NCBI RefSeq assembly: GCF_003570715.1
Contig: NZ_QXXQ01000008.1
Coordinates: 62,001 to 126,000, forward strand
Reading direction: 5' to 3'
DNA: 64,000 nucleotides
Origin: Gemmobacter lutimaris
GTDB lineage: Bacteria > Pseudomonadota > Alphaproteobacteria > Rhodobacterales > Rhodobacteraceae
Under the pieces are notes generated by a model. The model saw only the letters and a program-made list of their open reading frames with translations. It made no database searches and was not told the DNA's origin. The position numbers and the translations under genes are program-made. Of this stretch, positions 1-64,000 are shown in pieces. How positions within the stretch are numbered: the first letter of the stretch is position 1; the number at the start of each line of letters is the position of its first letter.

Positions 1-249
1 GCGGATATTGTGGATATGCACATGCGCGCCCGGCGCGATGTCTTGGGTCGCGATGCCGATGGGCATGCCGTATTTCAGGATCGCCTCCCCCGCCGCGATG
101 GCATGGCGGGCAATCTTGTGTGCCATGGGAATGGGGCGGGTCAGGCGCACCGGGCCGGATTCCAACCCCACCTCCAGCCCCTCGGGCGCGTTGGCGCGCG
201 CGACCAGCACGTTGTCGGCGTCATGCAGCAGCAGGAAGGGGCCGGTCAT
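1..249 (-). CDS. UxaA-family dehydratase, small SAF module (partial)
   Basis: Only the first 83 residues are present because the frame runs off the left edge. They match the small N-terminal SAF-like module of the altronate/galactarate dehydratase (UxaA) family: an early DADNV segment, a PMAHKIA segment, GEAILKYG, then IGIATQDI and a closing GAHVHIHN. In this family the module either precedes or is encoded next to the large catalytic domain, which would lie left of the window. The ATG at 249 overlaps the TGA of the MaoC-like gene (ATGA), so it is the last visible gene of the sugar-acid operon. It probably helps dehydrate an aldonate or hexonate; the exact substrate cannot be read. Confidence 0.75.
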   Translation of the reverse strand, partial: MTGPFLLLHDADNVLVARANAPEGLEVGLESGPVRLTRPIPMAHKIARHAIAAGEAILKYGMPIGIATQDIAPGAHVHIHNIR

Positions 250-692
250 CGGCGACACTCCACCATATAGATATGATCGGCGACCAGCGCGGTTTCGCCG
301 GTCTGTTTGGTGACGGTCAGGCGTTCGGTGACGCGGCCGAAGCCGGGGCGTTTTTCCATCAGTTCCTTGGCGATGATTTCGACCGTGCTGCGGATCGTGT
401 CGCCGATGAACACCGGCTTCACGAAACGCATGCGGTCATAACCGTAGGAAAACGCCACCGGGTTGATGACGGTCGCGGTCAGGCCGACGCCGATGGTAAA
501 GACCATGGTGCCATGCGCGATGCGCTGGCCAAAAGGCAGGGTCTTGCAGAATTCGGCATCCAGGTGATGCGGAAAGAAATCGCCCGAATGGCCGGCATGG
601 ACCACGAAATCGGTTTCCGTGATGGTGCGGCCGACAGTTTGCCGCGACTGACCGATGTCGTAATCTTCGTAATAACTGACCTGTTCAAGCAT
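246..692 (-). CDS. MaoC-like hot-dog dehydratase
   Basis: 148-residue hot-dog protein of the MaoC/(R)-hydratase type. The hydratase signature is visible as a D/H-containing stretch (FFPHHLDAEF) followed by GQRIAHGTM, and the C-terminal half has the usual VKPVFIGDTI strand. A longer upstream reading exists, but the start MLEQVSYYEDYD at 692 gives an 8-bp overlap with the upstream oxidoreductase gene and a normal family length. MaoC-fold proteins usually add or remove water on acyl-CoA substrates. In a sugar-acid operon its role is unclear; it may act on a keto-deoxy intermediate or a CoA ester at the end of the pathway. Confidence 0.8.
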   Translation of the reverse strand: MLEQVSYYEDYDIGQSRQTVGRTITETDFVVHAGHSGDFFPHHLDAEFCKTLPFGQRIAHGTMVFTIGVGLTATVINPVAFSYGYDRMRFVKPVFIGDTIRSTVEIIAKELMEKRPGFGRVTERLTVTKQTGETALVADHIYMVECRR

Positions 693-1722
693 CGGGGCTG
701 TCCTTGATCGGATGCGCGGGGGCGGCGGCGCTGTCATAGGCGGCTTCGACCAGTGCCATGGTGTGCCAGGCATCCTCGGCGCTGCCTTCCAGCGCGGGGC
801 CAAGGCCACAGGCAAAGCGCTGCACCTGTGTCATGCGGCCGACGAAGGCCGCGATGAACCAGTTGCCGGTCAGGGGCACCTGTTGCCAGTCGCCGCCGGT
901 ATTCAGCCAAAGCTCGTCCGGCTCGCCCTTGGGGTAATCGAGGTTCACGCCCAGCTTCATATAGGCCGCGCCTTTCGTGCCGCAGATGCGGAACTCGCAA
1001 GCCTGAAACTTGCGGCCGAAGGCGTGGTTGTGGTTGATCGACAGGCTGCACCGCTTGCCCGGCCCATAGTCGAGGATCATCGCGCTGCGGGTGTTCGACA
1101 CGGTGGAGGACGGATGCCCCGTGGTGCGGGCAAACACCCCCTGCGGGTTACCCATCAGATCGCGGATGAGATCAAGGTAATGGATGGAATGCAGCAGGAT
1201 TTCCACGCGCGGCAGGTTCGCGAGGAACTCCCACAGGTGCCACGGCGTATCCAGCGCCAGCCAGGCGTCGAAATCCACTACCTCCCCCAGAAGGCCCCGC
1301 GCAATCGCATCCTTCAAGGCCAGCGCCATGGGCGCGAAGCGGAGCTGAAAATTCACCGCCGCGCGCAGGCGGCGGGCGCGGACGATGCGCAGGATCTCGG
1401 TCGCTGCCGCCAGATCCGACCCCATGGGTTTCTGGATCAGCACGACCGCGCCTTCGGGCAGTTCGCGCAGGATGCCGGGGATCGCGGCGGGCGGCACGGC
1501 CAGATCAAAGATCGCATCAGGCACGGCGACCGCCTCGGCCAGTGTCAACGCGCGGCCAAGCGCGGCAGCCTTGGCGCTATCGGGGTCATGGATGCCCGCC
1601 ACCGGAAAGCCCGCCTGCGCATAGGCCGGCAGATGCGCGTCGCGCACGATGGACCCCGCGCCGAAGATGACGATGGGTTTCGGCTGCGCGGGCGGCGCAA
1701 GGGTCTGGATCAGGTCAGTCAT
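685..1722 (-). CDS. Gfo/Idh/MocA-family NAD(P)-dependent oxidoreductase
   Basis: 345 residues. The N-terminal Rossmann fold begins with IVIFGAGSIVRDAHLPAY (GxGxxx nucleotide loop, about residues 18-35). IQKPMG near residue 96 matches the EKP-type motif that carries the catalytic lysine of Gfo/Idh/MocA enzymes. The C-terminal half is the alpha/beta sugar-binding domain. The family oxidises or reduces sugars, inositols and their derivatives with NAD(P). It overlaps the mutarotase gene upstream and the MaoC gene downstream by 8 bp each, so translation is probably coupled. Likely the sugar or sugar-lactone dehydrogenase step of this pathway; substrate not known. Confidence 0.85.
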   Translation of the reverse strand: MTDLIQTLAPPAQPKPIVIFGAGSIVRDAHLPAYAQAGFPVAGIHDPDSAKAAALGRALTLAEAVAVPDAIFDLAVPPAAIPGILRELPEGAVVLIQKPMGSDLAAATEILRIVRARRLRAAVNFQLRFAPMALALKDAIARGLLGEVVDFDAWLALDTPWHLWEFLANLPRVEILLHSIHYLDLIRDLMGNPQGVFARTTGHPSSTVSNTRSAMILDYGPGKRCSLSINHNHAFGRKFQACEFRICGTKGAAYMKLGVNLDYPKGEPDELWLNTGGDWQQVPLTGNWFIAAFVGRMTQVQRFACGLGPALEGSAEDAWHTMALVEAAYDSAAAPAHPIKDSPDA

Positions 1723-2044
1723 GGTGAAACACCTCGGTCATTTCGGCCCACCATTCGCCCTCGGCCCGGGTCTCCAGCGGGCGTTGAAGGGGCATGCAGA
1801 CCGCCCACCAGCGTTGGGTTTCCGGGTCTTCGGCCATTTTCGCCATATCGGCCGCGAGATCCGCGCCGTGATATTCGAAATAGGAAAACAGCAGGTTTTC
1901 CGGCTCCTTGAGGAAGATCGAGTAATTGCGGATGCCGCATTCGGTGATCTTGCGCAGAACGCCCGGCCAGACCTCGGCATGCAGGCGGCGGTATTCGGCC
2001 TTGCCCTCCTCGCTCAGCCCCAGAACAGATCCGTGTCGCTGCAT
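1715..2044 (-). CDS. L-rhamnose mutarotase-like protein
   Basis: 109 residues, the normal length for RhaM-type mutarotases. Recognisable segments are EYRRLHAEVWPGVL near the start, the central IRNYSIFL and LLFSYFEYHG strands, and the C-terminal MAEDPETQRWW. The family interconverts alpha and beta anomers of L-rhamnose, L-fucose and related sugars. Two bases separate it from the enolase-superfamily gene upstream. Its presence suggests that the importer brings in a free hexose or 6-deoxyhexose. Confidence 0.88.
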   Translation of the reverse strand: MQRHGSVLGLSEEGKAEYRRLHAEVWPGVLRKITECGIRNYSIFLKEPENLLFSYFEYHGADLAADMAKMAEDPETQRWWAVCMPLQRPLETRAEGEWWAEMTEVFHHD

Positions 2045-2045
2045 G

Positions 2046-3158
2046 TCAGACCCCCGTCACGGTGAAGCGGCTGCCCGGCGCGGTGCGGGCGGCGAGCGTC
2101 GGCCAATCCCAGTCGATGCCGAGGCCCGGCACGGTTGGCGCCAGCGCCATGCCGCCCTCGCGGGCCATCGGGGCAGAGACGTCATCCAGTTGCGGAATAT
2201 ATTCCAGCCAGGGCGCGTTCGGCACGGCGCAAACGAGGCTGACATGCAGTTCCATCAGGAAATGCGGGCAGATCGCCATGTTATGCGCCTCGGCCATATG
2301 CGCGACCTTGAGCCAGGGCGTGATGCCCCCCACCCGTGCCACATCGGCCTGCACGATACCGCAGGCATCGGCGGCGATGTAATCGGCGAACTGGCCGGGG
2401 GAATAAAGGCTTTCGCCCACGGCCACCGGCACGCGGCATTGTGCTTGCAGCCGGGCATGGCCGGCGATGTCGTCCGAGGGCAAGGGTTCCTCGAACCAGC
2501 CGATGTTCAGCGCCTCCAGCATCGGCACGCGGCGCAGCGCCTCGGCAGCGGTCAGGGACTGGTTGGCGTCGGTCATCACCTCATAGCCCGGGCCAAGGGC
2601 TGTGCGCACCGCCTCCAGCCTTGCTGCGTCTTCGGCCAGATGCGGCTTGCCGATCTTGACCTTCGATCCGCAAAACCCCTGCGCCTGCGCGGCCAGGGCA
2701 TCGTCCACCAGCGCCTCGGGCGCCAAATGCAGCCAGCCGCCTTCGGTCGTATACATCGGCACCCGATCCTTGGCGCCACCGGCCAGCAGATGCAGCGGCA
2801 GCCCGGCCTTGCGCCCGCGCATGTCCCACAGCGCGCAGTCGATCGCGGCCAGCGCCAGCGCCATGATCGGCCCGACGGCGGTGGCGTGCGAATGGAACAG
2901 GAGTGCGCGCCAGTTCGCCTCGATCCGCTCCGCCTCGCGCCCCATCAGAGCGGGCAGAAGCGTGTGCTGCAACAGCGACAAAACGGCAGGCCCGCCGTCA
3001 CCGATGGTATAGCTATAGCCGGTGCCCTCGGCCCCTTCGGCATCGCGCAGGGTGACGAAAATCGTCTCCTGGCTCTTGAAGCTCTGGATAGCGTCATGCC
3101 GCACCACCTTGGGCGGCAGATCGACCATGAAGGCCTCGGCCTGAACCACGCGCGCCAT
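2046..3158 (-). CDS. Enolase-superfamily (mandelate racemase type) sugar-acid dehydratase
   Basis: 370 residues from the ATG at 3158; the longer in-frame extension would overlap the ATPase gene, and this start leaves a 2-bp gap. The C-terminal barrel shows KxK (K166, K168), metal ligands D197, E223 and E249, and a D271/H299 dyad. That is the pattern of the mandelate racemase subgroup, which abstracts the proton alpha to a carboxylate. In sugar operons these enzymes are usually acid-sugar dehydratases (fuconate, rhamnonate, galactonate and similar). The neighbouring mutarotase and lactonase-like amidohydrolase favour a deoxyhexonate, but this is inference. Confidence 0.85.
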   Translation of the reverse strand: MARVVQAEAFMVDLPPKVVRHDAIQSFKSQETIFVTLRDAEGAEGTGYSYTIGDGGPAVLSLLQHTLLPALMGREAERIEANWRALLFHSHATAVGPIMALALAAIDCALWDMRGRKAGLPLHLLAGGAKDRVPMYTTEGGWLHLAPEALVDDALAAQAQGFCGSKVKIGKPHLAEDAARLEAVRTALGPGYEVMTDANQSLTAAEALRRVPMLEALNIGWFEEPLPSDDIAGHARLQAQCRVPVAVGESLYSPGQFADYIAADACGIVQADVARVGGITPWLKVAHMAEAHNMAICPHFLMELHVSLVCAVPNAPWLEYIPQLDDVSAPMAREGGMALAPTVPGLGIDWDWPTLAARTAPGSRFTVTGV

Positions 3159-3160
3159 GA

Positions 3161-4246
3161 TTACACCCGCAGCGCGGCGCCGGTTTCGGCGTCGAAGAGG
3201 TGGCATTTGTCGAGGCTGATCTGGAAGCGCAGCCGCTCACCCAGCCGCACCGGACGGGGGTTGAGCATCTTGGCCTGAACCTCGGTGCCCGCCAGCATGG
3301 CGAACAGCAGCGTTTCGGTGCCCAGCGGTTCGGACAATTGCACCTCCATCTCCACATCGGCCATGTGGGCCGTGGGCGGCAGGGCGTGACCGACCGGCAT
3401 GATGTTGTCAGCCCGCACGCCAAAAGTGACGGCGCGCCCTTCGGCGGCGCCATGGCCGGGCGGGATGGGCAAGCGCGTGCCGTCGGCCAGTTCGACCGTG
3501 CCGTCGGTGATGCGGCCTTCCAGCAGGTTCATCGGCGGCGAGCCGATGAAGGTGGCGACGAAAGTATTCACCGGGGTTTCAAATACCTCCAAAGGCGTGC
3601 CGATCTGTTCGATCCGGCCGTCGCGCATGATGACGATGCGGTCGGCCAGCGTCATTGCCTCCACCTGGTCATGCGTCACATAGACGATGGTGGTGCCAAG
3701 CCGCTGATGCAGCTTCTTGATTTCCACCCGCATCTGGGTGCGCAGCTTGGCGTCGAGGTTCGACAGCGGTTCGTCGAACAGGAAGACGTCGGGGTGGCGC
3801 ACGATGGCGCGGCCCATGGCGACGCGCTGGCGCTGCCCGCCCGACAATTGCCCCGGCTTGCGTTCCAGCAGGGGCGTCAGCGACAGGATCTCTGCGGCCT
3901 CGGTCACCGCCTTCGCGATCTCGGCTTCGGCCCGCTTTGCGATTTTCAGCGAAAAGCCAAGGTTTTCGCGCACCGTCATATGCGGATAAAGCGCATAATT
4001 CTGGAACACCATCGAGATATTGCGGTCGCGCGGCGGCAGGTCGTTCACCACCCGGTCGCCAATGCGCAACATGCCGCCCGAAATATCCTCCAGCCCCGCG
4101 ATCATACGCAGGGTGGTGGATTTGCCGCAGCCCGAGGGGCCGACCAGCACGACGAATTCGCCATCCGCAATATCGAGGTCGATGGCATGCACGACTTGCA
4201 GCGCGCCGTAGGCTTTCACGATGCCCTGAAGTTGGACCTGAGCCAT
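3161..4246 (-). CDS. Carbohydrate ABC transporter ATP-binding protein (MalK/UgpC type)
   Basis: 361 residues. Walker [11 protein letters not shown]-loop in [10 protein letters not shown], signature LSGGQRQR, Walker B leading into [12 protein letters not shown], and H-loop in VTHDQVEAM are all intact. A C-terminal regulatory TOBE-like region (about 240-361) is typical of the MalK/UgpC group. The protein should form a homodimer beneath the two permeases encoded directly upstream. It ends 2 bp before the enolase-superfamily gene, linking uptake and catabolism in one transcript. Confidence 0.93.
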
Positions 4247-4249
4247 ATC

Positions 4250-5116
4250 TTATCCTTTCACGCCGCCGAAGGTCAGGCCGGCGATGAGGTGTTTCTGCAC
4301 GAGGAAGGTCAGCACCAGCGCGGGGATGATCATCAACACCGCCAGCGCGCACATGCCGCCCCAGTTGAGGGTGAATTGCGAGGTGAAATCCAGCAGACCC
4401 ACCGGCATCGTCTTGGAATTGACCGAGCGCGTCAGCTGGCTGGCCAGCGCATATTCGTTCCACGAGGTTAGGAAGGCAAAGATGCCGGCACTGGCGATGC
4501 CCGCGCGGGCCACCGGAAATTCCACCTTCCAGAAGGCCTGCCAGCGGGTGCAGCCGTCGATCTCGGCCGCCTCGGCCAGTTCGCGCGGCACCTGCCGGAA
4601 GAAACCGTCAATCAGCCAGACGGTGAAGGGCACGTTCAGCGCGACGTAGGTCAGGATTAGCCCGAAATGGGTGTCGATGATCCCCGCCCGCGCCATGATG
4701 ATGAACAAGGGCAGTGACAGCGCCACACCCGGCACCGCGCGGGTTGCCATCAGGCCAACGAACAGCGCCGCCTTGCCCTTGAAGCGATAGCGCGCGAAGG
4801 CATAGCCGCCCGCCATCCCGACCAGCAGCGCCACCAGCGTCGAGGTGACAGAAATGATCAGCGAATTGCGGAAATAGGTCAGCACCGGCACGCCGCCCTC
4901 GCCCACCCCGCCGAACATGGCACGGTAATGGTCGAGGTTCAGGCTGTTGGGGATCCAGACCGGTGGCTTGGCCATGATCTCCACCGTCGGGCGGAACGAG
5001 TTCAGCACGATCCACAGGCCCGGCAGGCAGATCAGGCTCATGGCCAGAAACAGGCCGGTCAGATGGGCGATGCGCAGCAGGCGCTTGCGCAGCCGATGTT
5101 CGGCATTCGAAGCCAT
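4250..5116 (-). CDS. Carbohydrate ABC transporter permease (MalG type)
   Basis: 288 residues from the ATG at 5116, which overlaps the TGA region of the first permease; an in-frame upstream ATG at 5134 would lengthen the overlap. Six membrane segments are expected. The EAA loop that docks on the ATPase is visible as LAEAAEIDGCTRWQAF about 100 residues before the C-terminus, as in MalG/UgpE proteins. It pairs with the upstream permease. Sugar specificity cannot be read from the sequence. Confidence 0.9.
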   Translation of the reverse strand: MASNAEHRLRKRLLRIAHLTGLFLAMSLICLPGLWIVLNSFRPTVEIMAKPPVWIPNSLNLDHYRAMFGGVGEGGVPVLTYFRNSLIISVTSTLVALLVGMAGGYAFARYRFKGKAALFVGLMATRAVPGVALSLPLFIIMARAGIIDTHFGLILTYVALNVPFTVWLIDGFFRQVPRELAEAAEIDGCTRWQAFWKVEFPVARAGIASAGIFAFLTSWNEYALASQLTRSVNSKTMPVGLLDFTSQFTLNWGGMCALAVLMIIPALVLTFLVQKHLIAGLTFGGVKG

Positions 5117-5117
5117 G

Positions 5118-6014
5118 TCACACCCCCATGCCAAGTTCGCTGCGGGCGGCCGTCAGCTTGCGGAAGAAATAGATGGTGAAGAAGATCGACAGCAGGATCG
5201 CGATATAGCCCATGGCATTGGCGTATCCCATGCGGGCATCGACATAGGCGGTTCGTCCGATCAGCGTCCACAGCAATTCCGTGCGCCGCGCCGGACCGCC
5301 ATTCGTCATGATCTGCACGATGTCATAGGCCCGCGCCACGTCCAGCGACCGGATCGCCATGGCGATATAGATGAAGGGCATGAGGAAGGGCAGCGTGACG
5401 AAGCGAAAGCTCTGCCATGGCGTGCAGCCATCGACCTTGGCCGCCTCGACCGGATCTTGCGGGATGGCGTACAGCCCGGCGAGGATCAGGATGGCAAAGA
5501 CCGACGTGCTGGTCCATATCTCGGCGAAGATGATGGAGAACATCGCCAGATGGCCATCCACCAGCCACGGAATCGCGACATCGGTCAGGCCCAGCGATTG
5601 CAGCGCGTTGTTCACCAGACCCACGTTGTCGTTGAAGATGAACTTGAACTGGAACCCCACCAGCACGGGCGAGAACATCATGGGAAACATCATCGCCGTG
5701 CGCAAAAGCCGCTGCCCGGTGGTGACCTTCGACACCATGACCGCTAGGCCGAGGCCCAGCAGCATTTCAAGGTTCAGCGCGATGGTCAGCAGCAGCACGG
5801 TGCGCCCGAAGGCCCACCAGAAATTCGCGTCCCCCGCCGCCTTGCGATAGTTGAAGGTGCCGATCCACTTGGTCAGGCTGTCGGGTCGGGTCAGCTGATA
5901 GGCGGTGAAGCTGGAATAGAACGACAGGACCAGCGGCACCAGAACGACAGCCATCAGAATGATGATGGCGGGCAGCAGAAGAACCAGCCATGGCGGCAGC
6001 TTGAGGCGTGACAT
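5118..6014 (-). CDS. Carbohydrate ABC transporter permease (MalF type)
   Basis: 298 residues, starting with a short positively charged tail and a first membrane helix rich in L, V and I. The EAA loop reads PVEAAKVDGCTPWQSF. It is the MalF/UgpA-type half of the channel and is followed at once by the MalG-type half. A strong hairpin (6044-6068) separates it from the binding-protein gene upstream, which usually means the binding protein is made in excess. Confidence 0.9.
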   Translation of the reverse strand: MSRLKLPPWLVLLLPAIIILMAVVLVPLVLSFYSSFTAYQLTRPDSLTKWIGTFNYRKAAGDANFWWAFGRTVLLLTIALNLEMLLGLGLAVMVSKVTTGQRLLRTAMMFPMMFSPVLVGFQFKFIFNDNVGLVNNALQSLGLTDVAIPWLVDGHLAMFSIIFAEIWTSTSVFAILILAGLYAIPQDPVEAAKVDGCTPWQSFRFVTLPFLMPFIYIAMAIRSLDVARAYDIVQIMTNGGPARRTELLWTLIGRTAYVDARMGYANAMGYIAILLSIFFTIYFFRKLTAARSELGMGV

Positions 6015-6043
6015 GCATGTTCCGTTCGAAAGGCAGGGATGGA

Positions 6044-6068
6044 GCGGCGCGGATCAAACCCGCGCCGC
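6044..6068 (-). other. Intercistronic hairpin after binding-protein gene
   Basis: A perfect 9-bp inverted repeat (GCGGCGCGG / CCGCGCCGC) with a 7-base loop lies between the sugar-binding-protein stop and the first permease start. No U-run follows on the reverse strand, so it is more likely an mRNA-stabilising or partial-attenuation hairpin than a full terminator. Confidence 0.6.
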
Positions 6069-6078
6069 CATGGCAGGA

Positions 6079-7386
6079 TCAGTAGACCCCGTTTTCCCGC
6101 ATCAGATTGTCCACGGCGTCCGAGGCCGTGGCAAGCGCGTCATCCACCGATTTGTCGCCAAGGATCGCGGCTTGCAGTTCCGGGTAGATCAGGTTCGTGG
6201 CCTCGATCCAGTAGGGGGTCGCGGGCACGGCGAAGGCGGTCTTCGCGGTTTCCTGGAAAGCCGCCAGCACTTCGGAGCGGTAGGGATCGGATTTCGCCGC
6301 CTCGGCCACATGCTCCCACACTTTGGTGCGTGTGGGCAGCGGACCGGTGCTGCTTTCAAGGATCTGGCTGTCCTCACTGGTCAGGAACAGCGCGAGCGAA
6401 GCCGCCGCCGCCTTGTTTGCGCAATCCTCGGTGACGGAGAAGCCGTGAAAGCCCGACCAGCCGGTGCGCAGCCCGGCAGACCCCTTGGGCGCCGGCGCCA
6501 CCCCGACATTGCCCGCCGCCTTGGATGCCGAGGCATCGTTGAAGAACCCGGCCCAGCCCGGCCAGTCGAGATTCAGCCCGATGGTGCCCGAAGCAAAGCC
6601 GTTGCCGAGGTCATCCCACAGGTAATTCGTGGTTCCCGGCGGCACGGCACCCGCCTTGTAAAGATCGACGAACCATTGCAGCGCCTGCTTGCCCGCATCG
6701 GAATTGAAGGCGGGCGAGAAATCGTCGTTGAACAGCTTGCCGCCATCCGCCACGACCATCTCATAGAAGCGGCCGACGATGGCTTCGTCCTTGCCCGCAT
6801 ATTGCGTGCCATAGAAGTTCGGCGGATTGGAAAAGAATTCGGCCTGATCGCGCACCTGATCCCAGGTTTCCGGCACCGCCAGATCATAGCCGTATTTCGC
6901 CTTGAACGCTTCGGCCTTTGCCGGGTCGGTGTAGAGCGACTTCTGATAGTAAAGCGCCGAGACGTCGAATTGTGCACGCGGCAGCATCACCAGTTTGCCA
7001 TCCAGCGTGGCGGCAGAAATGTTGGCGGGCACATATTCCGCCACCTCTCCGGCGGGAACCAGCGGCGTCAGATCTGTGTAAAGCGACGGATACTGCGCGG
7101 CGAAAGATGAATGGTTCGACCCCACGCACCAGTCCGTCGTGCCCGCAGCAATGTCGGACTTGAATTCCTTGTCCAGTTCGAAGTGGTTCTTCTGGCTGAT
7201 GATCTTCACCGTGGCGCCGGTGGCCTTTTCCCATTCCGGGATGCGGGCATAAAGCGCCTCGTATTGCTGGCCGCCGATCAGCTTGGCCTCGATGGTGATT
7301 CCGGCGAATTCGCCATCGGCCGACGCGGCCGTCGCCATCCCCATCGCAGCAAGTGCAAGGCAGGATGTCATCGCAAGACGGTTCAT
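6079..7386 (-). CDS. Carbohydrate ABC transporter substrate-binding protein
   Basis: 435 residues from the ATG at 7386, preceded by GGGAGGAAACA as ribosome-binding site. A signal peptide (MNRLAMTSCLALAAMGMATAA) ends before ADGEF. The body has the family 1 solute-binding-protein layout. As the first gene of the operon it defines the imported substrate and is expected to be the most highly expressed. Family 1 binding proteins take mono- to oligosaccharides; the downstream enzymes suggest a hexose or deoxyhexose or its acid. Confidence 0.9.
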   Translation of the reverse strand: MNRLAMTSCLALAAMGMATAASADGEFAGITIEAKLIGGQQYEALYARIPEWEKATGATVKIISQKNHFELDKEFKSDIAAGTTDWCVGSNHSSFAAQYPSLYTDLTPLVPAGEVAEYVPANISAATLDGKLVMLPRAQFDVSALYYQKSLYTDPAKAEAFKAKYGYDLAVPETWDQVRDQAEFFSNPPNFYGTQYAGKDEAIVGRFYEMVVADGGKLFNDDFSPAFNSDAGKQALQWFVDLYKAGAVPPGTTNYLWDDLGNGFASGTIGLNLDWPGWAGFFNDASASKAAGNVGVAPAPKGSAGLRTGWSGFHGFSVTEDCANKAAAASLALFLTSEDSQILESSTGPLPTRTKVWEHVAEAAKSDPYRSEVLAAFQETAKTAFAVPATPYWIEATNLIYPELQAAILGDKSVDDALATASDAVDNLMRENGVY

Positions 7387-7462
7387 TGTTTCCTCCCTGG
7401 ATTGGCGGCCGGGGCTCCTCTGCCCCCATACCGCCGGGCGTTTCAATTTTATATCTAGAACG

Positions 7463-7481
7463 AAGTTTTATACTTAAACTT
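7463..7481. promoter_or_regulatory. Inverted repeat in divergent sugar promoter region
   Basis: AAGTTT (7463-7468), 7-base spacer, AAACTT (7476-7481), in an AT-rich stretch of the 160-bp gap between the divergent binding-protein and amidohydrolase genes. Position and symmetry suit an operator for a dimeric regulator. No cognate regulator gene is adjacent; the GntR gene at 8384-9025 is the nearest candidate. Confidence 0.4.
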
Positions 7482-7546
7482 GACAACATCCCCGAGTCAA
7501 GCTGCACTCGCGGCGAAAATTGGTATGATGACCCGAGGGAGGCCCC

Positions 7547-8380
7547 ATGCTGCTTGATACCCATCTGCATCTCGTGAACCGCGACCGCCTGACCTACCCT
7601 TGGCTGGACAGCCTGCCCGCGCTGAACCGGGACTGGCGTTATGATGACTATGCAATCACCGCCGCACGGCTGGGTGTCATCGGCGCGCTGCATATGGAGG
7701 TGGACGTCACCCCCGATCAGATCGAGGCGGAAAGCGGCATGGTGGCCGATCTGATGGCGCAACCCGGCAGCCTGATCCGCGGCGCGATCTCCTCGGCCCG
7801 GCCCGAGGCGCCGGGCTTTGCCGCATGGCTCGACCGGCAGGACCGGGGCGTCGTGAAGGGTATCCGCCGCGTGCTGCATGTGGTGGAGGACGCGGTGTCG
7901 CAGACCCCACTGTTCCGCGAGAATATCGCGCGGCTGGGTCGCGCCAGCCTGCCCTTCGACATCTGCATGGCACAGCGGCAATTGCCGCTGGCCGCCGCAC
8001 TGGCCGACGCCTGCCCGCAGACGACCTTCGTGCTGGATCATTGCGGCGTGCCGGACATGGCGGGCGATTTCACCGCATGGGCCACACAGATCGCCGAACT
8101 AGCCCGCCGCCCCAACATGAATGCCAAGATTTCCGGCCTCATCGCCTATGGCGGGCCCGGATGGAGCCTCGGCAGCCTGCGCCCCTATGTGGAAAGTGTA
8201 ATCGGCGCCTTCGGCTGGGACCGGGTGGTCTGGGGATCGGATAGCCCGGTCTGCACGCTGGAAGCCTCGCTCGCCGAATGGATCGCGGCGACGCATGCGT
8301 TGCTGGCAGGCTGCTCGGAGGATGAGCGCGCCGCGCTTGGCCACCGCAATGCGCGGCGGATCTGGGGTTTGCGGGATTGA
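7547..8380 (+). CDS. Amidohydrolase-2 family protein, probable sugar lactonase
   Basis: 277 residues. The TIM-barrel metal-site signature DTHLHL opens the protein and the later metal-binding segments VLDHCGVPD and VVWGSDSPVC are present. This is the layout of the amidohydrolase-2 family, which includes L-fuconolactonase and L-rhamnonolactonase-type enzymes as well as decarboxylases. Divergent transcription from the sugar ABC operon that carries a mutarotase and a dehydratase favours a lactonase converting the sugar lactone to the acid. A weak GAGGGAGG sequence lies just upstream of the ATG. Confidence 0.8.
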   Translation: MLLDTHLHLVNRDRLTYPWLDSLPALNRDWRYDDYAITAARLGVIGALHMEVDVTPDQIEAESGMVADLMAQPGSLIRGAISSARPEAPGFAAWLDRQDRGVVKGIRRVLHVVEDAVSQTPLFRENIARLGRASLPFDICMAQRQLPLAAALADACPQTTFVLDHCGVPDMAGDFTAWATQIAELARRPNMNAKISGLIAYGGPGWSLGSLRPYVESVIGAFGWDRVVWGSDSPVCTLEASLAEWIAATHALLAGCSEDERAALGHRNARRIWGLRD

Positions 8381-8383
8381 GTT

Positions 8384-9025
8384 TCAGGGCGCGGTCGCGC
8401 GGAACGCCTGTTCGCCCTCGATCACGAAACGCAGCATCCGGTCCGAGGCCGCCACCGCGTCGCGCGCCCGGAAGGCCGCGAGCAGATCACGTTGCCCCTC
8501 CACGATGATACGGTTTGTCGTATCATCGCGCATGGTGGTCAGCCGCACGGTCTGCACCTGCACCAGATAGCGGCGGATCGTATCGACCAGCACCCGGTTC
8601 GGCACGATGTCGAGCCAGCGATTTCGGTAAACCTCGCAGGCATGGAAGAACAGCGGCACGTCGCCCGACACCAGTGATCCCTGCGTCTGCGCGACCGCAT
8701 GCGTCAGATCGGCCAGCACCTCGGGCGTCATCGCCTGCGCGGCCATGGCGGCGGCACGGGGATCCAGCATGCGGCGCAGCTCAAATACCTCCAGCACCTC
8801 GGCACGGCTGAGGTTGGGCAACGTGAAGCCCCGTGTTGTCGGCACCAGATAGCCCTCGGCCGCCAGCCGCATCAGCGCATCACGCGCAGGCATCCGCGAC
8901 ACACCCAGCTCGGTTGCGATGGCCGTGTCGATCAGCCGGTCATCCCAGCCCACCTCACCCCGCCGGATACGGGTCATCAGCACATCATAGATCCGGTCAC
9001 GATGGCTTTGCCTGGACATTTGCAT
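8384..9025 (-). CDS. GntR-family (FadR/FCD type) transcriptional regulator
   Basis: 213 residues. Residues about 8-72 are the GntR winged helix (DRIYDVLMTRIRRGEV, then TELGVSRMPARDALMRLAAEGYL). The remainder is an all-helical FCD effector domain, which in FadR-type regulators binds small carboxylates through a metal. It ends 3 bp after the amidohydrolase stop (tail to tail) and is divergent from the amino-acid-type transporter operon, so it probably controls that operon and perhaps the sugar operon too. Confidence 0.9.
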   Translation of the reverse strand: MQMSRQSHRDRIYDVLMTRIRRGEVGWDDRLIDTAIATELGVSRMPARDALMRLAAEGYLVPTTRGFTLPNLSRAEVLEVFELRRMLDPRAAAMAAQAMTPEVLADLTHAVAQTQGSLVSGDVPLFFHACEVYRNRWLDIVPNRVLVDTIRRYLVQVQTVRLTTMRDDTTNRIIVEGQRDLLAAFRARDAVAASDRMLRFVIEGEQAFRATAP

Positions 9026-9114
9026 ACTCTTTTCATGCGCTACATCGGTATCAAAACTGAATTACATCAATATATAAAGGAGATTATTACGAGCCGCGGA
9101 CATTTTGAACCCGA

Positions 9115-9134
9115 AATACTTCTTGAAAAGTATT
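9115..9134. promoter_or_regulatory. Inverted repeat between GntR gene and transporter operon
   Basis: AATACTT (9115-9121), 6-base spacer, AAGTATT (9128-9134): perfect 7-bp arms in the AT-rich 177-bp divergent gap. It lies about 70 bp before the binding-protein start and is a plausible operator for the adjacent GntR-family regulator. Confidence 0.5.
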
Positions 9135-9202
9135 CAGTTTATGGCACCATTCCTTGCAGAATCGGGCCGATCAGAGACCCGAAGTCCAACAGGGAGGTTC
9201 CC

Positions 9203-10003
9203 GTGAAAATGACCCGCCGCACCGGCATCGTCGCCGGCCTGATGCTTGGCCTGAGCCTGTCAACCGCAGCCTTCGCACAGGATGCACTGCGCGTTGGCGC
9301 CTATCCGGCCAACCCGCCATGGGAAAACAAGACCGAGGCTGGCACCTTCGAGGGCTTCGAGGTCGATATCGTGAACGAAATCGCCAAGCGCATGGGCACC
9401 ACCGCCAATATCGAAGGCATGGATTTCAAGGCGCTGTTCGTCGCATCGGCCTCGGGCCGGGTGGATATGGTGATTTCCTCGCTGACCATCACCAATGAAC
9501 GGCTGGAAAGCCAGTCTTTCACCCAGCCCTATTTCCAGGGCGCGCTGGGGATCGGTGTCAAGGACGGCTCCGACATCACTTCGGTCGAGGGGCTGAAGGG
9601 CAAGGTTGTGGGGTCGGTCGCCACCTCGTTCCCCGAAAACTGGCTGAAAGAACGCGAAGCCGAAATCGGCTATGCCGAATACAAAAGCTATGACACCACC
9701 TCGAACATGCTGACCGATCTGCTGAACGGGCGGATCGACGCGGCGGTGAATGATGTGGTCGGCCTGCGCTATGCCTTCACCCAGATGAAGGGCCTGACCG
9801 TGGGGGCAGAGATCGTCACGGGCGAGAAATTCGCCATGATGATGCCGAAGGATTCGGACAAGCTGGAGCAGGCGAACCAGATCCTGTCCGACATGAAGAC
9901 CGACGGTACCATGGCGGCAATCTACGAGAAATGGATGGGCGTCGCCCCGGCGGCGGCCAGCTACACCGTGACGCCGATGCCGGTGCCGACCTCGGCCGAC
10001 TGA
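9203..10003 (+). CDS. Amino-acid-type ABC transporter substrate-binding protein
   Basis: 266 residues from a GTG at 9203. This start is chosen because AGGGAGG ends 5 bases before it; the ATG two codons later is too far from it. Signal peptide KMTRRTGIVAGLMLGLSL ends at AFA before QDALRVGAYP. The mature part is a family 3 solute-binding protein (PPWENK, then GFEVDIVNEIAKRMG), which bind polar amino acids and related compounds. First gene of a tightly packed five-gene operon whose only membrane partner is the permease at 11206. Confidence 0.9.
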   Translation: MKMTRRTGIVAGLMLGLSLSTAAFAQDALRVGAYPANPPWENKTEAGTFEGFEVDIVNEIAKRMGTTANIEGMDFKALFVASASGRVDMVISSLTITNERLESQSFTQPYFQGALGIGVKDGSDITSVEGLKGKVVGSVATSFPENWLKEREAEIGYAEYKSYDTTSNMLTDLLNGRIDAAVNDVVGLRYAFTQMKGLTVGAEIVTGEKFAMMMPKDSDKLEQANQILSDMKTDGTMAAIYEKWMGVAPAAASYTVTPMPVPTSAD

Positions 10004-10004
10004 G

Positions 10005-10442
10005 ATGAGCGATACCGCACATCTGGCCTCGGTGCGCGTGGAGACGCCCGCCGCCTTCGCCTTCGGCCATCTGGCCGACGGGCGAAAGCTGGGCCGCTGG
10101 GCGCTGGGGTCGATGGATTTGCAGCCGGAGGCCGAACCCGGCCTCTGGCGCGGTGTGTCGCTGTTCGACGGGTCGGAAGCGGTGGTGGAGATCCGCCCGC
10201 ATCCCGATCTGGGGCTGATCGACTTTCATCTTGGCCCGGCGGGGGCGCGGGTGCCGCGGGTTTCGATCCGCGTGACGCCAGGACCCGATTGGGGTTTGCC
10301 GGAAACCGCCTGTCTGGTTGCCATGACGACATGGCGCGCAGGCTGGATGGATGATGCGCGCTGGATGCGCACCCGCAAGACGCATGAGCTTGAGGTGCTG
10401 TTGTTCAAGGCGCAGATCGAAACCGACTGGCGGGCGGCATGA
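10005..10442 (+). CDS. SRPBCC-like small ligand-binding protein
   Basis: 145 residues with no signal peptide and no membrane segment. The pattern (an N-terminal VRVETPAAFAFGHLADG segment, a long run of beta strands, a C-terminal amphipathic helix) resembles the SRPBCC/START helix-grip fold, whose members bind hydrophobic or aromatic ligands. I do not recognise a specific subfamily. It begins 1 bp after the binding-protein stop and overlaps the DUF1445 start by 4 bp, so it is part of this catabolic or uptake operon. Confidence 0.6.
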   Translation: MSDTAHLASVRVETPAAFAFGHLADGRKLGRWALGSMDLQPEAEPGLWRGVSLFDGSEAVVEIRPHPDLGLIDFHLGPAGARVPRVSIRVTPGPDWGLPETACLVAMTTWRAGWMDDARWMRTRKTHELEVLLFKAQIETDWRAA

Positions 10443-11218
10443 CTCCGGCGGACTGGCGGCAGAGGTTCCGCGCGGGCGAGATGCGGCAGACGGCGGCGCT
10501 GTGTCCGGGCTGGACGCAAGCCAATCTGGCGCTGATCCCTGCCGCTTTCGCCGATGATTTCGAGGCGTTTCTGCACGCCAATCCTGCCGCCTGTCCCTTG
10601 CTCGCGCGCGGGCGGTCGGGCGATCCGGCGCTGCCGGATCTGGGCGACATCGACCTGCGCCACGACCTGCCGCTTTACCGGACGTTCCGCGACGGGCAAG
10701 CCACCGGCACCCTACCCGACATCACCGCACTCTGGCGTGACGATCTGGTGCCCTTCGCCATCGGCTGTTCGCTGAGCTTCGAGGCCGATCTGGTGGCGGC
10801 AGGCGTTACCCTGCGCTGCCATGCGCCGGGGCGAAGCTGTTCCGCCTTTGATACTGCGTTGCCCAACCGGCCGGCGGGGCTGTTCGGCGGCAATCTGGTG
10901 GTGACGATGCGGGCGGTCGCGGCGGATCAGGTCGCGCTGGCGACCGAAGTCACCCGCAACCATCCCCAGGCGCATGGTGCACCGATCCATACCGGCGACC
11001 CGGCCGCGATCGGAGTCGATCTGTCGCGCCCGATCGACGGGCTGGGGCTGACCGACCTTCTGCCCAGCGAGGTCGCCGTGTTCTGGGCCTGCGGCGTGAC
11101 GATGGAGCGCGCCATCGCCTCTGCCCACCTGCCCTTCGCGATCACCCATGCGCCGGGGCATATGCTGATGACCGACCTTCCCGCCCAGCCGCATGGAGCG
11201 AGCGCATGGACGCCGTAG
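10439..11218 (+). CDS. DUF1445-family putative hydro-lyase
   Basis: 259 residues matching the YcsI/DUF1445 family, annotated elsewhere as putative hydro-lyase and related to part of the D-glutamate cyclase proteins. Recognisable segments are the opening RFRAGEMRQTAALCPGW, the central FAIGCSLSFE, a GGNLVVTMR strand, and the C-terminal ITHAPGHMLMTD. The biochemical activity is uncertain for the family as a whole. Overlaps with both neighbours (4 and 13 bp) indicate translational coupling. With an amino-acid-type importer it may act on an imported amino acid or its cyclic derivative. Confidence 0.78.
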   Translation: MTPADWRQRFRAGEMRQTAALCPGWTQANLALIPAAFADDFEAFLHANPAACPLLARGRSGDPALPDLGDIDLRHDLPLYRTFRDGQATGTLPDITALWRDDLVPFAIGCSLSFEADLVAAGVTLRCHAPGRSCSAFDTALPNRPAGLFGGNLVVTMRAVAADQVALATEVTRNHPQAHGAPIHTGDPAAIGVDLSRPIDGLGLTDLLPSEVAVFWACGVTMERAIASAHLPFAITHAPGHMLMTDLPAQPHGASAWTP

Positions 11219-11880
11219 ACATCTTCTTCAACGCCGATGTGATGCGGCGGGCCTTCCCGATCCTGCTGCGCGGGCTGGGAATGACGCTGGCGCTTGGTGT
11301 CACTGCCATCGTGATGGGCACGGCGCTGGGGGTCGGCATCGCGCTGATGCGGCTTTATGCGCCCAAACCGCTGCGGCTGTTCGCGGTGCTGTATACCGAT
11401 CTCATGCGCGCCATGCCGGTGCTGGTGGTGCTGATCCTGATCTATTACGCCCTGCCCTTCGCGGGGATCGTGTTGTCCTCCTTCGCCGCCGCCGCCATCG
11501 CACTGTCGCTGGTGCTGGGCGCCTATACGGCGGAGGTGATGCGCGCCGGCATTCAGGCGGTGCCGAAGGGCCAGTTCGAGGCGGCAGCCGCGCTTGGCAT
11601 CCATTTCTGGCTGGCCATGCGCAAGGTCGTGCTGCCGCAGGCCATGCGCATCGTGATCCCGCCACATGCCTCGAACTGCGTCAGCATCATCAAGGACACC
11701 TCGCTTGCGTCCGTCGTCGCCATGACCGACCTGCTGAAGCAGGCCACCGATGCGCAGGCGCTGTTCGCCAATCCCACGCCCCTGATCGGCGCCGCGCTGA
11801 TCTATGTGGCGATCCTCTGGCCGCTGGTGCGGCTGACCGGCTGGCTGGAGCAACGCTTCCAGCGCGCCTATCAACGGTAA
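11206..11880 (+). CDS. Amino-acid-type ABC transporter permease
   Basis: 224 residues. HisM/GlnP-type permease with five or so membrane helices and the conserved EAA loop (AAAALGIHFWLAMRKVVLPQA, near residues 126-146). It overlaps the DUF1445 gene by 13 bp. There is no second permease and no ATPase gene in this operon, so it must work as a homodimer and borrow an ATPase encoded elsewhere. Confidence 0.9.
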   Translation: MDAVDIFFNADVMRRAFPILLRGLGMTLALGVTAIVMGTALGVGIALMRLYAPKPLRLFAVLYTDLMRAMPVLVVLILIYYALPFAGIVLSSFAAAAIALSLVLGAYTAEVMRAGIQAVPKGQFEAAAALGIHFWLAMRKVVLPQAMRIVIPPHASNCVSIIKDTSLASVVAMTDLLKQATDAQALFANPTPLIGAALIYVAILWPLVRLTGWLEQRFQRAYQR

Positions 11881-11885
11881 GACCC

Positions 11886-13010
11886 ATGCAAGACAGCTAT
11901 TTCCTTTACCACTCCATCGGCCAATATCCCGGCAAGGCCGGGGATCTGGCCCGCGCCATGGCCGAATTTGCGACCGTCTGGGCCGCCCCGGATGACGGGC
12001 AATGGGGTTATCTGCTGGGCAAGCGCGCAGGCTTCATCGACCGCTGGCGCGGCATCATCGGCGCGCCGGAAGGCAGCCTGACCACCTGCGAGAATGTCAC
12101 GCAGGGGCTGCACATGCTGATGACCGCCCTGCCGCCGGAACGGCTGTTCGGCAAGCGAGTGCTGGTCGCCGCGGATTGCTTTCCCTCCAACCACTTCCTG
12201 CTGACGAAGCTGCAAGACCGGCTGGGCTTCACGCTGGAAACCGTGCCGATGCGGCAAGGCGCCGCCTGGGTGGAGCCAGAGGACTTCCGCGCGCATTGGG
12301 GGCCGGATGTGGCGGTGGCGCTGGTGACCTGGATCGCTTCCACCACCTCGCACCGGATCGACCTTGCCGCGATGGTGGCGCATGGCCGGGCGATGGGCAG
12401 CCTGATCGGGGTGGACATCACGCAGGGCGCGGGGCTGCTGCCCTTCGACGTGGCCGATCCGGCGGTGGATTTCACCGTCTCGACTAGCCTGAAATGGATG
12501 TGCGGCACGCCCGGCGCGGGCATCCTGCATGTGGCCCCGGATCTGATCGGCCAGTGCCAGCCCGAGCTGCGCGGCTGGTTCAGCCAGCCTGACCCGTTCA
12601 GTTGGGCGCTGGACCGCTTCGCCTATGCGCCCGACATCCGCCGCTTCGACAACGGCACCCCGGCCTGCATGGCCGCCATCGCCTCGCTGCCTGCGCTGGA
12701 CTGGCATGCCGCGCAGGATCGCGCGGCGCTGCTAGCGCAGAACCGCCGGCAGACCGCGCGGATCATCGCGGCGGCGGATGAGATGGGGCTGGACCTGCTT
12801 ACTCCGCGGGCGGAAAGCGCGCGCGGCGGCTCGGTCATGCTGCGCCTGCCCGACAGCCACCCGGCGCCACAGATCGTGGCGGCGCTGCGCGCAGCAGGTA
12901 TTGCCACCGACGGGCGCGGCCAGATCCTGCGCACCTCGCCCGGCATCGTTACCACCGATGACGGGGTGGAGGCGCTGGTAACCGCGCTGCGCAAGTTGCT
13001 GCGCCCGTAA
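11886..13010 (+). CDS. Kynureninase-like class V PLP enzyme
   Basis: 374 residues from the ATG at 11886, 5 bp after the permease stop. Fold-type I class V aminotransferase/kynureninase family. The PLP lysine is K203 in STSLKWMCGTPGAG, which mirrors the SxKYxxxGPG motif of kynureninase. D177 in GVDITQGAG is the residue facing the pyridine nitrogen. Shorter than typical kynureninase (about 410-420). It could be a kynureninase, a cysteine-desulfurase-like lyase or an aminotransferase; the operon suggests it acts on the imported amino-acid-like substrate. Ends at a shared terminator. Confidence 0.78.
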   Translation: MQDSYFLYHSIGQYPGKAGDLARAMAEFATVWAAPDDGQWGYLLGKRAGFIDRWRGIIGAPEGSLTTCENVTQGLHMLMTALPPERLFGKRVLVAADCFPSNHFLLTKLQDRLGFTLETVPMRQGAAWVEPEDFRAHWGPDVAVALVTWIASTTSHRIDLAAMVAHGRAMGSLIGVDITQGAGLLPFDVADPAVDFTVSTSLKWMCGTPGAGILHVAPDLIGQCQPELRGWFSQPDPFSWALDRFAYAPDIRRFDNGTPACMAAIASLPALDWHAAQDRAALLAQNRRQTARIIAAADEMGLDLLTPRAESARGGSVMLRLPDSHPAPQIVAALRAAGIATDGRGQILRTSPGIVTTDDGVEALVTALRKLLRP

Positions 13011-13016
13011 GAGAAA

Positions 13017-13035
13017 GGGGCGCCAATGGCGCCCC
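13017..13035. terminator. Bidirectional hairpin between convergent genes
   Basis: GGGGCGCC (13017-13024), 3-base loop, GGCGCCCC (13028-13035), flanked by AAA on the left and CTT on the right. It fills the 31-bp gap between the converging kynureninase-like and OFA transporter genes and can act on both strands. Confidence 0.75.
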
Positions 13036-13041
13036 CTTCCA

Positions 13042-14775
13042 TCATTCTGCCGGAACCCGCGCCAGCTTTGGCTCGTCATGGTGATGATGTTCCTTCACCG
13101 GCCGCATCAGCATATTGGCGATGAAAGCCACAACCAGCAGCGCCGCCATCGCATACATCGTCGTGTTGTAAAGGCTCGGCGTCGGGTCGATGGTGCCCGA
13201 GGGCGCGATCTCCATCAGCTTCGCAATGGTCACCGTCTTGGCGGCGACGAGGCTGTCAAGCTGATCGAGCGGCGCCCCGAACTTGTCGGCGAAAGCCGCA
13301 GGATCCACCCGCCCCGCCAGATCGCGGATGGCACTGCCCACCGACATGTCGCGCAGGCTGGTGATGGCCAGCGGCCCCAGCACCCCGGCGGTGGACCATG
13401 CGGTCAGGATACGGCCATGGATGCCGCCGACATGCATCGTCCCGAACAGATCGGCGATGTAGGCCGGGATGGTGGCGAAGCCGCCGCCATACATGGTGAA
13501 GATGACCATAGTGGCGATGTAGAAGCCCACCAGATAGAACATCGACGGGTTGGCGCTGCCGGTGCTGGCGAAATAGGGGATCGACATGTAAAGCAGCGTC
13601 CCCAGCAGGAAGAAGATCATATAGGTCGGCTTGCGCCCGATATAGTCGGAGGTCGAGGCCCAGAAGAACCGCCCCAGCATGTTGAAGACAGAGATCATCA
13701 GCACATAGGTCGAGGCGAAGGCGGCGGTGACGACCAGCGGCATGGTGGTGCCGAAGATTTCCGACATCATGGTCTTGGCGACGCCGATCACACCGATCCC
13801 GGCGGTCACGTTGAAGCAAAGCATGATCCAGAGCTGCCAGAACTGCGGGGTTTTCAGCGCCTGATTGATGTCGACATTGGCCGAGGTGATCAGGCCATTG
13901 GCGGCGGCGGGTTTCGGCTGCCAGCCTGCGGGCTTCCAGCCCGGCGCGGGCACACGATACATGAAGGCCGCAACGATCATCACGAGGAAATAGCCAATCC
14001 CCAGCGCAAGGAAGGTGCCCGCCGCGCCGGTATTGCCGGTGCCCACGGCATAGACGCCGGCCTCGCCGCCGCCCGGCAGCGCCGCCGCCTGCGCGGCAGA
14101 GGCCACGACGACCTCGATCTTGCCGGCGGCGGTTTCGGCGAACTGCCGGCCGCCTTCGGTGACAAGCATCACCGCGTCCTGCGCGCCAAGGAACTCGGGC
14201 GCCTTGGCGAAGATCTGCATCAGCCAGCCCTTCAGGGGCGTCGCGATGATCGCACCACCGCCGAAACCCATGATTGCCAGGCCCGTCGCCATGCCACGCC
14301 GATCCGGGAACCAGCGGATCAGGGTCGAGACCGGCGAGACATAGCCAAGCCCCAGCCCGCAGCCGCCGATCACGCCATAGCCCAGATAGACGAGCCAAAG
14401 CTGATGGGTAGAAATCCCGACCGAGCCGATGACAAAACCGCCGCCCCAGCAGATTGCCGCGACCACGCCCACCATGCGGGGGCCGACTTCCTCCAGCCAG
14501 CGCCCGGCGAATGCGGCGGAAAGGCCAAGGAACACGATGGCGACCGAGAAGATCCAGACCACCGAGGCCAGCGACCAGTCGTCAGCCGCCGGGGCCACGA
14601 CACCAAGCTGCTTGGTCAGCGCCGGGTTGAACACCGACCATGCGTAGACCGATCCGATGCAAAGGTGAATGGCGATCGAGGCCGGTGGCACCAGCCAGCG
14701 GTTGAAGCCGGGTTTGGCGACGATATGGTCTTTCCGCAAGAAGCCGAAAGCGCCGCCTGACTTGACGTTGCTCAT
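13042..14775 (-). CDS. OFA-family MFS transporter (oxalate/formate antiporter type)
   Basis: 577 residues, longer than the usual 400-450 of the major facilitator superfamily. The N-terminus (NRWLVPPASIAIHLCIGSVYAWSVF) and RRGMATGLAIMGFGGGA match the oxalate:formate antiporter (OFA) subfamily. Extra length comes from a polar insertion around residues 195-260 and another near 470-520. OFA members carry small mono- or dicarboxylates. The gene lies downstream of, and in the same direction as, a two-component pair, and two phased palindromes lie about 200-240 bp before the start, so regulated expression is likely. Start at 14775 has GGGAGGG upstream. Confidence 0.88.
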   Translation of the reverse strand: MSNVKSGGAFGFLRKDHIVAKPGFNRWLVPPASIAIHLCIGSVYAWSVFNPALTKQLGVVAPAADDWSLASVVWIFSVAIVFLGLSAAFAGRWLEEVGPRMVGVVAAICWGGGFVIGSVGISTHQLWLVYLGYGVIGGCGLGLGYVSPVSTLIRWFPDRRGMATGLAIMGFGGGAIIATPLKGWLMQIFAKAPEFLGAQDAVMLVTEGGRQFAETAAGKIEVVVASAAQAAALPGGGEAGVYAVGTGNTGAAGTFLALGIGYFLVMIVAAFMYRVPAPGWKPAGWQPKPAAANGLITSANVDINQALKTPQFWQLWIMLCFNVTAGIGVIGVAKTMMSEIFGTTMPLVVTAAFASTYVLMISVFNMLGRFFWASTSDYIGRKPTYMIFFLLGTLLYMSIPYFASTGSANPSMFYLVGFYIATMVIFTMYGGGFATIPAYIADLFGTMHVGGIHGRILTAWSTAGVLGPLAITSLRDMSVGSAIRDLAGRVDPAAFADKFGAPLDQLDSLVAAKTVTIAKLMEIAPSGTIDPTPSLYNTTMYAMAALLVVAFIANMLMRPVKEHHHHDEPKLARVPAE

Positions 14776-14843
14776 GGGTTTTCCCTCCCTTTTTGGCGGG
14801 GGATGACGCGCCAGCCCCTCCTGCCTTGCGCCTCTCCCGATCT

Positions 14844-14861
14844 GGCATGCGACAGCATGCC
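14844..14861. promoter_or_regulatory. Inverted repeat in OFA transporter leader
   Basis: GGCATGC, 4-base spacer, GCATGCC: perfect 7-bp arms located 69-86 bp before the transporter ATG. Could be a regulator site near the promoter or a hairpin in the leader RNA. A -24/-12 promoter was looked for here but its spacing is one base short. Confidence 0.4.
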
Positions 14862-14970
14862 GCCTCAGCCTTGCGAGGGAATCATTTACAGGTCAACAAA
14901 ATTTATTAATAATTTCAATTAGTTACCATGCCATTTTGGCCAGAATGATCTCTTCAATCCGCCGAAACAG

Positions 14971-15025
14971 GGACATTCTGTCCGCAACGGAACGGGTTCG
15001 GTCAGAAATGTGGGACATTTTGTCC
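14971..15025. promoter_or_regulatory. Two phased palindromes, likely operator of the OFA transporter
   Basis: GGACATTCTGTCC (14971-14983) and GGACATTTTGTCC (15013-15025) share GGACA-N3-TGTCC. Their centres are 42 bp apart, four helical turns. They sit just after the histidine-kinase stop and about 195-250 bp before the transporter start, the distance at which NtrC-type activators usually bind. The response regulator encoded at 16989-18362 is the obvious candidate ligand. Confidence 0.6.
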
Positions 15026-15027
15026 TT

Positions 15028-17010
15028 TTACGGATTTTCCAGCACCGGCAGGCGGATCACGAAACGACTGCCCTTCCCCGGCGCTGAGCGGACGCCGATG
15101 CGCCCCCCGGCCCGCGTGATCAACGTCTGGCTGATCGACAGGCCCAGCCCGGTGCCCTGTGCCTGTTTGGTGGTGAAGAACGGATCGAAGATGCGCCGCC
15201 GGACATCCTCGCTCATGCCTGTGCCGCTGTCGGCCACACCGATCTCCACCCGCCCGCGCCGCTGCGCCACCGACAGGGACAGCACGCCGCCCCCCGGCAT
15301 GGCATGGACCGCGTTCAGGATCAGGTTGACCACGACCTGCTGAAGCTCGGTCCGTTCCATGAAGACCGGCGCCTCGGTCGCCAGATCGGTGCGGATCTCG
15401 ATGCCCGCGCTTTCGATCTGGCGGCGGGTTAGCACCAGACAGTCGCGCACCACCTGCGCGGGCGAGATGATATTGGCCGCCCCCGAATATTCGCCCGGTC
15501 GCGCGAATTGCAGCAGCTTCGAGACGATGGTGCCGATGCGGTAAACCTGATCGTCGATCAGGTCAAATTCGGTCTTCACCGGCGCCGCGCCTTCACCCAG
15601 CACCATGCGCGCCACATCCAGATTGCCCTGAATGACCGCGATGGGGTTGTTGATCTCATGCGCGACGCCCGCCGTGATCTCGCCCACAGCCGCCAGCTTT
15701 TCCGACATGATCAGCCGTTCGGTCGTGCGTTCCAGCCGCCGGTTGGCATCGCGCAGGTCGCGGGTGCGTTCCTCGACCTTTTGGTTCAACTGTTCGTTCC
15801 AGTCGCGCAACTGGCGGTCACGCTCCTGCACCGTGTCCAGCAGTCCGTCGAGGTGATCGGCCACGCGCGAGATTTCGTCATCCCCGGCACCGATCCGGTT
15901 GCGGGCCTCCATCTCGCCCGCCTCGACCCGTGCGATGGTCTGGCCCATCCGCTCCAGCGGCAGGAAGATGCGCCCCGCCCATCGCAGGAAGATCGGCACC
16001 GACAGCGCGGCGATGGCCAGAAAAACCAGCGTGGCAATCAGGTAAGAGCGGGTTTTCTCGGCCCGGAACGGCGCCTCAAGAAAGCCGACATACAGCATCC
16101 CGATCCGGGCGCCGTGGCTGTCGATGATCGGTTCATAGGCCGAGATATACCAGTCGTTCACCACGAAGGCGCTGTCGAGCCATGTCTGCCCCTCATCCAA
16201 TACCCGCGAACGCACGGCTTGCGAGACACGGGTGCCAAGGGCGCGGACATTCTCGAACAGCCGCACATTGGTCGAGATGCGCACATCATCCAGAAACAGC
16301 GTCGCGGTACCCTGGCTACCCTCGGGCAGGCTGCGCGACTGGTAGACCAGCGCATTGATCGTGTCGATGAAATCGAGGTTGCGGTTCAGAAGCATGCCGC
16401 CCACCAGCGCCGCCGCACGACCGTCAGGCAGGTGCAGGGGCGCCGCGGAATGGATGATCATGCCACGATCCTCGGTCAGGCGGCCTGTCGGCGCGGCGTT
16501 GGGGGTGGCAACCAGCGGCACGGCCGCGCGCGTCGCCATGTCAGGGGCAAGCGCCTCCATCGCGGCGGGCGACAGGATGTCCACCGCCGCCTTGCCCTGC
16601 CCTTGCAGCGCGGCACCGATCACCGGCCAGTCGGCAGGTGCGAACCCTGACGGGGCGTCGGTGCCATCGGTCACATACAGGAAATCCAGACCCAACATCT
16701 GACGCTGCACCGCAATCAGTGCAGCCAAGTCGTCCGGCGCCTGCAACGCACGTTCCATCGCCACCGATTGCGCCAGCGCATCCAGCCTTTCGCCCGAAAG
16801 CTCCAGCAGCCGGGCAAGATACTGGTCAGCGATGGTCAGGTCGCCATTCACCTTGACGATCAACAGGTCGTCCACCTTGCCAGACCAGCGCTGCATCGTG
16901 GCGCCAAGCAGAAGCGGCAGCAGCACCAGCATCGGCAACAGCGCGATCAACAACAGCCGCACCCGGACCGAGCGCAAGAGACCCGCCACTAAAGCCCCCA
17001 GCCCGCGCAT
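15028..17010 (-). CDS. Membrane sensor histidine kinase (DctB-like architecture)
   Basis: 660 residues: short N-terminal tail, first membrane helix (about 17-36), a large periplasmic cache-type sensor (about 40-320), second helix (322-342), HAMP (345-400), coiled coil, then HisKA with phospho-acceptor H451 in GVAHEINNP, and an HATPase domain (N-box NLILNAVHAM, GTGMSEDVR, DPFFTTK, GTGLGLSI). It overlaps the upstream response-regulator gene by 22 bp. The cache domain probably senses an extracellular carboxylate carried by the OFA transporter encoded downstream. Start could be slightly later. Confidence 0.92.
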   Translation of the reverse strand: MRGLGALVAGLLRSVRVRLLLIALLPMLVLLPLLLGATMQRWSGKVDDLLIVKVNGDLTIADQYLARLLELSGERLDALAQSVAMERALQAPDDLAALIAVQRQMLGLDFLYVTDGTDAPSGFAPADWPVIGAALQGQGKAAVDILSPAAMEALAPDMATRAAVPLVATPNAAPTGRLTEDRGMIIHSAAPLHLPDGRAAALVGGMLLNRNLDFIDTINALVYQSRSLPEGSQGTATLFLDDVRISTNVRLFENVRALGTRVSQAVRSRVLDEGQTWLDSAFVVNDWYISAYEPIIDSHGARIGMLYVGFLEAPFRAEKTRSYLIATLVFLAIAALSVPIFLRWAGRIFLPLERMGQTIARVEAGEMEARNRIGAGDDEISRVADHLDGLLDTVQERDRQLRDWNEQLNQKVEERTRDLRDANRRLERTTERLIMSEKLAAVGEITAGVAHEINNPIAVIQGNLDVARMVLGEGAAPVKTEFDLIDDQVYRIGTIVSKLLQFARPGEYSGAANIISPAQVVRDCLVLTRRQIESAGIEIRTDLATEAPVFMERTELQQVVVNLILNAVHAMPGGGVLSLSVAQRRGRVEIGVADSGTGMSEDVRRRIFDPFFTTKQAQGTGLGLSISQTLITRAGGRIGVRSAPGKGSRFVIRLPVLENP

Positions 17011-18362
17011 TTGCGGTCAATCGTCTTGCGCGAGATGCCAAGGCGCCGCGCCGCCTCGCTGCGGTTACCGCCGGTCAGATCCAGCGCGCGCAGGATCAGG
17101 CGGCGCTCCACCGCATCCAGAGGCTCGATCCCGTCGGCCTGCCGTTGCGCCGGGGCCAGCGTTTCCAGCGGGAACCGCCCGAAGATCAGGGCGCGTTCGA
17201 TGAAATTGCGCAACTCGCGGATATTGCCGGGCCAGTCATGCCGCAACAGGGCCGCGCGGGTCGTGCTGTCCATCTGCAAAGGCGCGAGGCTTTGCCGCTG
17301 TGCGATTTCGGTCAGAAACAGTTCGGCAAGGTCGATCACATCGGTTTCGCGCTGGCGTAGCGGCGGCATGTCGATCTGAAGCACGTTGATGCGGAAGAAC
17401 AGGTCCTGCCGGAAGCGCCCCGCTGCCACTTCGGGTTCCAGCGGACGGCTGGAGGCAAGGACGAAACGCAGATCCAATGCAAGGTCGCGCACGGCACCGA
17501 TCGGGCGCATCCGGCCATCCTCCACCACCCGCAGCAGCGCCGATTGCGCGGCGGGGCCGAGTTCGGCGACCTCGTCCAGAAAAACAGTGCCGCCTTGCGC
17601 CGAAGGCAGAAAACCCTCGCGCCCTTCGGCGATGCCCGGCAGGGCGCCCGCGACATGGCCGAACAGTTCCGCCTCGATCCGGTCGGGCGGGATTGCGGCA
17701 CAGTTGATCGGCACGAAGGGCCGGTCGGCACGGTCGGATACCCCATGCAAATGCCGCGCCGCGACCTCCTTGCCGGTGCCAGAGGCGCCGGTGATCAGAA
17801 GCGGCGTCGAAACCCCCGCCACCCGTGCCAGCATGTCCCGCACGGCGGCGATGCTGGCGGAACTGCCGATCAGCCGGTTGCGCCGCCCCGGCCCGGTATC
17901 GCCACTGGCCAGCTCATGCCGCAGAAGCAGATTCTCACGCCGCAGTTGTGCCATCTGCAAGGCCCGCCGCACGGCGTTCAGCAACTGGTTCGACCGGAAG
18001 GGTTTCAGCACGAAATCCGACGCGCCCGCGCGCAGCGCCTCGATGGCGGTTTCCAGATCGGCGTAGGCGGTGATCATGATGGTTTCGGCAAAGCCGCCGC
18101 GACGGCGCTGTTCGGCCAGCCAATCCAGCCCTTTCAGGCCGGGCATGATATTGTCGAGGATGACGATGTCGAAATTGCCGCGATCCAGCTGCGCATCTGC
18201 CTCGGCCGTGGTGCCCGCAACCTCGACCGCCTGACAGAAGGGCGCCAGCGTCTTCATCAGGAAGTTGCGCATCCCGGCCTCGTCATCCACCACCAGAACG
18301 CGGGCACGCGACAGAAGCCGCGTCAGCGCCGCATCCTCGATGGCCACGGGTGGCATGGTCAT
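16989..18362 (-). CDS. NtrC-family response regulator with degenerate GAFTGA loop
   Basis: 457 residues. Receiver domain 20-135 with phospho-acceptor D70 and K120; AAA+ domain 165-390 with Walker A GASGTGKE (193-200) and Walker B GGTVFLDEV; C-terminal Fis-type helix-turn-helix (GGNRSEAARRLGISRKTI). The sigma54-contact loop, normally GAFTGA, reads GALPGI (239-244). ATP binding therefore looks intact but canonical sigma54 engagement is doubtful, as is known for the NtrC of Rhodobacter capsulatus. First gene of the two-gene regulatory operon; likely activates the OFA transporter gene through the phased palindromes. Confidence 0.9.
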   Translation of the reverse strand: MTMPPVAIEDAALTRLLSRARVLVVDDEAGMRNFLMKTLAPFCQAVEVAGTTAEADAQLDRGNFDIVILDNIMPGLKGLDWLAEQRRRGGFAETIMITAYADLETAIEALRAGASDFVLKPFRSNQLLNAVRRALQMAQLRRENLLLRHELASGDTGPGRRNRLIGSSASIAAVRDMLARVAGVSTPLLITGASGTGKEVAARHLHGVSDRADRPFVPINCAAIPPDRIEAELFGHVAGALPGIAEGREGFLPSAQGGTVFLDEVAELGPAAQSALLRVVEDGRMRPIGAVRDLALDLRFVLASSRPLEPEVAAGRFRQDLFFRINVLQIDMPPLRQRETDVIDLAELFLTEIAQRQSLAPLQMDSTTRAALLRHDWPGNIRELRNFIERALIFGRFPLETLAPAQRQADGIEPLDAVERRLILRALDLTGGNRSEAARRLGISRKTIDRKCAGWGL

Positions 18363-18466
18363 GTCGGCGTCTCCCCTCGCTGCGACGGGGCGAGCCTAGC
18401 GGGCAATCTGCGCAAGGTCGAGAACCCGGCTTGAGGATGATGCCCGCGCGCCTTAGGCTGCGGGGA

Positions 18467-19342
18467 ATGAGCCTGCTTGCCCCGCTTGCCCAAACGACGG
18501 AGCTTCGCCAGTTGCGGGCGCCCTGGGCGCCTGCGCTTTGCGTGGTCTTCGCCCGCCATGCAACCGGCCAGCCCGGCACGGGAACCGGCCCCTCTGCCGG
18601 AAGCGCCCGCCTGCGCGCGCTGGGGGAGGTAGCCGAGGGCCTGTCATTGGGGCCGGAGACGCATCCCGACCCCGTTCCGGCGCGGGATGCTGCGGGCCGG
18701 ATCGTGCTGGACGACACCCGCGCCCTGCCGGGGCCGGAAAGTCTGGGCAGCGAAGGGACGGCGGCACAGGACAGCGACGCGGCGGCGCGGCTGGCGGCCT
18801 TCTGCGAAGCGGCCGAACGCGCGGCGCTGGCGCTGTGGTGGCAAGGCAGGCTGCCCGGCCTCATCTGCGCCAATCCCCCCGAACTCGCCGCCTACCGCGC
18901 GGGCCATACGGGGCGACGGGCGCTGTGTCTGGCCCTGCCCTTCCTTCCGGGTCTTTCTGTGCGGGTGATGCTGGGCGACGATGGCGCGGGCGGGCAGATC
19001 GCGCTTGGCAGCGCCGCTTCGCCAGATCCGGCTAGAGCCGCCGAGGCCGCCACGCGCGAGATGTTGCAGGCCGAACTGGCATGGCTCGCCCCGGCGCATC
19101 ACCCCGATACACCCTACCGCAACCATATCCAGACATCCCTTGCCCCGCGCCTGCCTGCGCTGCATGCGGCCTCACCTGCCGCGGCGGAACCGTCCGGTAA
19201 ATCGCTGGAAAGCCTGTTGGGCGACCTTCGTGCAACCTATGGATTTTCCAATCTGACATCACCACAACTTCAAGTGCCTGTCTGGCGATTTGTCTGCCCG
19301 GACTGGCCCCGTTGCCGCCCGTTGCTTACCCCGACTGACTGA
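18467..19342 (+). CDS. YcaO-domain protein
   Basis: 291 residues from the ATG at 18467; an earlier ATG pair about 30 bases upstream is possible. It carries YcaO marks: RALGEVAEGLSL (first ExxE ATP/Mg-binding segment), AFCEAAERAALALWWQG (second glutamate segment before WW), the Aa..dp..Aa..a..E..Q helix (GSAASPDPARAAEAATREMLQAEL region) and a C-terminal VWRFVCPD strand. YcaO proteins activate peptide backbone amides with ATP to make azolines, thioamides or amidines. It is shorter than most (about 400) and has no E1-like or TfuA partner next to it. Followed after 51 bp by the peroxidase gene. Confidence 0.72.
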   Translation: MSLLAPLAQTTELRQLRAPWAPALCVVFARHATGQPGTGTGPSAGSARLRALGEVAEGLSLGPETHPDPVPARDAAGRIVLDDTRALPGPESLGSEGTAAQDSDAAARLAAFCEAAERAALALWWQGRLPGLICANPPELAAYRAGHTGRRALCLALPFLPGLSVRVMLGDDGAGGQIALGSAASPDPARAAEAATREMLQAELAWLAPAHHPDTPYRNHIQTSLAPRLPALHAASPAAAEPSGKSLESLLGDLRATYGFSNLTSPQLQVPVWRFVCPDWPRCRPLLTPTD

Positions 19343-19393
19343 CGTTACGCTGACGCATCGCCCGACATATTCCCCGTGACAAGGGAGAACCCG

Positions 19394-20917
19394 ATGCCAA
19401 ACAACCCCGAGGGCGCCAGCAGTTACATGGCGTGGCGCGCGCTGACAGAGGACGCGCTTCTGCCCCCGCCCGCCCTGCCGGTGGGGCGACGCAGTTTTGG
19501 GTGTCCACAGATGGCAGAAGCGGCCACGCTTTACTGCGGGGCGCGGTCCCTCATGGGTGCGGTGCGCGAACTTCCGGCGCTGGCCGCCCGGTTGATGAAA
19601 CCCGCGCAGGCGGGGGGCGAAGGAGAGATGCCTGCGGGTTATACCTATCTCGGGCAGCTTATGGCGCATGACCTGTGCACGCCGACAGAAGGGGAATTCG
19701 ATTACGCCCTGTCTGGCCCCGCGCCGGGCTTCACCCGACAGACCGTCACGCAGGCCCTCCGCGAACATCCGCTGCATCTGGAAAGCCTGTTTGGCCCGAT
19801 TACGGCGGATGCAGCGCTGCCCGTTCTGCACAGGTTTCCTCCTGCGCCGCTGTTCTATCCCTATTTCGCGGCCGACATTCCACGCCAGAAACCTGTCAGT
19901 GGCCCCGGTCGTTCGCTGGGCGATCTGCCCGATACCCGCAACGACGACAATCCGATGATTGCGCAGCTTTCGGCGCTGTTCATCGCCCATGCCGAGCGTG
20001 TCACCGCGCGACTGGCCGCGCTTGGCCATGCCCCGGCCGACAGCCTGCGCGGGGCAAAAGTGGCAACAGCCCGGATGTGGCACCGGATATTGCTGCACGA
20101 TCTGCTGCCCCGCCTCGCCTTGCCGGAGCTCGCCGACCTGCCCGCCGACCTTGGCGCCCCCGGCGGGAAAGACATTCCGGTCGAGGTGACCGCCGCCATT
20201 CTTCGGGCCGGACACTGGCTGGTGCGCAGCCAGTATCAGCTCAACGTCAACACAATCCCCATCCGGGTGCTGCTGAAGGGAGAGCCGGACATCGCGGCGC
20301 TGCGCGCCCGGCCGGGTGGCGAGAATTTCTGGCGCATCGACTGGCGCAATTTCTTCGACCTCGATTCCGTCTGGCCCCCTCAGCGCGCAATGCGGCTTGA
20401 AGGTGGCCTGACCGCCATGTTCGGCAGCGACTTCGGCCTGCCGGAAACGATGGAAATACACGCAGCTCTCGTTGCCAGCGACAACGATCTGGCATTGCGC
20501 GATCTGGCCCGAAGCGCCGACAGCGGTTTGCAGACAGTGACAGCCCTGGCCGCGCGGCTGGCACCGGCGCTGCGCGACCGCTTTCCTGACTGGGTGCTAT
20601 GGGACGACTCCGCGCGCGCCAATTTGCTTTCCGGCTGGTGCGCCGCCTGCGGGCATCCGGCCCCCGGCCACCTGACCGCCGATCCGCCGCTATACCTGTA
20701 TGCCCTGCTGGAAGCAGGGACCGGCCCGCGCGTCAGAGGCTTTGGCGAAGGTCTGCGGCTGGGGGCGCTAGGATCGGCCCTGCTGTGGTCCTCGATCAAG
20801 GGGGCAGTTGAGGTGGCGGCTTCAACCCTGCCAGACGCCCCCGCCGACCCGGACCTGCCCTTGATTGACGATATGCCCAGCCTCGTTAGATTTCTGACCC
20901 TCAACAGCGGAGTGTGA
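19394..20917 (+). CDS. Animal-type heme peroxidase
   Basis: 507 residues from the ATG at 19394, six bases after AAGGGAG. Member of the animal (myeloperoxidase-like) heme peroxidase family: distal H92-D93 in YLGQLMAHDL, a helix LSALFIAHAERVTARLA in the place of the usual LHNR helix, WHRILLHDLLPRL, and a proximal-histidine segment AGHWLVRSQYQLN. No signal peptide is seen, so it is probably cytoplasmic or exported by a type I system. Bacterial members are poorly known. It sits between a YcaO gene and an unrecognised gene starting 2 bp after its stop, which suggests oxidative modification in a common pathway. Confidence 0.82.
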   Translation: MPNNPEGASSYMAWRALTEDALLPPPALPVGRRSFGCPQMAEAATLYCGARSLMGAVRELPALAARLMKPAQAGGEGEMPAGYTYLGQLMAHDLCTPTEGEFDYALSGPAPGFTRQTVTQALREHPLHLESLFGPITADAALPVLHRFPPAPLFYPYFAADIPRQKPVSGPGRSLGDLPDTRNDDNPMIAQLSALFIAHAERVTARLAALGHAPADSLRGAKVATARMWHRILLHDLLPRLALPELADLPADLGAPGGKDIPVEVTAAILRAGHWLVRSQYQLNVNTIPIRVLLKGEPDIAALRARPGGENFWRIDWRNFFDLDSVWPPQRAMRLEGGLTAMFGSDFGLPETMEIHAALVASDNDLALRDLARSADSGLQTVTALAARLAPALRDRFPDWVLWDDSARANLLSGWCAACGHPAPGHLTADPPLYLYALLEAGTGPRVRGFGEGLRLGALGSALLWSSIKGAVEVAASTLPDAPADPDLPLIDDMPSLVRFLTLNSGV

Positions 20918-20919
20918 CA

Positions 20920-21483
20920 ATGACAACTGAAACCCCGGCCTTCCCGGATGTAAAATACAATACCATCGACTTCATCACTGTCGGCGCCTTCATGATTGCC
21001 ATGTCGCGCCAGCCCGCGGCGAACTATCCCACCACGGTGGAGGCTTTCTGCAAGCTGCTGGCAAACTATGCCCGCAAATATACCGCCTATCTGACAGAGG
21101 GGGAGGGCCGCCTCGACCGCTCGCCCGAGATCGTGACCGAAGAGACAGACTCGCCCCTGTTCGCGGCTTATTTCAAACCGCTGGACACGGACACATCCGA
21201 CAATCCGCTGGGTCATTGGGTCGTGGACGGGGTGCTGGAAGTCCAGCATGTCCACAAGACCGCAGCCATGACGCTGTTCCAGAACAACGCCGATCATGTG
21301 AACATCCGCCTGCCCGAAAAGAACAACATCGCCAAGAAAGAGAATGACGCGCTCAAGCATCAGACGGACGAAACGATGTTCCAGAACCTGACTTATCTGG
21401 ATGATTATTTCGCGGGAAAAACCACCGCCATGCAATTTGTCTGGGGCAATGTGGGCGATTACACCACGCGATCCTGCCGCTGA
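20920..21483 (+). CDS. Unrecognised 187-residue protein
   Basis: I do not recognise this protein. It starts 2 bp after the peroxidase stop with GGAG seven bases upstream, so it is almost certainly co-translated with it. No signal peptide or clear membrane segment. The N-terminal half has a helical, mildly hydrophobic stretch (TIDFITVGAFMIAMSRQP, then VEAFCKLLANYARKY). The C-terminal half is polar and rich in N, K and D. Only two cysteines (in EAFCK and RSCR). Its 3' end overlaps the 3' end of the converging regulator gene by 25 bp. It could be a substrate or an accessory protein of the YcaO/peroxidase pair. Confidence 0.7.
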   Translation: MTTETPAFPDVKYNTIDFITVGAFMIAMSRQPAANYPTTVEAFCKLLANYARKYTAYLTEGEGRLDRSPEIVTEETDSPLFAAYFKPLDTDTSDNPLGHWVVDGVLEVQHVHKTAAMTLFQNNADHVNIRLPEKNNIAKKENDALKHQTDETMFQNLTYLDDYFAGKTTAMQFVWGNVGDYTTRSCR

Positions 21484-23393
21484 CCGGCGATCTGCCACAG
21501 GGCATCGGCGATGCGGTCCAACCCATGCGCAGACCGCATCGACGTCGCGGCCAGAAACCATGCCAACGGATCAGGCGTGCCTGTTCCCTGCCACCTTGCC
21601 GATATATCGGTGCTGAAACGACGCCAGAAACCGGCGGCGCGGGCCATGTCGCCCGACATGACAGCAGCCGCACATCCATAGGCATAGGTAAAGGGAATGG
21701 CCCCCGCCGCGCGGTCGGCAAGGTCCATTGCTGCGGCAAAATCGCCTGACAGCAGCGCAACGGGTGTGCGATAGCCCATCGAGACGCGGCACACCCCGGC
21801 ATCCAGCGTTGCCGCAGCCTCGGCCAGACGCGCGGCGCGGTCCACCTGCCCGGTCAGCGCCATCATCTCGGATGCGGCGGACAGTCTGCGCGGGTTGCTT
21901 TGCGACAGATCCGCCACGACATTCGCCGCCTCGGCCGCCCCGTCGATGCGATCCAGCAGGATGGAGCTCCAGCCGAAAGCCAGCCAGGCATCGCCGCGTT
22001 CGGGTGCCTCGGATGTGCAGGCCCGCGCGATTTCCAGCGCCTCGGGCACGCCGGCATGCACCGGCCCCATACCCGGAAAGATCAGTTCGCGGCTGTTGAG
22101 AAGCTCGGCCAGCCCGACCCGCGCGCGCAACCCCAGATCGCCCGTCGAAGTGACCGAGCGCAGCAGCACCTCGGCCCGCCGGTCGGCATCGGGCGACCAG
22201 TCGCGCATCAGCCAACCCGCCCGCATGAGCTTGCGGTAATCGGCAAGCTCGGCATCCGACAGCCCTTCCAGACCGCTGATGTAATGCGATTCCAGCTTGC
22301 CGGTCAGGCGCATGGCAATGCGCTGCACCGCAAAGCCGGAATTGCGCACCCAGTCGCCGCGCCGGATATGCAAGGGCCACGACCAGATGATCGCCCCGGT
22401 TGACAGATCCTTGAGCGAGAGGATCAGCCGCATTTCCTCCAGCCCCGGCGACAGCGACCCGCGCAATTCGTAATTGCCCGGCCGGTCCGGCAATTGCATG
22501 CCGGGGCTGGTTTCGATGGTCACCCAATCCTCGACCGCATAAAGCGCGGAACCGAGCTCGGCCTGCACCGCCGCGACGAGGATCTGTTCGTCGTCAGACA
22601 GGGCGGACAGCGCGAATGGCTGCACGAAGATCGTGATCCGCTCTTCATCCAGTTGCGCAGGCACGGGGGCGGCGGTTGCAGACAACTTCAGCGAAATCGC
22701 AAGCGCCTGGGTTTCCTCGGCCGGTTCAAGGTCGAATTCCTCGTCCAGCAGTGTCCAGAGCTTGCGATAATGTTCCATCGCCGCGGCATTGTTGCCAGCC
22801 GCGATATCCAGACGCATCAGGGCGCGCGTCGCCTCTTCGTCCTGCGGTTCCAGTTCGCGCAGACGTTCGGCCAGCAACCGCGCGCGTGCCTTGTCGCCTG
22901 CGGTTTGCAGCCGTGCCCGGAACTGCGCCGCCAGATGCGCCAGATAGGCCGTCTTGCGTTCGGTCAGAAAATCATCGAACTCCGGGTCCAGCCCCCAGAG
23001 ATCGGCGGCGAAGCGGATATCGGCATCGGCCAGCGACCGCGCCGACAGCGGCGCCATGTCGCCTGCATCAAACTCGGCCAGCGCCTGCGAAATATCGCAG
23101 GGACATCCCGCGAACAACGCCCGCACCACCAGCCGGTCGGCGTCGAACAGGGAAATGCCTGCACAGTCGCGGGCCAGAACGTGCAATGTATTGCGCAGCG
23201 ATCCGCGCGCTTTTTCGGCACCGGAATCCGACCATAGCAGATCGGCCAGACGATCGCGCGCGATCCCACTTTCGCCGGTCAGACCGAACCATGCAAGAAT
23301 AGCCTTCTGCTTCTGCCCTTTTACGGGCAGCTCCTGCCCGTCGATCGACAAGCAAAACCTATCAAGGATGCGGAAGGAACTGCACCCGGCCAT
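21459..23393 (-). CDS. BTAD/TPR transcriptional regulator (SARP-like)
   Basis: 644 residues from the ATG at 23393 (an upstream in-frame start would add 23 residues unlike the family). N-terminal winged-helix DNA-binding domain (about 5-90, SSFRILDRFCLSIDGQ), then a bacterial transcriptional-activation domain of TPR helices (about 100-240, LDPEFDDFLTERKTAYLAHL), a middle alpha/beta module (about 255-370, ITIFVQPFALSALSDDE) and a long TPR-like C-terminus. This architecture is found in one-component activators of secondary-metabolite and catabolic clusters. It converges on the YcaO/peroxidase operon and lies downstream of the oxoamine synthase gene, so it may control either. Confidence 0.82.
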   Translation of the reverse strand: MAGCSSFRILDRFCLSIDGQELPVKGQKQKAILAWFGLTGESGIARDRLADLLWSDSGAEKARGSLRNTLHVLARDCAGISLFDADRLVVRALFAGCPCDISQALAEFDAGDMAPLSARSLADADIRFAADLWGLDPEFDDFLTERKTAYLAHLAAQFRARLQTAGDKARARLLAERLRELEPQDEEATRALMRLDIAAGNNAAAMEHYRKLWTLLDEEFDLEPAEETQALAISLKLSATAAPVPAQLDEERITIFVQPFALSALSDDEQILVAAVQAELGSALYAVEDWVTIETSPGMQLPDRPGNYELRGSLSPGLEEMRLILSLKDLSTGAIIWSWPLHIRRGDWVRNSGFAVQRIAMRLTGKLESHYISGLEGLSDAELADYRKLMRAGWLMRDWSPDADRRAEVLLRSVTSTGDLGLRARVGLAELLNSRELIFPGMGPVHAGVPEALEIARACTSEAPERGDAWLAFGWSSILLDRIDGAAEAANVVADLSQSNPRRLSAASEMMALTGQVDRAARLAEAAATLDAGVCRVSMGYRTPVALLSGDFAAAMDLADRAAGAIPFTYAYGCAAAVMSGDMARAAGFWRRFSTDISARWQGTGTPDPLAWFLAATSMRSAHGLDRIADALWQIAGQRQDRVV

Positions 23394-23560
23394 CTTCGAT
23401 ACACCCCAGAAATCGAAGTCTGATTCTAGGGATAGCCGTGTGCGGTGCGGGCGTAAACCCATGGCAGATGCGGATCGGCCAAAGACGACATTTCAGGGTT
23501 TCCCCCGCCACCTGCCGTCATTGACCGATCCGCACCCATACGATGGCCCTGAGGGGATGT

Positions 23561-24883
23561 TCAGGCCACCGCATATTGCAGCGCGGCAGTGCGCGCATTC
23601 ACGTCATCCAGCCGGGCTTTCGCCTCGCGGGCGATGGCGACAAAGCCGTCCACCTCGTCCGCGCCATGATCGGCCAGAAGTTTGAGCCGCCACAGCGCGT
23701 GGGCGCTGCCGGGGGTCAGCGGCTCGGTCAGATTCAGCAAGGCGCCATGCGCCAACATGTCGGCCGTCAGGCGCCGCGCGCATTCAAGCCGGCCAAGCCG
23801 CACTGTCACCACGGCACCCGGTGCGCCCGTCACCTCAAATCCGGCGTCTTGCAGCCCCTCGCGCAGACGTTCGATGTTCTGCATCAGACGGGTCCGCCGC
23901 TCGGCGCCTTCCTCGCTGTCCACGATTTCCAGCGCGGCCAGCACGACCGCAGCCTGAAGGGGTGACATGGCATTGCTGCACCCCTGCACCGAGCTGCCGA
24001 CGCGCAGCGCAAGGCGCAGGGCCGGATGGTTCGAGGCAACAAAGCCGCCGTTTGCCGCGAAGGTCTTGGAAAAGCTGCCGGTCAGGATGTCGATGCCGCC
24101 ATGAATATCCTGCATCTCGCATACACCACGCCCGGTGGGGCCCAATGCCCCCAGATCGTTCGCGACATCCACCAGAAGCGTTGCGGCATAGCGGCGGCAC
24201 AGGCTCTGCAAGGCGTGCAGGTCCGGTGCGCCCTGCTCCATGGCGAACAGCGCTTCGGTGACGACGAGGATGCCTGCTTGCGGATCTTCGTCGCGGAGGC
24301 GTTCCAGCCGCCGCGCGATCGCCTCGTACGAGCCATGCGGCAATTGATGCACCCGCGCGCCGGAGGCCGCGGCACCATCTTGCAGGCATTCGCGGGCATG
24401 GGCATCGACCAGAACATGATCGCCGGGCCGCACCAGTGCCCGGATGGCGCCAAAACCGGCCGTCCAGCCACTTGGGAAAACGGTTGCCTGGCCCATGCCG
24501 ACAAAGCGTGCGATGCGATCCTCCAGCATGGTTGTCAGCGTGGTCAGGCCCATCTGCATGGCGGTGCCCGCAGAATGCACACCATAGCGCCGCGCCGCAG
24601 CAGAAGCGGCAGCAAGAATTTTCGGATGCGACGCGAGGCTCAGAAAATCCTGCGACGCCATGTTGATCCCCGACAACCCGCGCCCGGCCCGGTCGCGGGC
24701 CACCACGCGTGGCCCGATCCGGCAGGCATTGGCCTTGCAACTGGCATCCAGACCCTGTTTCAGGCGCTGTTCATACCATTCCGCCATCGGCTGCCAGCGA
24801 TCCATCAGCGCAACGCATCCCGCATCGAACTGGTCCATCGCCGTGGCGCTGGCAACTTCGGTCGTGTCGAGTGTGCAGATCAT
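23561..24883 (-). CDS. Alpha-oxoamine synthase family PLP enzyme
   Basis: 440 residues. Fold-type I PLP enzyme of the group that joins an amino acid to an acyl-CoA with loss of CO2 (KBL, BioF, HemA, SPT). PLP lysine K273 in GSFSKTFAANGG; SAGTAMQMG and FPSGWTAG substrate segments are present. The usual D-E/D-A-H cofactor motif reads D239-V-A-N242, so the conserved histidine is replaced. Start taken at the ATG 24883; one at 24910 is also possible. It stands alone on the reverse strand, 167 bp before the BTAD regulator. Could make an aminoketone for a secondary metabolite; not an ordinary biotin or heme gene. Confidence 0.8.
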   Translation of the reverse strand: MICTLDTTEVASATAMDQFDAGCVALMDRWQPMAEWYEQRLKQGLDASCKANACRIGPRVVARDRAGRGLSGINMASQDFLSLASHPKILAAASAAARRYGVHSAGTAMQMGLTTLTTMLEDRIARFVGMGQATVFPSGWTAGFGAIRALVRPGDHVLVDAHARECLQDGAAASGARVHQLPHGSYEAIARRLERLRDEDPQAGILVVTEALFAMEQGAPDLHALQSLCRRYAATLLVDVANDLGALGPTGRGVCEMQDIHGGIDILTGSFSKTFAANGGFVASNHPALRLALRVGSSVQGCSNAMSPLQAAVVLAALEIVDSEEGAERRTRLMQNIERLREGLQDAGFEVTGAPGAVVTVRLGRLECARRLTADMLAHGALLNLTEPLTPGSAHALWRLKLLADHGADEVDGFVAIAREAKARLDDVNARTAALQYAVA

Positions 24884-25011
24884 CGGTCGAGCTCCGGCAG
24901 AAGCGGCCATGGCCGCGGTGCATGAGCAGACAATGCCTGTCCCAGCGTCAGCGCATCGTCATTCCTGCGCGACGGCAGAAATGACGCAACACTTCAGGCG
25001 GGCAATGCCGA

Positions 25012-25674
25012 TCAAAAGACCGCCGTTTCCGGCCCTTCGGGGGTGAAATGCCGGGGGTAGAGCGCACCTGCGCCCGTCCAGACCGTGCGCAGCGCCTCGG
25101 CCGCGTCATAGGGATTGGCCATGGTCATCAGATCCAGCCAGACCCCTTCGACCGTGACCCGGATCAGCCGCCCCGCGCGGGCCGGGTTGTGGGCGTAGCC
25201 ATGCTCGGCATTCATCCGCGCGCAGATTCGTTCCAGCGTATCGTTGTAATGATCGTCGTTGGACCCGCAGCGCGCCTGATAGATCGGCCGGTTCTGGCTT
25301 TCCCCCCAGAACGAACACCATGCCGCCAGACGGCCGGGGGTGCAGATTGCCGGGTTGAAATCGGCCCGGATCAGCGCGGCAAGCTGATCCTCGGGCCGTG
25401 GCCCTGCCCTCTCAAGCGCGGATTGCCAGTTTTCGCGGTATTCATCTGACAGGTAGTCAAGCGTATCTGCCAGAAGTTTCGCTTTGGTTTCAAAGTGAAA
25501 CAGCACCAGCCCGTGCGACAGCCCCGCCTTGCGCGCGACCTCGGTCAGCGTGGTGCGCGAATAGCCGCGTTCGGCCAGCGTCTCGATCGTGGCCTCGATC
25601 AACTGGCTGCGCCGGGCCTCACGGCTGAGCGTCCGGGGCGGGCGCTTTTCATCGGTGGAAACGGGATCGGTCAC
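25012..25674 (-). CDS. TetR-family regulator, BetI-like
   Basis: 220 residues from a GTG at 25674 with GAGG five bases upstream; the much longer open frame upstream is not coding-like. N-terminal TetR helix-turn-helix (RRSQLIEATIETLAERGYSR, then VARKAGLSHGLVLFHF). The C-terminal segments AAWCSFWGESQNRPIY and NPARAGRLIRVTVEGVWLDL are those of BetI, the choline-sensing repressor. It is divergent from the class III aminotransferase gene, and a BetI-box-like sequence lies between them. It probably represses the whole 25.8-36.3 kb locus and responds to a quaternary-amine-like ligand. Confidence 0.85.
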   Translation of the reverse strand: MTDPVSTDEKRPPRTLSREARRSQLIEATIETLAERGYSRTTLTEVARKAGLSHGLVLFHFETKAKLLADTLDYLSDEYRENWQSALERAGPRPEDQLAALIRADFNPAICTPGRLAAWCSFWGESQNRPIYQARCGSNDDHYNDTLERICARMNAEHGYAHNPARAGRLIRVTVEGVWLDLMTMANPYDAAEALRTVWTGAGALYPRHFTPEGPETAVF

Positions 25675-25741
25675 GGGCGCCTCGGCAAAACAACGCTTCC
25701 GGTTTACCGCAAGCGGACGGGGGCGAAAAGCAAAAGTTCTG

Positions 25742-25761
25742 ATTGACAGTTCAGTCAGTCG
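25742..25761. promoter_or_regulatory. Operator copy 1 of the BetI-like locus
   Basis: ATTGACAGTTCAGTCAGTCG. It contains TGAC-N6-GTCA and, read on the reverse strand, matches the known BetI box ATTGAACGTTCAAT at 11 of 14 positions. It ends 45 bp before the aminotransferase start and lies 68 bp before the BetI-like gene. A second copy, identical outside the central 4 bases, lies at 29508-29527. Confidence 0.65.
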
Positions 25762-25805
25762 AGTGACAGGCTGACCGGAACAGCAACAACCCCGCGATAC
25801 CCCCA

Positions 25806-27158
25806 ATGATGCAGATGCCCCGCCGCGACCTGTCCCGTTCCAACGCCCAGTTCCGCCGCGCGGTACAACGGCTGCCCTTGGGCGTGTCCTCGACTTTCCG
25901 ATACTGGGGCGAGGACCGGACGATCTATCTGGCAGAGGGTAAGGGCGGCCGCATCCGCGACATCGACGGCAATCACTATGTCGATTACCGGCTGGGCTAT
26001 GGTCCGGCGATCCTGGGCTATGCCGATAATCGCGTGGATGCAGCCGCGCGCCGCGGAATGGAGGTCGGCGGCGTATTCGCCCTGTCCACCGAACGCGAGT
26101 TGGCAGTGGCAGACCGCATTGCCAAGATGGTGCCTTCGGCCGAGCTTGTGCGATTTTCCAACTCCGGCACCGAAGCGGTGATGGGCGCACTACGGCTGGC
26201 GCGGGCCTATACCGGGCGTGAAAGCTATCTGCTGGTGGAAGGCGGCTATCACGGGCTGTTCGACGCCGCGATGTGGCAGGCCGATGTGGAGGGTTGGGAC
26301 GCAGGCAGCAATGCCGACCCCGAAGTGGTGCCCTACGGCAAGGGTATTCCCCCGACCGTGCGCAAACTGGCGCATCTTGTGCCGATGAATGACATGCAGC
26401 GGCTGGAAGACACCTTCCGCAGACATGGCGATCAGTTGGCCGCCATGCTGATCGAACCAATTCAGGGCAATTGCTGCGCCATCTCTGCCCGCGCCGAATA
26501 TGTGCAACTGGCCCGCAAACTATGCGACCAATACGGCGTGCTTCTGATCATCGACGAGGTGAAGACCGGATTTCGTGTGGCGAAAGGCGGGGTGCAAAGC
26601 CTGCTGGGCGTGCGGCCCGACATTTCCACTTTCGCCAAGGCAATGGGCAACGGCTATCCCATTGCCGTCATAACCGGGCGCGCAGATGTCATGCGTTGTT
26701 TCCGCTGTGGCGGGGCAAGCCATGGCGGCACCTATACCGCCCATTCCGTCAGCCTTGCCGCCGCCGAGGCATGCCTGCGCATCCTTGACGAAACACCGGC
26801 GTTGGCGACTCTGGCCGATTACGGCGCGCGGCTGAAAACCGGGGTCAGCTCGATCCTTGATGCGCGGGGCATCGTGCATTCCTATACAGGGCATGATTCA
26901 ATGTTCGGCCTGTTCTTCGCAGCCGAGCCGCCCGACAATTACCGCGCCTGGAAGACATCGGATTATTCGTTCTACGATCAGATGGCCTATTTTCTGCACG
27001 ATCTGGGCGTGATCTGCGAACCGGATTCGCGCGAGCCTTGGTTCATGTGCGAAGCGCACGGGCTGGACCCTGCCTGTCTGACCGACACGCTGAAGGCGGT
27101 GGAAACCGCCGTTGACCTGACACTGGAACATCTTGAGACGGCCGAAAAAGCCTCCTGA
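25806..27158 (+). CDS. Class III aminotransferase (glutamate-1-semialdehyde aminotransferase-like)
   Basis: 450 residues. PLP-dependent class III fold with cofactor-binding SNSGTEAVMGALRLAR (119-134), D250-E251 in LLIIDEVKTGFR, and Schiff-base lysine K278 in STFAKAMGNGYP. The layout resembles glutamate-1-semialdehyde 2,1-aminomutase more than omega-transaminases, but the gene context is catabolic. Several methionines cluster at the start (25806, 25809); either may be used. First gene of the operon that continues with two Rieske oxygenases; probably removes or transfers the amino group of the imported compound or of a product after demethylation. Confidence 0.88.
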   Translation: MMQMPRRDLSRSNAQFRRAVQRLPLGVSSTFRYWGEDRTIYLAEGKGGRIRDIDGNHYVDYRLGYGPAILGYADNRVDAAARRGMEVGGVFALSTERELAVADRIAKMVPSAELVRFSNSGTEAVMGALRLARAYTGRESYLLVEGGYHGLFDAAMWQADVEGWDAGSNADPEVVPYGKGIPPTVRKLAHLVPMNDMQRLEDTFRRHGDQLAAMLIEPIQGNCCAISARAEYVQLARKLCDQYGVLLIIDEVKTGFRVAKGGVQSLLGVRPDISTFAKAMGNGYPIAVITGRADVMRCFRCGGASHGGTYTAHSVSLAAAEACLRILDETPALATLADYGARLKTGVSSILDARGIVHSYTGHDSMFGLFFAAEPPDNYRAWKTSDYSFYDQMAYFLHDLGVICEPDSREPWFMCEAHGLDPACLTDTLKAVETAVDLTLEHLETAEKAS

Positions 27159-27175
27159 CCCCCTCCCCTGCCGGA

Positions 27176-28324
27176 ATGCAACCGATGCAGCACGATCCTC
27201 ACCCGCTGTCGCCCCGCCTTGGTCATTGCCCCGAGGGGCTGCCACGCGCGGCCTATCTGACGCCGGAGTGGTACGAGCATGAGATGACGTCGGTCTTTGC
27301 CCATAACTGGGTGATGGCCGGGCGGGTGGCCGATTTCACCGCCGGAACGATGCGGCGCGTCACGGTCGGCGCGGCGCAGGTGATCGTGGGTTGTGACAGC
27401 GCGGGCAGCCTGTCCGCCTTTCACAACTCCTGTCCGCATCGCGGGTCAGAACTCTGCCGCGCCGAGGTCGAGCCGCTCGGCAAGCTGATCCGCTGCCCCT
27501 ATCACGCCTTCGCCTTTGCGTCCGGTGACGGGCGGCTGGTTGCCACCGGCCACGCAGTGCCCACGGCAGACTTCGACCGCGCGGCGCATGGGTTGAAACC
27601 TGTATCGCTGCGGGTCTGGAACGGCTTTCTGTTCCTGAATCTCTCGCCAGATCCCGGCCCTTTGCAGGCCGACGTCGGGCTGACGACGCTGGATAACTGG
27701 CCGATGGCGGGGCTGCTCACCGGCCACCGCTGGCAGGCCGAAATCGCCTGCAACTGGAAAACCTTCTGGGAAAACTATTCCGAATGCCTGCATTGCCCCG
27801 GCATCCACCCCGAGCTTTGCGCCATGGTTCCGGTCTACGGGCGCGGCATCATGGCGGCGAACGAGGCGCCGGGCTGGACACCCGACGCGCCGCCCGGCCC
27901 CAACCTGCGTCCCGGAGCGCAAAGCTGGACGATGGACGGCACCCCCTGCGGCCCGGACTTTGCGGGGCTGACCGAGGCTGAACGACAGGCAGGCTACAGC
28001 TTCGTCACCTTCTGGCCCACGGCCTATGTCGTGGCCCATGTCGATCATGTGCGATCCGTGCGCATCGAGCCGCTGGCGCCGGAACGCACGCGGCTGGTGG
28101 CCGAATGGCATTTCGCGCCCGATACGCTGGCGCAACCCGGCTTCGACCCGGCCGCCGTCGCCGCCTTCGCAAAAATCGTGCTGGAACAGGATGGCGCTGC
28201 GGCCGAGATGAACCAGCGCGGCATCCGCTCCCCCGCCTTCACGGCGGCGCGGCTCATGCCCGAGGAATACGAGATTCACCGCTTTCACCAATGGGTTCTG
28301 GCCGAAATGGAGGACCGCCCGTGA
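27176..28324 (+). CDS. Rieske non-heme iron oxygenase, GbcA-like
   Basis: 382 residues. Rieske [2Fe-2S] domain with CPHRGSELC and CPYHAF (C-x-H, C-x2-H ligands) and a mononuclear-iron motif ENYSECLHCPGIHPE. That motif is the one seen in glycine-betaine monooxygenase GbcA and in stachydrine/choline monooxygenase-type enzymes, which remove N-methyl groups or hydroxylate quaternary amines. It needs a ferredoxin-reductase partner, and none is encoded in the window. Stop overlaps the GTG start of the second Rieske gene. Confidence 0.9.
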   Translation: MQPMQHDPHPLSPRLGHCPEGLPRAAYLTPEWYEHEMTSVFAHNWVMAGRVADFTAGTMRRVTVGAAQVIVGCDSAGSLSAFHNSCPHRGSELCRAEVEPLGKLIRCPYHAFAFASGDGRLVATGHAVPTADFDRAAHGLKPVSLRVWNGFLFLNLSPDPGPLQADVGLTTLDNWPMAGLLTGHRWQAEIACNWKTFWENYSECLHCPGIHPELCAMVPVYGRGIMAANEAPGWTPDAPPGPNLRPGAQSWTMDGTPCGPDFAGLTEAERQAGYSFVTFWPTAYVVAHVDHVRSVRIEPLAPERTRLVAEWHFAPDTLAQPGFDPAAVAAFAKIVLEQDGAAAEMNQRGIRSPAFTAARLMPEEYEIHRFHQWVLAEMEDRP

Positions 28325-29538
28325 CCGAACTTCCCTATTCCGCATCCCCTGTCCCGAATGACTGGCACCGCAAGGGCCTGCCCGCATGGACCTATCACTC
28401 CGAGGCCCTGTTCGCGCTGGAGCGCGAAAAGCTGTTCCTGACGCATTGGCAACTGGCGGGACATGAATGCGACATCCCCAACCCCGGCGACTGGCTGAGC
28501 TTTGATCTGCTGGGTGAACGCGCCGTGATCATGCGCGGCGCCGATGGCGTGGTGCGGGCCTTCCACAACCTGTGCCGTCATCGCGGCGCAAGGGTGGTCG
28601 ATGGCGATTCCGGTCATTGCAAGGGCGCCATCGTCTGTCCGTTTCACGGCTGGGTCTATAATCTGGACGGCACCTTGCGCGGGGCGGCAAAGCCGTCCAG
28701 CTTCGGTGCCATGCAGCGCGAGGATTTCGGGCTGAAACCCATCGAGATGAGCCTGTTTCACGGCTTCATCTTCATTCGCTTCACCCCCGGCCCGCAGCCC
28801 GCTATCGCCGAGCTTCTGGCACCCTACGATGCCGATTTCACCGCCTACCGGCTGGGCGATCTGCTGCCGGTGCAGCTTCCGCACTGGGCCTCGGACCTTG
28901 CGGTAAACTGGAAATCGGTGCGTGACGTGGACAACGAGGGCTATCACGTCGCCATGGCGCACCCGGCACTGCAAGAGCTTTACGGCCGCACATACCGCGA
29001 CCTGTATCTGGAAAGTGGGTTGAACATTTCGCATGGCTACTTTGGCGACGCGCCAGGGCGCGGCTGGTCGGTGCGGCACTATGTGAAGCTGTCCCCCCCG
29101 CGTGCAGACCTGCCGCTGCATCTGCAACAGGCATGGACGTATTATGGGCTGTTTCCGAACACCGTCATCGCCATGACCCCGGAAGGGGCGCAGTTCTATC
29201 AGGATCTGCCGCTGAGCGTGGGAAAGACCCGGCTGACCGGGCGGCTTTACCGCTGGGCCGGTGAAACCCGTCAGGCGCGGGCGGCGCGCTATCTGGCCTA
29301 TCGGATCGACCGCGAAACCTCGGCCGAGGATCAGCAACTGTCGATCTGGTCAAATGAGTCGATGAAATCCTCGGCTTTCGAAGGGTTCCACCTGTCGGAT
29401 CTGGAATACGGGCTGCGCTGCCACCACGATGGCCTGCGCACGCTTTTGCCGGTGATGACGCAGGCGGATGCCCCGCCCGAGGACCGGATGGCAGCCGCGA
29501 ATGCAGAATTGACTTGCCAGTCAGTCGCAGCGCCGTAA
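28321..29538 (+). CDS. Second Rieske non-heme iron oxygenase
   Basis: 405 residues from the GTG at 28321, which overlaps the preceding TGA (GTGA). Rieske ligands in CRHRGARVV and CPFHGW; mononuclear iron residues in the DVDNEGYHVAMAHPAL helix, a variant of the N/D-x2-E-x3-H-x4-H motif. It is only distantly similar to the upstream enzyme, so the two likely do successive steps or form a hetero-oligomer. Its last codons carry operator copy 2. The substrate is unknown; N-demethylation or hydroxylation of a quaternary or tertiary amine is the leading idea. Confidence 0.88.
   Translation: MTELPYSASPVPNDWHRKGLPAWTYHSEALFALEREKLFLTHWQLAGHECDIPNPGDWLSFDLLGERAVIMRGADGVVRAFHNLCRHRGARVVDGDSGHCKGAIVCPFHGWVYNLDGTLRGAAKPSSFGAMQREDFGLKPIEMSLFHGFIFIRFTPGPQPAIAELLAPYDADFTAYRLGDLLPVQLPHWASDLAVNWKSVRDVDNEGYHVAMAHPALQELYGRTYRDLYLESGLNISHGYFGDAPGRGWSVRHYVKLSPPRADLPLHLQQAWTYYGLFPNTVIAMTPEGAQFYQDLPLSVGKTRLTGRLYRWAGETRQARAARYLAYRIDRETSAEDQQLSIWSNESMKSSAFEGFHLSDLEYGLRCHHDGLRTLLPVMTQADAPPEDRMAAANAELTCQSVAAP
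29508..29527. promoter_or_regulatory. Operator copy 2 of the BetI-like locus
   Basis: ATTGACTTGCCAGTCAGTCG, inside the last codons of the second Rieske gene and 46 bp before the binding-protein start. It equals copy 1 (25742-25761) at all positions outside the central four. It contains TGACT-N4-AGTCA. This suggests a second regulated promoter for the transporter half of the locus. Confidence 0.65.
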
Positions 29539-29572
29539 TCTGATCAAAAATCATAACACCAGGGAGAACGCC

Positions 29573-30676
29573 ATGAGACTGAACCGCCGCCATGCCCTGA
29601 TCGGATTGGGCGCCACGCTTGCAACGCCCTATGTGCGCCCATCCTGGGCTGCCGCCGGAAGTGTCAATGTCTACAACTGGTCGGATTATATCGGCGAAAC
29701 CACCATCGCCGATTTCGAGGCCGAAACCGGGATTGGCGTGGTCTATGACCTTTATGCCAGCTCCGAGGAAATGCAGGCCAAGATGCTGGCCGGTTCCTCG
29801 GGTTACGATGTGGTGCTTCAGGCCGGGCTGACGCTGCCGCAGGCGGTTCAGGCTGGCGTTTACCAGAAGATCGACCACAGTCGTCTGACGAACTGGGGCA
29901 ATCTGGACCCGGAAATCCTGAAGATCGTCGAAGGCTTCGACCCCGGCAACAGCCATGGCGTGCCCTACATGTGGGGCTCGGTCGGCATCACCTATAATCT
30001 GGACATGGTGAAGGAACGGCTGCCCGATGCCGACCTGAACAGCCTCGACACGCTGTTCAAACCCGAAAACGCGGCGAAGCTGGCGGATTGCGGCATCTCG
30101 ATCCTAGACAGCCCGACCGACATCGGCTTTGCCGTGCTGAAATGGCTGGGCATCAACCCCGACACCGCTGGCCCCGCCGAAATGGCGAAGATGGCCGAAG
30201 CTTTTGCGGCGATCCGTCCCCATATCGCCACCTTCGACAATTCCAACTATCTGACCGCCATCCCGAATGGCGAGCTTTGCGCGGTGAACAACTGGTCGGG
30301 CGACTATGGCGTGGCCAAAGCCCGCGCGGCGGAGGCCGGGATCGAGATGAACCTCGCCTATTTCGTGCCGCGCACAGGCGCCCCCGCATGGTTCGACCTG
30401 TGGAGCATGCCGACCGACGCGCCGAACACCGACAATGCCTACAAGTTCATCGACTACATGCTACGCGCCGAGGTGGCGGCCGCCTGCACCAATTACACCG
30501 GCTATGCCAATGCCAACAAGGCGGCAACCCCGTTGGTGGACCCCGCAATTGCCAGCGACCCGGCCGTCTATCCCGATGCCGAAACCCTGTCGCGGCTTTA
30601 CACGCCTCAGCCTCAAACGCCTGAACAGGAAGAGGCGATGACCCGCGTCTGGACCGAAATCAAGACGGGCGGCTGA
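29573..30676 (+). CDS. PotD/PotF-type ABC substrate-binding protein
   Basis: 367 residues. A twin-arginine-like leader (RLNRRHALIGLGATL) ends at SWA-AAG. The mature part shows the polyamine-binding-protein layout: VNVYNWSDYIGETTIADFE, YDLYASSEEMQAKMLAG, SHGVPYMWGSVGITYN. These proteins bind putrescine, spermidine or other cationic amines. GGGAGAA lies upstream of the start. The gene opens the transporter half of the locus and is probably driven by its own promoter near operator copy 2. Confidence 0.92.
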   Translation: MRLNRRHALIGLGATLATPYVRPSWAAAGSVNVYNWSDYIGETTIADFEAETGIGVVYDLYASSEEMQAKMLAGSSGYDVVLQAGLTLPQAVQAGVYQKIDHSRLTNWGNLDPEILKIVEGFDPGNSHGVPYMWGSVGITYNLDMVKERLPDADLNSLDTLFKPENAAKLADCGISILDSPTDIGFAVLKWLGINPDTAGPAEMAKMAEAFAAIRPHIATFDNSNYLTAIPNGELCAVNNWSGDYGVAKARAAEAGIEMNLAYFVPRTGAPAWFDLWSMPTDAPNTDNAYKFIDYMLRAEVAAACTNYTGYANANKAATPLVDPAIASDPAVYPDAETLSRLYTPQPQTPEQEEAMTRVWTEIKTGG

Positions 30677-30678
30677 TC

Positions 30679-31773
30679 ATGGCGGCCCCCGCCGAACCCT
30701 TTCTGCGCATCGAAGGGGTATCGAAGCGTTTCGGAAGTTTCCAGGCGGTGCGCGATGTGACGCTTGATGTCGCCAAGGGCGAGATCTTTTCGCTGCTTGG
30801 CGGCTCTGGCTGCGGCAAGACCACGCTATTGCGCATGCTGGCGGGGTTCGAGGAGCCCTCGGCCGGGCGCATCTTCCTTGACGGGCGCGACATGGCGGGG
30901 GTGCCGCCATGGAACCGCCCGGTGCATATGATGTTCCAGTCCTATGCGCTGTTCCCCCATATGACGGTCGAGCGGAACGTGGCCTACGGGCTGAAGCACG
31001 AACCGATGAGCCGCAGCGCCAAGGCCGAGCGCGTGCGCGAAATGTTGGAACTGGTGCAACTGACGCCTTTTGCCGCCCGCAAGCCGCATCAGATTTCCGG
31101 GGGGCAGCGGCAGCGCGTGGCACTGGCTCGCGCACTGGCACGGCAGCCGAAACTTCTGCTGCTGGACGAGCCGCTGGCCGCACTGGACAAGAAGCTGCGT
31201 GAACATACGCAATTCGAGCTGATGTCGATCCAGCAGCGCACCGGCGTCACCTTCATCGTGGTGACCCATGATCAGGAAGAGGCCATGACCCTTTCTGACC
31301 GCATCGCCGTGATGGACAAGGGCGAGGTGCGGCAGGTCGGCACCCCGAACGAGGTCTACGAATTCCCGAACAACCGCTTCGTGGCAGGCTTCATCGGCTC
31401 GATCAACACTTTCGAGGCGACGGTGATCGCGCGCGAGGGCGGCGCGCTGCGGCTGGCGGTGCCCGCCTTCGGGGCTGAGGTTCTGGCCCGTGACGTGCCG
31501 GGCGTCAGCCCCGGTCAGGCAGTGACCATGGCGCTGCGGCCCGAAAAGGCCGGCATCTCGAGAACTCGCCCCGAGACGGTTAATGCCTTTGAGGGCACGG
31601 TGAAAGACCTCGCCTATTTCGGCAAGGACAGCCTTTATCGCATCACCCTGCCCTCGGGCACGCTGGTGCAGGCTCATGCAGTGAATGCCCGGCGCGGTGC
31701 CGAGGTGGCCGACTGGGACGATGCGGTCTGGCTGGGGTTTGAGCCGGAGTCCGTTCTCGTGTTGGCGGAGTAG
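30679..31773 (+). CDS. Polyamine-type ABC transporter ATP-binding protein (PotA/PotG type)
   Basis: 364 residues. Walker A GGSGCGKTT, Q-loop MMFQSYALFPH, signature [11 protein letters not shown], Walker B into LLLDEPLAALDKKLR, H-loop VVTHDQEEAM. The C-terminal third is a TOBE domain. Two bases separate it from the binding-protein gene. Energises the permease pair encoded next. Confidence 0.93.
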   Translation: MAAPAEPFLRIEGVSKRFGSFQAVRDVTLDVAKGEIFSLLGGSGCGKTTLLRMLAGFEEPSAGRIFLDGRDMAGVPPWNRPVHMMFQSYALFPHMTVERNVAYGLKHEPMSRSAKAERVREMLELVQLTPFAARKPHQISGGQRQRVALARALARQPKLLLLDEPLAALDKKLREHTQFELMSIQQRTGVTFIVVTHDQEEAMTLSDRIAVMDKGEVRQVGTPNEVYEFPNNRFVAGFIGSINTFEATVIAREGGALRLAVPAFGAEVLARDVPGVSPGQAVTMALRPEKAGISRTRPETVNAFEGTVKDLAYFGKDSLYRITLPSGTLVQAHAVNARRGAEVADWDDAVWLGFEPESVLVLAE

Positions 31774-31777
31774 GCCG

Positions 31778-32689
31778 ATGCTTGCGCGTCTCTCCCGCTG
31801 GTTCGATCGTCGTGGCTGGGCCGACATCCTGATCGGCGCACCCTATCTGTGGCTGCTGATCTTCTTCCTGCTGCCCTTCCTGATCGTCGCGGCCATGAGC
31901 CTAGGGACGAAGACCCCGACCGCCCCGCCCATCTCTTTCGGCGGGGAATACCCGCTGCTGAACTGGGATTCCTACGCCCGTGTGCTGGGTGACGGGCTTT
32001 ACCTGCGCGCCTTTCTGACCTCGCTGGCGAATGCGGGGCTGGCCATGGTTCTGTGTCTGCTGATCGGCTATCCGATGGCGCTGGGGCTGTGCCGGGTGTC
32101 GAATGGCTGGCGCAATATCCTGCTCATGCTGGTGATCCTGCCGTTCTGGACCTCGTTCCTGTTGCGCGTCTATGCGTGGATGGGGCTGATGGGGCGGAAC
32201 AGCTGGTTCAACCGGCTGCTGACAGATAGCTGGAACCTGCTGGTCCCGGTGGACTGGGCGGTGAAATCCGTGCCGATGATGAACACGAATTTCGCTGTCG
32301 TGCTGGTCATGGTCTATACCTACCTGCCCTTCATGATCCTGCCGCTTTACGCCAGCCTTGAACGGCTGGACCCGACGCTGGACGAGGCGGCGATGGATCT
32401 GGGAAGCCGCCCGTTTCAGGTGTTCCGCGACGTGACGCTGCCGCAATCGGTGCCGGGAATCGTCGCGGGCGGCATGCTGGTCTTCATCCCGGCTGCGGGC
32501 GAACTGGTCATTCCGACACTGGTGGGCGATGCCTCCAGCCCGATGATCGGGCGGCTGATCTCGGACGAGTTTTCAGCCGCACGCAACTGGCCCATGGCCT
32601 CGGCCGTGGCTGTGGTCCTGCTGCTCATCATGGTGGTGCCGACCATGATCTACAGCCATTATCAGGCCAAGGCGGAGGGGTCGAAATGA
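31778..32689 (+). CDS. Polyamine-type ABC permease (PotB/PotH type)
   Basis: 303 residues from the ATG at 31778 (GGAG seven bases upstream). Six predicted helices; EAA loop DEAAMDLGSRPFQVFRDVTLP. An in-frame extension upstream overlaps the ATPase gene and is rejected. Stop overlaps the next permease start. Confidence 0.92.
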   Translation: MLARLSRWFDRRGWADILIGAPYLWLLIFFLLPFLIVAAMSLGTKTPTAPPISFGGEYPLLNWDSYARVLGDGLYLRAFLTSLANAGLAMVLCLLIGYPMALGLCRVSNGWRNILLMLVILPFWTSFLLRVYAWMGLMGRNSWFNRLLTDSWNLLVPVDWAVKSVPMMNTNFAVVLVMVYTYLPFMILPLYASLERLDPTLDEAAMDLGSRPFQVFRDVTLPQSVPGIVAGGMLVFIPAAGELVIPTLVGDASSPMIGRLISDEFSAARNWPMASAVAVVLLLIMVVPTMIYSHYQAKAEGSK

Positions 32690-33525
32690 ACCGCCGCCCG
32701 GTCTTCCTGATTACCGTCCTGTGCTTCGGCTTTGCCTTCTTCTACATCCCGATCCTGTCGATGATCGTCTACAGCTTCAACGCTTCGCGGCTGGCAACGG
32801 TCTGGGGCGGGTTCTCGACCAAGTGGTATGTCTCGCTGATGTCGAACCGGCAGGTGATCGAGGCGTTGATGCTGTCGCTGAAGATCGCGCTGGTTTCGGC
32901 CACCATCGCGACCATCCTTGGCACGATGACTGGCATCACGCTGGCACGGTTTGGCAAGTTCCGGGGGCGGATGCTGTTCACCGGGCTGGTGACCGCACCC
33001 TTGATCATGCCCGAGGTCATCACCGGGATTTCCAGCCTGATCTTCTTCATCCTGATGGCCGACTGGATCGGCTGGCCCGGCAGCCGGGGCTTCACTACCA
33101 TCACGCTGGCGCATATCACCTTTTCCATGGTCTTCGTCTCGACCATCGTACAGGCGCGCATGTTGCAGGCGGACCGCGCGATCGAGGAGGCGGCGATGGA
33201 TCTGGGCAGCCGACCTTGGCAGGTGCTGTTCGACGTGACGCTGCCAGTCATCAGCCCGGCCATCCTGTCGGGCTGGCTCCTGGCCTTCACCATCTCGCTG
33301 GACGATGTGGTCATCACCTCCTTCACCACCGGGCCGGGGGCGACGACGCTGCCGCTGCTCATCTGGTCCAAGGTCAAGCTGGGGGTGACGCCCGACATCA
33401 ACGCGCTGGCAACGCTTATGGTGCTGACCGTGGGTATGGGGGTCGTGGTGGCCGGGATCGTGATGAACCGTGCCGAGGCACGCAGGCGCGCCGATGAACG
33501 CATGGCCTATCGCAGCAATGACTGA
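32686..33525 (+). CDS. Polyamine-type ABC permease (PotC/PotI type)
   Basis: 279 residues, six helices, EAA loop EEAAMDLGSRPWQVLFDVTLP. The EAA loop strongly resembles that of its partner, as is usual for PotH/PotI pairs. It overlaps the partner by 4 bp and the DMSP-lyase-family gene by 8 bp. Confidence 0.92.
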   Translation: MNRRPVFLITVLCFGFAFFYIPILSMIVYSFNASRLATVWGGFSTKWYVSLMSNRQVIEALMLSLKIALVSATIATILGTMTGITLARFGKFRGRMLFTGLVTAPLIMPEVITGISSLIFFILMADWIGWPGSRGFTTITLAHITFSMVFVSTIVQARMLQADRAIEEAAMDLGSRPWQVLFDVTLPVISPAILSGWLLAFTISLDDVVITSFTTGPGATTLPLLIWSKVKLGVTPDINALATLMVLTVGMGVVVAGIVMNRAEARRRADERMAYRSND

Positions 33526-34369
33526 CGCGCGCTGCCTTCTTCACTGCCCGCTGGGTGTGCCGGGATCAGGGCGTGTGCGCTACGGCGCGGCGATGGCGCT
33601 GTGGCGCGACGGGCTGCTGTCAGAGCCGCAGTTGGAGGTCTACCGCGAGGCCGCAGCCCATGATGCCCGCGACCCCGCGCCGATCCTTGCCGAACGCCAT
33701 CTGCCGCCGGTGCCTGCCTTGCCGGAGGCTTCGCCGCTGGCAGGTCTTTACCATGCCCTGCGCGACTATCTTCTGGCGCTGGATCATCCTGGCGCGGCCG
33801 AGGTGCGCACGGGCTTGCCGCCCGATCCGGGCAGGCCTTCCGCGCCCCGGTCAAACGGCAACACAGTGGTAGATCGCTGGCTCGCCCCGGCACTGGCCAC
33901 GCTTGACGGCGGCCACCTCGGATTGGCGCAGGCAATAGCGGCTGCCGCGCCGCTGCTGGAATGGCAGCGCTACGATGCCTATCCGCCGGACGAGATCGGC
34001 CCGGCTTTCGCCGAAGGCCATGCCTTTGCCCCGGTGTTGGGTGACGGCGCCCCCTTCGCAGCGGATGATTTCGACATGGGCCTGTTCCTGATCGCGCCCG
34101 GCCTGCTTTACCGCGATCACGCCCATCCGGCGCCTGAACTTTATGCGCCCCTCACCGGCCCGCATGGCTGGCGCTTCGGGGCAGACCGACCACTTGTGAT
34201 GAAACCCGCGCATATGCCGGTCTGGAACCCGCCGGAGCAACCGCATCTGACCCGCGTGGGGTCCCTGCCCTTCCTTGCCATCTATGTCTGGACGCGCGAC
34301 GTGACCCTGCCCGCCCGTATCCTGCCCGCAACCGACTGGGACAGGCTGGAGATGCTGCCCGATGTCTGA
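33518..34369 (+). CDS. DMSP-lyase-family cupin protein
   Basis: 283 residues from the ATG at 33518. The C-terminal half is a cupin of the dimethylsulfoniopropionate lyase family (DddQ/DddL type): metal-site cluster YRDHAHPAPELY with H201, H203, E207 and catalytic-type Y209, and the second motif NPPEQPHLTRV with H243, then LAIYVW. DddQ is about 200 residues, so there is an extra N-terminal region of about 80. Family members cleave DMSP to acrylate and DMS. Here the neighbours are amine-processing genes, so the natural substrate may be a different onium compound. Confidence 0.75.
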   Translation: MTDARCLLHCPLGVPGSGRVRYGAAMALWRDGLLSEPQLEVYREAAAHDARDPAPILAERHLPPVPALPEASPLAGLYHALRDYLLALDHPGAAEVRTGLPPDPGRPSAPRSNGNTVVDRWLAPALATLDGGHLGLAQAIAAAAPLLEWQRYDAYPPDEIGPAFAEGHAFAPVLGDGAPFAADDFDMGLFLIAPGLLYRDHAHPAPELYAPLTGPHGWRFGADRPLVMKPAHMPVWNPPEQPHLTRVGSLPFLAIYVWTRDVTLPARILPATDWDRLEMLPDV

Positions 34370-35969
34370 CCTGCTGATCCACAATGCGCGCATCCGCACC
34401 ATGGATCCGGCCAATCCGATGGCCGACTGGCTTCTGTGCCGTAACGGACGGGTTGTGGCGCTTGGCCTTGGCCACCCGCCCGAAATGGCGGAGATGATCG
34501 ACGCGGGCGGTCGGCTGGTGCTGCCGGGGTTTCAGGACGCGCATATCCATCTGCTGTCCGGTGGCACCGACCTTGCGACTGCGGCCCAGCTTTACGAGGT
34601 GGCGGATGAAGCGGCGCTGCTGGAGGCATTATCGGCCCATGCGCGGGCAAAACCCGATCTGCCAGTTATTCTGGGGGCAGGCTGGCAACCGGGAATTTTC
34701 GGCGATCACAACCTGACCGCCGCGCTGCTGGACCGGGCGGTGCCCGACAGGCCGGTGGTGATCTTCGACAGCAGCTATCATAACGCCTGTCTGAACAGCC
34801 GCGCGCTGGAAATCGCCGGGATCGGCGCCGATACAGCCGACCCGCCGAATGGCCATATCCTGCGCGATGCGGGCGGGCGAGCCACCGGCATGCTGCATGA
34901 AGAGGCGATCCCCTGGGCCACCGCGCGCCTGCCGCAACTGACCGAGGCGCATCTGATGCAGGGGCTGATGACCGGGCAGGCCCATGCCAATGCCCATGGC
35001 CTGACCGGGGTGCTGGACCCGAAGATCACCGCCACCGAAGCCGCGCTCTACGGACGCGCCGCGCGTGAAGGTGCCCTGTCCCTGCGTGTTGCGGGCGCGG
35101 CGCTGGTGACCGAGGCGGATACACCGGAAACTGCGCTGGCCCGGCTGACCGCGCTGCGTGCCGGACATCCGGGGCCGGAATTTCATGTGCATTCCGCCAA
35201 ATTCTTCATGGATGGCGTGTTTGAAAACCGCACCGCCGCCCTTCTGGCCGATTATGCCGATGCCCCCGGCAATGCACCCTGCATGTTCGGCGCCGACCAG
35301 ACCGCCGCGCTGTTCACCGCGCTTGATGCCGCGCGCTTTGCGATCCATGTCCACGCGATAGGCGATGCTGCCACCCGCCGCGCCATCGCCGGACTAGAGG
35401 CCGCGCGTGCGGCAAATGGCCCCTGGCCCGCGCAGCACCAGCTTGCGCATCTGCAACTGGTGGACCCGGCCGATCATGCCCGGCTGGCAGGGCTTGCCAC
35501 CGCGAATATCCAGCCGCTTTGGGCGCGGCGCGATCCGGTGGTGCCGGACATCGCGCTGGACATGATCGGCCCCTCCCGGCTGGGCGACACCTATGCGTTC
35601 CGCAAGATGCTGGACGCCGGGGCCGACTGGTGCCTGTCATCTGACTGGCCGGTCAGCACACTGAACCCGTTCGAGATCATCGAAACCGCCGTCACCCGGC
35701 AGGCCCGGCGTGTCGAGGGCCCAAAGCCACCCTTCCTGCCCGATCAGGCCCTGACAGTTCAGGAATGCGTGCTGGGCTATACCACCCATGCCGCCCGCGC
35801 CTGTTGGCGCGAAGGATTTACCGGCATGCTGCGCCCCGGCTTTTCCGCCGATCTGATCGTGCTGGACCGCGACATCTTCACCTGCCCCGCCGACGAAATT
35901 TCAGCCACCGAAGTTCTGCTGACGCTGTTCAGAGGCTTTGTCGTCCACAGTTCCCCCCGCCTGACATGA
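34362..35969 (+). CDS. YtcJ-type metal-dependent amidohydrolase
   Basis: 535 residues. Amidohydrolase superfamily, YtcJ subgroup: LPGFQDAHIHLLSGG (HxH metal pair), later HSAKFFMDG (metal-bridging lysine region), HVHAIGDAATRRAI, HQLAHLQL and SSDWPVST. Overlaps the DMSP-lyase-family gene by 8 bp. The subgroup hydrolyses amide or cyclic N-C bonds of varied substrates (formamide-type, N-substituted). It may release an amine or carboxylate from the compound degraded by this locus. Confidence 0.88.
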   Translation: MSDLLIHNARIRTMDPANPMADWLLCRNGRVVALGLGHPPEMAEMIDAGGRLVLPGFQDAHIHLLSGGTDLATAAQLYEVADEAALLEALSAHARAKPDLPVILGAGWQPGIFGDHNLTAALLDRAVPDRPVVIFDSSYHNACLNSRALEIAGIGADTADPPNGHILRDAGGRATGMLHEEAIPWATARLPQLTEAHLMQGLMTGQAHANAHGLTGVLDPKITATEAALYGRAAREGALSLRVAGAALVTEADTPETALARLTALRAGHPGPEFHVHSAKFFMDGVFENRTAALLADYADAPGNAPCMFGADQTAALFTALDAARFAIHVHAIGDAATRRAIAGLEAARAANGPWPAQHQLAHLQLVDPADHARLAGLATANIQPLWARRDPVVPDIALDMIGPSRLGDTYAFRKMLDAGADWCLSSDWPVSTLNPFEIIETAVTRQARRVEGPKPPFLPDQALTVQECVLGYTTHAARACWREGFTGMLRPGFSADLIVLDRDIFTCPADEISATEVLLTLFRGFVVHSSPRLT

Positions 35970-35980
35970 AGGAGACGCAT

Positions 35981-36340
35981 ATGGGCTTTTCCCCCGAAGA
36001 CCGCCGCATCGCCAATATCCACGAGGCCGAATATACCCCCTTCGTCTATCCCGATGGCATGGCGCTGGGGGATGACATCCTGCAACTGGACGATGGCCGC
36101 CCACTGGGCGAGGGCTTTCACGTCTACCGGATGCCTGCGGGCATGACCACGCGCCGCCATATCCACAACGGTCACGAGCAGTTTCTGATCCTTGAGGGTG
36201 AACTGATCGAGGATGACGGCACCGTGTTCCGCCCCGGCGATCTGGTGTTCTACCGCGATGGCACGGAACACAACTCCTACACCCCCAACGGCTGCCTTCT
36301 GGCGGTGCATATCGCAGGACCAGAGATTGGCACGGAATAA
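35981..36340 (+). CDS. Small cupin protein
   Basis: 119 residues from the ATG at 35981, chosen because AAGGAG lies six bases before it; an ATG overlapping the amidohydrolase stop is the alternative. Single cupin barrel with metal-site residues H60, H62, E66 (RRHIHNGHEQFLILEGEL) and H97 in RDGTEHNSY. Such small cupins isomerise, dioxygenate or sense small molecules. Last gene of the locus. A weak 6-bp hairpin (CACGGA ... TCCGTG, 36331-36353) follows the stop. Confidence 0.82.
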   Translation: MGFSPEDRRIANIHEAEYTPFVYPDGMALGDDILQLDDGRPLGEGFHVYRMPAGMTTRRHIHNGHEQFLILEGELIEDDGTVFRPGDLVFYRDGTEHNSYTPNGCLLAVHIAGPEIGTE

Positions 36341-36484
36341 CGGGTGCTCCGTGATCCATTGATCTGAAAGGATTATTTTGGCACTGCAAGCGAAGCCATT
36401 GGCGCGCCAGCCCCAGACTCCACCGCCCTTCCCCGCCTAAGCTCCGGGCAGAGGGACGGCGCTCAGCCGTCAAGGGAGGACAGC

Positions 36485-37888
36485 ATGGATTACAAGATGC
36501 TCATCAACGGCAAGTTGGTGGCGGGTGAGCGTATGCTTGACGTCATCAACCCGGCCACGGAAGAGGTGTTCGCGCGCGTGCCGCATGCGACCGGGGCGCA
36601 GCTGGACGAGGCCGTCGCCGCTGCCACTGCCGCGCAAAAGGCTTGGGCGAAAACCAGCATGGCCGAGCGCCGCGCCAAGATCGGCGAACTGGCCGCCACC
36701 ATCGGCGCCGCTGCCGACGACCTTGCGCGCACCATCACGCTGGAACAGGGCAAACCGCTGCCCGAGGCGGCGGGTGAGGTGGAATGGAGCCAAGGTTACC
36801 TTCTGCATACTGCGACGCTGGACCTGCCCGACCGGATCATTCAGGACGATGCGCAGTTCCGCATCGAGACCCGGCACAAGCCGCTGGGCGTGGTCGGCGC
36901 CATCGTGGCATGGAACTTTCCGCTGCTGCTGGCCTGCTGGAAGATCGGTCCGGCGCTGATGGCGGGGAATGCGCTCATCCTCAAACCTGCGCCAACAACG
37001 CCAGTCACGGCGCTGAAGCTGGGCGAGATCTGCGCGCGGGTCTTTCCCGCCGGTCTGGTCAACGTGCTGACCGACGATAACGACCTTGGCCCGCAAATGA
37101 CCGCCCATCCCGGCATCGCCAAGATCGGCTTCACCGGATCGTCGCAGACCGGCAAACGCATCATGGCAACCGCCGCCGACACCATGAAGCGCGTGACGCT
37201 GGAAATGGGCGGCAATGATCCGGCCATCGTGCTGCCCGATGTCGATGTGCGGACGACCGCCGAGAAGGTGTATGGCGGTGCCTTCCTCAATGCCGGACAG
37301 GTCTGCATGGCAGTGAAGCGTGCCTATGTGCATGACGCGATCTATGATGATTTCTGCGATGCGCTGGCCGATATTGCCAAGGCAGCCGTGGTCGATGACG
37401 GGCTGAAACAGGGCACCACCGTCGGCCCGATCCAGAACAAGGCGCAGTTTGAAAAGGTGAAGGGCTATCTGGAAGATGCCCGCACAAGCGGTCGCATCAT
37501 CGCCGGGGGCGAGACGCGCACCGGCAAGGGTTACTTCATCAGCCCGACCATCGTGCGCGACGTGACAGACGGCCAGCGCATCGTGGATGAGGAACAGTTC
37601 GGCCCGATCCTGCCGGTGATCCGCTTCAGCGACGTGAATGACGTGATCGCGCGGGCCAATGCCTCGGACTACGGGCTGGGCGGGTCGGTCCATTCCGCCG
37701 ATCTGGACAAGGCGACCGAGATCGCAGGCCAGATCGAATCCGGCACCATCTGGGTGAACCAGCAGCTCAACATCGGGCCACATATCCCGATGGCGGGTTT
37801 CAAAGGTTCGGGTCTGGGGGTGGAACAGTCGGTCGAGGGGCTGGCCGAATATACCCAGATGCAGGTCATCAACGTCGCCCGCGGCTGA
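36485..37888 (+). CDS. NAD(P)-dependent aldehyde dehydrogenase
   Basis: 467 residues. Catalytic C274 in [11 protein letters not shown], general base E240 in [11 protein letters not shown], cofactor loop FTGSSQTGK and the NFPLLL segment are intact. GGGAGGA precedes the ATG. It is followed by an acyl-CoA synthetase gene and faces the amine dehydrogenase cluster, so a likely job is to oxidise the aldehyde released from an amine to the acid. The sequence itself does not fix the aldehyde. Confidence 0.92.
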
Positions 37889-37959
37889 GGCCACCCTTGC
37901 AACAGGTCTGCCTGTCCGGCCCCCGCCGGGCAGGCCCTGCCATTTATCGGAGATCGAGG

Positions 37960-39672
37960 ATGTCTCATGCCATGGCGGCAGGCGCCGCCCCGCGCGAAGG
38001 GCTGTCGCATGTCAAAGGCCCGATGGAGCCCGCCCTGAAACAGGCCACCATCCCGCAGCTTCTGCGCGAGACCGTCGCCGCCCATGGCGATGCAGAGGCG
38101 CTGGTGTTCTGCGAAAGCGGACAACGGCTGACCTATAACACCTTCGCGCAAGAGGTGGATCGCTGCGCCGCCGGCCTTCTGTCGCTGGGGGTGACGCAGG
38201 GCGACCGCGTTGGCATCTGGTCACCCAATCGGCTGGAATGGGTGCTGACGCAATTCGCCACCGCGCGCATCGGCGCCCTTCTGGTGAACATCAATCCCGC
38301 CTACCGCCTGTCGGAACTGGAATATGCGCTGAACAAGGTAGGCTGCCGCGTGCTGGTCACGGCCTGTTCGTTCAAAAGCTCGGATTATGTGGGCATGATC
38401 CGCGAACTGGCACCGGAACTGGGCCGTGACGGGCCGCTGGCTTCCGCCCGCCTGCCGGAGTTGCGCCATGTCGTGGTGATGGGCGATGACGTCCCGCCCG
38501 AGATGATCGCCTTCACCGAACTGACCGGCCGCGCCACCCCTGCCCTTCTGGTGCGGCTGGACGGCATCGAGGCCGGGCTGACGCCTTCGGACCCGATCAA
38601 CATCCAGTTCACCTCGGGCACGACGGGAATGCCCAAGGGCGCCACGCTGTCGCATTTCAACATCGTCAACAACGCCCGTTTCGTGACCGACCGCATCGCG
38701 CTGACCCCGGCTGACCGGCTGGTCATTCCGGTGCCGCTGTATCACTGCTTCGGCATGGTGATGGGTGTGCTGGGCGCGGTCAGCAAGGGCGCGAAAATGA
38801 TCTTCCCCGGCGAGGGCTTCACCCCCGCGCAGACGCTTGACGCCATCGCGGCGGAAGGTGCCACCGCCTGTTACGGCGTGCCTACCATGTTCGTCGCCAT
38901 GTTGCAGGAACTGGATCGCCAGCACCGCGACCTGTCCACTCTGCGCACCGGCATCATGGCGGGAGCACTGTGCCCCATCGAGGTGATGAAACGCGTGAAC
39001 CGCGACATGCACATGCGCGAGGTGACGATCTGCTATGGCATGACCGAAACCTCGCCCGTCTCATTCCAAAGCTTTACCGACGATCCCACCGAAAAGCGCT
39101 GCGAAACCGTGGGCCGCATCCATCCGCATCTGGAGGTGAAGCTGGTGGACGCCGAGGGCAACACCGTGCCGGTGGGCGAAAAGGGCGAGCTGTGGACGCG
39201 CGGCTATTCGGTGATGGCGGGCTACTGGGGCGACGAGGCCGCAACGGAGGCCAGCATCACAGACGGCTGGATGCACACCGGCGATCTGGGGGTGCTGGAT
39301 GCGGAAGGCTTTTGCACCATCGTCGGACGGGTGAAGGACATGATCATCCGGGGCGGCGAGAACATCTATCCGCGCGAGATCGAGGAATTCCTGATCCGCC
39401 ACCCCGAGGTCAGCGATGTGCAGGTCTTCGGCATCCCCGACGATACCTTCGGGGAAGAGGTCTGCGCCTGGGTCGTGCTGAAACCCGGCAGCACGCTGGC
39501 GGCCGAAAGTCTGCGCGATCACTGCAAGGGCCAGATCGCGCATTTCAAGATCCCGCGTCATGTGCGGATCGTGACTGACCTGCCGCTGACCGCCACAGGC
39601 AAGCCGCAGAAATTCGTCATGCGCGACCGGATGCAGGAGATGCTGCGCAACGAGGCGGCTCAGAACCCGTGA
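37960..39672 (+). CDS. AMP-dependent acyl-CoA synthetase
   Basis: 570 residues from the ATG at 37960 (GGAGATCGAGG upstream; an earlier TTG frame is rejected). Adenylate-forming enzyme of the fatty-acyl-CoA synthetase group: P-loop [27 protein letters not shown], and the hinge plus lysine region [19 protein letters not shown] with a C-terminal TGKPQKF lysine. Activates a carboxylate to its CoA thioester. It probably takes the acid made by the upstream dehydrogenase. Its stop overlaps the converging tetraheme cytochrome gene by 13 bp. Confidence 0.92.
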
Positions 39673-40028
39673 TCGTCCAGATGGCAGGCGATGCAGCGGC
39701 GGGTGGGACCAGAGGGCCTGCCCGCCGCGTGTTCGTCGATATGGCAGCCTTGGCACAGGCCATGGAACTGCGCCTCCAGCAGCGGGGCGGCCTTGGGGTC
39801 TGTGACGTGGCAGGTCATGCAGGGTGGGCCGGTGGTATTGTCGGCGAACTCATGGTGGCAGGTCGCACAGGGTTTGCCGAAATGCGACTGATGGGTGAAG
39901 GTCATGGGCAGCACCGCAAGGCTGCCCCCGAAACGGGCCGTGCGATCCGGCAGCGGCTGGCCCGTCGGCAATCCGGTGAAGACCAGCGCCGCCCCCGCCA
40001 GAAACAGCGCGACCAGCAGCCACTTCAT
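39660..40028 (-). CDS. Tetraheme class III-type cytochrome c
   Basis: 122 residues. An N-terminal hydrophobic signal or anchor ([19 protein letters not shown]) and four CxxCH heme sites at residues 54-58, 70-74, 92-96 and 112-116. Extra histidines (H46, H49, H59, H100, H120) can serve as second axial ligands. Size and spacing resemble cytochrome c3/c7-type or small NrfH/NapC-unrelated tetrahemes. Last gene of the amine dehydrogenase operon, starting inside the stop of the membrane cytochrome gene (ATGA). Probably a periplasmic electron relay. Confidence 0.82.
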
Positions 40029-40657
40029 GCCATTACCTCGCGGATCAGCACAAACAGGATCACCGCAACCCCGCCCGCACCCAGACAGGCCGCAACCGGC
40101 GCGGGAAATGAACGCGACCAGATCCGCCGACCATAGGCACAAGCCAGCGCAACCCCGGTCAAAGCCGCCCCCTGCCACCAGTAGGGCAAATAGAATCCGC
40201 CGAGCAGGACATGCAGCAGCGTCGCGGCAAGACAAGCCAGCGCCAGATGGCGGTGTACCCTGCGAAAGCCACGATAGCTCGGATGCAGGCGCAGACGGTC
40301 GGGCATGCGGGCAAGGCTGCTCAGCCCCGCCAGAAGCAACAGACCGGCAAGGCCCAGCCACATATGCGGGGGACCACCCGGCAACAGGTAGAACCGCACC
40401 ACAGCATCGCCCGCCAGAAACCAGAAGCTGTGCAGAACGGCGACAGCCAGAATCCAGTAGCCCAGCAACTCGTGCGGGCGCGAGGCGCCACGCGGGCCGG
40501 GGATCATCTGAAACATGAGACCCGCCAATGCCAGAAACCCCAGCGCATTGCCGAAATCCCAGAACACCCCGCCCGAGCGCCATGGATCGGCCAGCGCCAT
40601 GACCGCAAGGATCAACAGCGCCGGAACCGCCCGTTCACGGCCAGGGATATTCCGCAA
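40025..40657 (-). CDS. Membrane b-type cytochrome (ferric-reductase/cyt b561-like)
   Basis: About 210 residues with six likely membrane helices. Heme-binding histidine pairs are visible: H in RPHELLGYW with H in AVLHSFWF on one helix, and VHRHL with TLLHVLL on another, the spacing expected for two stacked b hemes. The start is uncertain: TTG 40657 overlaps the upstream cytochrome stop by 23 bp; ATG 40714 or ATG 40600 are alternatives, the last cutting the first helix. It lies between two cytochrome c genes, so it may pass electrons between the quinone pool and the tetraheme protein. Confidence 0.68.
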   Translation of the reverse strand: MRNIPGRERAVPALLILAVMALADPWRSGGVFWDFGNALGFLALAGLMFQMIPGPRGASRPHELLGYWILAVAVLHSFWFLAGDAVVRFYLLPGGPPHMWLGLAGLLLLAGLSSLARMPDRLRLHPSYRGFRRVHRHLALACLAATLLHVLLGGFYLPYWWQGAALTGVALACAYGRRIWSRSFPAPVAACLGAGGVAVILFVLIREVMA

Positions 40658-41075
40658 TCTCGATGCCCGATGTGCGCAGTTCCTCAACCACTTTGCGGCG
40701 ATAGGTAACGACATCACCAATGGGCGTTTCCCGACGGCGCGTCACCTCGGCTTCAGTGAAATGCCCTCTGCCGTCAGACCACTGATCGAGGATATAGTTC
40801 ATCACCTCGGCAATCTGCGCATTGGTCATGTTGTTCCCGACCACGCCGGGCACATGCATGACGTAATCGCGGCCGGACTCGATGCTGACGATATGGCCGA
40901 CAGAATCGGGGAAGGCGGGGATACCGCCCTCCGCCGTGCCAAGGCCCTGCATGCCGTGGCAACCGGAACAATGCAGCACATAATTCGCACGGGGTGACGT
41001 CGCGGTATTGCCCGCGACACCCGGCGCAGCCGTGGCCAGAACCAGAAGCGAAGCCAGAAGAGCCTGTCTCATCAT
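40635..41075 (-). CDS. Monoheme cytochrome c (second)
   Basis: 146 residues. Signal peptide MMRQALLASLLVLATAAPGVAG, then a class I-like heme site CSGCH in VLHCSGCHGMQG, and a likely methionine-ligand region VVGNNMTNAQIAEVM. The C-terminal tail (DVVTYRRKVVEELRTSG) is polar. Start at the tandem ATG at 41075, 4 bp after the stop of the upstream cytochrome gene. Periplasmic electron carrier, probably accepting electrons from the amine dehydrogenase or from the other cytochrome. Confidence 0.85.
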   Translation of the reverse strand: MMRQALLASLLVLATAAPGVAGNTATSPRANYVLHCSGCHGMQGLGTAEGGIPAFPDSVGHIVSIESGRDYVMHVPGVVGNNMTNAQIAEVMNYILDQWSDGRGHFTEAEVTRRRETPIGDVVTYRRKVVEELRTSGIEIAEYPWP

Positions 41076-41079
41076 CCCG

Positions 41080-41520
41080 TCACTCCGTTGGCGGACGCAG
41101 GGCCTTGAGGTCATCCTGCGTGGTCATGCTGGCCCGCATCTCCGCGATCTGGGCAGGCGTCACCGACTGGTCGGTCTGGCCCAGATCAGACAAAACCCAG
41201 GTGGTAATCTGCGCCAGTTCCTCATCCGTGGTTCCGGCGACCGGCACCATGATCAGCCCCATATAGCGTTCGCCGTTCACGGTGATCGGCTTGGCGAAAC
41301 CCTTGGTGACGATACCGCTGATATAAGTCGGGGCCTTGTCGCCAAGCGCCTGCCAGAAATCCGGCCGGTTCAGCGGCGGGGCCAGCCCCGGTGTGCCGAT
41401 CCCGCCGGTATTGTGACAGGCCGCGCAATGCACATCGAACAGGGCCGCCCCTGCATCCTCGGCGGATGCTGGACCGGACAGGAGACCGGCAAGACCGGCG
41501 ACAAGCAGCGCGACGCGCAT
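41080..41520 (-). CDS. Monoheme cytochrome c (first)
   Basis: 146 residues from the ATG at 41520, which overlaps the light-chain stop (ATGA). Signal peptide RVALLVAGLAGLLSGPASA; heme site CAACH in VHCAACHNTGGIGTPGLAPPL; a GLIMVPV segment supplies a candidate axial methionine. Being translationally coupled to the light chain, it is the best candidate for direct electron acceptor of the dehydrogenase, in the place usually taken by azurin or amicyanin. Confidence 0.87.
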   Translation of the reverse strand: MRVALLVAGLAGLLSGPASAEDAGAALFDVHCAACHNTGGIGTPGLAPPLNRPDFWQALGDKAPTYISGIVTKGFAKPITVNGERYMGLIMVPVAGTTDEELAQITTWVLSDLGQTDQSVTPAQIAEMRASMTTQDDLKALRPPTE

Positions 41521-42047
41521 CAATCGGCCATGCCCACGACAACCGACACAGTGCAATGGTAGCCCTTGTCGGTATTGGCGGTGCACCAGTTGATGTCGTT
41601 GTAAAGCCCCATACGATAGCCGGGGCGCTCGCCCTTGTTGTTGTTGCAGAAGGTCGCGCTGGGGATGAAGGGCTTCCCGCAGCAATCGTTGTAACTGATG
41701 AGGTATTCCTTGCCGTCATCGGGGTTGGAACAGGTGCCGACCCAGGACACGGCAGAGACGCTGCTGCCCGGCGGGCAGGACGTCAGCGAGCCGCCGGAAT
41801 CCTCGCACAGGAAGCCATCGATGGCGCAATGCCGCCAGTAGCTGCACGGGTCCGCCGCGCCGCCCTCGGTCGAGGCGAAGGCACGCCGGTCGAAGGGCAG
41901 CACCGGCACCGAGACGGCGGCGCCCAGCAACGCCATGCCGGTGCGCGCAAGGAAGGACCGGCGGCCGTTGCGGCGCGCGGAGGAACGGATGTTGGCCTCG
42001 GTCGCGCCGTCAAGGCGCTTGAGGAATCTGTCGATGAAACGGGTCAT
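41520..42047 (-). CDS. aauA: Aromatic-amine-dehydrogenase-like light chain (TTQ subunit)
   Basis: 175 residues. A twin-arginine leader (RRNGRRSFLARTG) precedes the mature chain. TTQ-forming tryptophans W102 (SAVSWVGTC) and W154 (YNDINWCTA) and the catalytic-base aspartate D121 (SYNDCCGK) are all present. Ten cysteines are found where methylamine dehydrogenase has twelve; the two lost are the ones after the CxC (now CED, residues 81-83) and in the GRC segment. Neighbouring segments (SYWRHCAIDGFL, GTCSNPDDGKEYLISY) are closer to aromatic amine dehydrogenase than to MauA. Exported folded by Tat; oxidises primary amines to aldehyde plus ammonia in the periplasm. Confidence 0.9.
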   Translation of the reverse strand: MTRFIDRFLKRLDGATEANIRSSARRNGRRSFLARTGMALLGAAVSVPVLPFDRRAFASTEGGAADPCSYWRHCAIDGFLCEDSGGSLTSCPPGSSVSAVSWVGTCSNPDDGKEYLISYNDCCGKPFIPSATFCNNNKGERPGYRMGLYNDINWCTANTDKGYHCTVSVVVGMAD

Positions 42048-42076
42048 GTCGGTTTCCTTCTTGATGTAACGATATG

Positions 42077-42667
42077 TCAGGAGGTCATCCCGGCCACAGC
42101 GGCCTGATAGGACGGGATGCCGGTTTCAGAGGCGGTGAACAGGCTTTCAAGCTGTTCACGGCTGTTCACGAGACCCTTGGCCGCCACCTTGCCATCCTTG
42201 TCGATGAGCACGGCGAAGGGCAGTTTCGAGACCTTGAAGCTCATCCCCAGTTCCGAGGACAGGACATAGGGGAAGGCTTCAAGGGCTTCGGATTCGATCA
42301 GGCGGCGGTGCAGTTGCTCGCGTCCGTCGGAGGCCAGCACCACGTCGAGCCAACCTTGTTCATCGGCCTTGATGGATTTCAGCGCGGGCAGCAGCGCCTT
42401 GCAGATCGGGCAACTGGTGGACAGGAAGAACACCAGTTGCGCACGCCCCCCTGCCCGGCCCAGGGTCAGCCCCGGCCCGTTGAGGTTGGGCAAGGCCAGC
42501 GCCGGAACCTTGTCACCCAGCGCAGGCCCCGCATCCGAGAGCATCGCGCCAACAGGCGAGACACGCTCGAACAGGATGCCAATCTGGCGGGCAAGGGCGA
42601 AGATCACCGCAAGCTGGATCAGCACCACGACCCAGAGCAGGATGTTCGAGAAGATCAGAAGGTTCAT
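42077..42667 (-). CDS. mauD: Methylamine utilization protein MauD
   Basis: 196 residues. One N-terminal membrane anchor (NLLIFSNILLWVVVLIQLAVIF), then a thioredoxin-like domain with redox pair C86/C89 in STSCPICKALLP. MauD is needed to form or rearrange the many disulfides of the light chain. Start at 42667, one base before the end of the mauE gene; 29 bp separate its stop from the light-chain start. Confidence 0.92.
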   Translation of the reverse strand: MNLLIFSNILLWVVVLIQLAVIFALARQIGILFERVSPVGAMLSDAGPALGDKVPALALPNLNGPGLTLGRAGGRAQLVFFLSTSCPICKALLPALKSIKADEQGWLDVVLASDGREQLHRRLIESEALEAFPYVLSSELGMSFKVSKLPFAVLIDKDGKVAAKGLVNSREQLESLFTASETGIPSYQAAVAGMTS

Positions 42668-42668
42668 G

Positions 42669-43199
42669 CTAGAGGTCTCCCTGCCGGATATGGGGCAGAT
42701 GCGAGGCGAGGCGCTCGATGATGGTGTAGATGGCGACAAGGACCAGCGCGCCGGCTATGGCGACGGCAACGTCGAACTGCGGCACCGGGGCTGCGGGCAG
42801 CAGCGCCACCGACAGCGCAAGTGCGGTCAGCACGGCATTGCGACCCAAGGTGAAGGCAGACACGAATTGCGGCAGACCGCCGCAACCACAGTCGATCCGG
42901 CTGCGCCCCTGTGCCAGCGCCGCCGCCATGATGGCGCCGTAACCCGCGAACAGACCCGCCGCCAGAAGCCCGCCGAAGGGGCGCGAGACCGGCAGGATCA
43001 GCGCGAGGATTGTTGCCGCTTCCAGCCCGGTCAGCAGACGGACCACCGGGGCAGCCCAGGCCTCGGGCACCAGCCCATAGCCCTGCGCGAAGCCCACGGT
43101 TTCCAGGAACCGTTCCACCTTGTGCCAGACCGCCCGCGCCAGCACGATGACCAGAAAGCTGGTCACCGTCACCGAAGCAAGAGAGGCAAGCGCCGCCAT
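42669..43199 (-). CDS. mauE: Methylamine utilization protein MauE
   Basis: 176-residue membrane protein with four or so helices and a CGC motif in RIDCGCGGLPQF, as in MauE/DoxX-like proteins. MauE works with MauD in light-chain maturation, probably by supplying reducing or oxidising equivalents across the membrane. Separated by one base from the heavy-chain gene stop. Confidence 0.9.
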   Translation of the reverse strand: MAALASLASVTVTSFLVIVLARAVWHKVERFLETVGFAQGYGLVPEAWAAPVVRLLTGLEAATILALILPVSRPFGGLLAAGLFAGYGAIMAAALAQGRSRIDCGCGGLPQFVSAFTLGRNAVLTALALSVALLPAAPVPQFDVAVAIAGALVLVAIYTIIERLASHLPHIRQGDL

Positions 43200-43200
43200 C

Positions 43201-44337
43201 TCAGTAATCCGTTGCGATCATCGTCGGGAAGAAGGCAGCCCCTTCCTTGGCGGCGCTTTCCGTCAGGCTGACGGTATCGCCCAGCGTCACGTCATAACGA
43301 TGCAACCCGCCCAGATGATCCACGCCGATCAGTTGCGGAGTATCGCCCGCGCTGACAGTGATGTTGGTCTCGCCATGTGCGGCGCTGCGGCCCACGACCG
43401 CGCCGCTGGTCATGTTGATCGCCCAGATCTCTTCCGCCGGGTTCTTGTGCGTGCCGTCGGCGGCATTGGAATGCATCATCACGAACAGGGTTTTCGACGC
43501 GGCATGATAGGCCATCAGCGTATAGCCCGAAGGCGCCCAGCCGTCGGTGGCAAAGGGCATCGTGCGTCCCAGCACCGGCTTGTCGCCGCTGTCATCAACC
43601 TCCAGCAGTTTGCCGTCGAACGAGATATAGACCAGCTTGCCGTCGATCCGCAGCGCAGTGGCGAAGATGGGCGCGGTATCGGCGTCAAAGATCTTGTCCG
43701 ATTTCGCCGGTTCGCTGACCGTGCCATCCGCACCGACGGTGTATTTCACCAGCGAGCCGTCACCGCAGATGGTGGTGAAGGCCAGCCCTTCGGTCGCGGG
43801 ATAGGCGGTCCAGCAGCCGGGGGTCGGCACCTCGACCAGATCCTTCCCCGCCGCCAGATCGACCACGTTGATCGAGGTCGCGGGCGTGGCATTCTGGACC
43901 AGCATGTATTTGCCATCCGCCGAAAGGTTCAGCGCGCCCTTCTGGCTAAGCGTCTGGGCCATCTTGTCGGACACCGTGAATTCGCGCCGCAGGTTCAGCG
44001 TCTGCGGGTCGTATTCCTCGATCACCGCCTCGATGGGACCACGCGTGTAGCGCTTCATGTAGACCGAGCCGGTATAGATCGACTGGCCATCCGCGCTCAT
44101 CAGCATCTGGCTGAAGGTGCCTGCCCCCATGTTGCCTTCCAGCGACAGATCATCGGCATTCAACACAAAGATCGAGCTGGACCCCGAGATGCCCATATCC
44201 ATCAGGTAGATATGGTTCCCTTCGGAAATCTGCGCCTCGACGGCAAGTGTTTCTGGCTGGATGTCTTTTTCCTGCGCCAGAACCTGACTGCCGGTAACGG
44301 CCAGTATCGAAAGCGAAAGCAGAAGATGATGTTTCAT
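43201..44337 (-). CDS. aauB: Aromatic-amine-dehydrogenase-like heavy chain
   Basis: 378 residues from the ATG at 44337, the start that puts a signal peptide (KHHLLLSLSILAVTGSQVLA) at the N-terminus; longer frames extend into the promoter region. Seven-bladed propeller subunit. Segments VQNATPATSINVVD, TTICGDGSLVKYTVGADGT and GTHKNPAEEIWAIN closely resemble the Alcaligenes faecalis aromatic amine dehydrogenase heavy chain. First gene of an operon in the order aauB-mauE-mauD-aauA. The protein scaffolds the TTQ light chain and shapes the substrate channel. Confidence 0.88.
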   Translation of the reverse strand: MKHHLLLSLSILAVTGSQVLAQEKDIQPETLAVEAQISEGNHIYLMDMGISGSSSIFVLNADDLSLEGNMGAGTFSQMLMSADGQSIYTGSVYMKRYTRGPIEAVIEEYDPQTLNLRREFTVSDKMAQTLSQKGALNLSADGKYMLVQNATPATSINVVDLAAGKDLVEVPTPGCWTAYPATEGLAFTTICGDGSLVKYTVGADGTVSEPAKSDKIFDADTAPIFATALRIDGKLVYISFDGKLLEVDDSGDKPVLGRTMPFATDGWAPSGYTLMAYHAASKTLFVMMHSNAADGTHKNPAEEIWAINMTSGAVVGRSAAHGETNITVSAGDTPQLIGVDHLGGLHRYDVTLGDTVSLTESAAKEGAAFFPTMIATDY

Positions 44338-44559
44338 TTGGCGACCTGCTGAAGTGACTAGGGGTTTCATACGGCGACGCGGTCCCGCCGGAAGCCGGGG
44401 GGTGGGGCGGAGGATGGGTTGTGTCGAAGCCACCCTGCCAGACAAGGGCGGGTTCGGTCCGGTCAGACTCTGCACATCCATTCTGTTCATCCTCGACCGC
44501 CTCCCCTCGGTTCTGGATGAAAACCAGATCACGGCGGCGCGGGCCGGGTCTTGGCGGGT

Positions 44560-44595
44560 TGCGCCAGAAAAGCGGCCCCCTGCGCCAAAAAAAGC
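44560..44595. promoter_or_regulatory. Direct repeat, likely AraC/FeaR-type operator
   Basis: TGCGCCAGAAAAGC (44560-44573) and TGCGCCAAAAAAAGC (44581-44595) start exactly 21 bp apart. Two direct half-sites two helical turns apart is the normal arrangement for AraC-family activators. They lie between the araC-type gene stop and the heavy-chain start, about 220 bp upstream of the latter. Confidence 0.55.
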
Positions 44596-44603
44596 ATTTC
44601 AGA

Positions 44604-45518
44604 TCAATGTTCGATCAGGCTTTGCAGGTGATCGTCATAGTAGCCGCCCGGCGAAAGATCATAGATCTGGCGGAAGCTGCGATTGAAGTGCGACAGGTCA
44701 CTGAACCCGGCCTGATAGGCGAGATCGGAAATCGCCGGGCGCTGTTTCAGCCGCGCGGCGCGGCGCAGATGGCTGGCAACCAGCTTCATCCGCGCTTCGC
44801 AAAGCACGCGGGTAAAGGTGGTTCCGTTGTCGCGGAAATCGCGCTGCAACTGCCTGCGGGACATATGCACCAGCCCGGCCAGCCGCTCGACCGAAAAGTC
44901 GCTGTCAGAGACATGCCGCTCGATCGTGTCACAGATATACCGGAAACGCCCGTGCCGGTCGCGGAAGGCGGAGGCATCCCCTGCCCTGTCCTCGGGGCGG
45001 AACATCATGGCGATGAAATCGAACAGATAGTCGGCCTGACTGTCACCGGGGCCTTCGCCATGCATCAGCGCATCAAGGCTGGGACGCAGCGGATGGGACC
45101 TCTCCACGCGCCGCCCGGTCATCGGGCTGGTGCCGCGCCCCGCCAGACACAGGCTGCGCGGCAGATGCACCGAAAGGAACGATGCCGCCTTGCCGTCAAA
45201 CCGCAATTCGGCGGTGCGGGTCGAATCCATCAGCAGGCTGTCACCGGCAGTCAGAACCTCGTCGCGGCCATTATGTGCCACCCGCATCTCGCCGGATTTC
45301 TGCATAAGCAGGAACATGTATTCATGGTCATCGCGGCGAATGCCCGCGCGCAGCCGCTCGATCTGGTCGATCTCGCATTGCATGTCGGCGATATCGACCC
45401 CGTGACGGCGGCGCAGGCTGAAGATTCCGACCGGCTTGCGGGTGTTCTTCACCGGCTTGCTATAGTAGTGGCCACAGTTGTTGAGGATACAACTGTTCCA
45501 CTCGTCGAAACACATCAT
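44604..45518 (-). CDS. AraC-family regulator, FeaR-like
   Basis: 304 residues from the tandem ATG at 45518 (GGGGAGGAAAGG upstream). The N-terminal half is an AraC-binding-like effector domain; the C-terminal 100 residues hold two helix-turn-helix motifs (FSVERLAGLVHMSRRQLQRDF and ISDLAYQAGFSDLSHFNRSF). The overall layout matches FeaR, the activator of aromatic amine oxidation genes in enterics. It is directly upstream of, and in the same direction as, the amine dehydrogenase operon, so it likely activates it in response to the amine or aldehyde. Confidence 0.88.
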   Translation of the reverse strand: MMCFDEWNSCILNNCGHYYSKPVKNTRKPVGIFSLRRRHGVDIADMQCEIDQIERLRAGIRRDDHEYMFLLMQKSGEMRVAHNGRDEVLTAGDSLLMDSTRTAELRFDGKAASFLSVHLPRSLCLAGRGTSPMTGRRVERSHPLRPSLDALMHGEGPGDSQADYLFDFIAMMFRPEDRAGDASAFRDRHGRFRYICDTIERHVSDSDFSVERLAGLVHMSRRQLQRDFRDNGTTFTRVLCEARMKLVASHLRRAARLKQRPAISDLAYQAGFSDLSHFNRSFRQIYDLSPGGYYDDHLQSLIEH

Positions 45519-45701
45519 GGCCTTTCCTCCCCAAAAAGGCTGCATGGTCATCGTGCCGGTCCCGGTGCCCTCGGCGCCTCTTTGCGGGCGCGTTTTCAAC
45601 GGGCACGGGGAATCCGGGCGTTGCCGGGTATAGTGCGCTGGCAAAAAGCCGCGATCAATAGTGGATTGTAACCGCTGTCTGACAGCCGCCGACCGCGTGT
45701 T

Positions 45702-46271
45702 CTAGAACGAAGGTGGTGTGCAGGCGCTGACCACTTCGCAGACCGTGGCCCCGATATTGCGAAAGCGATGCGGGATCGTGCTGGCAAAGTAATAGGCGTC
45801 ACCTGCATTCAGCACATGCACCTCATCACCGATCGTTACCTCCAGTGTGCCCGTGATCAGCACACCGCATTCCTCCCCTTCATGCGACAGGACACGACGA
45901 CCTGAGTCCTTTCCGGGTTGGTAGAATTCATGCAGCATCTGAAGGTTGCGGCCGGGGCGCTGCGCGGCGATCAGCAGGTATTTCACCCCCGGCGCGCCGA
46001 TGTCCACATGTTCGCCGCGCCGGAACACCCGCGCGGTATCGGTGGAAAGCTCGAAGCTGAAGAAGGTGGCCAGATCCATCGGCACCCCGTCGAGGATTTT
46101 CTTCAGCACCGAGACCGACGGCTGCATCGCCATCGACTCGATCTGGCTGATGGTGCCGCTGCCCACGCCAGACCGCCGGGCCAGCTCGCGCTGCGACAGC
46201 CCTCTGGACCGGCGCAGCACCCGCAAACGGCGTGCGACCATGGCATCGGCGGAGGGGGAGGCTTCGGCCAT
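45702..46271 (-). CDS. XRE-family regulator with C-terminal cupin
   Basis: 189 residues. Helix-turn-helix at about 12-70 (RLRVLRRSRGLSQRELARRSGVGSG as two segments) and a cupin sensor at about 110-185 (SHEGEECGVLI, then LNAGDAYYFASTIPHRFRN). PuuR/SutR-type regulators of this layout control amine, amino-acid and sulfur catabolism. It is divergent from an omega-amino-acid aminotransferase gene; two inverted repeats in the gap are candidate operators. Confidence 0.92.
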   Translation of the reverse strand: MAEASPSADAMVARRLRVLRRSRGLSQRELARRSGVGSGTISQIESMAMQPSVSVLKKILDGVPMDLATFFSFELSTDTARVFRRGEHVDIGAPGVKYLLIAAQRPGRNLQMLHEFYQPGKDSGRRVLSHEGEECGVLITGTLEVTIGDEVHVLNAGDAYYFASTIPHRFRNIGATVCEVVSACTPPSF

Positions 46272-46279
46272 CTGATTTC

Positions 46280-46299
46280 CTGCTTTCTATCCAAAGCAG
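46280..46299. promoter_or_regulatory. Inverted repeat near XRE-cupin start
   Basis: CTGCTTT, 6-base spacer, AAAGCAG: perfect 7-bp arms 9 bp upstream of the XRE-cupin start, in the AT-rich divergent gap. Suits autoregulation by the XRE-cupin protein. Confidence 0.5.
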
Positions 46300-46338
46300 A
46301 TTGGAAAATATCAACGTAAAAACAGCAAGATGATTTTT

Positions 46339-46359
46339 CGATCAAAGCACGATTGATCG
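46339..46359. promoter_or_regulatory. Second inverted repeat in XRE/aminotransferase gap
   Basis: CGATCAA, 7-base spacer, TTGATCG: perfect 7-bp arms 55-75 bp before the aminotransferase start. A candidate operator controlling the aminotransferase promoter. AAAGCA occurs both here (46344-46349) and in the neighbouring repeat. Confidence 0.5.
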
Positions 46360-46413
46360 GCGACGGAAGCAGGATCACACCAGTCAGACCAATCGCATGA
46401 CAGGGAGATACCG

Positions 46414-47736
46414 ATGGACCGCCCCGCCCTTCCAAACGATCCGGGCAGCTTCTGGATGCCTTTCACCGCCAACCGGGCCTTCCATCAGGACCCCCGGCTG
46501 ATCACCGCCGCAGATGGCATGTATTACACCAGCCACGACGGCCGACAGATCATGGATGCGACGGCAGGCCTGTGGTGCGTGAATGCGGGCCACAATGACC
46601 CGTTGATCGTGGAGGCGGTGCAGAAACAGATCTCGACGCTGGATTATGCGCCGCATTTCAACTTCGGCACCCCGCAGGCGTTTGAACTGGCGTCGAAACT
46701 GGCCGATCTGTTCCCCGCCGGGCTGAACCATGTGTTCTTCACCAACTCCGGTTCGGAATCCGTCGATACCGCACTGAAGATTGCGCTGCATTATCACCGG
46801 ATGCGTGGTGATGCCGCACGGACCCGACTGATCGGGCGCGAGCGCGGCTATCACGGCGTGGGTTTCGGCGGTATCTCGGTCGGCGGTATCGTGAAGAACC
46901 GCGCCCAGTTCGGCACGCTGCTGAACGGTGTCGATCACATGCGCCATACCCATGATCCGGCGCGCAATGCCTTTTCCCGCGGCTGCCCGGAGCATGGCGC
47001 TGAACTGGCCGACGATCTGATCCGCATCGCGGAACTGCATGACCCCTCGACCATCGCGGCGGTGATTGTCGAACCGATGGCGGGATCGACGGGCGTATTG
47101 CTGCCACCTGTCGGCTATTTGCAACGCCTGCGCGAGATTTGCGACCGCTACGGCATTTTGCTGATCTTCGACGAGGTGATCACCGCCTATGGCCGTCTGG
47201 GCCGCGCATCAGCCGCCGAATATTTTGGCGTGAAGCCCGACCTCATCACCACCGCCAAGGGCCTGACGAATGGCAGTGTGCCAATGGGCGCTGTGATCGT
47301 GGACGAAAGGATCTATACCTCGGCCATGGAAAACGCCGATGCCCCGATCGAGCTGTTCCACGGGTATACCTATTCTGCGCATCCGCTCGCCGTTGCGGCG
47401 GCGCTGGCCTCGCTGGAAAGCTATCGCCGGAACGACCTTTTTGCGCGGGCCGATGCGCTTGCGCCCTTGTGGGAACAGGCGGTGCACAGCCTGAAGGGCC
47501 TGCCGCATGTGGCGGATCTGCGCAATCTGGGTTTGGTCGGCGCTGTCGAGTTGCAGCCCCGTCCCGGCGCCCCCGGCGCGCGCGGCACCGAAGCGATGAA
47601 GATGGCTTGGGCCGAAGGTCTGATGATCCGCGTGACCGGCGACATCATCGCCCTGTCCCCGCCGTTGATCATCACGGAGGACGAAATTCAGCAGCTGTTC
47701 GGGAAACTCGCGGGTATTCTGCGCCGGCTGGATTAA
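46414..47736 (+). CDS. Omega-amino acid:pyruvate aminotransferase
   Basis: 440 residues, class III aminotransferase. The N-terminal FWMPFTANRAF and the ATAGLWCVNAGH segment are characteristic of beta-alanine/omega-amino-acid:pyruvate transaminases. PLP-site elements: TNSGSESVDTALK, LLIFDEVITAYGRLG, and the Schiff-base lysine in ITTAKGLTNGSVPMG. Catalyses omega-amine plus pyruvate to semialdehyde plus alanine. AGGGAGA lies upstream of the ATG. Probably controlled by the divergent XRE-cupin regulator. Ends at a bidirectional terminator. Confidence 0.92.
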   Translation: MDRPALPNDPGSFWMPFTANRAFHQDPRLITAADGMYYTSHDGRQIMDATAGLWCVNAGHNDPLIVEAVQKQISTLDYAPHFNFGTPQAFELASKLADLFPAGLNHVFFTNSGSESVDTALKIALHYHRMRGDAARTRLIGRERGYHGVGFGGISVGGIVKNRAQFGTLLNGVDHMRHTHDPARNAFSRGCPEHGAELADDLIRIAELHDPSTIAAVIVEPMAGSTGVLLPPVGYLQRLREICDRYGILLIFDEVITAYGRLGRASAAEYFGVKPDLITTAKGLTNGSVPMGAVIVDERIYTSAMENADAPIELFHGYTYSAHPLAVAAALASLESYRRNDLFARADALAPLWEQAVHSLKGLPHVADLRNLGLVGAVELQPRPGAPGARGTEAMKMAWAEGLMIRVTGDIIALSPPLIITEDEIQQLFGKLAGILRRLD

Positions 47737-47742
47737 GACGGT

Positions 47743-47771
47743 CAGGGGGCAGAGCGGTAATTGGCCCCCTG
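47743..47771. terminator. Bidirectional terminator
   Basis: CAGGGGGC (47743-47750), 13-base loop, GCCCCCTG (47764-47771), then CCCTTT on the right. It fills the gap between the convergent aminotransferase and glycerol kinase genes. Confidence 0.75.
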
Positions 47772-47776
47772 CCCTT

Positions 47777-49264
47777 TCAGGCGGCAGCGATGGTTGCCGC
47801 CACAGCCCGCGACCAGCGCGCGTATTTCTCCTCGCGCTGGTCAGGTGCCATCGTCGGCGTAAAGCGGTGCTCCAGCGCCCAGCCTTTTGCGAAATCTTCT
47901 GGACCCGGACACAGGCCCGCGCGCCAGCCTGCCAGCCATGCGGCACCAAGGGCCGTGGTTTCCGTCACAACCGGCCGATCCACCGGCGCGCCAAGAAGGT
48001 CAGCCAGAAACTGCATCGCCCAGTCACTTGCCGCCATGCCACCGTCAACCCGCAGCACACCGTCGGCGGCGGCGCCCCAGTCAGAGCGCATCGCCTCCAG
48101 CAGATCACGCGTCTGGTAGCCCACGCTTTCCAGTGCAGCCCGTGCCAGTTCGGCGGGGCCGGAGTTGCGGGTCAATCCGAAGATCGCCCCCCGGCATTCG
48201 GGCCGCCAGTAGGGCGCGCCAAGGCCGGTGAAGGCGGGAACGAGGATCACCTCTTGCGACGGATCGGCACTTTCGGCCAGCGGCTGCGTTTCCGGCGCGC
48301 TGCGGATGATCTTCAAACCATCACGCAGCCATTGCACCACTGCCCCCGCGATGAAGATCGAACCTTCCAGCGCATAGCTGGTCTTGCCGTCCAGACGGCT
48401 GGCAATGGTGGTGAGCAGCCGGTTGGTCGAGGGCACGCGATCCGCCCCGGTATTCAGCAAGGCAAAACAGCCGGTGCCATAGGTCGATTTCATCATGCCG
48501 GGCTGAAAGCATGCCTGCCCCATTGCCGCCGCCTGCTGGTCACCCGCAACACCGAGGATCGGGATTTCCCGTCCGAACAGATCGGGCCGCGTGGTGCCAA
48601 AATCATCCGCGCAGTCGCGCACCTCGGGCAGCAGCGCCATGGGAATATCCAGAAGCGCGCAGATATCGGCATCCCAGCGGTTCGCCCCGATGTCATAAAG
48701 CAGGGTGCGCGAGGCATTGGTGGCATCGGTGGCATGCACCTTGCCGCCGGTCAGATTCCAGATCAGCCAGCTATCCACGGTGCCGAAAGCCAGTTCCCCG
48801 CTTCTGGCACGCTCACGGGCGCCGGGAATGGTATCAAGCAACCATTTCAGTTTGGTGCCCGAGAAATAGGGGTCCAGCAGCAGCCCGGTCCGCGCGGTAA
48901 TCAGTGCCTCGTGTCCGGCGGCACGCAAGCGCTCGCAGATCGGGGCAGTGCGGCGGTCCTGCCAGACAATAGCATTGTGCAATGGCTGGCCGGTCGCACG
49001 GTCCCACAGCAGGGTGGTTTCGCGCTGGTTGGTAATGCCGATGGCAGACACGGCGCCGGCGCCAAGGCCCCCCCGTTCAATGGCCGCCCGCGCTGTTGCC
49101 GCCGTGGTGGCCCAAAGATCTGCCGGATCATGTTCAACCCAGCCGGAGGCAGGATAATGCTGCGGAAATTCCTCTTGTGCCGAAGCGACCGGGCGAAGCT
49201 CCGCGTCGAACAGGATCGCCCGTGACGAGGTCGTGCCCTGGTCGATGGCAAGGATATGGGTCAT
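47777..49264 (-). CDS. glpK: Glycerol kinase
   Basis: 495 residues from the ATG at 49264, the normal length. FGGY kinase: [10 protein letters not shown] phosphate-1 loop, [24 protein letters not shown], and the C-terminal [11 protein letters not shown] adenosine segment. Converts glycerol to glycerol 3-phosphate in the cytoplasm. It is the last gene of the glycerol operon, separated from the binding-protein gene by a strong hairpin that may lower its expression relative to the binding protein. Confidence 0.96.
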
Positions 49265-49295
49265 GGCAGCGTTGCCCCGTAGTCGTTGAAGATGC

Positions 49296-49325
49296 AGGTC
49301 CGGGCGACCGCAGCCGCCCGGACCT
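49296..49325 (-). other. Intercistronic hairpin between glpV and glpK
   Basis: AGGTCCGGGCG (49296-49306), 8-base loop, CGCCCGGACCT (49315-49325): a perfect 11-bp stem. No U-run follows in the reading direction of the operon. It may stabilise the binding-protein message or attenuate read-through into glpK. Confidence 0.65.
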
Positions 49326-49334
49326 TTCATGGCA

Positions 49335-51050
49335 TCAGTTCTGCCAGGATTTGATCAGCTCGTCATAGGACACGGTTTCGCCCTGCGGCTTTTCGTTGTC
49401 CAGCTTGCCGACCGGCGACCCCGGCTGGTCGATCCAGTATTGCGGGTCCTGCTCTTCGTTCATCTTCGGGCCGATGTCACCCTGAACACCCGACTTCTCA
49501 AGCCGGATCAGCACCTTTTCCTGATCAGCACAGAGCGAGTCCAGCGCCTCTTGCGGGGATTTGGCGCCCGACAGCGCGTCGCCGATGTTCTGCCACCACA
49601 GCTGTGCCAGCTTCGGGTAATCCGGGATATTGGTGCCGGTGGGCGACCATTGTGTCCGGGCGGGCGAGCGGTAGAACTCGATCAGACCACCCAGCTTCGG
49701 CGCGCGGTCGGTGAAGTGCTGGCTGTCGATGGTGGATTGACGGATGAAGGTCAGGCCGACATCGGATTTCTTGAGGTCAACCAGCTTCGAGGTCACGAAT
49801 TGCGCGTAAAGCCATGCGGCCTGTGCGCGATCCACCGGGGTGGATTTCATCAGCGTCCACGACCCCACGTCCTGATAGCCGATCTTGGTGCCTTCGGCCC
49901 AATAGGCGCCGTGCGGGCTGGGGGCCATGCGCCATTTCGGCGTGCCGTCCTCGTTCATCACCGGGCCCGGCTTCACCATGTCGGCGGTGAAGGCCGTATA
50001 CCAGAACATCTGCTGCGCAATATTGCCCTGCGCCGGAACGGGTCCGGCCTCGCCGAAGGTCATGCCCTGGGCTTCCGGCGGGGTGTATTTTTGCAGCCAG
50101 TCGATCGCCTTGGTCACCGCATAGACCGCAGCCGCATCGTTGGTTGCCCCGCCCCGTGCCACGCATGACCCAACGGGACGCGAGTTTTCATCGACCCGGA
50201 CGCCCCATTCATCGACCGGAAGGCCGTTCGGTTCGCCCTTGTCACCCATGCCTGCCATGGACATCCACGCATCGGTGTAGCGCCAACCCAGCGAGGGGTC
50301 TTTCTTGCCGTAATCCATGTTGCCATAGACGCCTGAAGCCGGCCCGCCCACATAGCTCATGTCGCGGCCAGTGAAGAATTCGGCGATGTCTTCATAGGCC
50401 GACCAATTGACTGGCACGCCGAGGTCATAGCCATATTTGGCCTTGAAATCCTCCATGGTCTTGGGATCGGTGAACCAGTCGTAACGGAACCAGTAAAGGT
50501 TGGCGAACTGCTGGTCGGGAAGCTGGTAAAGCTTGCCATCCGGCGCGGTGGTGAACTGGGTGCCGATGAAATCGGCCAGATCCAGACCGGGGCTGGTGAC
50601 ATCCTTGCCCTCGCCCGTCATCCAGTCGGTCAGGTTGCGGGCCTGCTGATAGCGCCAGTGCGTTCCGATCAGGTCAGAGTCGTTGACGTAGGCATCATAG
50701 ATGTTCTCGCCGGTCTGCATCTGGGTTTGCAGCTTTTCAACCACATCGCCCTCACCGATCAGATCATGGGTGATCTTGATGCCGGTGATGGCGGTGAAGG
50801 CCGGAGCCAGAACCTTGGCTTCGTATTCATGCGTTGCGATGGTTTCGGACACGACCTTGATGTCCATGCCCGCATAGGGTTTGGCCGCGTCGATGAACCA
50901 TTGCATTTCCTTTTCCTGATCTTCGGGCGACAGGACGGTCATGCCCGCGATTTCGGAATCGAGGAATTTCTTGGCAGCGTCCATGTCGGCCCAGGCGGGG
51001 GCCCCCACGGCCAACAGCGCCAGTGCCATTGCGGTTGATGTCAGTCTCAT
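49335..51050 (-). CDS. glpV: Glycerol ABC transporter substrate-binding protein
   Basis: 571 residues from the ATG at 51050 with GGGAGGAATATA upstream. Signal peptide [20 protein letters not shown]. Family 1 binding protein of the large glycerol-specific type known from the Rhizobium leguminosarum glpSTPQUV system. Order and neighbours fit that operon exactly. Hairpins stand on both sides of the gene (51095-51127 and 49296-49325), a layout common for binding proteins made in excess. Confidence 0.92.
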
Positions 51051-51094
51051 TATATTCCTCCCTTGGAATGTGAAACAGGCGTTGATCATTCTTG

Positions 51095-51127
51095 CCCTCT
51101 GGTGCGGGGTCCAGCCGCGCCAGAGGG
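51095..51127 (-). other. Intercistronic hairpin before glpV
   Basis: CCCTCTGG (51095-51102) pairs with CCAGAGGG (51120-51127); the 17-base interval can add a short GCG/CGC stem. Located between glpU and glpV. Probably an mRNA stability element. Confidence 0.6.
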
Positions 51128-51137
51128 ATCGTTCTGC

Positions 51138-51554
51138 CTAGACCCAGACGAAGACCGCCGCGGCATAGGCAAGGCACAGCACAAGCCCGCCCCAGACGGG
51201 AGGGCCTGCGAAGAACAGCCAGACCAGACAGATGAAGGCCGAGCCGAGAAGAGAGATGAACAGCCGGTCGCCGCGTGTCGTCTCGATCCGCAGGATGCCG
51301 ACACGCGGGGTTTCCGGGAACCGGATCGCAAGGATGGTAAAGGTCACCAGAAGGCTCGCGATGACCCAGAAGAACAGCGCGACCGGGAAGGTCCAGGCCA
51401 TCCAGCCGCCCTTGATCATCGGGGCGAACCAGTCCTTCGCACCGTCCTTCACCGGGGTGGCCCAGATCAGGAAGATCAGTGCGGCGCCAAGGACTGCGGC
51501 GGCGGTAACGTAGATTGCAGGCCAGTTGGCGCGGTTTGCCGTGGTTGCAGACAT
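51138..51554 (-). CDS. glpU: GlpU, DUF2160 membrane protein of the glycerol importer
   Basis: 138 residues from the ATG at 51554. DUF2160 family with about four membrane helices (LGAALIFLIWATP, TFPVALFFWVIASLLVTFTI, LFISLLGSAFICLVWLFFAG, and a last helix). Encoded between the permease and binding-protein genes, as in the rhizobial operon, where its exact job is unknown. Confidence 0.88.
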   Translation of the reverse strand: MSATTANRANWPAIYVTAAAVLGAALIFLIWATPVKDGAKDWFAPMIKGGWMAWTFPVALFFWVIASLLVTFTILAIRFPETPRVGILRIETTRGDRLFISLLGSAFICLVWLFFAGPPVWGGLVLCLAYAAAVFVWV

Positions 51555-51567
51555 GATCCTGCGCTCC

Positions 51568-52370
51568 TCACACGCGGCCGAGGGCAAAGCCCTTGGCGAT
51601 GTAGTTACGGACGAACCAGATCACCAGCGCGCCCGGAATGATGGTCAGCACCCCGGCGGCGGCCAACACGCCCCAGTCCATCCCGCTTGCGGAAACCGTG
51701 CGCGTCATGGTGGCGGCGATGGGCTTGGCGTTCACGCTGGTCAGGGTGCGGCTCAACAGCAATTCCACCCAGGAGAACATGAAGCAGAAGAAGGCGGCAA
51801 CACCGATCCCGCTGGCCACCAGCGGCATGAAGATGCGGATGAAGAAACGCGGGAAGGAATAGCCGTCGATATAGGCGGTCTCGTCGATTTCCTTCGGCAC
51901 ACCGCGCATGAAGCCTTCAAGGATCCACACCGCCAGCGGCACGTTGAACAGGCAATGCGCCAGCGCCACTGCGATATGGGTGTCAAACAGCCCGATCGAG
52001 GAATAAAGCTGGAAGAACGGCAGTGCGAAGACGGCCGGCGGCGACATGCGGTTGGTCAGCAGCCAGAAGAACAGATGCTTGTCGCCCATGAAGCTGTAGC
52101 GGCTGAAGGCATAGGCAGCAGGCAGCGCCACAGCGATGGAAATGACCGTGTTCAGCACCACATAGATGATCGAATTGACATACCCCATATACCAGCTCGG
52201 GTCGGTCAGGATCACCATGTAATTGCGGAAGGTCAGCTCTCGCGGGAACAGCGAGAAGGTTCCGGTGATCTCGGCATTGGTCTTCAGGCTCATGTTCACC
52301 AGCCAGTAGATCGGCACCATGAGGAACAGAAGGTAAAGCGTCATCACAAGGGCAGAGGAGCGGTTGCGCA

Positions 52371-52371
<1 letters not shown>
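51568..52371 (-). CDS. glpQ: Glycerol ABC transporter permease GlpQ
   Basis: 267 residues from the ATG at 52371, which overlaps the GlpP stop. A longer frame upstream is only the antisense-like shadow of glpP. Six helices and EAA-type loop KEIDETAYIDGYSFPRFF. Confidence 0.92.
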
Positions 52372-53242
<871 letters not shown>

Positions 53243-53243
<1 letters not shown>

Positions 53244-54325
53244 CAGACCGCCCTCCCCTGCGGTGCGACACGCCAGTCGTCAGCATAGACGCTGACCTTC
53301 CCCGGCGCGAAGGTGACGCGCGGCTCGCCCGGAACCTGCAACCCTTCAGGTTGGACGATGTTGAACGCCTGCCCTTCCAGCTCGGCCCGCAGGATGCGGT
53401 GGCGACCGACATCCTCGACCCGGCGGATGGCGACGGGCAGCCCCTCCCCTGCCGTCAGAACAGCATGTTCCGGGCGAATGCCGATCTGCACACGGCCCGA
53501 GGGTGTGCCGTGATCTGCCCCCAGATCCACCACGGACCCGCTGGCAAGGGTGGCGCGATTGCCTGCCACCTTCGCATCAATGAAGTTCATCCCCGGCGAG
53601 CCGATGAAATAGCCAACGAATGTATGCGCCGGGGTTTCGAACAGCTCTTCCGGCGTGCCAAGCTGCACCACACGGCCGTCATACATCACCACCACCTTGT
53701 CGGCGAAGGTCAGCGCCTCGGTCTGGTCATGCGTGACATAGATCATCGTATGACCGAATTCGCGGTGAAGCTGCTTCAACTGGGTGCGCAGCTCCCATTT
53801 CATATGGGGGTCGATGACAGTCAGCGGCTCGTCGAACAGGATCGCATTCACATCCTCGCGCACCATGCCACGGCCAAGGCTGATCTTCTGCTTGGCATCG
53901 GCGGTCAGCCCCTGCGCCTTGCGTGACAGCATGGCCTCCATCCCGATCATCTGCGCGATCTGATCGACGCGGCGCTTGATATAGGCCGCGTCCTGCCCGC
54001 GATTGCGCAGCGGGAAGGCAAGGTTGTCGCGCACGGTCATCGTGTCGTAGACGACCGGAAACTGGAACACCTGCGCGATATTGCGTTCGGCCGTGGCGGC
54101 ATCGGTCACGTCGCGGTCACCAAAAAACACCCGCCCGTGGCTGGGCCGCAGCAGGCCAGAGATGATGTTCAGAAGCGTGGTCTTGCCGCAGCCCGACGAC
54201 CCCAGCAGCGCATAGGCGCCCCCGTCCTGCCAGACATGATCCATTTCCTTCAGCGCGTAGTCCTGTTCCCCCCTGGGGTTGGGCAGGTAGCTGTGCGCGA
54301 GGTTCTTAAGCGTGATCTGTGCCAT
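53243..54325 (-). CDS. glpT: Glycerol ABC transporter ATPase GlpT (degenerate signature)
   Basis: 360 residues. Walker A GSSGCGKTT, Q-loop AQVFQFPVVYD, Walker B into LFDEPLTVIDPHMKW and H-loop YVTHDQTEAL are intact. The ABC signature LSGGQ is replaced by TADAKQ (GLTADAKQKISLGRG). It should pair with GlpS. In that heterodimer GlpT supplies a complete Walker and H-loop half-site, while its own signature is poor. Confidence 0.93.
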
Positions 54326-54328
54326 CGG

Positions 54329-55417
54329 TCAGGCCGCCTTCGCATAGGCGGCGGGTGCGGCAAGCCGCCCTTCCGCATCGAACAGATAGACATGCGCAGG
54401 ATCAAGCCATACGCGCAGATCCTGCCCCGGTTTCAGGTCATGCACACCGCCCACCAGACCGACCCATCGGTCGTTGCCATGTCTGACATGGATGAAGGTT
54501 TCCGAGCCGGTGATCTCGGTCACGCCCAACTGGCAGGCGAACTCTACCGCGTTGCCGGAATGGCGGTTGAGCGCCATATGATTGGCTCGGAAGCCGGCCA
54601 GATATTTCCCGTCGGGAAGACCGGCGAGGGCGCCCTCTGCCGGGGCATTGGCCCCGTCGCCAAAACTGATCCGGTGTCCGGTCTTGATTGCCGGAAGAAA
54701 GTTCATCGGCGGGTCGGAAAATACCCGCGCGGTCGTAGCATCGGCAGGGTTGCGATAGACCTCGGCGGTCGGGCCAAACTGCGTCACGCGACCTTCCCAA
54801 AGTGTCGCGGTATGACCGCCCAGCAGCAGCGCCTCTTCCGGTTCTGTGGTGGCATAAACGAAGATCGCGCCCGACGCCTCGAAGATCTTCGGGATTTCGA
54901 CCCGCAGTTCCTCGCGCAGTTTATAGTCGAGGTTCGCCAGAGGTTCATCAAGCAAGACAAGTCCCGCCCCTTTCACCAGCGCGCGCGCAAGCGCGCAGCG
55001 TTGCTGTTGTCCGCCCGAAAGCTCCAGCGGCTTGCGGGTCAGCATCGGGGTCAGGCGCAGCATTTCGGCTGTCTCGCGCACGGCACGGTCGATCTGGGCT
55101 GCATCGCGGCGCAGGATACGCAGGGGCGAGGCGATATTTTCATAAACCGTCAGGCCGGGATAGTTGATGAACTGCTGATAGACCATGGCAACGCCCCGGT
55201 CCTGCACCCGAACGCCGGTTACGTCACGGCCTTCCCACAGGATGCGCCCGGCACTTGGCTTGTCCAGCCCCGCCATCAGCCGCATCAGGCTGGTCTTGCC
55301 CGAAAGGGTCGGCCCCAGAAGCACATTCATCGTGCCATTCTGCAGTGTCAGGCTGGTCGGGCGGATATGATCCCGCCCGCCGACCACGCGCGACACGCCT
55401 TGCAGTTCCAATGTCAT
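54329..55417 (-). CDS. glpS: Glycerol ABC transporter ATPase GlpS (H-loop variant)
   Basis: 362 residues from the ATG at 55417. Walker A GPTLSGKTS, Q-loop MVYQQFINYP, canonical signature [11 protein letters not shown], Walker B into LLDEPLANLDYKLR. The H-loop histidine is missing: the segment reads YATTEPEEAL where GlpT has YVTHDQTEAL. Complementary to GlpT, so the pair should form one full and one degenerate ATP site. Confidence 0.93.
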   Translation of the reverse strand: MTLELQGVSRVVGGRDHIRPTSLTLQNGTMNVLLGPTLSGKTSLMRLMAGLDKPSAGRILWEGRDVTGVRVQDRGVAMVYQQFINYPGLTVYENIASPLRILRRDAAQIDRAVRETAEMLRLTPMLTRKPLELSGGQQQRCALARALVKGAGLVLLDEPLANLDYKLREELRVEIPKIFEASGAIFVYATTEPEEALLLGGHTATLWEGRVTQFGPTAEVYRNPADATTARVFSDPPMNFLPAIKTGHRISFGDGANAPAEGALAGLPDGKYLAGFRANHMALNRHSGNAVEFACQLGVTEITGSETFIHVRHGNDRWVGLVGGVHDLKPGQDLRVWLDPAHVYLFDAEGRLAAPAAYAKAA

Positions 55418-55469
55418 CCACTCTCCTCCACGGTGCGCCCTGCCCTCCTCTGGCCCGACACTTCCGCCT

Positions 55470-57077
55470 TTATTCTGCCGCCGGGCTTTTGGTGCGCACC
55501 GACATTGCTTCCCCTGTTCCTGCCGTGCCGGCAATGAATGCCCCAAGCGTGGCAATCTGATCAGTTGTCATGTGCAGGCCCAGCTTGGTGCGCCGCCACA
55601 GGACGTCTTCCGCACTGCGGGCGAACTCTTTTTCGACCAGCCAGCGGACCTCCGCCTCGGTCAGCCCCGCGCCAAAGTCGCGGCCCAGATCCCCGGATTC
55701 TTTCGCCGCGCCCAAAATAGTGAAGGCTTCCGTCCCATAGGTGCGGATCAGCCGCACCGTATCACGCGAATCCAGAAACGGGTACTTTGCCGAGAGTTGA
55801 TCTATGAGCGTTGCAACGCCGTCATGCGGGAAGTCACCGCCCGGTAGCGCCACACGCGCCGTCCACGGCCCCTTCGCTTGCGGGAAATAGGGCGCGAGCT
55901 TTGCAAGCGCACTTTCCGCGAGCCGCCGGTAAGTCGTTATCTTGCCGCCGAAGACATTGAGCAGCGGTGCCCCGTCGTCATGCAGACTCAGCACATAGTC
56001 GCGTGTTGCTGCTGTCGCGGATTTTGCACCGTCATTGTAAAGAGGCCGCACACCCGAATAGCTCCAGACGACATCTTCGGGGGTTACCGGGCGGGCAAAA
56101 TACTGACTGGCGAACGCGCACAGATAATCGCGTTCCGCATCCGAACAATGAACCTCCCCCGGTGCGCCGTGGTGATCCTGATCGGTTGTGCCAATCAGGG
56201 TAAAGTCTTGCTCATAGGGAATGGCAAAGATGATGCGCCCGTCGCTGCCCTGAAAGAAATAGCACCTGTCGTGATCATAAAGCCGCTTCGTAACGATATG
56301 GCTGCCACGCACCAACCGCACCCCTTCGGTCGAGGGGACATGCGCAACATTGCGGATTACATCTTCGACCCATGGGCCACCCGCATTCACCAAGGCGCGG
56401 GCATGAAACGTCTGCTGGCCCTCGGCACTTTCCGTCACGATGCGCCACAGATCGCCCGAACGCTCGGCCGCGATCACACGGGTTCCGACAAGGATCTGCG
56501 CGCCCCGGTCGGCAGCATCGCGGGCATTCAGTGAAACGAGCCGCGAATCCTGCACCCAGCAATCGGAATATTCATAGGCGAGGCGGAAGCCGGGACGCAG
56601 CACCCTCCCCGCCGGGTCTTGTGTCAGATCGAGCTTCCGCGTTCCCGGAAGAATCTGACGCCCCCCCAGATGATCGTAAAGGAACAGTCCCAACCGGATC
56701 AGCCACGCCGGGCGCCGCCCCCTCAACCATGGCATGACCACGGACAAAAGCCGCGAGGTCGGTGTGCTTCCTTCGAACCGCATCTCGGGTGAAATCGGCA
56801 GAACGAAGCGCATGGGCCAACTGATGTGAGGCATGGCAACCAGAAGGGTCTCGCGCTCTTCCAATGCTTCGCGCACCAGACGAAACTCGAAATATTCCAG
56901 ATAGCGCAAACCGCCGTGGAACAGCTTGGTCGAGGCTGACGATGTAGCCTGCGCCAGATCACCCTGTTCCGCCAGGACAACCGTAAGGCCCCTGCCCGTC
57001 GCATCCCGCGCAATACCACAACCGTTGATCCCGCCACCGATCACAAAAAGATCGGCTGGGCTTTGCGAACAGGACAC
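55470..57077 (-). CDS. glpD: Aerobic glycerol-3-phosphate dehydrogenase
   Basis: 535 residues from a GTG at 57077, seven bases after GGAGG; a second in-frame GTG at 57083 is nearly on top of that site. FAD-binding LFVIGGGINGCGIARDATGRG at the start, TSSASTKLFHGGLRYLEYFEF, and the C-terminal DAO-like domain. Oxidises glycerol 3-phosphate to dihydroxyacetone phosphate and reduces quinone at the inner membrane face. First gene of the glp operon; no glpR gene precedes it. Confidence 0.95.
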   Translation of the reverse strand: MSCSQSPADLFVIGGGINGCGIARDATGRGLTVVLAEQGDLAQATSSASTKLFHGGLRYLEYFEFRLVREALEERETLLVAMPHISWPMRFVLPISPEMRFEGSTPTSRLLSVVMPWLRGRRPAWLIRLGLFLYDHLGGRQILPGTRKLDLTQDPAGRVLRPGFRLAYEYSDCWVQDSRLVSLNARDAADRGAQILVGTRVIAAERSGDLWRIVTESAEGQQTFHARALVNAGGPWVEDVIRNVAHVPSTEGVRLVRGSHIVTKRLYDHDRCYFFQGSDGRIIFAIPYEQDFTLIGTTDQDHHGAPGEVHCSDAERDYLCAFASQYFARPVTPEDVVWSYSGVRPLYNDGAKSATAATRDYVLSLHDDGAPLLNVFGGKITTYRRLAESALAKLAPYFPQAKGPWTARVALPGGDFPHDGVATLIDQLSAKYPFLDSRDTVRLIRTYGTEAFTILGAAKESGDLGRDFGAGLTEAEVRWLVEKEFARSAEDVLWRRTKLGLHMTTDQIATLGAFIAGTAGTGEAMSVRTKSPAAE

Positions 57078-57147
57078 CGACACTCCTCCCTCTGTGACGC
57101 TTTCCTGCCTCTAGGGGTAGCCGTTCCGACATGAAGGTCAAGCGTTT

Positions 57148-57177
57148 ATTTTCGTTTTCACGCGAAATACGAAAAAT
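57148..57177. promoter_or_regulatory. Candidate GlpR/DeoR-type operator before glpD
   Basis: An interrupted palindrome in the 232-bp gap between glpD and repC: outer TTTTCG (57149-57154) with CGAAAA (57170-57175), inner TTTC (57156-57159) with GAAA (57164-57167). TTTCG-rich palindromes are typical targets of DeoR-family glycerol regulators. It lies about 70-100 bp before the glpD start. No regulator gene is present in the window. Confidence 0.45.
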
Positions 57178-57315
57178 CGAACCCAGAATGTTCGACTTGG
57201 CGGGGATAGAGAAAACATATCCGGCGTTTCGCGCCATGGTCGCTACGTTTCGAACCAACAAGATGAAAAATCGCGCATAACCTGTTGCTTTTCGTCACTT
57301 TTGAACCATCATCGG

Positions 57316-58428
57316 TTATTTGCACCATGCTTCATGCGTCGCGAAACTGGCGCCATCAAATTGTCCGCGGACAACATGCCTCTTGATCTTGCGCCGCTTG
57401 AGGCTGTCCAATAGTCGCCATGGACAGAACCCCGCGCTGCGTGGGCCAATGGTGATCGCCCTGAAATATGCGCCAATACGAAGAATGCTATCCTGCTTCT
57501 CAAGCAAGCCCCAGATTGTCAGGGCAGTGGCCATCGTGCCAAGTTTGCGTTCAGCAGCTTCGTAGCAAGCAATTTCTACGCCCATCATCGGTGCGAGTTG
57601 CCGTGCATGAGCAACCACATCCGCTGGAGATTTGATGTCATCTTGCAAGAATGCTTGGGCCTGTGGGCAGATCTCGACAAGTTCAGAGAGCGCTATTTCA
57701 GCCGTAGGTTCATTTCTGGTCGGATCTGCATCCTTATCTTTAAGTTCTTTTTCTGAATTCTGTTGGTGGCGGACATTTTGGCCGTTGTTGCCGGACATTT
57801 GATGCGCTTCAGAGCGCGTTTCCGCGCGGCTTCCAACATCGGGTCCGAGCTGATGAAGCCAGTGCTCCAGTTCTTCGTTGGTCAGTTTGCGGCGCAGAAC
57901 GCGGTGAAGTTGTTCGCGGCGGGAATCGTCTGCCAGTTCAGACAGTGCCGCGCGCAACCGGCAGCGCAGATACTTGTTACGGGCGGCGGCCTCGGCTGCT
58001 TCTTGCGCCAGTTCACGCAGGCGTCCATAGGCGGCAAAGAGGGGTGACAGATCCAGACCGAACCGCAGGACAGTTTCCATCTCCGGGTCGTGCCTGGAAT
58101 ACCGCTTGCCGTTCGGGCTGTCGAAGCGGATCAGGAAACCTGCCTCAACCAGTTGTGCAAAATGTCGGCGCAGCGTCCGGTCTGAAATGCCGTTCCGCCG
58201 CAGCATGATCGTGGCATTCGACGCAAAGACGCGGTTGTGGTTGCGCTTGGCTGGCAGGCAGGACAAGAGGGCGTCGAGGGTTGCTATGATCTGGGGCCCG
58301 AGTCCCAGCGCGGGCGCGGCCTGACGCAGCGTGTCGATAATGGCAAAGCGGTCGGGTCGATTGTTGTCCGCGGACAATGACAAAGTGTCCTGCGACCGGA
58401 TCGGTGCAGAGGCGTGCATGAAAGCCAT
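57316..58428 (-). CDS. repC: Plasmid replication initiator RepC
   Basis: 370 residues, typical RepC length. N-terminal winged-helix region (LPAKRNHNRVFASNATIML, GISDRTLRRHFAQLVEAGFLIR) and C-terminal domain (GLLEKQDSILRIGAYFRAIT, FCPWRLLDSLKRRK). RepC is the essential initiator of repABC replicons and the origin lies within its gene. The AT-rich centre (about 57700-57780, a lysine/aspartate/asparagine-rich linker) fits that. Two parS-like palindromes lie in its first and last codons. Third gene of the repABC operon after a 231-bp gap that can hold the antisense RNA. Confidence 0.96.
   Translation of the reverse strand: MAFMHASAPIRSQDTLSLSADNNRPDRFAIIDTLRQAAPALGLGPQIIATLDALLSCLPAKRNHNRVFASNATIMLRRNGISDRTLRRHFAQLVEAGFLIRFDSPNGKRYSRHDPEMETVLRFGLDLSPLFAAYGRLRELAQEAAEAAARNKYLRCRLRAALSELADDSRREQLHRVLRRKLTNEELEHWLHQLGPDVGSRAETRSEAHQMSGNNGQNVRHQQNSEKELKDKDADPTRNEPTAEIALSELVEICPQAQAFLQDDIKSPADVVAHARQLAPMMGVEIACYEAAERKLGTMATALTIWGLLEKQDSILRIGAYFRAITIGPRSAGFCPWRLLDSLKRRKIKRHVVRGQFDGASFATHEAWCK
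57360..57375. promoter_or_regulatory. parS-like palindrome, repC 3' end
   Basis: ATTGTCCGCGGACAAC on the forward strand, i.e. GTTGTCCGCGGACAAT on the coding strand. Fits the repABC parS pattern GTTNNCNGCNGNNAAC at all but the last base. It encodes VVRGQ in repC. Probable RepB binding site. Confidence 0.72.
57700..57780. other. AT-rich segment in repC, likely replication origin
   Basis: The most AT-rich stretch of the repABC region, encoding a charged, low-complexity linker of RepC. In studied repABC plasmids the origin maps to an AT-rich centre of repC. No iterons were recognised. Confidence 0.45.
58363..58378. promoter_or_regulatory. parS-like palindrome, repC 5' end
   Basis: GTTGTCCGCGGACAAT on the forward strand. 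The same 16-mer as at 57360-57375 in opposite orientation. Here it encodes LSADN, in a different reading frame from the other copy. Probable RepB binding site. Confidence 0.72.
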
Positions 58429-58526
58429 GGGTCTTCACGGCAAACCAAAGGGAATTACCCTGACCAAAAGGCCGAGCATTCTGCCGCTATCAGGCAAAAT
58501 TCCATCAATCAGCCGAATCGGCTGTC

Positions 58527-58554
58527 TTGACTGTCGGGGAGAAGCTGGTAAATC
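58527..58554 (+). promoter_or_regulatory. Candidate promoter of repABC antisense RNA
   Basis: TTGACT (58527-58532), 16-base spacer, TAAATC (58549-58554) preceded by an extended -10 TGG. It points against the rep operon within the repB-repC gap, where the counter-transcribed RNA of repABC plasmids starts. Confidence 0.5.
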
Positions 58555-58560
58555 TGTGGG

Positions 58561-58614
58561 TGCTAAGCAACAGATTGGGCTCTCCGAGGGTGACCTTGGG
58601 GGGCTCTTTCTTTT
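58561..58614 (+). ncRNA. Candidate counter-transcribed RNA (incompatibility RNA)
   Basis: From the predicted start near 58561 to a hairpin CCGAGG/CCTTGG with GTGA loop (58584-58599) followed by a pyrimidine tract CTCTTTCTTTT. This gives about 50-55 nt, the size and place of the ctRNA that represses repC in repABC plasmids. The stem has one G-U pair. Ends are predicted only. Confidence 0.45.
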
Positions 58615-58659
58615 CCTGTGGTTGCGATGTGCTCCTTGTTGTTGCTGTGCTCGATGTAG

Positions 58660-59634
58660 TCAGTCCGTGCGGTGGCCGGATTTCCAGCTTCGGTAAAGCC
58701 GCAGGATTTCGTGTTCCGCATTCGCGCGCAGCCAGTCGGTGAAGGCGGGGTCGCCACTCTGGCCGAACCGGATCGTCAGCGCGCGCGGTGTGGATTTTAC
58801 TTCGGCAATGGTCGCGCCGGATGTGTCGCGAACGGCCACGTCAGGTTCGGTAGGTGGGGCTTGACGGGCCGGTGTGGAAGCCTTGATGGTCGCCGCCTGA
58901 AGCTGGGCGAACCGATCATCCGACGAAATCGCAGCCGCATTCGCGCTCAGCCGGTCGGCGAGTTCCTCAAGATTCAATCCATGATCGCGGGCGGTATCCG
59001 CCAGATCTTCCCACCGGCGCCGACCGATGCCATGGGCCGGGCCAACAAAGCGGATCACCGAAGCCGGAATGGTGCGGGCCACCTTGGTCATGCGCGACAG
59101 CATCGGCTTGTCGATTGCCAACGCGTCAAGGATCACCGCTGTGTCATAGCCATTGGCCGCCAGTTCACTGACGAACACAGCCTTTTCGATGAAACTTGGA
59201 TCGACGCGCAGACTGTTTTCCTGTCCTTGCGCAAGGATCGCCTGTTCATCGCTCAGCGACCGGATCAGAGCCTTGGCCGGCAGCCCGGCAAGTTTCAGCG
59301 CCTGTAGCCGGCGGCGGCCATAGACGATGCGATACCGCCCCGGCGTCTCGGCCAGTGGGCGCACCATGATTGGCACCTGCTGACCATGGTGCCGAATGCT
59401 TTCTGCCAGCTCGGTCACATCGGCATCCGTGATGGCAAGCCGGTCGCGTGGCCCGTCATCTTCAATCAGGGTCGGGTCGATCTCTCGGATGGCATTGGAC
59501 GACAGATCCCGCAGGGTCGATTTCACACCGGACATGGGTCCGGTATTGGGAAAGCGGGGGCGTGATTCCGCAGGAGCGGGCTCTGTTTGCGGGGCAGGGG
59601 GCGGTGGTGGCTGAAAGATGTTGCGGCGTGCCAT
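58660..59634 (-). CDS. repB: Plasmid partitioning protein RepB
   Basis: 324 residues. ParB-like family: VTELAESIRHHGQQVPIMVRP, YRIVYGRRRLQALK and ENSLRVDPSFIEKAVFVSELAANGYD with a following helix-turn-helix (LDALAIDKPMLSRMTKVA). Binds parS-like sites and acts with RepA in segregation and in repression of the operon. Its ATG overlaps the RepA stop (ATGA). An 18-residue proline-rich segment follows the first residues. Confidence 0.95.
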   Translation of the reverse strand: MARRNIFQPPPPPAPQTEPAPAESRPRFPNTGPMSGVKSTLRDLSSNAIREIDPTLIEDDGPRDRLAITDADVTELAESIRHHGQQVPIMVRPLAETPGRYRIVYGRRRLQALKLAGLPAKALIRSLSDEQAILAQGQENSLRVDPSFIEKAVFVSELAANGYDTAVILDALAIDKPMLSRMTKVARTIPASVIRFVGPAHGIGRRRWEDLADTARDHGLNLEELADRLSANAAAISSDDRFAQLQAATIKASTPARQAPPTEPDVAVRDTSGATIAEVKSTPRALTIRFGQSGDPAFTDWLRANAEHEILRLYRSWKSGHRTD

Positions 59635-60833
59635 CAGCTATTCCCCCGTCCCCAAGCCTGCTGGATAACCGCCTCGAATTCATCCGCAACGCCGTTCACG
59701 CTTTCCAGAATACGGTCCAGTGTCTTGCGAACAACCTGGTTCGGGTCCAGCTCATAGATCGTTTGCTGCGTCATCCCCGCGTCGGAAATCGCGGTGGATT
59801 TCAGCATGGGGGTATTCAAAACCTGTTCCAGCAGGATCGAGCGCAGAAAGCCTGCCATCTGTGCCTGCGGAACATCGGTCGGTTCATAGCGGGCGATCAG
59901 GAATTTCAGGAACCGCCAGTCGGTCGGTCCGGTGGATTCTTCCAGCGTTCGGACAGTTTCCCCAGCCATTTCAAGGAATTGTGCCATGGACGCTACATCC
60001 AGCATGCTGGGAACGACTGTGATCAGCAGTCCGGTGGAGGCCAGAAGTGCCGACATGGTGGTGAAGCCGAGTTGCGGTGGGCAGTCGATGATCACCAGAT
60101 CATAGTCGTTCTCCACCTCGGTCAGCGCGATGCCAAGCCGCTGGGTGAAGGGTGGTTCGATCCGGTGTTGCAGGGCATAGGCAGTTTCGGTCTCGTATTC
60201 CGAAAGCAGCAGACCTGCCGGGGCCAGATCAAGGTTGTGGAAATAGGTCTGCCGGATGATCTGGCTCAGCGGAACAGGGTCTTCATAGCGCAGGGCATCG
60301 TAAACCGTGCCTGCCTCGGCAAATTCGATCTCGGGGCGGTAGCCGAACATGGTGGTCAGGCTCGCCTGCGGGTCCATGTCGATGGCCAGCACACGATAGC
60401 CGCGCAGGGCATAGCGCTGCGCCAGATGGATCGCCGTCGTCGTCTTGCTGGACCCGCCCTTGAAGTTGACGATGGAAATGACCTGAAGCCCGTCACCCTC
60501 GCGGCGGCCGGGGCGATAGGTTTCACCATTGCGGCCGGTGCGGGCCATCACATCGCGAATCTGGTCGATCTCTTCGGCGGAATAAAGCCTGCGACCGCGG
60601 GAATCCGTCTCTACATCGGGGAAATCGCCTTCCTGATGCCGGGTCCGCAGGTTGGACATCGAGATGCCGGTCAGCTCCGACACCTCGGCCGGATGAAACT
60701 TGCGCAGCATTTTCCGGCTTCCAGGGTGGAAGCTGTTCCGCATATGGCTGTTCAGCGCCTCGGATAGCCGGGTGGCATTTGCACTGATCATGCCGGCGAT
60801 GCTGCCGGGTTCGGGGAATCTGTCGCTCGTCAT
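59634..60833 (-). CDS. repA: Plasmid partitioning ATPase RepA
   Basis: 399 residues from the ATG at 60833 with GAGG six bases upstream; an in-frame GTG at 60863 is the alternative. N-terminal MerR-like helix-turn-helix segment (FHPAEVSELTGISMSNLRTRH), deviant Walker A KGGSSKTTTA, DMDPQASLT, and Walker B VIIDCPPQLG. ParA-type ATPase that moves the plasmid and, with RepB, autorepresses the operon. Confidence 0.96.
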   Translation of the reverse strand: MTSDRFPEPGSIAGMISANATRLSEALNSHMRNSFHPGSRKMLRKFHPAEVSELTGISMSNLRTRHQEGDFPDVETDSRGRRLYSAEEIDQIRDVMARTGRNGETYRPGRREGDGLQVISIVNFKGGSSKTTTAIHLAQRYALRGYRVLAIDMDPQASLTTMFGYRPEIEFAEAGTVYDALRYEDPVPLSQIIRQTYFHNLDLAPAGLLLSEYETETAYALQHRIEPPFTQRLGIALTEVENDYDLVIIDCPPQLGFTTMSALLASTGLLITVVPSMLDVASMAQFLEMAGETVRTLEESTGPTDWRFLKFLIARYEPTDVPQAQMAGFLRSILLEQVLNTPMLKSTAISDAGMTQQTIYELDPNQVVRKTLDRILESVNGVADEFEAVIQQAWGRGNS

Positions 60834-60873
60834 ACTATCCTCGATGGTCTCTTCGCGGACCACTTTCTCTTTC

Positions 60874-60908
60874 GTCGCATAAGGGCGTCAAAAGCGAAAC
60901 CATGCGAC
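60874..60908. promoter_or_regulatory. Inverted repeat upstream of repA
   Basis: GTCGCAT (60874-60880) and ATGCGAC (60902-60908), 21 bp between arms, 41-75 bp before the repA start. Candidate operator for RepA/RepB autoregulation. Confidence 0.4.
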
Positions 60909-61106
60909 AATTTGAGGAATGACACGCAACTCGTCGTGCGGCAACAGAATTTTTCCGATGGGCCCGGGGTGTCATATCCCCAAAGTTTGCGCTTTTTCTG
61001 AACACCTTCTGCCAACCAAATGAAATATAATCAGAAAATACACTCTTGCGCGAGGGTTTGATGCCTCAGGTTTCAGGCTCCGTCGGCTCGGCTGATCGCA
61101 TGCGAG

Positions 61107-61115
61107 TTATCCACA
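61107..61115 (+). promoter_or_regulatory. Perfect DnaA box
   Basis: TTATCCACA matches the DnaA-box consensus TTATNCACA exactly. It stands alone in the repA/efflux gap, about 270 bp from repA. Confidence 0.5.
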
Positions 61116-61265
61116 GGTTTTGCCAGGGCACCGAGTCGGGGGCAGTCAAGCATGGGGCGGGGCGGTTTGTCGCCGACAACATGGCGCTGAAGGCGACGGA
61201 TTCGCGCGTCGTTAGCGTAAAATGGACAAATCGGCGATGGGCCGGGCATGGGAAGGCAAGGCAGA

Positions 61266-62516
61266 ATGGCCGATCAGGGTAGCGAAGACATTGCGCGTGT
61301 CATTGCGGGGGCGAAACGTCGCGGCGGCAGGGGCTGGCTTCTGGCGCTTCTGCTGCTGGGTCTGGGGTTGTCAGGGTGGCTCTGGGTAGGGCGCAGTGCC
61401 GAAACCGGCGGAACAGTCTATGTGACCGAACCCGTCGTGCGTGGTGATCTGACCGCGACGGTCACCGCCACAGGCACCGTGCAACCCACGACCGAGGTAG
61501 AGGTCTCGTCCGAGTTGTCGGGCACGCTTCTGTCGGTGGATGTCGATTACAATGATGAAGTGACCGTCGGGCAAGTGCTGGCGCGGCTCGACGACACCAA
61601 ACTTCGCGCTCAGGTCGCCAATGCCGAGGCTGCGCTGGCAGCGGCGCGGGCGCAGCTTGCGCAGGCCGAAGCCACGCAGCGCGAGGCGGAGGAGCTTTAC
61701 GAAACCCAGGCCGAGTTGCAAAAGCGCGGCGTAGTCAAACATAGCGACTTCGTGACCTACGAGGCCAACCGCGACCGTGCGCGTGCTGCGGTCGAGGCTG
61801 CGCAGGCGTCCCTGACGCTGGCCGAGGCCAATCTGGCGCTGCAACGCACGGATCTGGAAAAGACCGCCATCCGCTCGCCCATCGCCGGGGTGGTGCTGAA
61901 CCGCGATGTTTCTGCCGGGCAGATCGTCGCGGCCTCGCTGTCGGCACCGACACTGTTCACCCTGGCCGAGGATTTGCGCCGCATGCAGTTGCTGGTCGAT
62001 ATCGACGAGGCCGACATCGGCGAGATCGCAGTAGGCAATGCCGCGCGTTTTACCGTCGATGCCTATTCCGGCCGAAGCTTCCCCGCCACCATCACCCAGA
62101 TCCGCTATGCACCGGAAACGACGGATGATGTGGTGACTTACAAGGGTGTGCTGGCGGTGGACAATGCCGACCTGACGCTGCGCCCCGGCATGACGGCGAC
62201 AGCGACCATCGTGGTGACCGAGGAAAAGGGTGTGCTTCAGGTGTCCAATGCCGCGCTGCGCTATGCGCCGCCGCAAATGGTGGAAAGCGCGGGCGGCGGG
62301 GCAGGGGGGCTGGTGGGGCTGATCATGCCGGCGCCGCCCGGTTCGGGCAGTAGCAGCGCGGCCAGCGGCAAGACGGTCTGGGTGCTGCGCGACGGCACCC
62401 CGGTCGAGGTGCAGGTGACGCCCGGTGCCACGGACGGAAAGTACACCGTGATTGCTGCGGGTGATCTGGCAGAGGGCGATCAGGTCATCACCGACCAGCG
62501 CGATGCCGCAAAATGA
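61266..62516 (+). CDS. MacA/HlyD-type periplasmic adaptor of an ABC efflux pump
   Basis: 416 residues. Short basic N-terminus, one membrane helix (WLLALLLLGLGLSGWLWVG), then barrel-sandwich halves (TATGTVQPTTEVEVSSELSG; IRSPIAGVVLNRDVSAG) around an alanine-rich coiled-coil hairpin (about 115-205), a beta barrel and a membrane-proximal domain. The coiled coil should contact a TolC-type channel. A glycine/serine-rich loop near residues 345-370 is unusual. ATG taken at 61266; stop overlaps the ATPase start by 4 bp. Confidence 0.92.
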   Translation: MADQGSEDIARVIAGAKRRGGRGWLLALLLLGLGLSGWLWVGRSAETGGTVYVTEPVVRGDLTATVTATGTVQPTTEVEVSSELSGTLLSVDVDYNDEVTVGQVLARLDDTKLRAQVANAEAALAAARAQLAQAEATQREAEELYETQAELQKRGVVKHSDFVTYEANRDRARAAVEAAQASLTLAEANLALQRTDLEKTAIRSPIAGVVLNRDVSAGQIVAASLSAPTLFTLAEDLRRMQLLVDIDEADIGEIAVGNAARFTVDAYSGRSFPATITQIRYAPETTDDVVTYKGVLAVDNADLTLRPGMTATATIVVTEEKGVLQVSNAALRYAPPQMVESAGGGAGGLVGLIMPAPPGSGSSSAASGKTVWVLRDGTPVEVQVTPGATDGKYTVIAAGDLAEGDQVITDQRDAAK

Positions 62517-63217
62517 CCGTGCCGCTGATCGAGTTGCGGGGCATCACCCGGCAGTATGGCAGTGGCGAGGCATTGGTCAGGGCGCTGGACGGGGTGGATC
62601 TGCGGATCGACCGGGGCGAGTTTGTCGCCATCATGGGGCCTTCGGGGTCGGGCAAATCCACCGCCATGAATATCATCGGCTGTCTGGACCGGCCAAGTGC
62701 GGGCAACTACCTGTTCAACGGGGTCGAGGTGGCGACGCTGGATCAGGATCAGCGCGCGCTTCTGCGCCGCCACTACCTCGGCTTCGTGTTTCAGGGCTTC
62801 AACCTGCTGCCGCGCACCACGGCGCTGGAGAATGTGGAACTGCCGCTGATCTACAAGGGCCAGCCCAAGGCCGAACGCGCGGCGCGGGCGCGGCAGGCGC
62901 TGGCGCGCGTGGGTCTGACGGGGCGCGAGGATCACACCCCGTCGCAGCTTTCGGGTGGCCAGCAGCAGCGCGTCGCCATTGCCCGCGCCCTGGCGGGCGA
63001 GCCGATGGTGATGCTGGCGGATGAACCGACCGGCAACCTCGACACCCGCCGCAGTGTCGAGATCATGGAGCTGTTGCAGCAGCTCAACCGCGACGCCGGT
63101 CTGACCATCGTCATGGTGACGCATGAGGAGGACATGGCCGCCTATGCCTCGCGGCTGGTGGTCTTTACCGATGGCAAGGTCGTGCGGGACGAGCCGACCC
63201 GCGCAAGGGGGGCGTGA
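62513..63217 (+). CDS. MacB/LolD-type ABC ATPase
   Basis: 234 residues. Walker [11 protein letters not shown]-loop [10 protein letters not shown], signature [11 protein letters not shown], Walker B into [11 protein letters not shown]-loop [10 protein letters not shown]. Stand-alone ATPase of the MacB/LolD group. It overlaps the adaptor and permease genes (ATGA type), giving an adaptor-ATPase-permease operon. Confidence 0.94.
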
Positions 63218-64000
63218 TGCTGCTGGAAACCATTCGCCTAGCGCTGACCGCCATTACCCGCAACGTGCTGCGGTCGTTCCTGACCGTGCTGGGCATCGTG
63301 ATCGGCGTGGCGGCGGTGATTGCCATGGTCACGGTGGGGCAGGGGTCTTCGGAACAGGTTTCGGCCAATGTGGAATCGCTGGGCACCAATGTGCTGATCC
63401 TGCGCCCCGGCACGCGGATGATGGGGCCGGGCGCGCGCAATACCGCGCCCGCCTTCCGGCTGACCGATGTGCAGGCGCTGGAGGATCTGGAAAGCCTGTC
63501 GGCGGTGGCGCCCGTGGTCTCCACCTCGGAAACTGCCGTCTACGGCAATACCAACCGCACCACCACGGTCACCGGCACCACCTCGGCCTATCTGGAGACC
63601 GGCGGCTGGCAGATCGCGCGCGGCCGCGCCTTCACCCCGACCGAAGATCGCAGCGGCGCCAATGTCTGCATTATCGGCGAAACGGTGCGCACCGCGCTGT
63701 TCGGCGCGACCGACCCCACAGGCGAGAAGATCCGCATCAAGGCGATCTCCTGCGAGGTCATCGGCCTGCTGACCGCCAAGGGCGCCGGCTCGTTCGGGCA
63801 GGATCAGGACGATATGGTGTTGATGCCCGTGCGCACGGTGCAGCGGCGGCTGCTTGGCACCCAGGATGTCTCGTCGATGTCCATGCAGGTGGCCCCCGGT
63901 CGGTCAAGCGACCGGGCGATCAGCGACATCCAGACCCTTATGCGCGACCGCCGCCATATTGCACCGGGGGAGGAAGACAATTTCTCGGTCAATGACATGA
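63217..64000 (+). CDS. MacB-type ABC efflux permease (partial)
   Basis: The first 261 residues are visible; the frame runs off the right edge. An N-terminal membrane helix (RSFLTVLGIVIGVAAVIAMVTVG) is followed by the periplasmic MacB core (SLGTNVLILRPG, VIGLLTAKGAGSFGQDQDD). The C-terminal three helices and FtsX domain lie outside. In MacB itself the ATPase and permease are fused; here they are separate proteins. Confidence 0.9.
   Translation, partial: MLLETIRLALTAITRNVLRSFLTVLGIVIGVAAVIAMVTVGQGSSEQVSANVESLGTNVLILRPGTRMMGPGARNTAPAFRLTDVQALEDLESLSAVAPVVSTSETAVYGNTNRTTTVTGTTSAYLETGGWQIARGRAFTPTEDRSGANVCIIGETVRTALFGATDPTGEKIRIKAISCEVIGLLTAKGAGSFGQDQDDMVLMPVRTVQRRLLGTQDVSSMSMQVAPGRSSDRAISDIQTLMRDRRHIAPGEEDNFSVNDM

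What the first reader, a model, noticed from the sequence alone, without database searches (positions are those of the whole stretch)
25012..36340. Possible undescribed catabolic locus for a quaternary-amine or onium compound
Seen: one regulator (BetI-like) and ten tightly packed forward genes in the order class III aminotransferase, two dissimilar Rieske oxygenases, PotFGHI-type importer, DMSP-lyase-family cupin, YtcJ amidohydrolase, small cupin. Known: BetI senses choline; GbcA-type Rieske enzymes demethylate or hydroxylate betaines; the Pot family imports cationic amines; DddQ-type cupins cleave DMSP. Inference: together they import and dismantle a cationic, N-methylated or sulfonium compound by a route I cannot match to a known pathway. 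No choline dehydrogenase, sarcosine oxidase or Rieske reductase is nearby.
Basis: partly seen in the sequence, partly recalled or inferred. Interest (0 to 1): 0.78.

Follow-up and report, generated by a model that had tools for sequence, protein, structure and literature searches.

The report
Conserved methylated-amine uptake and breakdown locus
A regulated run of ten bacterial genes, found in many relatives and in other soil and water bacteria, most likely imports a positively charged methylated amine and strips its methyl groups off, by a route that no paper I could search has assigned to a substrate.

Summary
In detail: one divergent TetR/BetI-like gene (25012-25674) and ten packed forward genes (25806-36340). 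The set is conserved. In a sample of 295 genera of the family, 40 carry the second Rieske oxygenase (Rsk2); a polyamine-type ABC importer lies near it in 33 of the 37 loci examined. One operator (TGATTGAC-N4-CARYCA) lies in 48 of 49 TetR-flanked intergenic regions. The first ~65 residues of the "DMSP-lyase" protein form a domain that occurs without a fused cupin in seven other genera. Many relatives carry an FAD/FAD/GcvT demethylase-like module between the aminotransferase and Rsk1; the window locus lacks it. Another lineage has OYE-type flavoenzymes and another class III aminotransferase instead. Best reading: import, stepwise oxidative N-demethylation and transamination of a quaternary or N-methylated cationic amine, possibly a methylated diamine (the importer pocket keeps most putrescine-binding residues but has Asp for Glu185 in 57 of 57). 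It is not the known glycine-betaine route: that system (GbcA/GbcB-like, OpuAC) lies elsewhere on the contig. The substrate is not proven; the methyltransferase of relatives, the amidohydrolase and the two cupins remain unexplained. More distant Rsk2 relatives often lack the importer.

The parts
25012..25674 (-). TetR-family regulator with BetI-type C-terminal domain; divergent from the operon
   Evidence: BetI model 95 bits, cut-off 201; TetR at >=40% identity in 57 of 80 relatives' loci
25740..25757 (+). Probable operator TGATTGACAGTTCAGTCA in the TetR/AT3 intergenic region, overlapping a TTGACA -35-like hexamer
   Evidence: TGATTGAC-N4-CARYCA in 48 of 49 TetR-flanked intergenic regions, window included; the only zero-mismatch site of TGATTGACWNNNCARTCA in the genome
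25806..27158 (+). AT3: class III aminotransferase, GntE / glutamate-1-semialdehyde type
   Evidence: orthologues 62-84% identical in 28 of 80 loci
27176..28324 (+). Rsk1: Rieske oxygenase with Group V motif ECLHC
   Evidence: ECLHC in 48 of 48
28321..29538 (+). Rsk2: Rieske oxygenase, CntA/GbcA-like, without the Cys pair (EGYHV)
   Evidence: the gene by which relatives' loci were collected
29573..30676 (+). PotF-type periplasmic binding protein
   Evidence: pocket analysis
30679..31773 (+). PotG-type ABC ATPase (named from its place, sequence and linkage; not scanned against a family library)
31778..32689 (+). PotH-type permease (not scanned against a family library)
32686..33525 (+). PotI-type permease (not scanned against a family library)
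33518..33718 (+). N-terminal domain of DLL (about 65 aa, SGRxRY...AAM), found without a fused cupin in other genomes
   Evidence: no Pfam or NCBIfam match for residues 1-111
33518..34369 (+). DLL: N-terminal domain fused to a DddQ-like DMSP-lyase-family cupin
   Evidence: all six DddQ catalytic residues kept in the window protein; AF2 model pLDDT 94, nearest folds DddQ
34362..35969 (+). YtcJ-type Amidohydro_3 hydrolase
   Evidence: in 23 of 80 loci
35966..36340 (+). Cup: small Cupin_7 (ChrR-like) protein
   Evidence: in 15 of 80 loci
36485..37888 (+). Aldehyde dehydrogenase (best named model aminobutyraldehyde DH, below cut-off); neighbour, not a conserved part
37960..39672 (+). Acyl-CoA ligase; neighbour, not a conserved part

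Best explanation
A substrate-inducible catabolic locus for a quaternary or N-methylated cationic amine. The TetR/BetI-like protein sits on one operator between itself and the operon and represses until the amine (or a product) binds. The Pot-type ABC importer brings the cation in. Rsk2 (and Rsk1 where present) hydroxylates an N-methyl group, which leaves as formaldehyde, with electrons from a reductase encoded elsewhere (candidate: the GbcB-like protein on the same contig). The remaining methyl groups are removed by amine-oxidising modules: in many Rhodobacterales relatives two CrtO/CrtI-family flavoproteins with a free-standing GcvT-like folate protein; in the type C loci OYE-type and, in one, DAO-type flavoenzymes. 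In the window genome this step must be done by unlinked enzymes. A class III aminotransferase then turns the primary amine into an aldehyde. The likely ligand class is a diamine-like cation with one methylated end. Shown: gene set, conservation, shared operator motif, catalytic motifs. Inferred: repression, every reaction, the order of steps, and the substrate class.
For: (1) Linkage: 40 of 295 family genomes carry Rsk2; polyamine-type importer genes lie in the locus in 33 of 37 examined and a class III aminotransferase (>=42-45% identity to AT3 or AT3b) in 24 of 37. (2) Rsk1 has the Group V CxxC pair and the bridging Glu in 48 of 48; both Rieske proteins score best against GbcA among NCBIfam models (156 and 130 bits, cut-off 670); first PDB hits are a demethylase that I recall as Stc2 (4qup, Rsk1) and carnitine monooxygenase CntA (Rsk2) (PMC10952381, passages). 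(3) FADox1 and GcvT are both present in 23 and both absent in 21 of 44 type A loci with >=7.5 kb on both sides. GcvT resembles the folate parts of TMAO demethylase, GcvT and sarcosine/dimethylglycine oxidases and keeps a conserved Asp-Asp segment. (4) Type C loci have OYE-type flavoenzymes (L190, L191, L194) and a DAO-type one (L190) instead; OYE-type genes also lie by type B loci L059 and L061. MttB-family genes lie near four of 80 loci (only L064's was scanned), choline-kinase-like genes near six. (5) In PotF-type binding proteins W37, W244, W276, Y314 and D278 are invariant, D39 and D247 are Asp in 56 and 55 of 57 (Glu in the rest), and position 185 is Asp in 57 of 57 and in three type C proteins, whereas Glu185 is >=96% conserved among 250 PotF homologues (PMC8666671, passages). 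(6) BetI-like regulator with a shared operator motif.
Against: The window copy lacks FADox1 and close GcvT orthologues anywhere in its genome (best 31% and 40%; FADox2 was searched only in the window), so the scheme is incomplete here. A phosphobase-type SAM methyltransferase conserved in relatives (31 of 80 loci) does not fit pure demethylation. YtcJ, DLL and Cup have no assigned step. Rsk2, the core oxygenase, lacks the Group V Cys pair in 76 of 76. Type B binding proteins have lost D39, D247 and D278, so the diamine inference does not carry over to them; their residue at position 185 aligns ambiguously. More distant Rsk2 relatives are often without the importer: four of six class-level loci read (L154, L155, L157, L159; Rsk2 38-42%) lack it. 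Glutamine-synthetase-like genes at some loci are not clearly gamma-glutamylpolyamine synthetases. No substrate was tested.
Confidence: 0.55

Rival explanations
1. Ordinary diamine/polyamine uptake and catabolism: the importer takes putrescine-like amines, the aminotransferase starts the breakdown, and the Rieske enzymes act on some other position of the carbon chain.
For: Pot-type importer with most putrescine-binding residues kept; AT3b belongs to the PRK07036 'aminotransferase' model, with PRK07480 the next best; PuuR-like regulator and AptA omega-aminotransferase 9 kb downstream in the window; glutamine-synthetase-like genes at some loci.
Against: E185D in 57 of 57 departs from PotF homologues; the Group V Rieske motif and the GcvT-, MttB- and OYE-type genes of relatives are not needed for plain putrescine; the glutamine-synthetase-like genes are ambiguous between GlnA types and PuuA.
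Confidence: 0.17
2. A variant of a known pathway for glycine betaine, carnitine, choline or proline betaine.
For: Closest named Rieske families are GbcA, CntA and (as I recall 4qup) Stc2; BetI-like regulator; a distant relative (41%) of Rsk2 lies beside genes that look carnitine-type (L154, read by eye only).
Against: The same genome has a separate GbcA-like (490 bits, cut-off 670) + GbcB-like (370 bits, cut-off 500) pair with an OpuAC-type betaine-binding protein and ProV-type ATPase. Rsk1 and Rsk2 score far lower against GbcA, and the importer is of another family.
Confidence: 0.13
3. A biosynthetic or modifying locus: the SAM methyltransferase N-methylates an imported amine and the oxidoreductases tailor it to an osmolyte or signal.
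For: PMT-type methyltransferase in 31 of 80 loci, though not in the window locus; AT3 is closest to GntE, a biosynthetic aminotransferase; the flavoproteins of relatives are closest to carotenoid ketolase/desaturase models.
Against: Importer plus divergent TetR is typical of inducible catabolism (general knowledge); 26 of 44 type A loci with full flanks show no methyltransferase; demethylation-type folate proteins. Export or product-assembly genes were not noticed but not searched for either.
Confidence: 0.1
4. Sulfonium (DMSP-like) catabolism centred on the DddQ-like cupin.
For: All six DddQ catalytic residues are kept and the model's best structural matches are DddQ.
Against: In seven genera the N-terminal domain has no fused cupin; one of these (L046) does have a separate DddQ-like cupin ORF next to it on the other strand. 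Many genera in the list are, as I recall, from soil and fresh water. Acrylate genes were not searched for.
Confidence: 0.05

Closest known systems
Glycine betaine catabolism (GbcAB, DgcAB, SoxBDAG; pathway recalled, GbcA/GbcB models from NCBIfam)
   Same: Rieske oxygenase first, then flavin/folate amine demethylases; logic of stepwise N-demethylation
   Different: Importer family, Rieske families (156/130 bits against a 670 cut-off), two Rieske genes, aminotransferase end, cupins, amidohydrolase; the genome has its own GbcA/GbcB-like system
Group V Rieske oxygenases Stc2 (stachydrine) and CntA (carnitine)
   Same: Rieske motif and bridging Glu; Rsk1 has the Cys-X-X-Cys pair
   Different: Rsk2 lacks the pair; different operon partners
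DddQ-type DMSP lyases / lyase-like cupins (PF16867)
   Same: Fold and all six catalytic residues
   Different: About 23% identity, extra N-terminal domain that occurs apart from the cupin elsewhere, operon context without recognised DMSP genes
PotFGHI / SpuD putrescine importers
   Same: Aromatic box and acidic residues at positions 39, 247 and 278
   Different: Glu185 replaced by Asp in 57 of 57; distal Ser85 Ala in 35 and Ser87 Leu/Ile/Met in 52 of 57
Guanitoxin aminotransferase GntE
   Same: Closest named relative of AT3 (426 bits, cut-off 525)
   Different: Below the cut-off; neighbours are an importer and oxygenases, not the guanitoxin genes as I recall them
Heterotetrameric sarcosine oxidase / dimethylglycine oxidase / TMAO demethylase
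   Same: GcvT-type folate domain beside an oxidase (in relatives' loci)
   Different: FADox1/2 are CrtO/CrtI-family flavoproteins and GcvT is free-standing; module absent from the window locus, FADox1 from the window genome

Membership tests
Group V (quaternary ammonium) Rieske oxygenases | Cys-X-X-Cys pair beside the mononuclear iron (present in some Group V members) | tested here: met
   Rsk1: ECLHC in 48 of 48 sequences; feature from PMC10952381 passages
Group V (quaternary ammonium) Rieske oxygenases | Same pair in Rsk2 | tested here: not met
   EGYHV in 76 of 76
Group V (quaternary ammonium) Rieske oxygenases | Bridging Glu (E205 of CntA) and Rieske CxH...CxxH | tested here: met
Group V (quaternary ammonium) Rieske oxygenases | Activity on a quaternary amine | not testable with these tools
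   needs enzyme assay
Glycine betaine monooxygenase GbcA | NCBIfam equivalog cut-off 670 bits | tested here: not met
   Rsk1 156, Rsk2 130 bits
BetI | TIGR03384 cut-off 201 bits | tested here: not met
   95 bits
PotF putrescine-binding protein | Proximal D39, D247; aromatic box W37, W244; D278 | tested here: met
   W37, W244 and D278 in 57 of 57; D39 in 56 and D247 in 55, Glu in the rest
PotF putrescine-binding protein | Distal Glu185 | tested here: not met
   Asp in 57 of 57
PotF putrescine-binding protein | NCBIfam PotF cut-off 636 bits | tested here: not met
   341 bits
DddQ DMSP lyases | Tyr120, His123, His125, Glu129, Tyr131, His163 | tested here: met
   48, 48, 50, 50, 50, 50 of 50 (residues from PMC4437653 passages)
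DddQ DMSP lyases | Cleaves DMSP to DMS and acrylate | not testable with these tools
   needs assay
GntE guanitoxin aminotransferase | NF041362 cut-off 525 bits | tested here: not met
   426 bits
Polyamine catabolic loci of the Puu type | gamma-glutamylputrescine synthetase in the locus | tested here: inconclusive
   not seen in the window locus; glutamine-synthetase-like genes at L156, L209, L210, L212 and beside L054; the three scanned (two of L156, one of L054) are ambiguous between GlnA types and PuuA

The most novel reading that the evidence does not exclude
The locus is a new pathway for an N-methylated diamine or polyamine. Its core is a Rieske oxygenase that works with a previously unrecognised ~65-residue partner domain. 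That domain has been fused to a DddQ-like cupin, which eliminates an amine from a beta-ammonio-propionate intermediate (the nitrogen isostere of DMSP), so that the 'DMSP lyase' fold would serve nitrogen onium compounds. In relatives, paired CrtO-family flavoproteins plus a free GcvT protein would form a new type of folate-linked amine demethylase.
Probability: 0.12. Interest if true: 0.8.

Novelty: new variant of a known kind. Interest (0 to 1): 0.6.

Why it matters
If right, it adds an unassigned and fairly common route (Rsk2 in 40 of 295 sampled genera of the family) for turning over methylated amines in soil and water bacteria. It also gives the 'DMSP lyase family' and 'polyamine transporter' annotations at such loci a different meaning, names a small domain to test as a Rieske partner, and offers a free-standing GcvT + paired-flavoprotein demethylase for biochemists to reconstitute.

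Tried and rejected
Tried without result: a paper describing this gene set or its substrate (none among the listings seen); the paper on DMSP-lyase-like cupins that I recalled (not held; known to me only from memory). Homarine, guanitoxin and trigonelline pathways were considered from memory and dropped for lack of matching genes. A search for further members of the regulon: one exact operator; 22 other sites with one or two mismatches, of which only the one-mismatch site was looked at (beside a fatty-acid-synthase-type gene by eye, probably accidental). A first impression that Cup and the FADox/GcvT module exclude each other (0 of 11 Cup loci among 44 full-flank loci) is not absolute: two shorter loci left out of that count, L081 and L122, have both. 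The N-terminal domain profile found only the window among 385 class genomes; that search scores few candidates for so short a model, so this is weak evidence of absence. PuuA/PuuB labels for L156 genes were withdrawn after NCBIfam (ambiguous glutamine-synthetase family; pipecolate-oxidase-like). A mafft alignment put Asp at position 185 of the type B binding proteins, but HMMER alignments put Tyr there; not used.

Rows dropped before counts: in the 80-locus tally hits below per-gene identity thresholds were dropped and many loci are truncated; the 44 loci are those with >=7.5 kb on both sides of Rsk2 and without AT3b. Of the 40 Rsk2 genomes I examined neighbourhoods in 37: G155 and G273 have Rsk2 on a separate contig that I did not fetch, and G164 is cut by its contig end. 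Of the 22 Rsk2-positive genomes of the class sample I fetched loci for 10 and read six; two further genomes were fetched and read later; L158, L160, L162 and L163 were fetched but not read. The class and family lists are cut for weak matches or misses. Gene calls in relatives come from a home-made caller plus tblastn and will miss or mis-start some genes.

Full report
What is there. The window lies at G000:C74:62001-126000 of a 4.66 Mb genome, in the same family as Fuscovulum (relative G104:C3 and the plasmid NZ_CP124537.1 have the same length and match coordinates). One TetR/BetI-like gene (25012-25674, minus) faces ten packed forward genes (25806-36340): a class III aminotransferase (AT3), Rieske oxygenases Rsk1 and Rsk2, PotF, PotG, PotH, PotI, a DMSP_lyase-family protein (DLL), a YtcJ-type amidohydrolase and a small cupin (Cup). 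Five junctions overlap by 4-8 bases.

Conservation. A search of 295 family genomes (one per genus) with DLL gave 12 full-length matches, window included, and seven more listed matches covering only about 52-83 residues at the N-terminus (the list is cut for weak matches). With the Rsk2 profile, 40 of 295 have a match at E <= 1e-80. All 19 genomes with the DLL N-terminal region are among those 40 (hypergeometric p about 3e-19; genera are not independent). In 17 of the 19 both lie on one contig; in G155 and G273 they are on different contigs of fragmented assemblies. I examined 37 of the 40 neighbourhoods. Polyamine-type importer genes lie in the locus in 33 of 37; none was seen in L202, L205, L206 and L213, of which L205 and L206 are short. 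A class III aminotransferase is present in 24 of 37.

Full form of the locus. In many relatives AT3 is followed by two CrtO/CrtI-family flavoproteins (FADox1, FADox2) and a GcvT-type folate protein before Rsk1, and a phosphobase-type SAM methyltransferase (PMT) often follows DLL or YtcJ. In the 80 best Rsk2 loci of genome contigs (chosen by Rsk2, 590 relatives found, many loci truncated) the counts are: PotF 60, PotG 60, DLL 58, PotH 58, TetR 57, PotI 56, Rsk1 52, FADox2 39, FADox1 38, GcvT 32, PMT 31, AT3 28, YtcJ 23, Cup 15, AT3b 13, choline-kinase-like 6. In 44 type A loci with at least 7.5 kb on both sides, FADox1 and GcvT are both present in 23 and both absent in 21. AT3 occurs only with Rsk1 (22 of 22). 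The window has AT3 directly before Rsk1 and no detectable remnant of the module. Its genome has no FADox1 orthologue (best 31%) nor a close GcvT (best 40%; that protein is a TMAO demethylase, 1229 bits against a cut-off of 1100). The absence is not unusual: 21 of the 44 lack it.

Other lineages. Rhizobiaceae (Shinella, Ensifer, Rhizobium, Mesorhizobium), Parasedimentitalea and others have a second type (B): Rsk2 with a different class III aminotransferase (AT3b, PRK07036 model), a PotD-like binding protein with PotG/H/I-like partners and, in many, a TetR gene, FADox1-FADox2-GcvT and PMT; in L059 the N-terminal domain is an 81-residue gene after GcvT. A third type (C; L190, L191, L192, L194) has Rsk2 directly followed by the stand-alone N-terminal domain and a PotF-type importer nearby; OYE-type flavoenzymes are in L190, L191 and L194, a DAO-type one in L190, and AT3b in L191 and L194. 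What the types share is Rsk2, a polyamine-type importer and often a class III aminotransferase; the amine-oxidising enzymes in between differ. That is the main ground for reading the whole as stepwise N-demethylation followed by transamination; the reactions themselves are inferred.

Limits of the pattern. In a class-wide sample 22 of 385 genomes have an Rsk2 relative (E <= 1e-60). Of eight such loci read, L156, L161, L166 and L168 (Rsk2 48-54%) have the importer, and L154, L155, L157 and L159 (38-42%) do not. The linkage therefore belongs to the closer relatives of Rsk2, not to every similar Rieske gene.

Rieske enzymes. Rsk1 and Rsk2 are 23% identical. Both keep the Rieske ligands and the bridging Glu. 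Rsk1 has ECLHC in 48 of 48, the Cys-X-X-Cys reported for some Group V (quaternary ammonium) oxygenases; Rsk2 has EGYHV in 76 of 76 (PMC10952381 passages). First PDB hits are 4qup, named monooxygenase/demethylase and recalled by me as Stc2 (Rsk1), and carnitine monooxygenase CntA (Rsk2). Neither reaches the GbcA cut-off. A GbcA-like (490 bits, cut-off 670) and GbcB-like (370 bits, cut-off 500) pair with an OpuAC-type binding protein and ProV-type ATPase lies at about C74:155-161 kb. So glycine betaine probably has its own system, and a reductase may be available in trans (inference).

Importer. Residue roles in PotF are from PMC8666671 (passages). In 57 sequences (window + 56 relatives) W37, W244, W276, Y314 and D278 are invariant; D39 is Asp in 56 and D247 in 55, Glu in the rest. 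Glu185 is Asp in all 57. The distal Ser85 is Ala in 35, and Ser87 is Leu, Ile or Met in 52; the proximal Ser38 is Ala in 36. Three type C proteins also have Asp185, with Glu at position 39. The same paper reports Glu185 at >=96% among 250 PotF homologues. A shortened distal acid with hydrophobic neighbours would suit a diamine with one bulky methylated end. Type B binding proteins have lost D39, D247 and D278, which speaks against carrying this inference over to all types.

DLL. The cupin half keeps DddQ's Tyr120, His123, His125, Glu129, Tyr131 and His163 (48, 48, 50, 50, 50, 50 of 50; residues from PMC4437653 passages). The AlphaFold2 model (mean pLDDT 94) matches DddQ best, at 23% identity. 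The first ~65 residues, which no Pfam or NCBIfam model matches, occur without a fused cupin beside Rsk2 or PotI in seven other genera; in one of them (L046) a separate DddQ-like cupin ORF lies next to it on the other strand, and in another (L045) the stretch overlaps the start of the methyltransferase gene and one search reports a stop inside it. The domain thus seems more constant than the cupin. Its function is unknown; a partner of Rsk2 is my guess from linkage.

Regulation. TGATTGAC-N4-CARYCA lies in 48 of 49 TetR-flanked intergenic regions, window included. In the window genome the pattern TGATTGACWNNNCARTCA occurs once without mismatch, at 25740-25757, overlapping a TTGACA hexamer (23 sites in all with up to 2 mismatches, 1 in the reversed-pattern control). 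Binding is inferred.

Surroundings. Downstream lie an aldehyde dehydrogenase, an acyl-CoA ligase, a TTQ-type amine dehydrogenase cluster (39660-44349), a PuuR-like regulator and an AptA aminotransferase. They suggest an amine-catabolism region, but the first two were not found in relatives' loci and the others were not looked for there.

Judgement. Quaternary or N-methylated amine catabolism is the best reading (0.55, unchanged after checking); a plain polyamine locus, a betaine/carnitine variant, a biosynthetic locus and a sulfonium locus are rivals. The substrate, the role of the methyltransferase of relatives, the amidohydrolase and both cupins, and the order of steps remain open. Eight literature searches aimed at the gene set or candidate substrates listed no paper that assigns it; two more looked for residue roles. 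I judged by listings, and subscription papers are largely outside that library. Of papers I saw passages (PMC10952381, PMC8666671, PMC4437653) and one outline with abstract (PMC12478193).

Noticed in passing
window 39660-44349 (minus): Methylamine/aromatic-amine-dehydrogenase-like (TTQ) cluster: heavy chain 43201-44349, MauE- and MauD-like genes (by position and eye), light chain 41520-42047, then c-type cytochromes; both chains score below the NCBIfam methylamine dehydrogenase cut-offs, so the true amine may differ.
   Followed up: partly
window 45702-47736: PuuR-like regulator (138 bits, cut-off 211) beside an AptA omega-aminotransferase (720 bits, cut-off 500).
   Followed up: no
window 19376-21483: Two adjacent ORFs of 513 and 189 aa with no Pfam match at E <= 0.001, next to a BTAD/SARP-type regulator (21459-23462) and a serine-palmitoyltransferase/AONS-like gene (23561-24910).
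   Followed up: no
G000:C74 about 152.5-160.7 kb (L175): MttB-family gene, LysR-type gene by eye, and divergent from them an OpuAC-type ABC system followed by GbcA-like and GbcB-like genes.
   Followed up: partly
L157, L159, L063: In more distant genomes a Rieske protein 38-39% identical to Rsk2 is next to a FADox1-like flavoprotein (39-40%; L157, L159); Sphingobium sp. TomTYG65 has a similar pair (Rieske 37.7%, annotated FAD-dependent oxidoreductase; L063): a possible minimal two-gene relative.
   Followed up: no
L078, L080, L083, L085, L095, L107: A choline-kinase-like gene sits near the TetR gene in six of 80 loci, with a long FAD protein (GcvT-like part seen in one, L053) in five of them; the copy scanned, from L040, has GntI as nearest NCBIfam model.
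   Followed up: no
L124 (CP059262.1): A genome titled Exiguobacterium profundum MAG carries a typical type A copy of the locus, probably a mislabelled or contaminated assembly.
   Followed up: no
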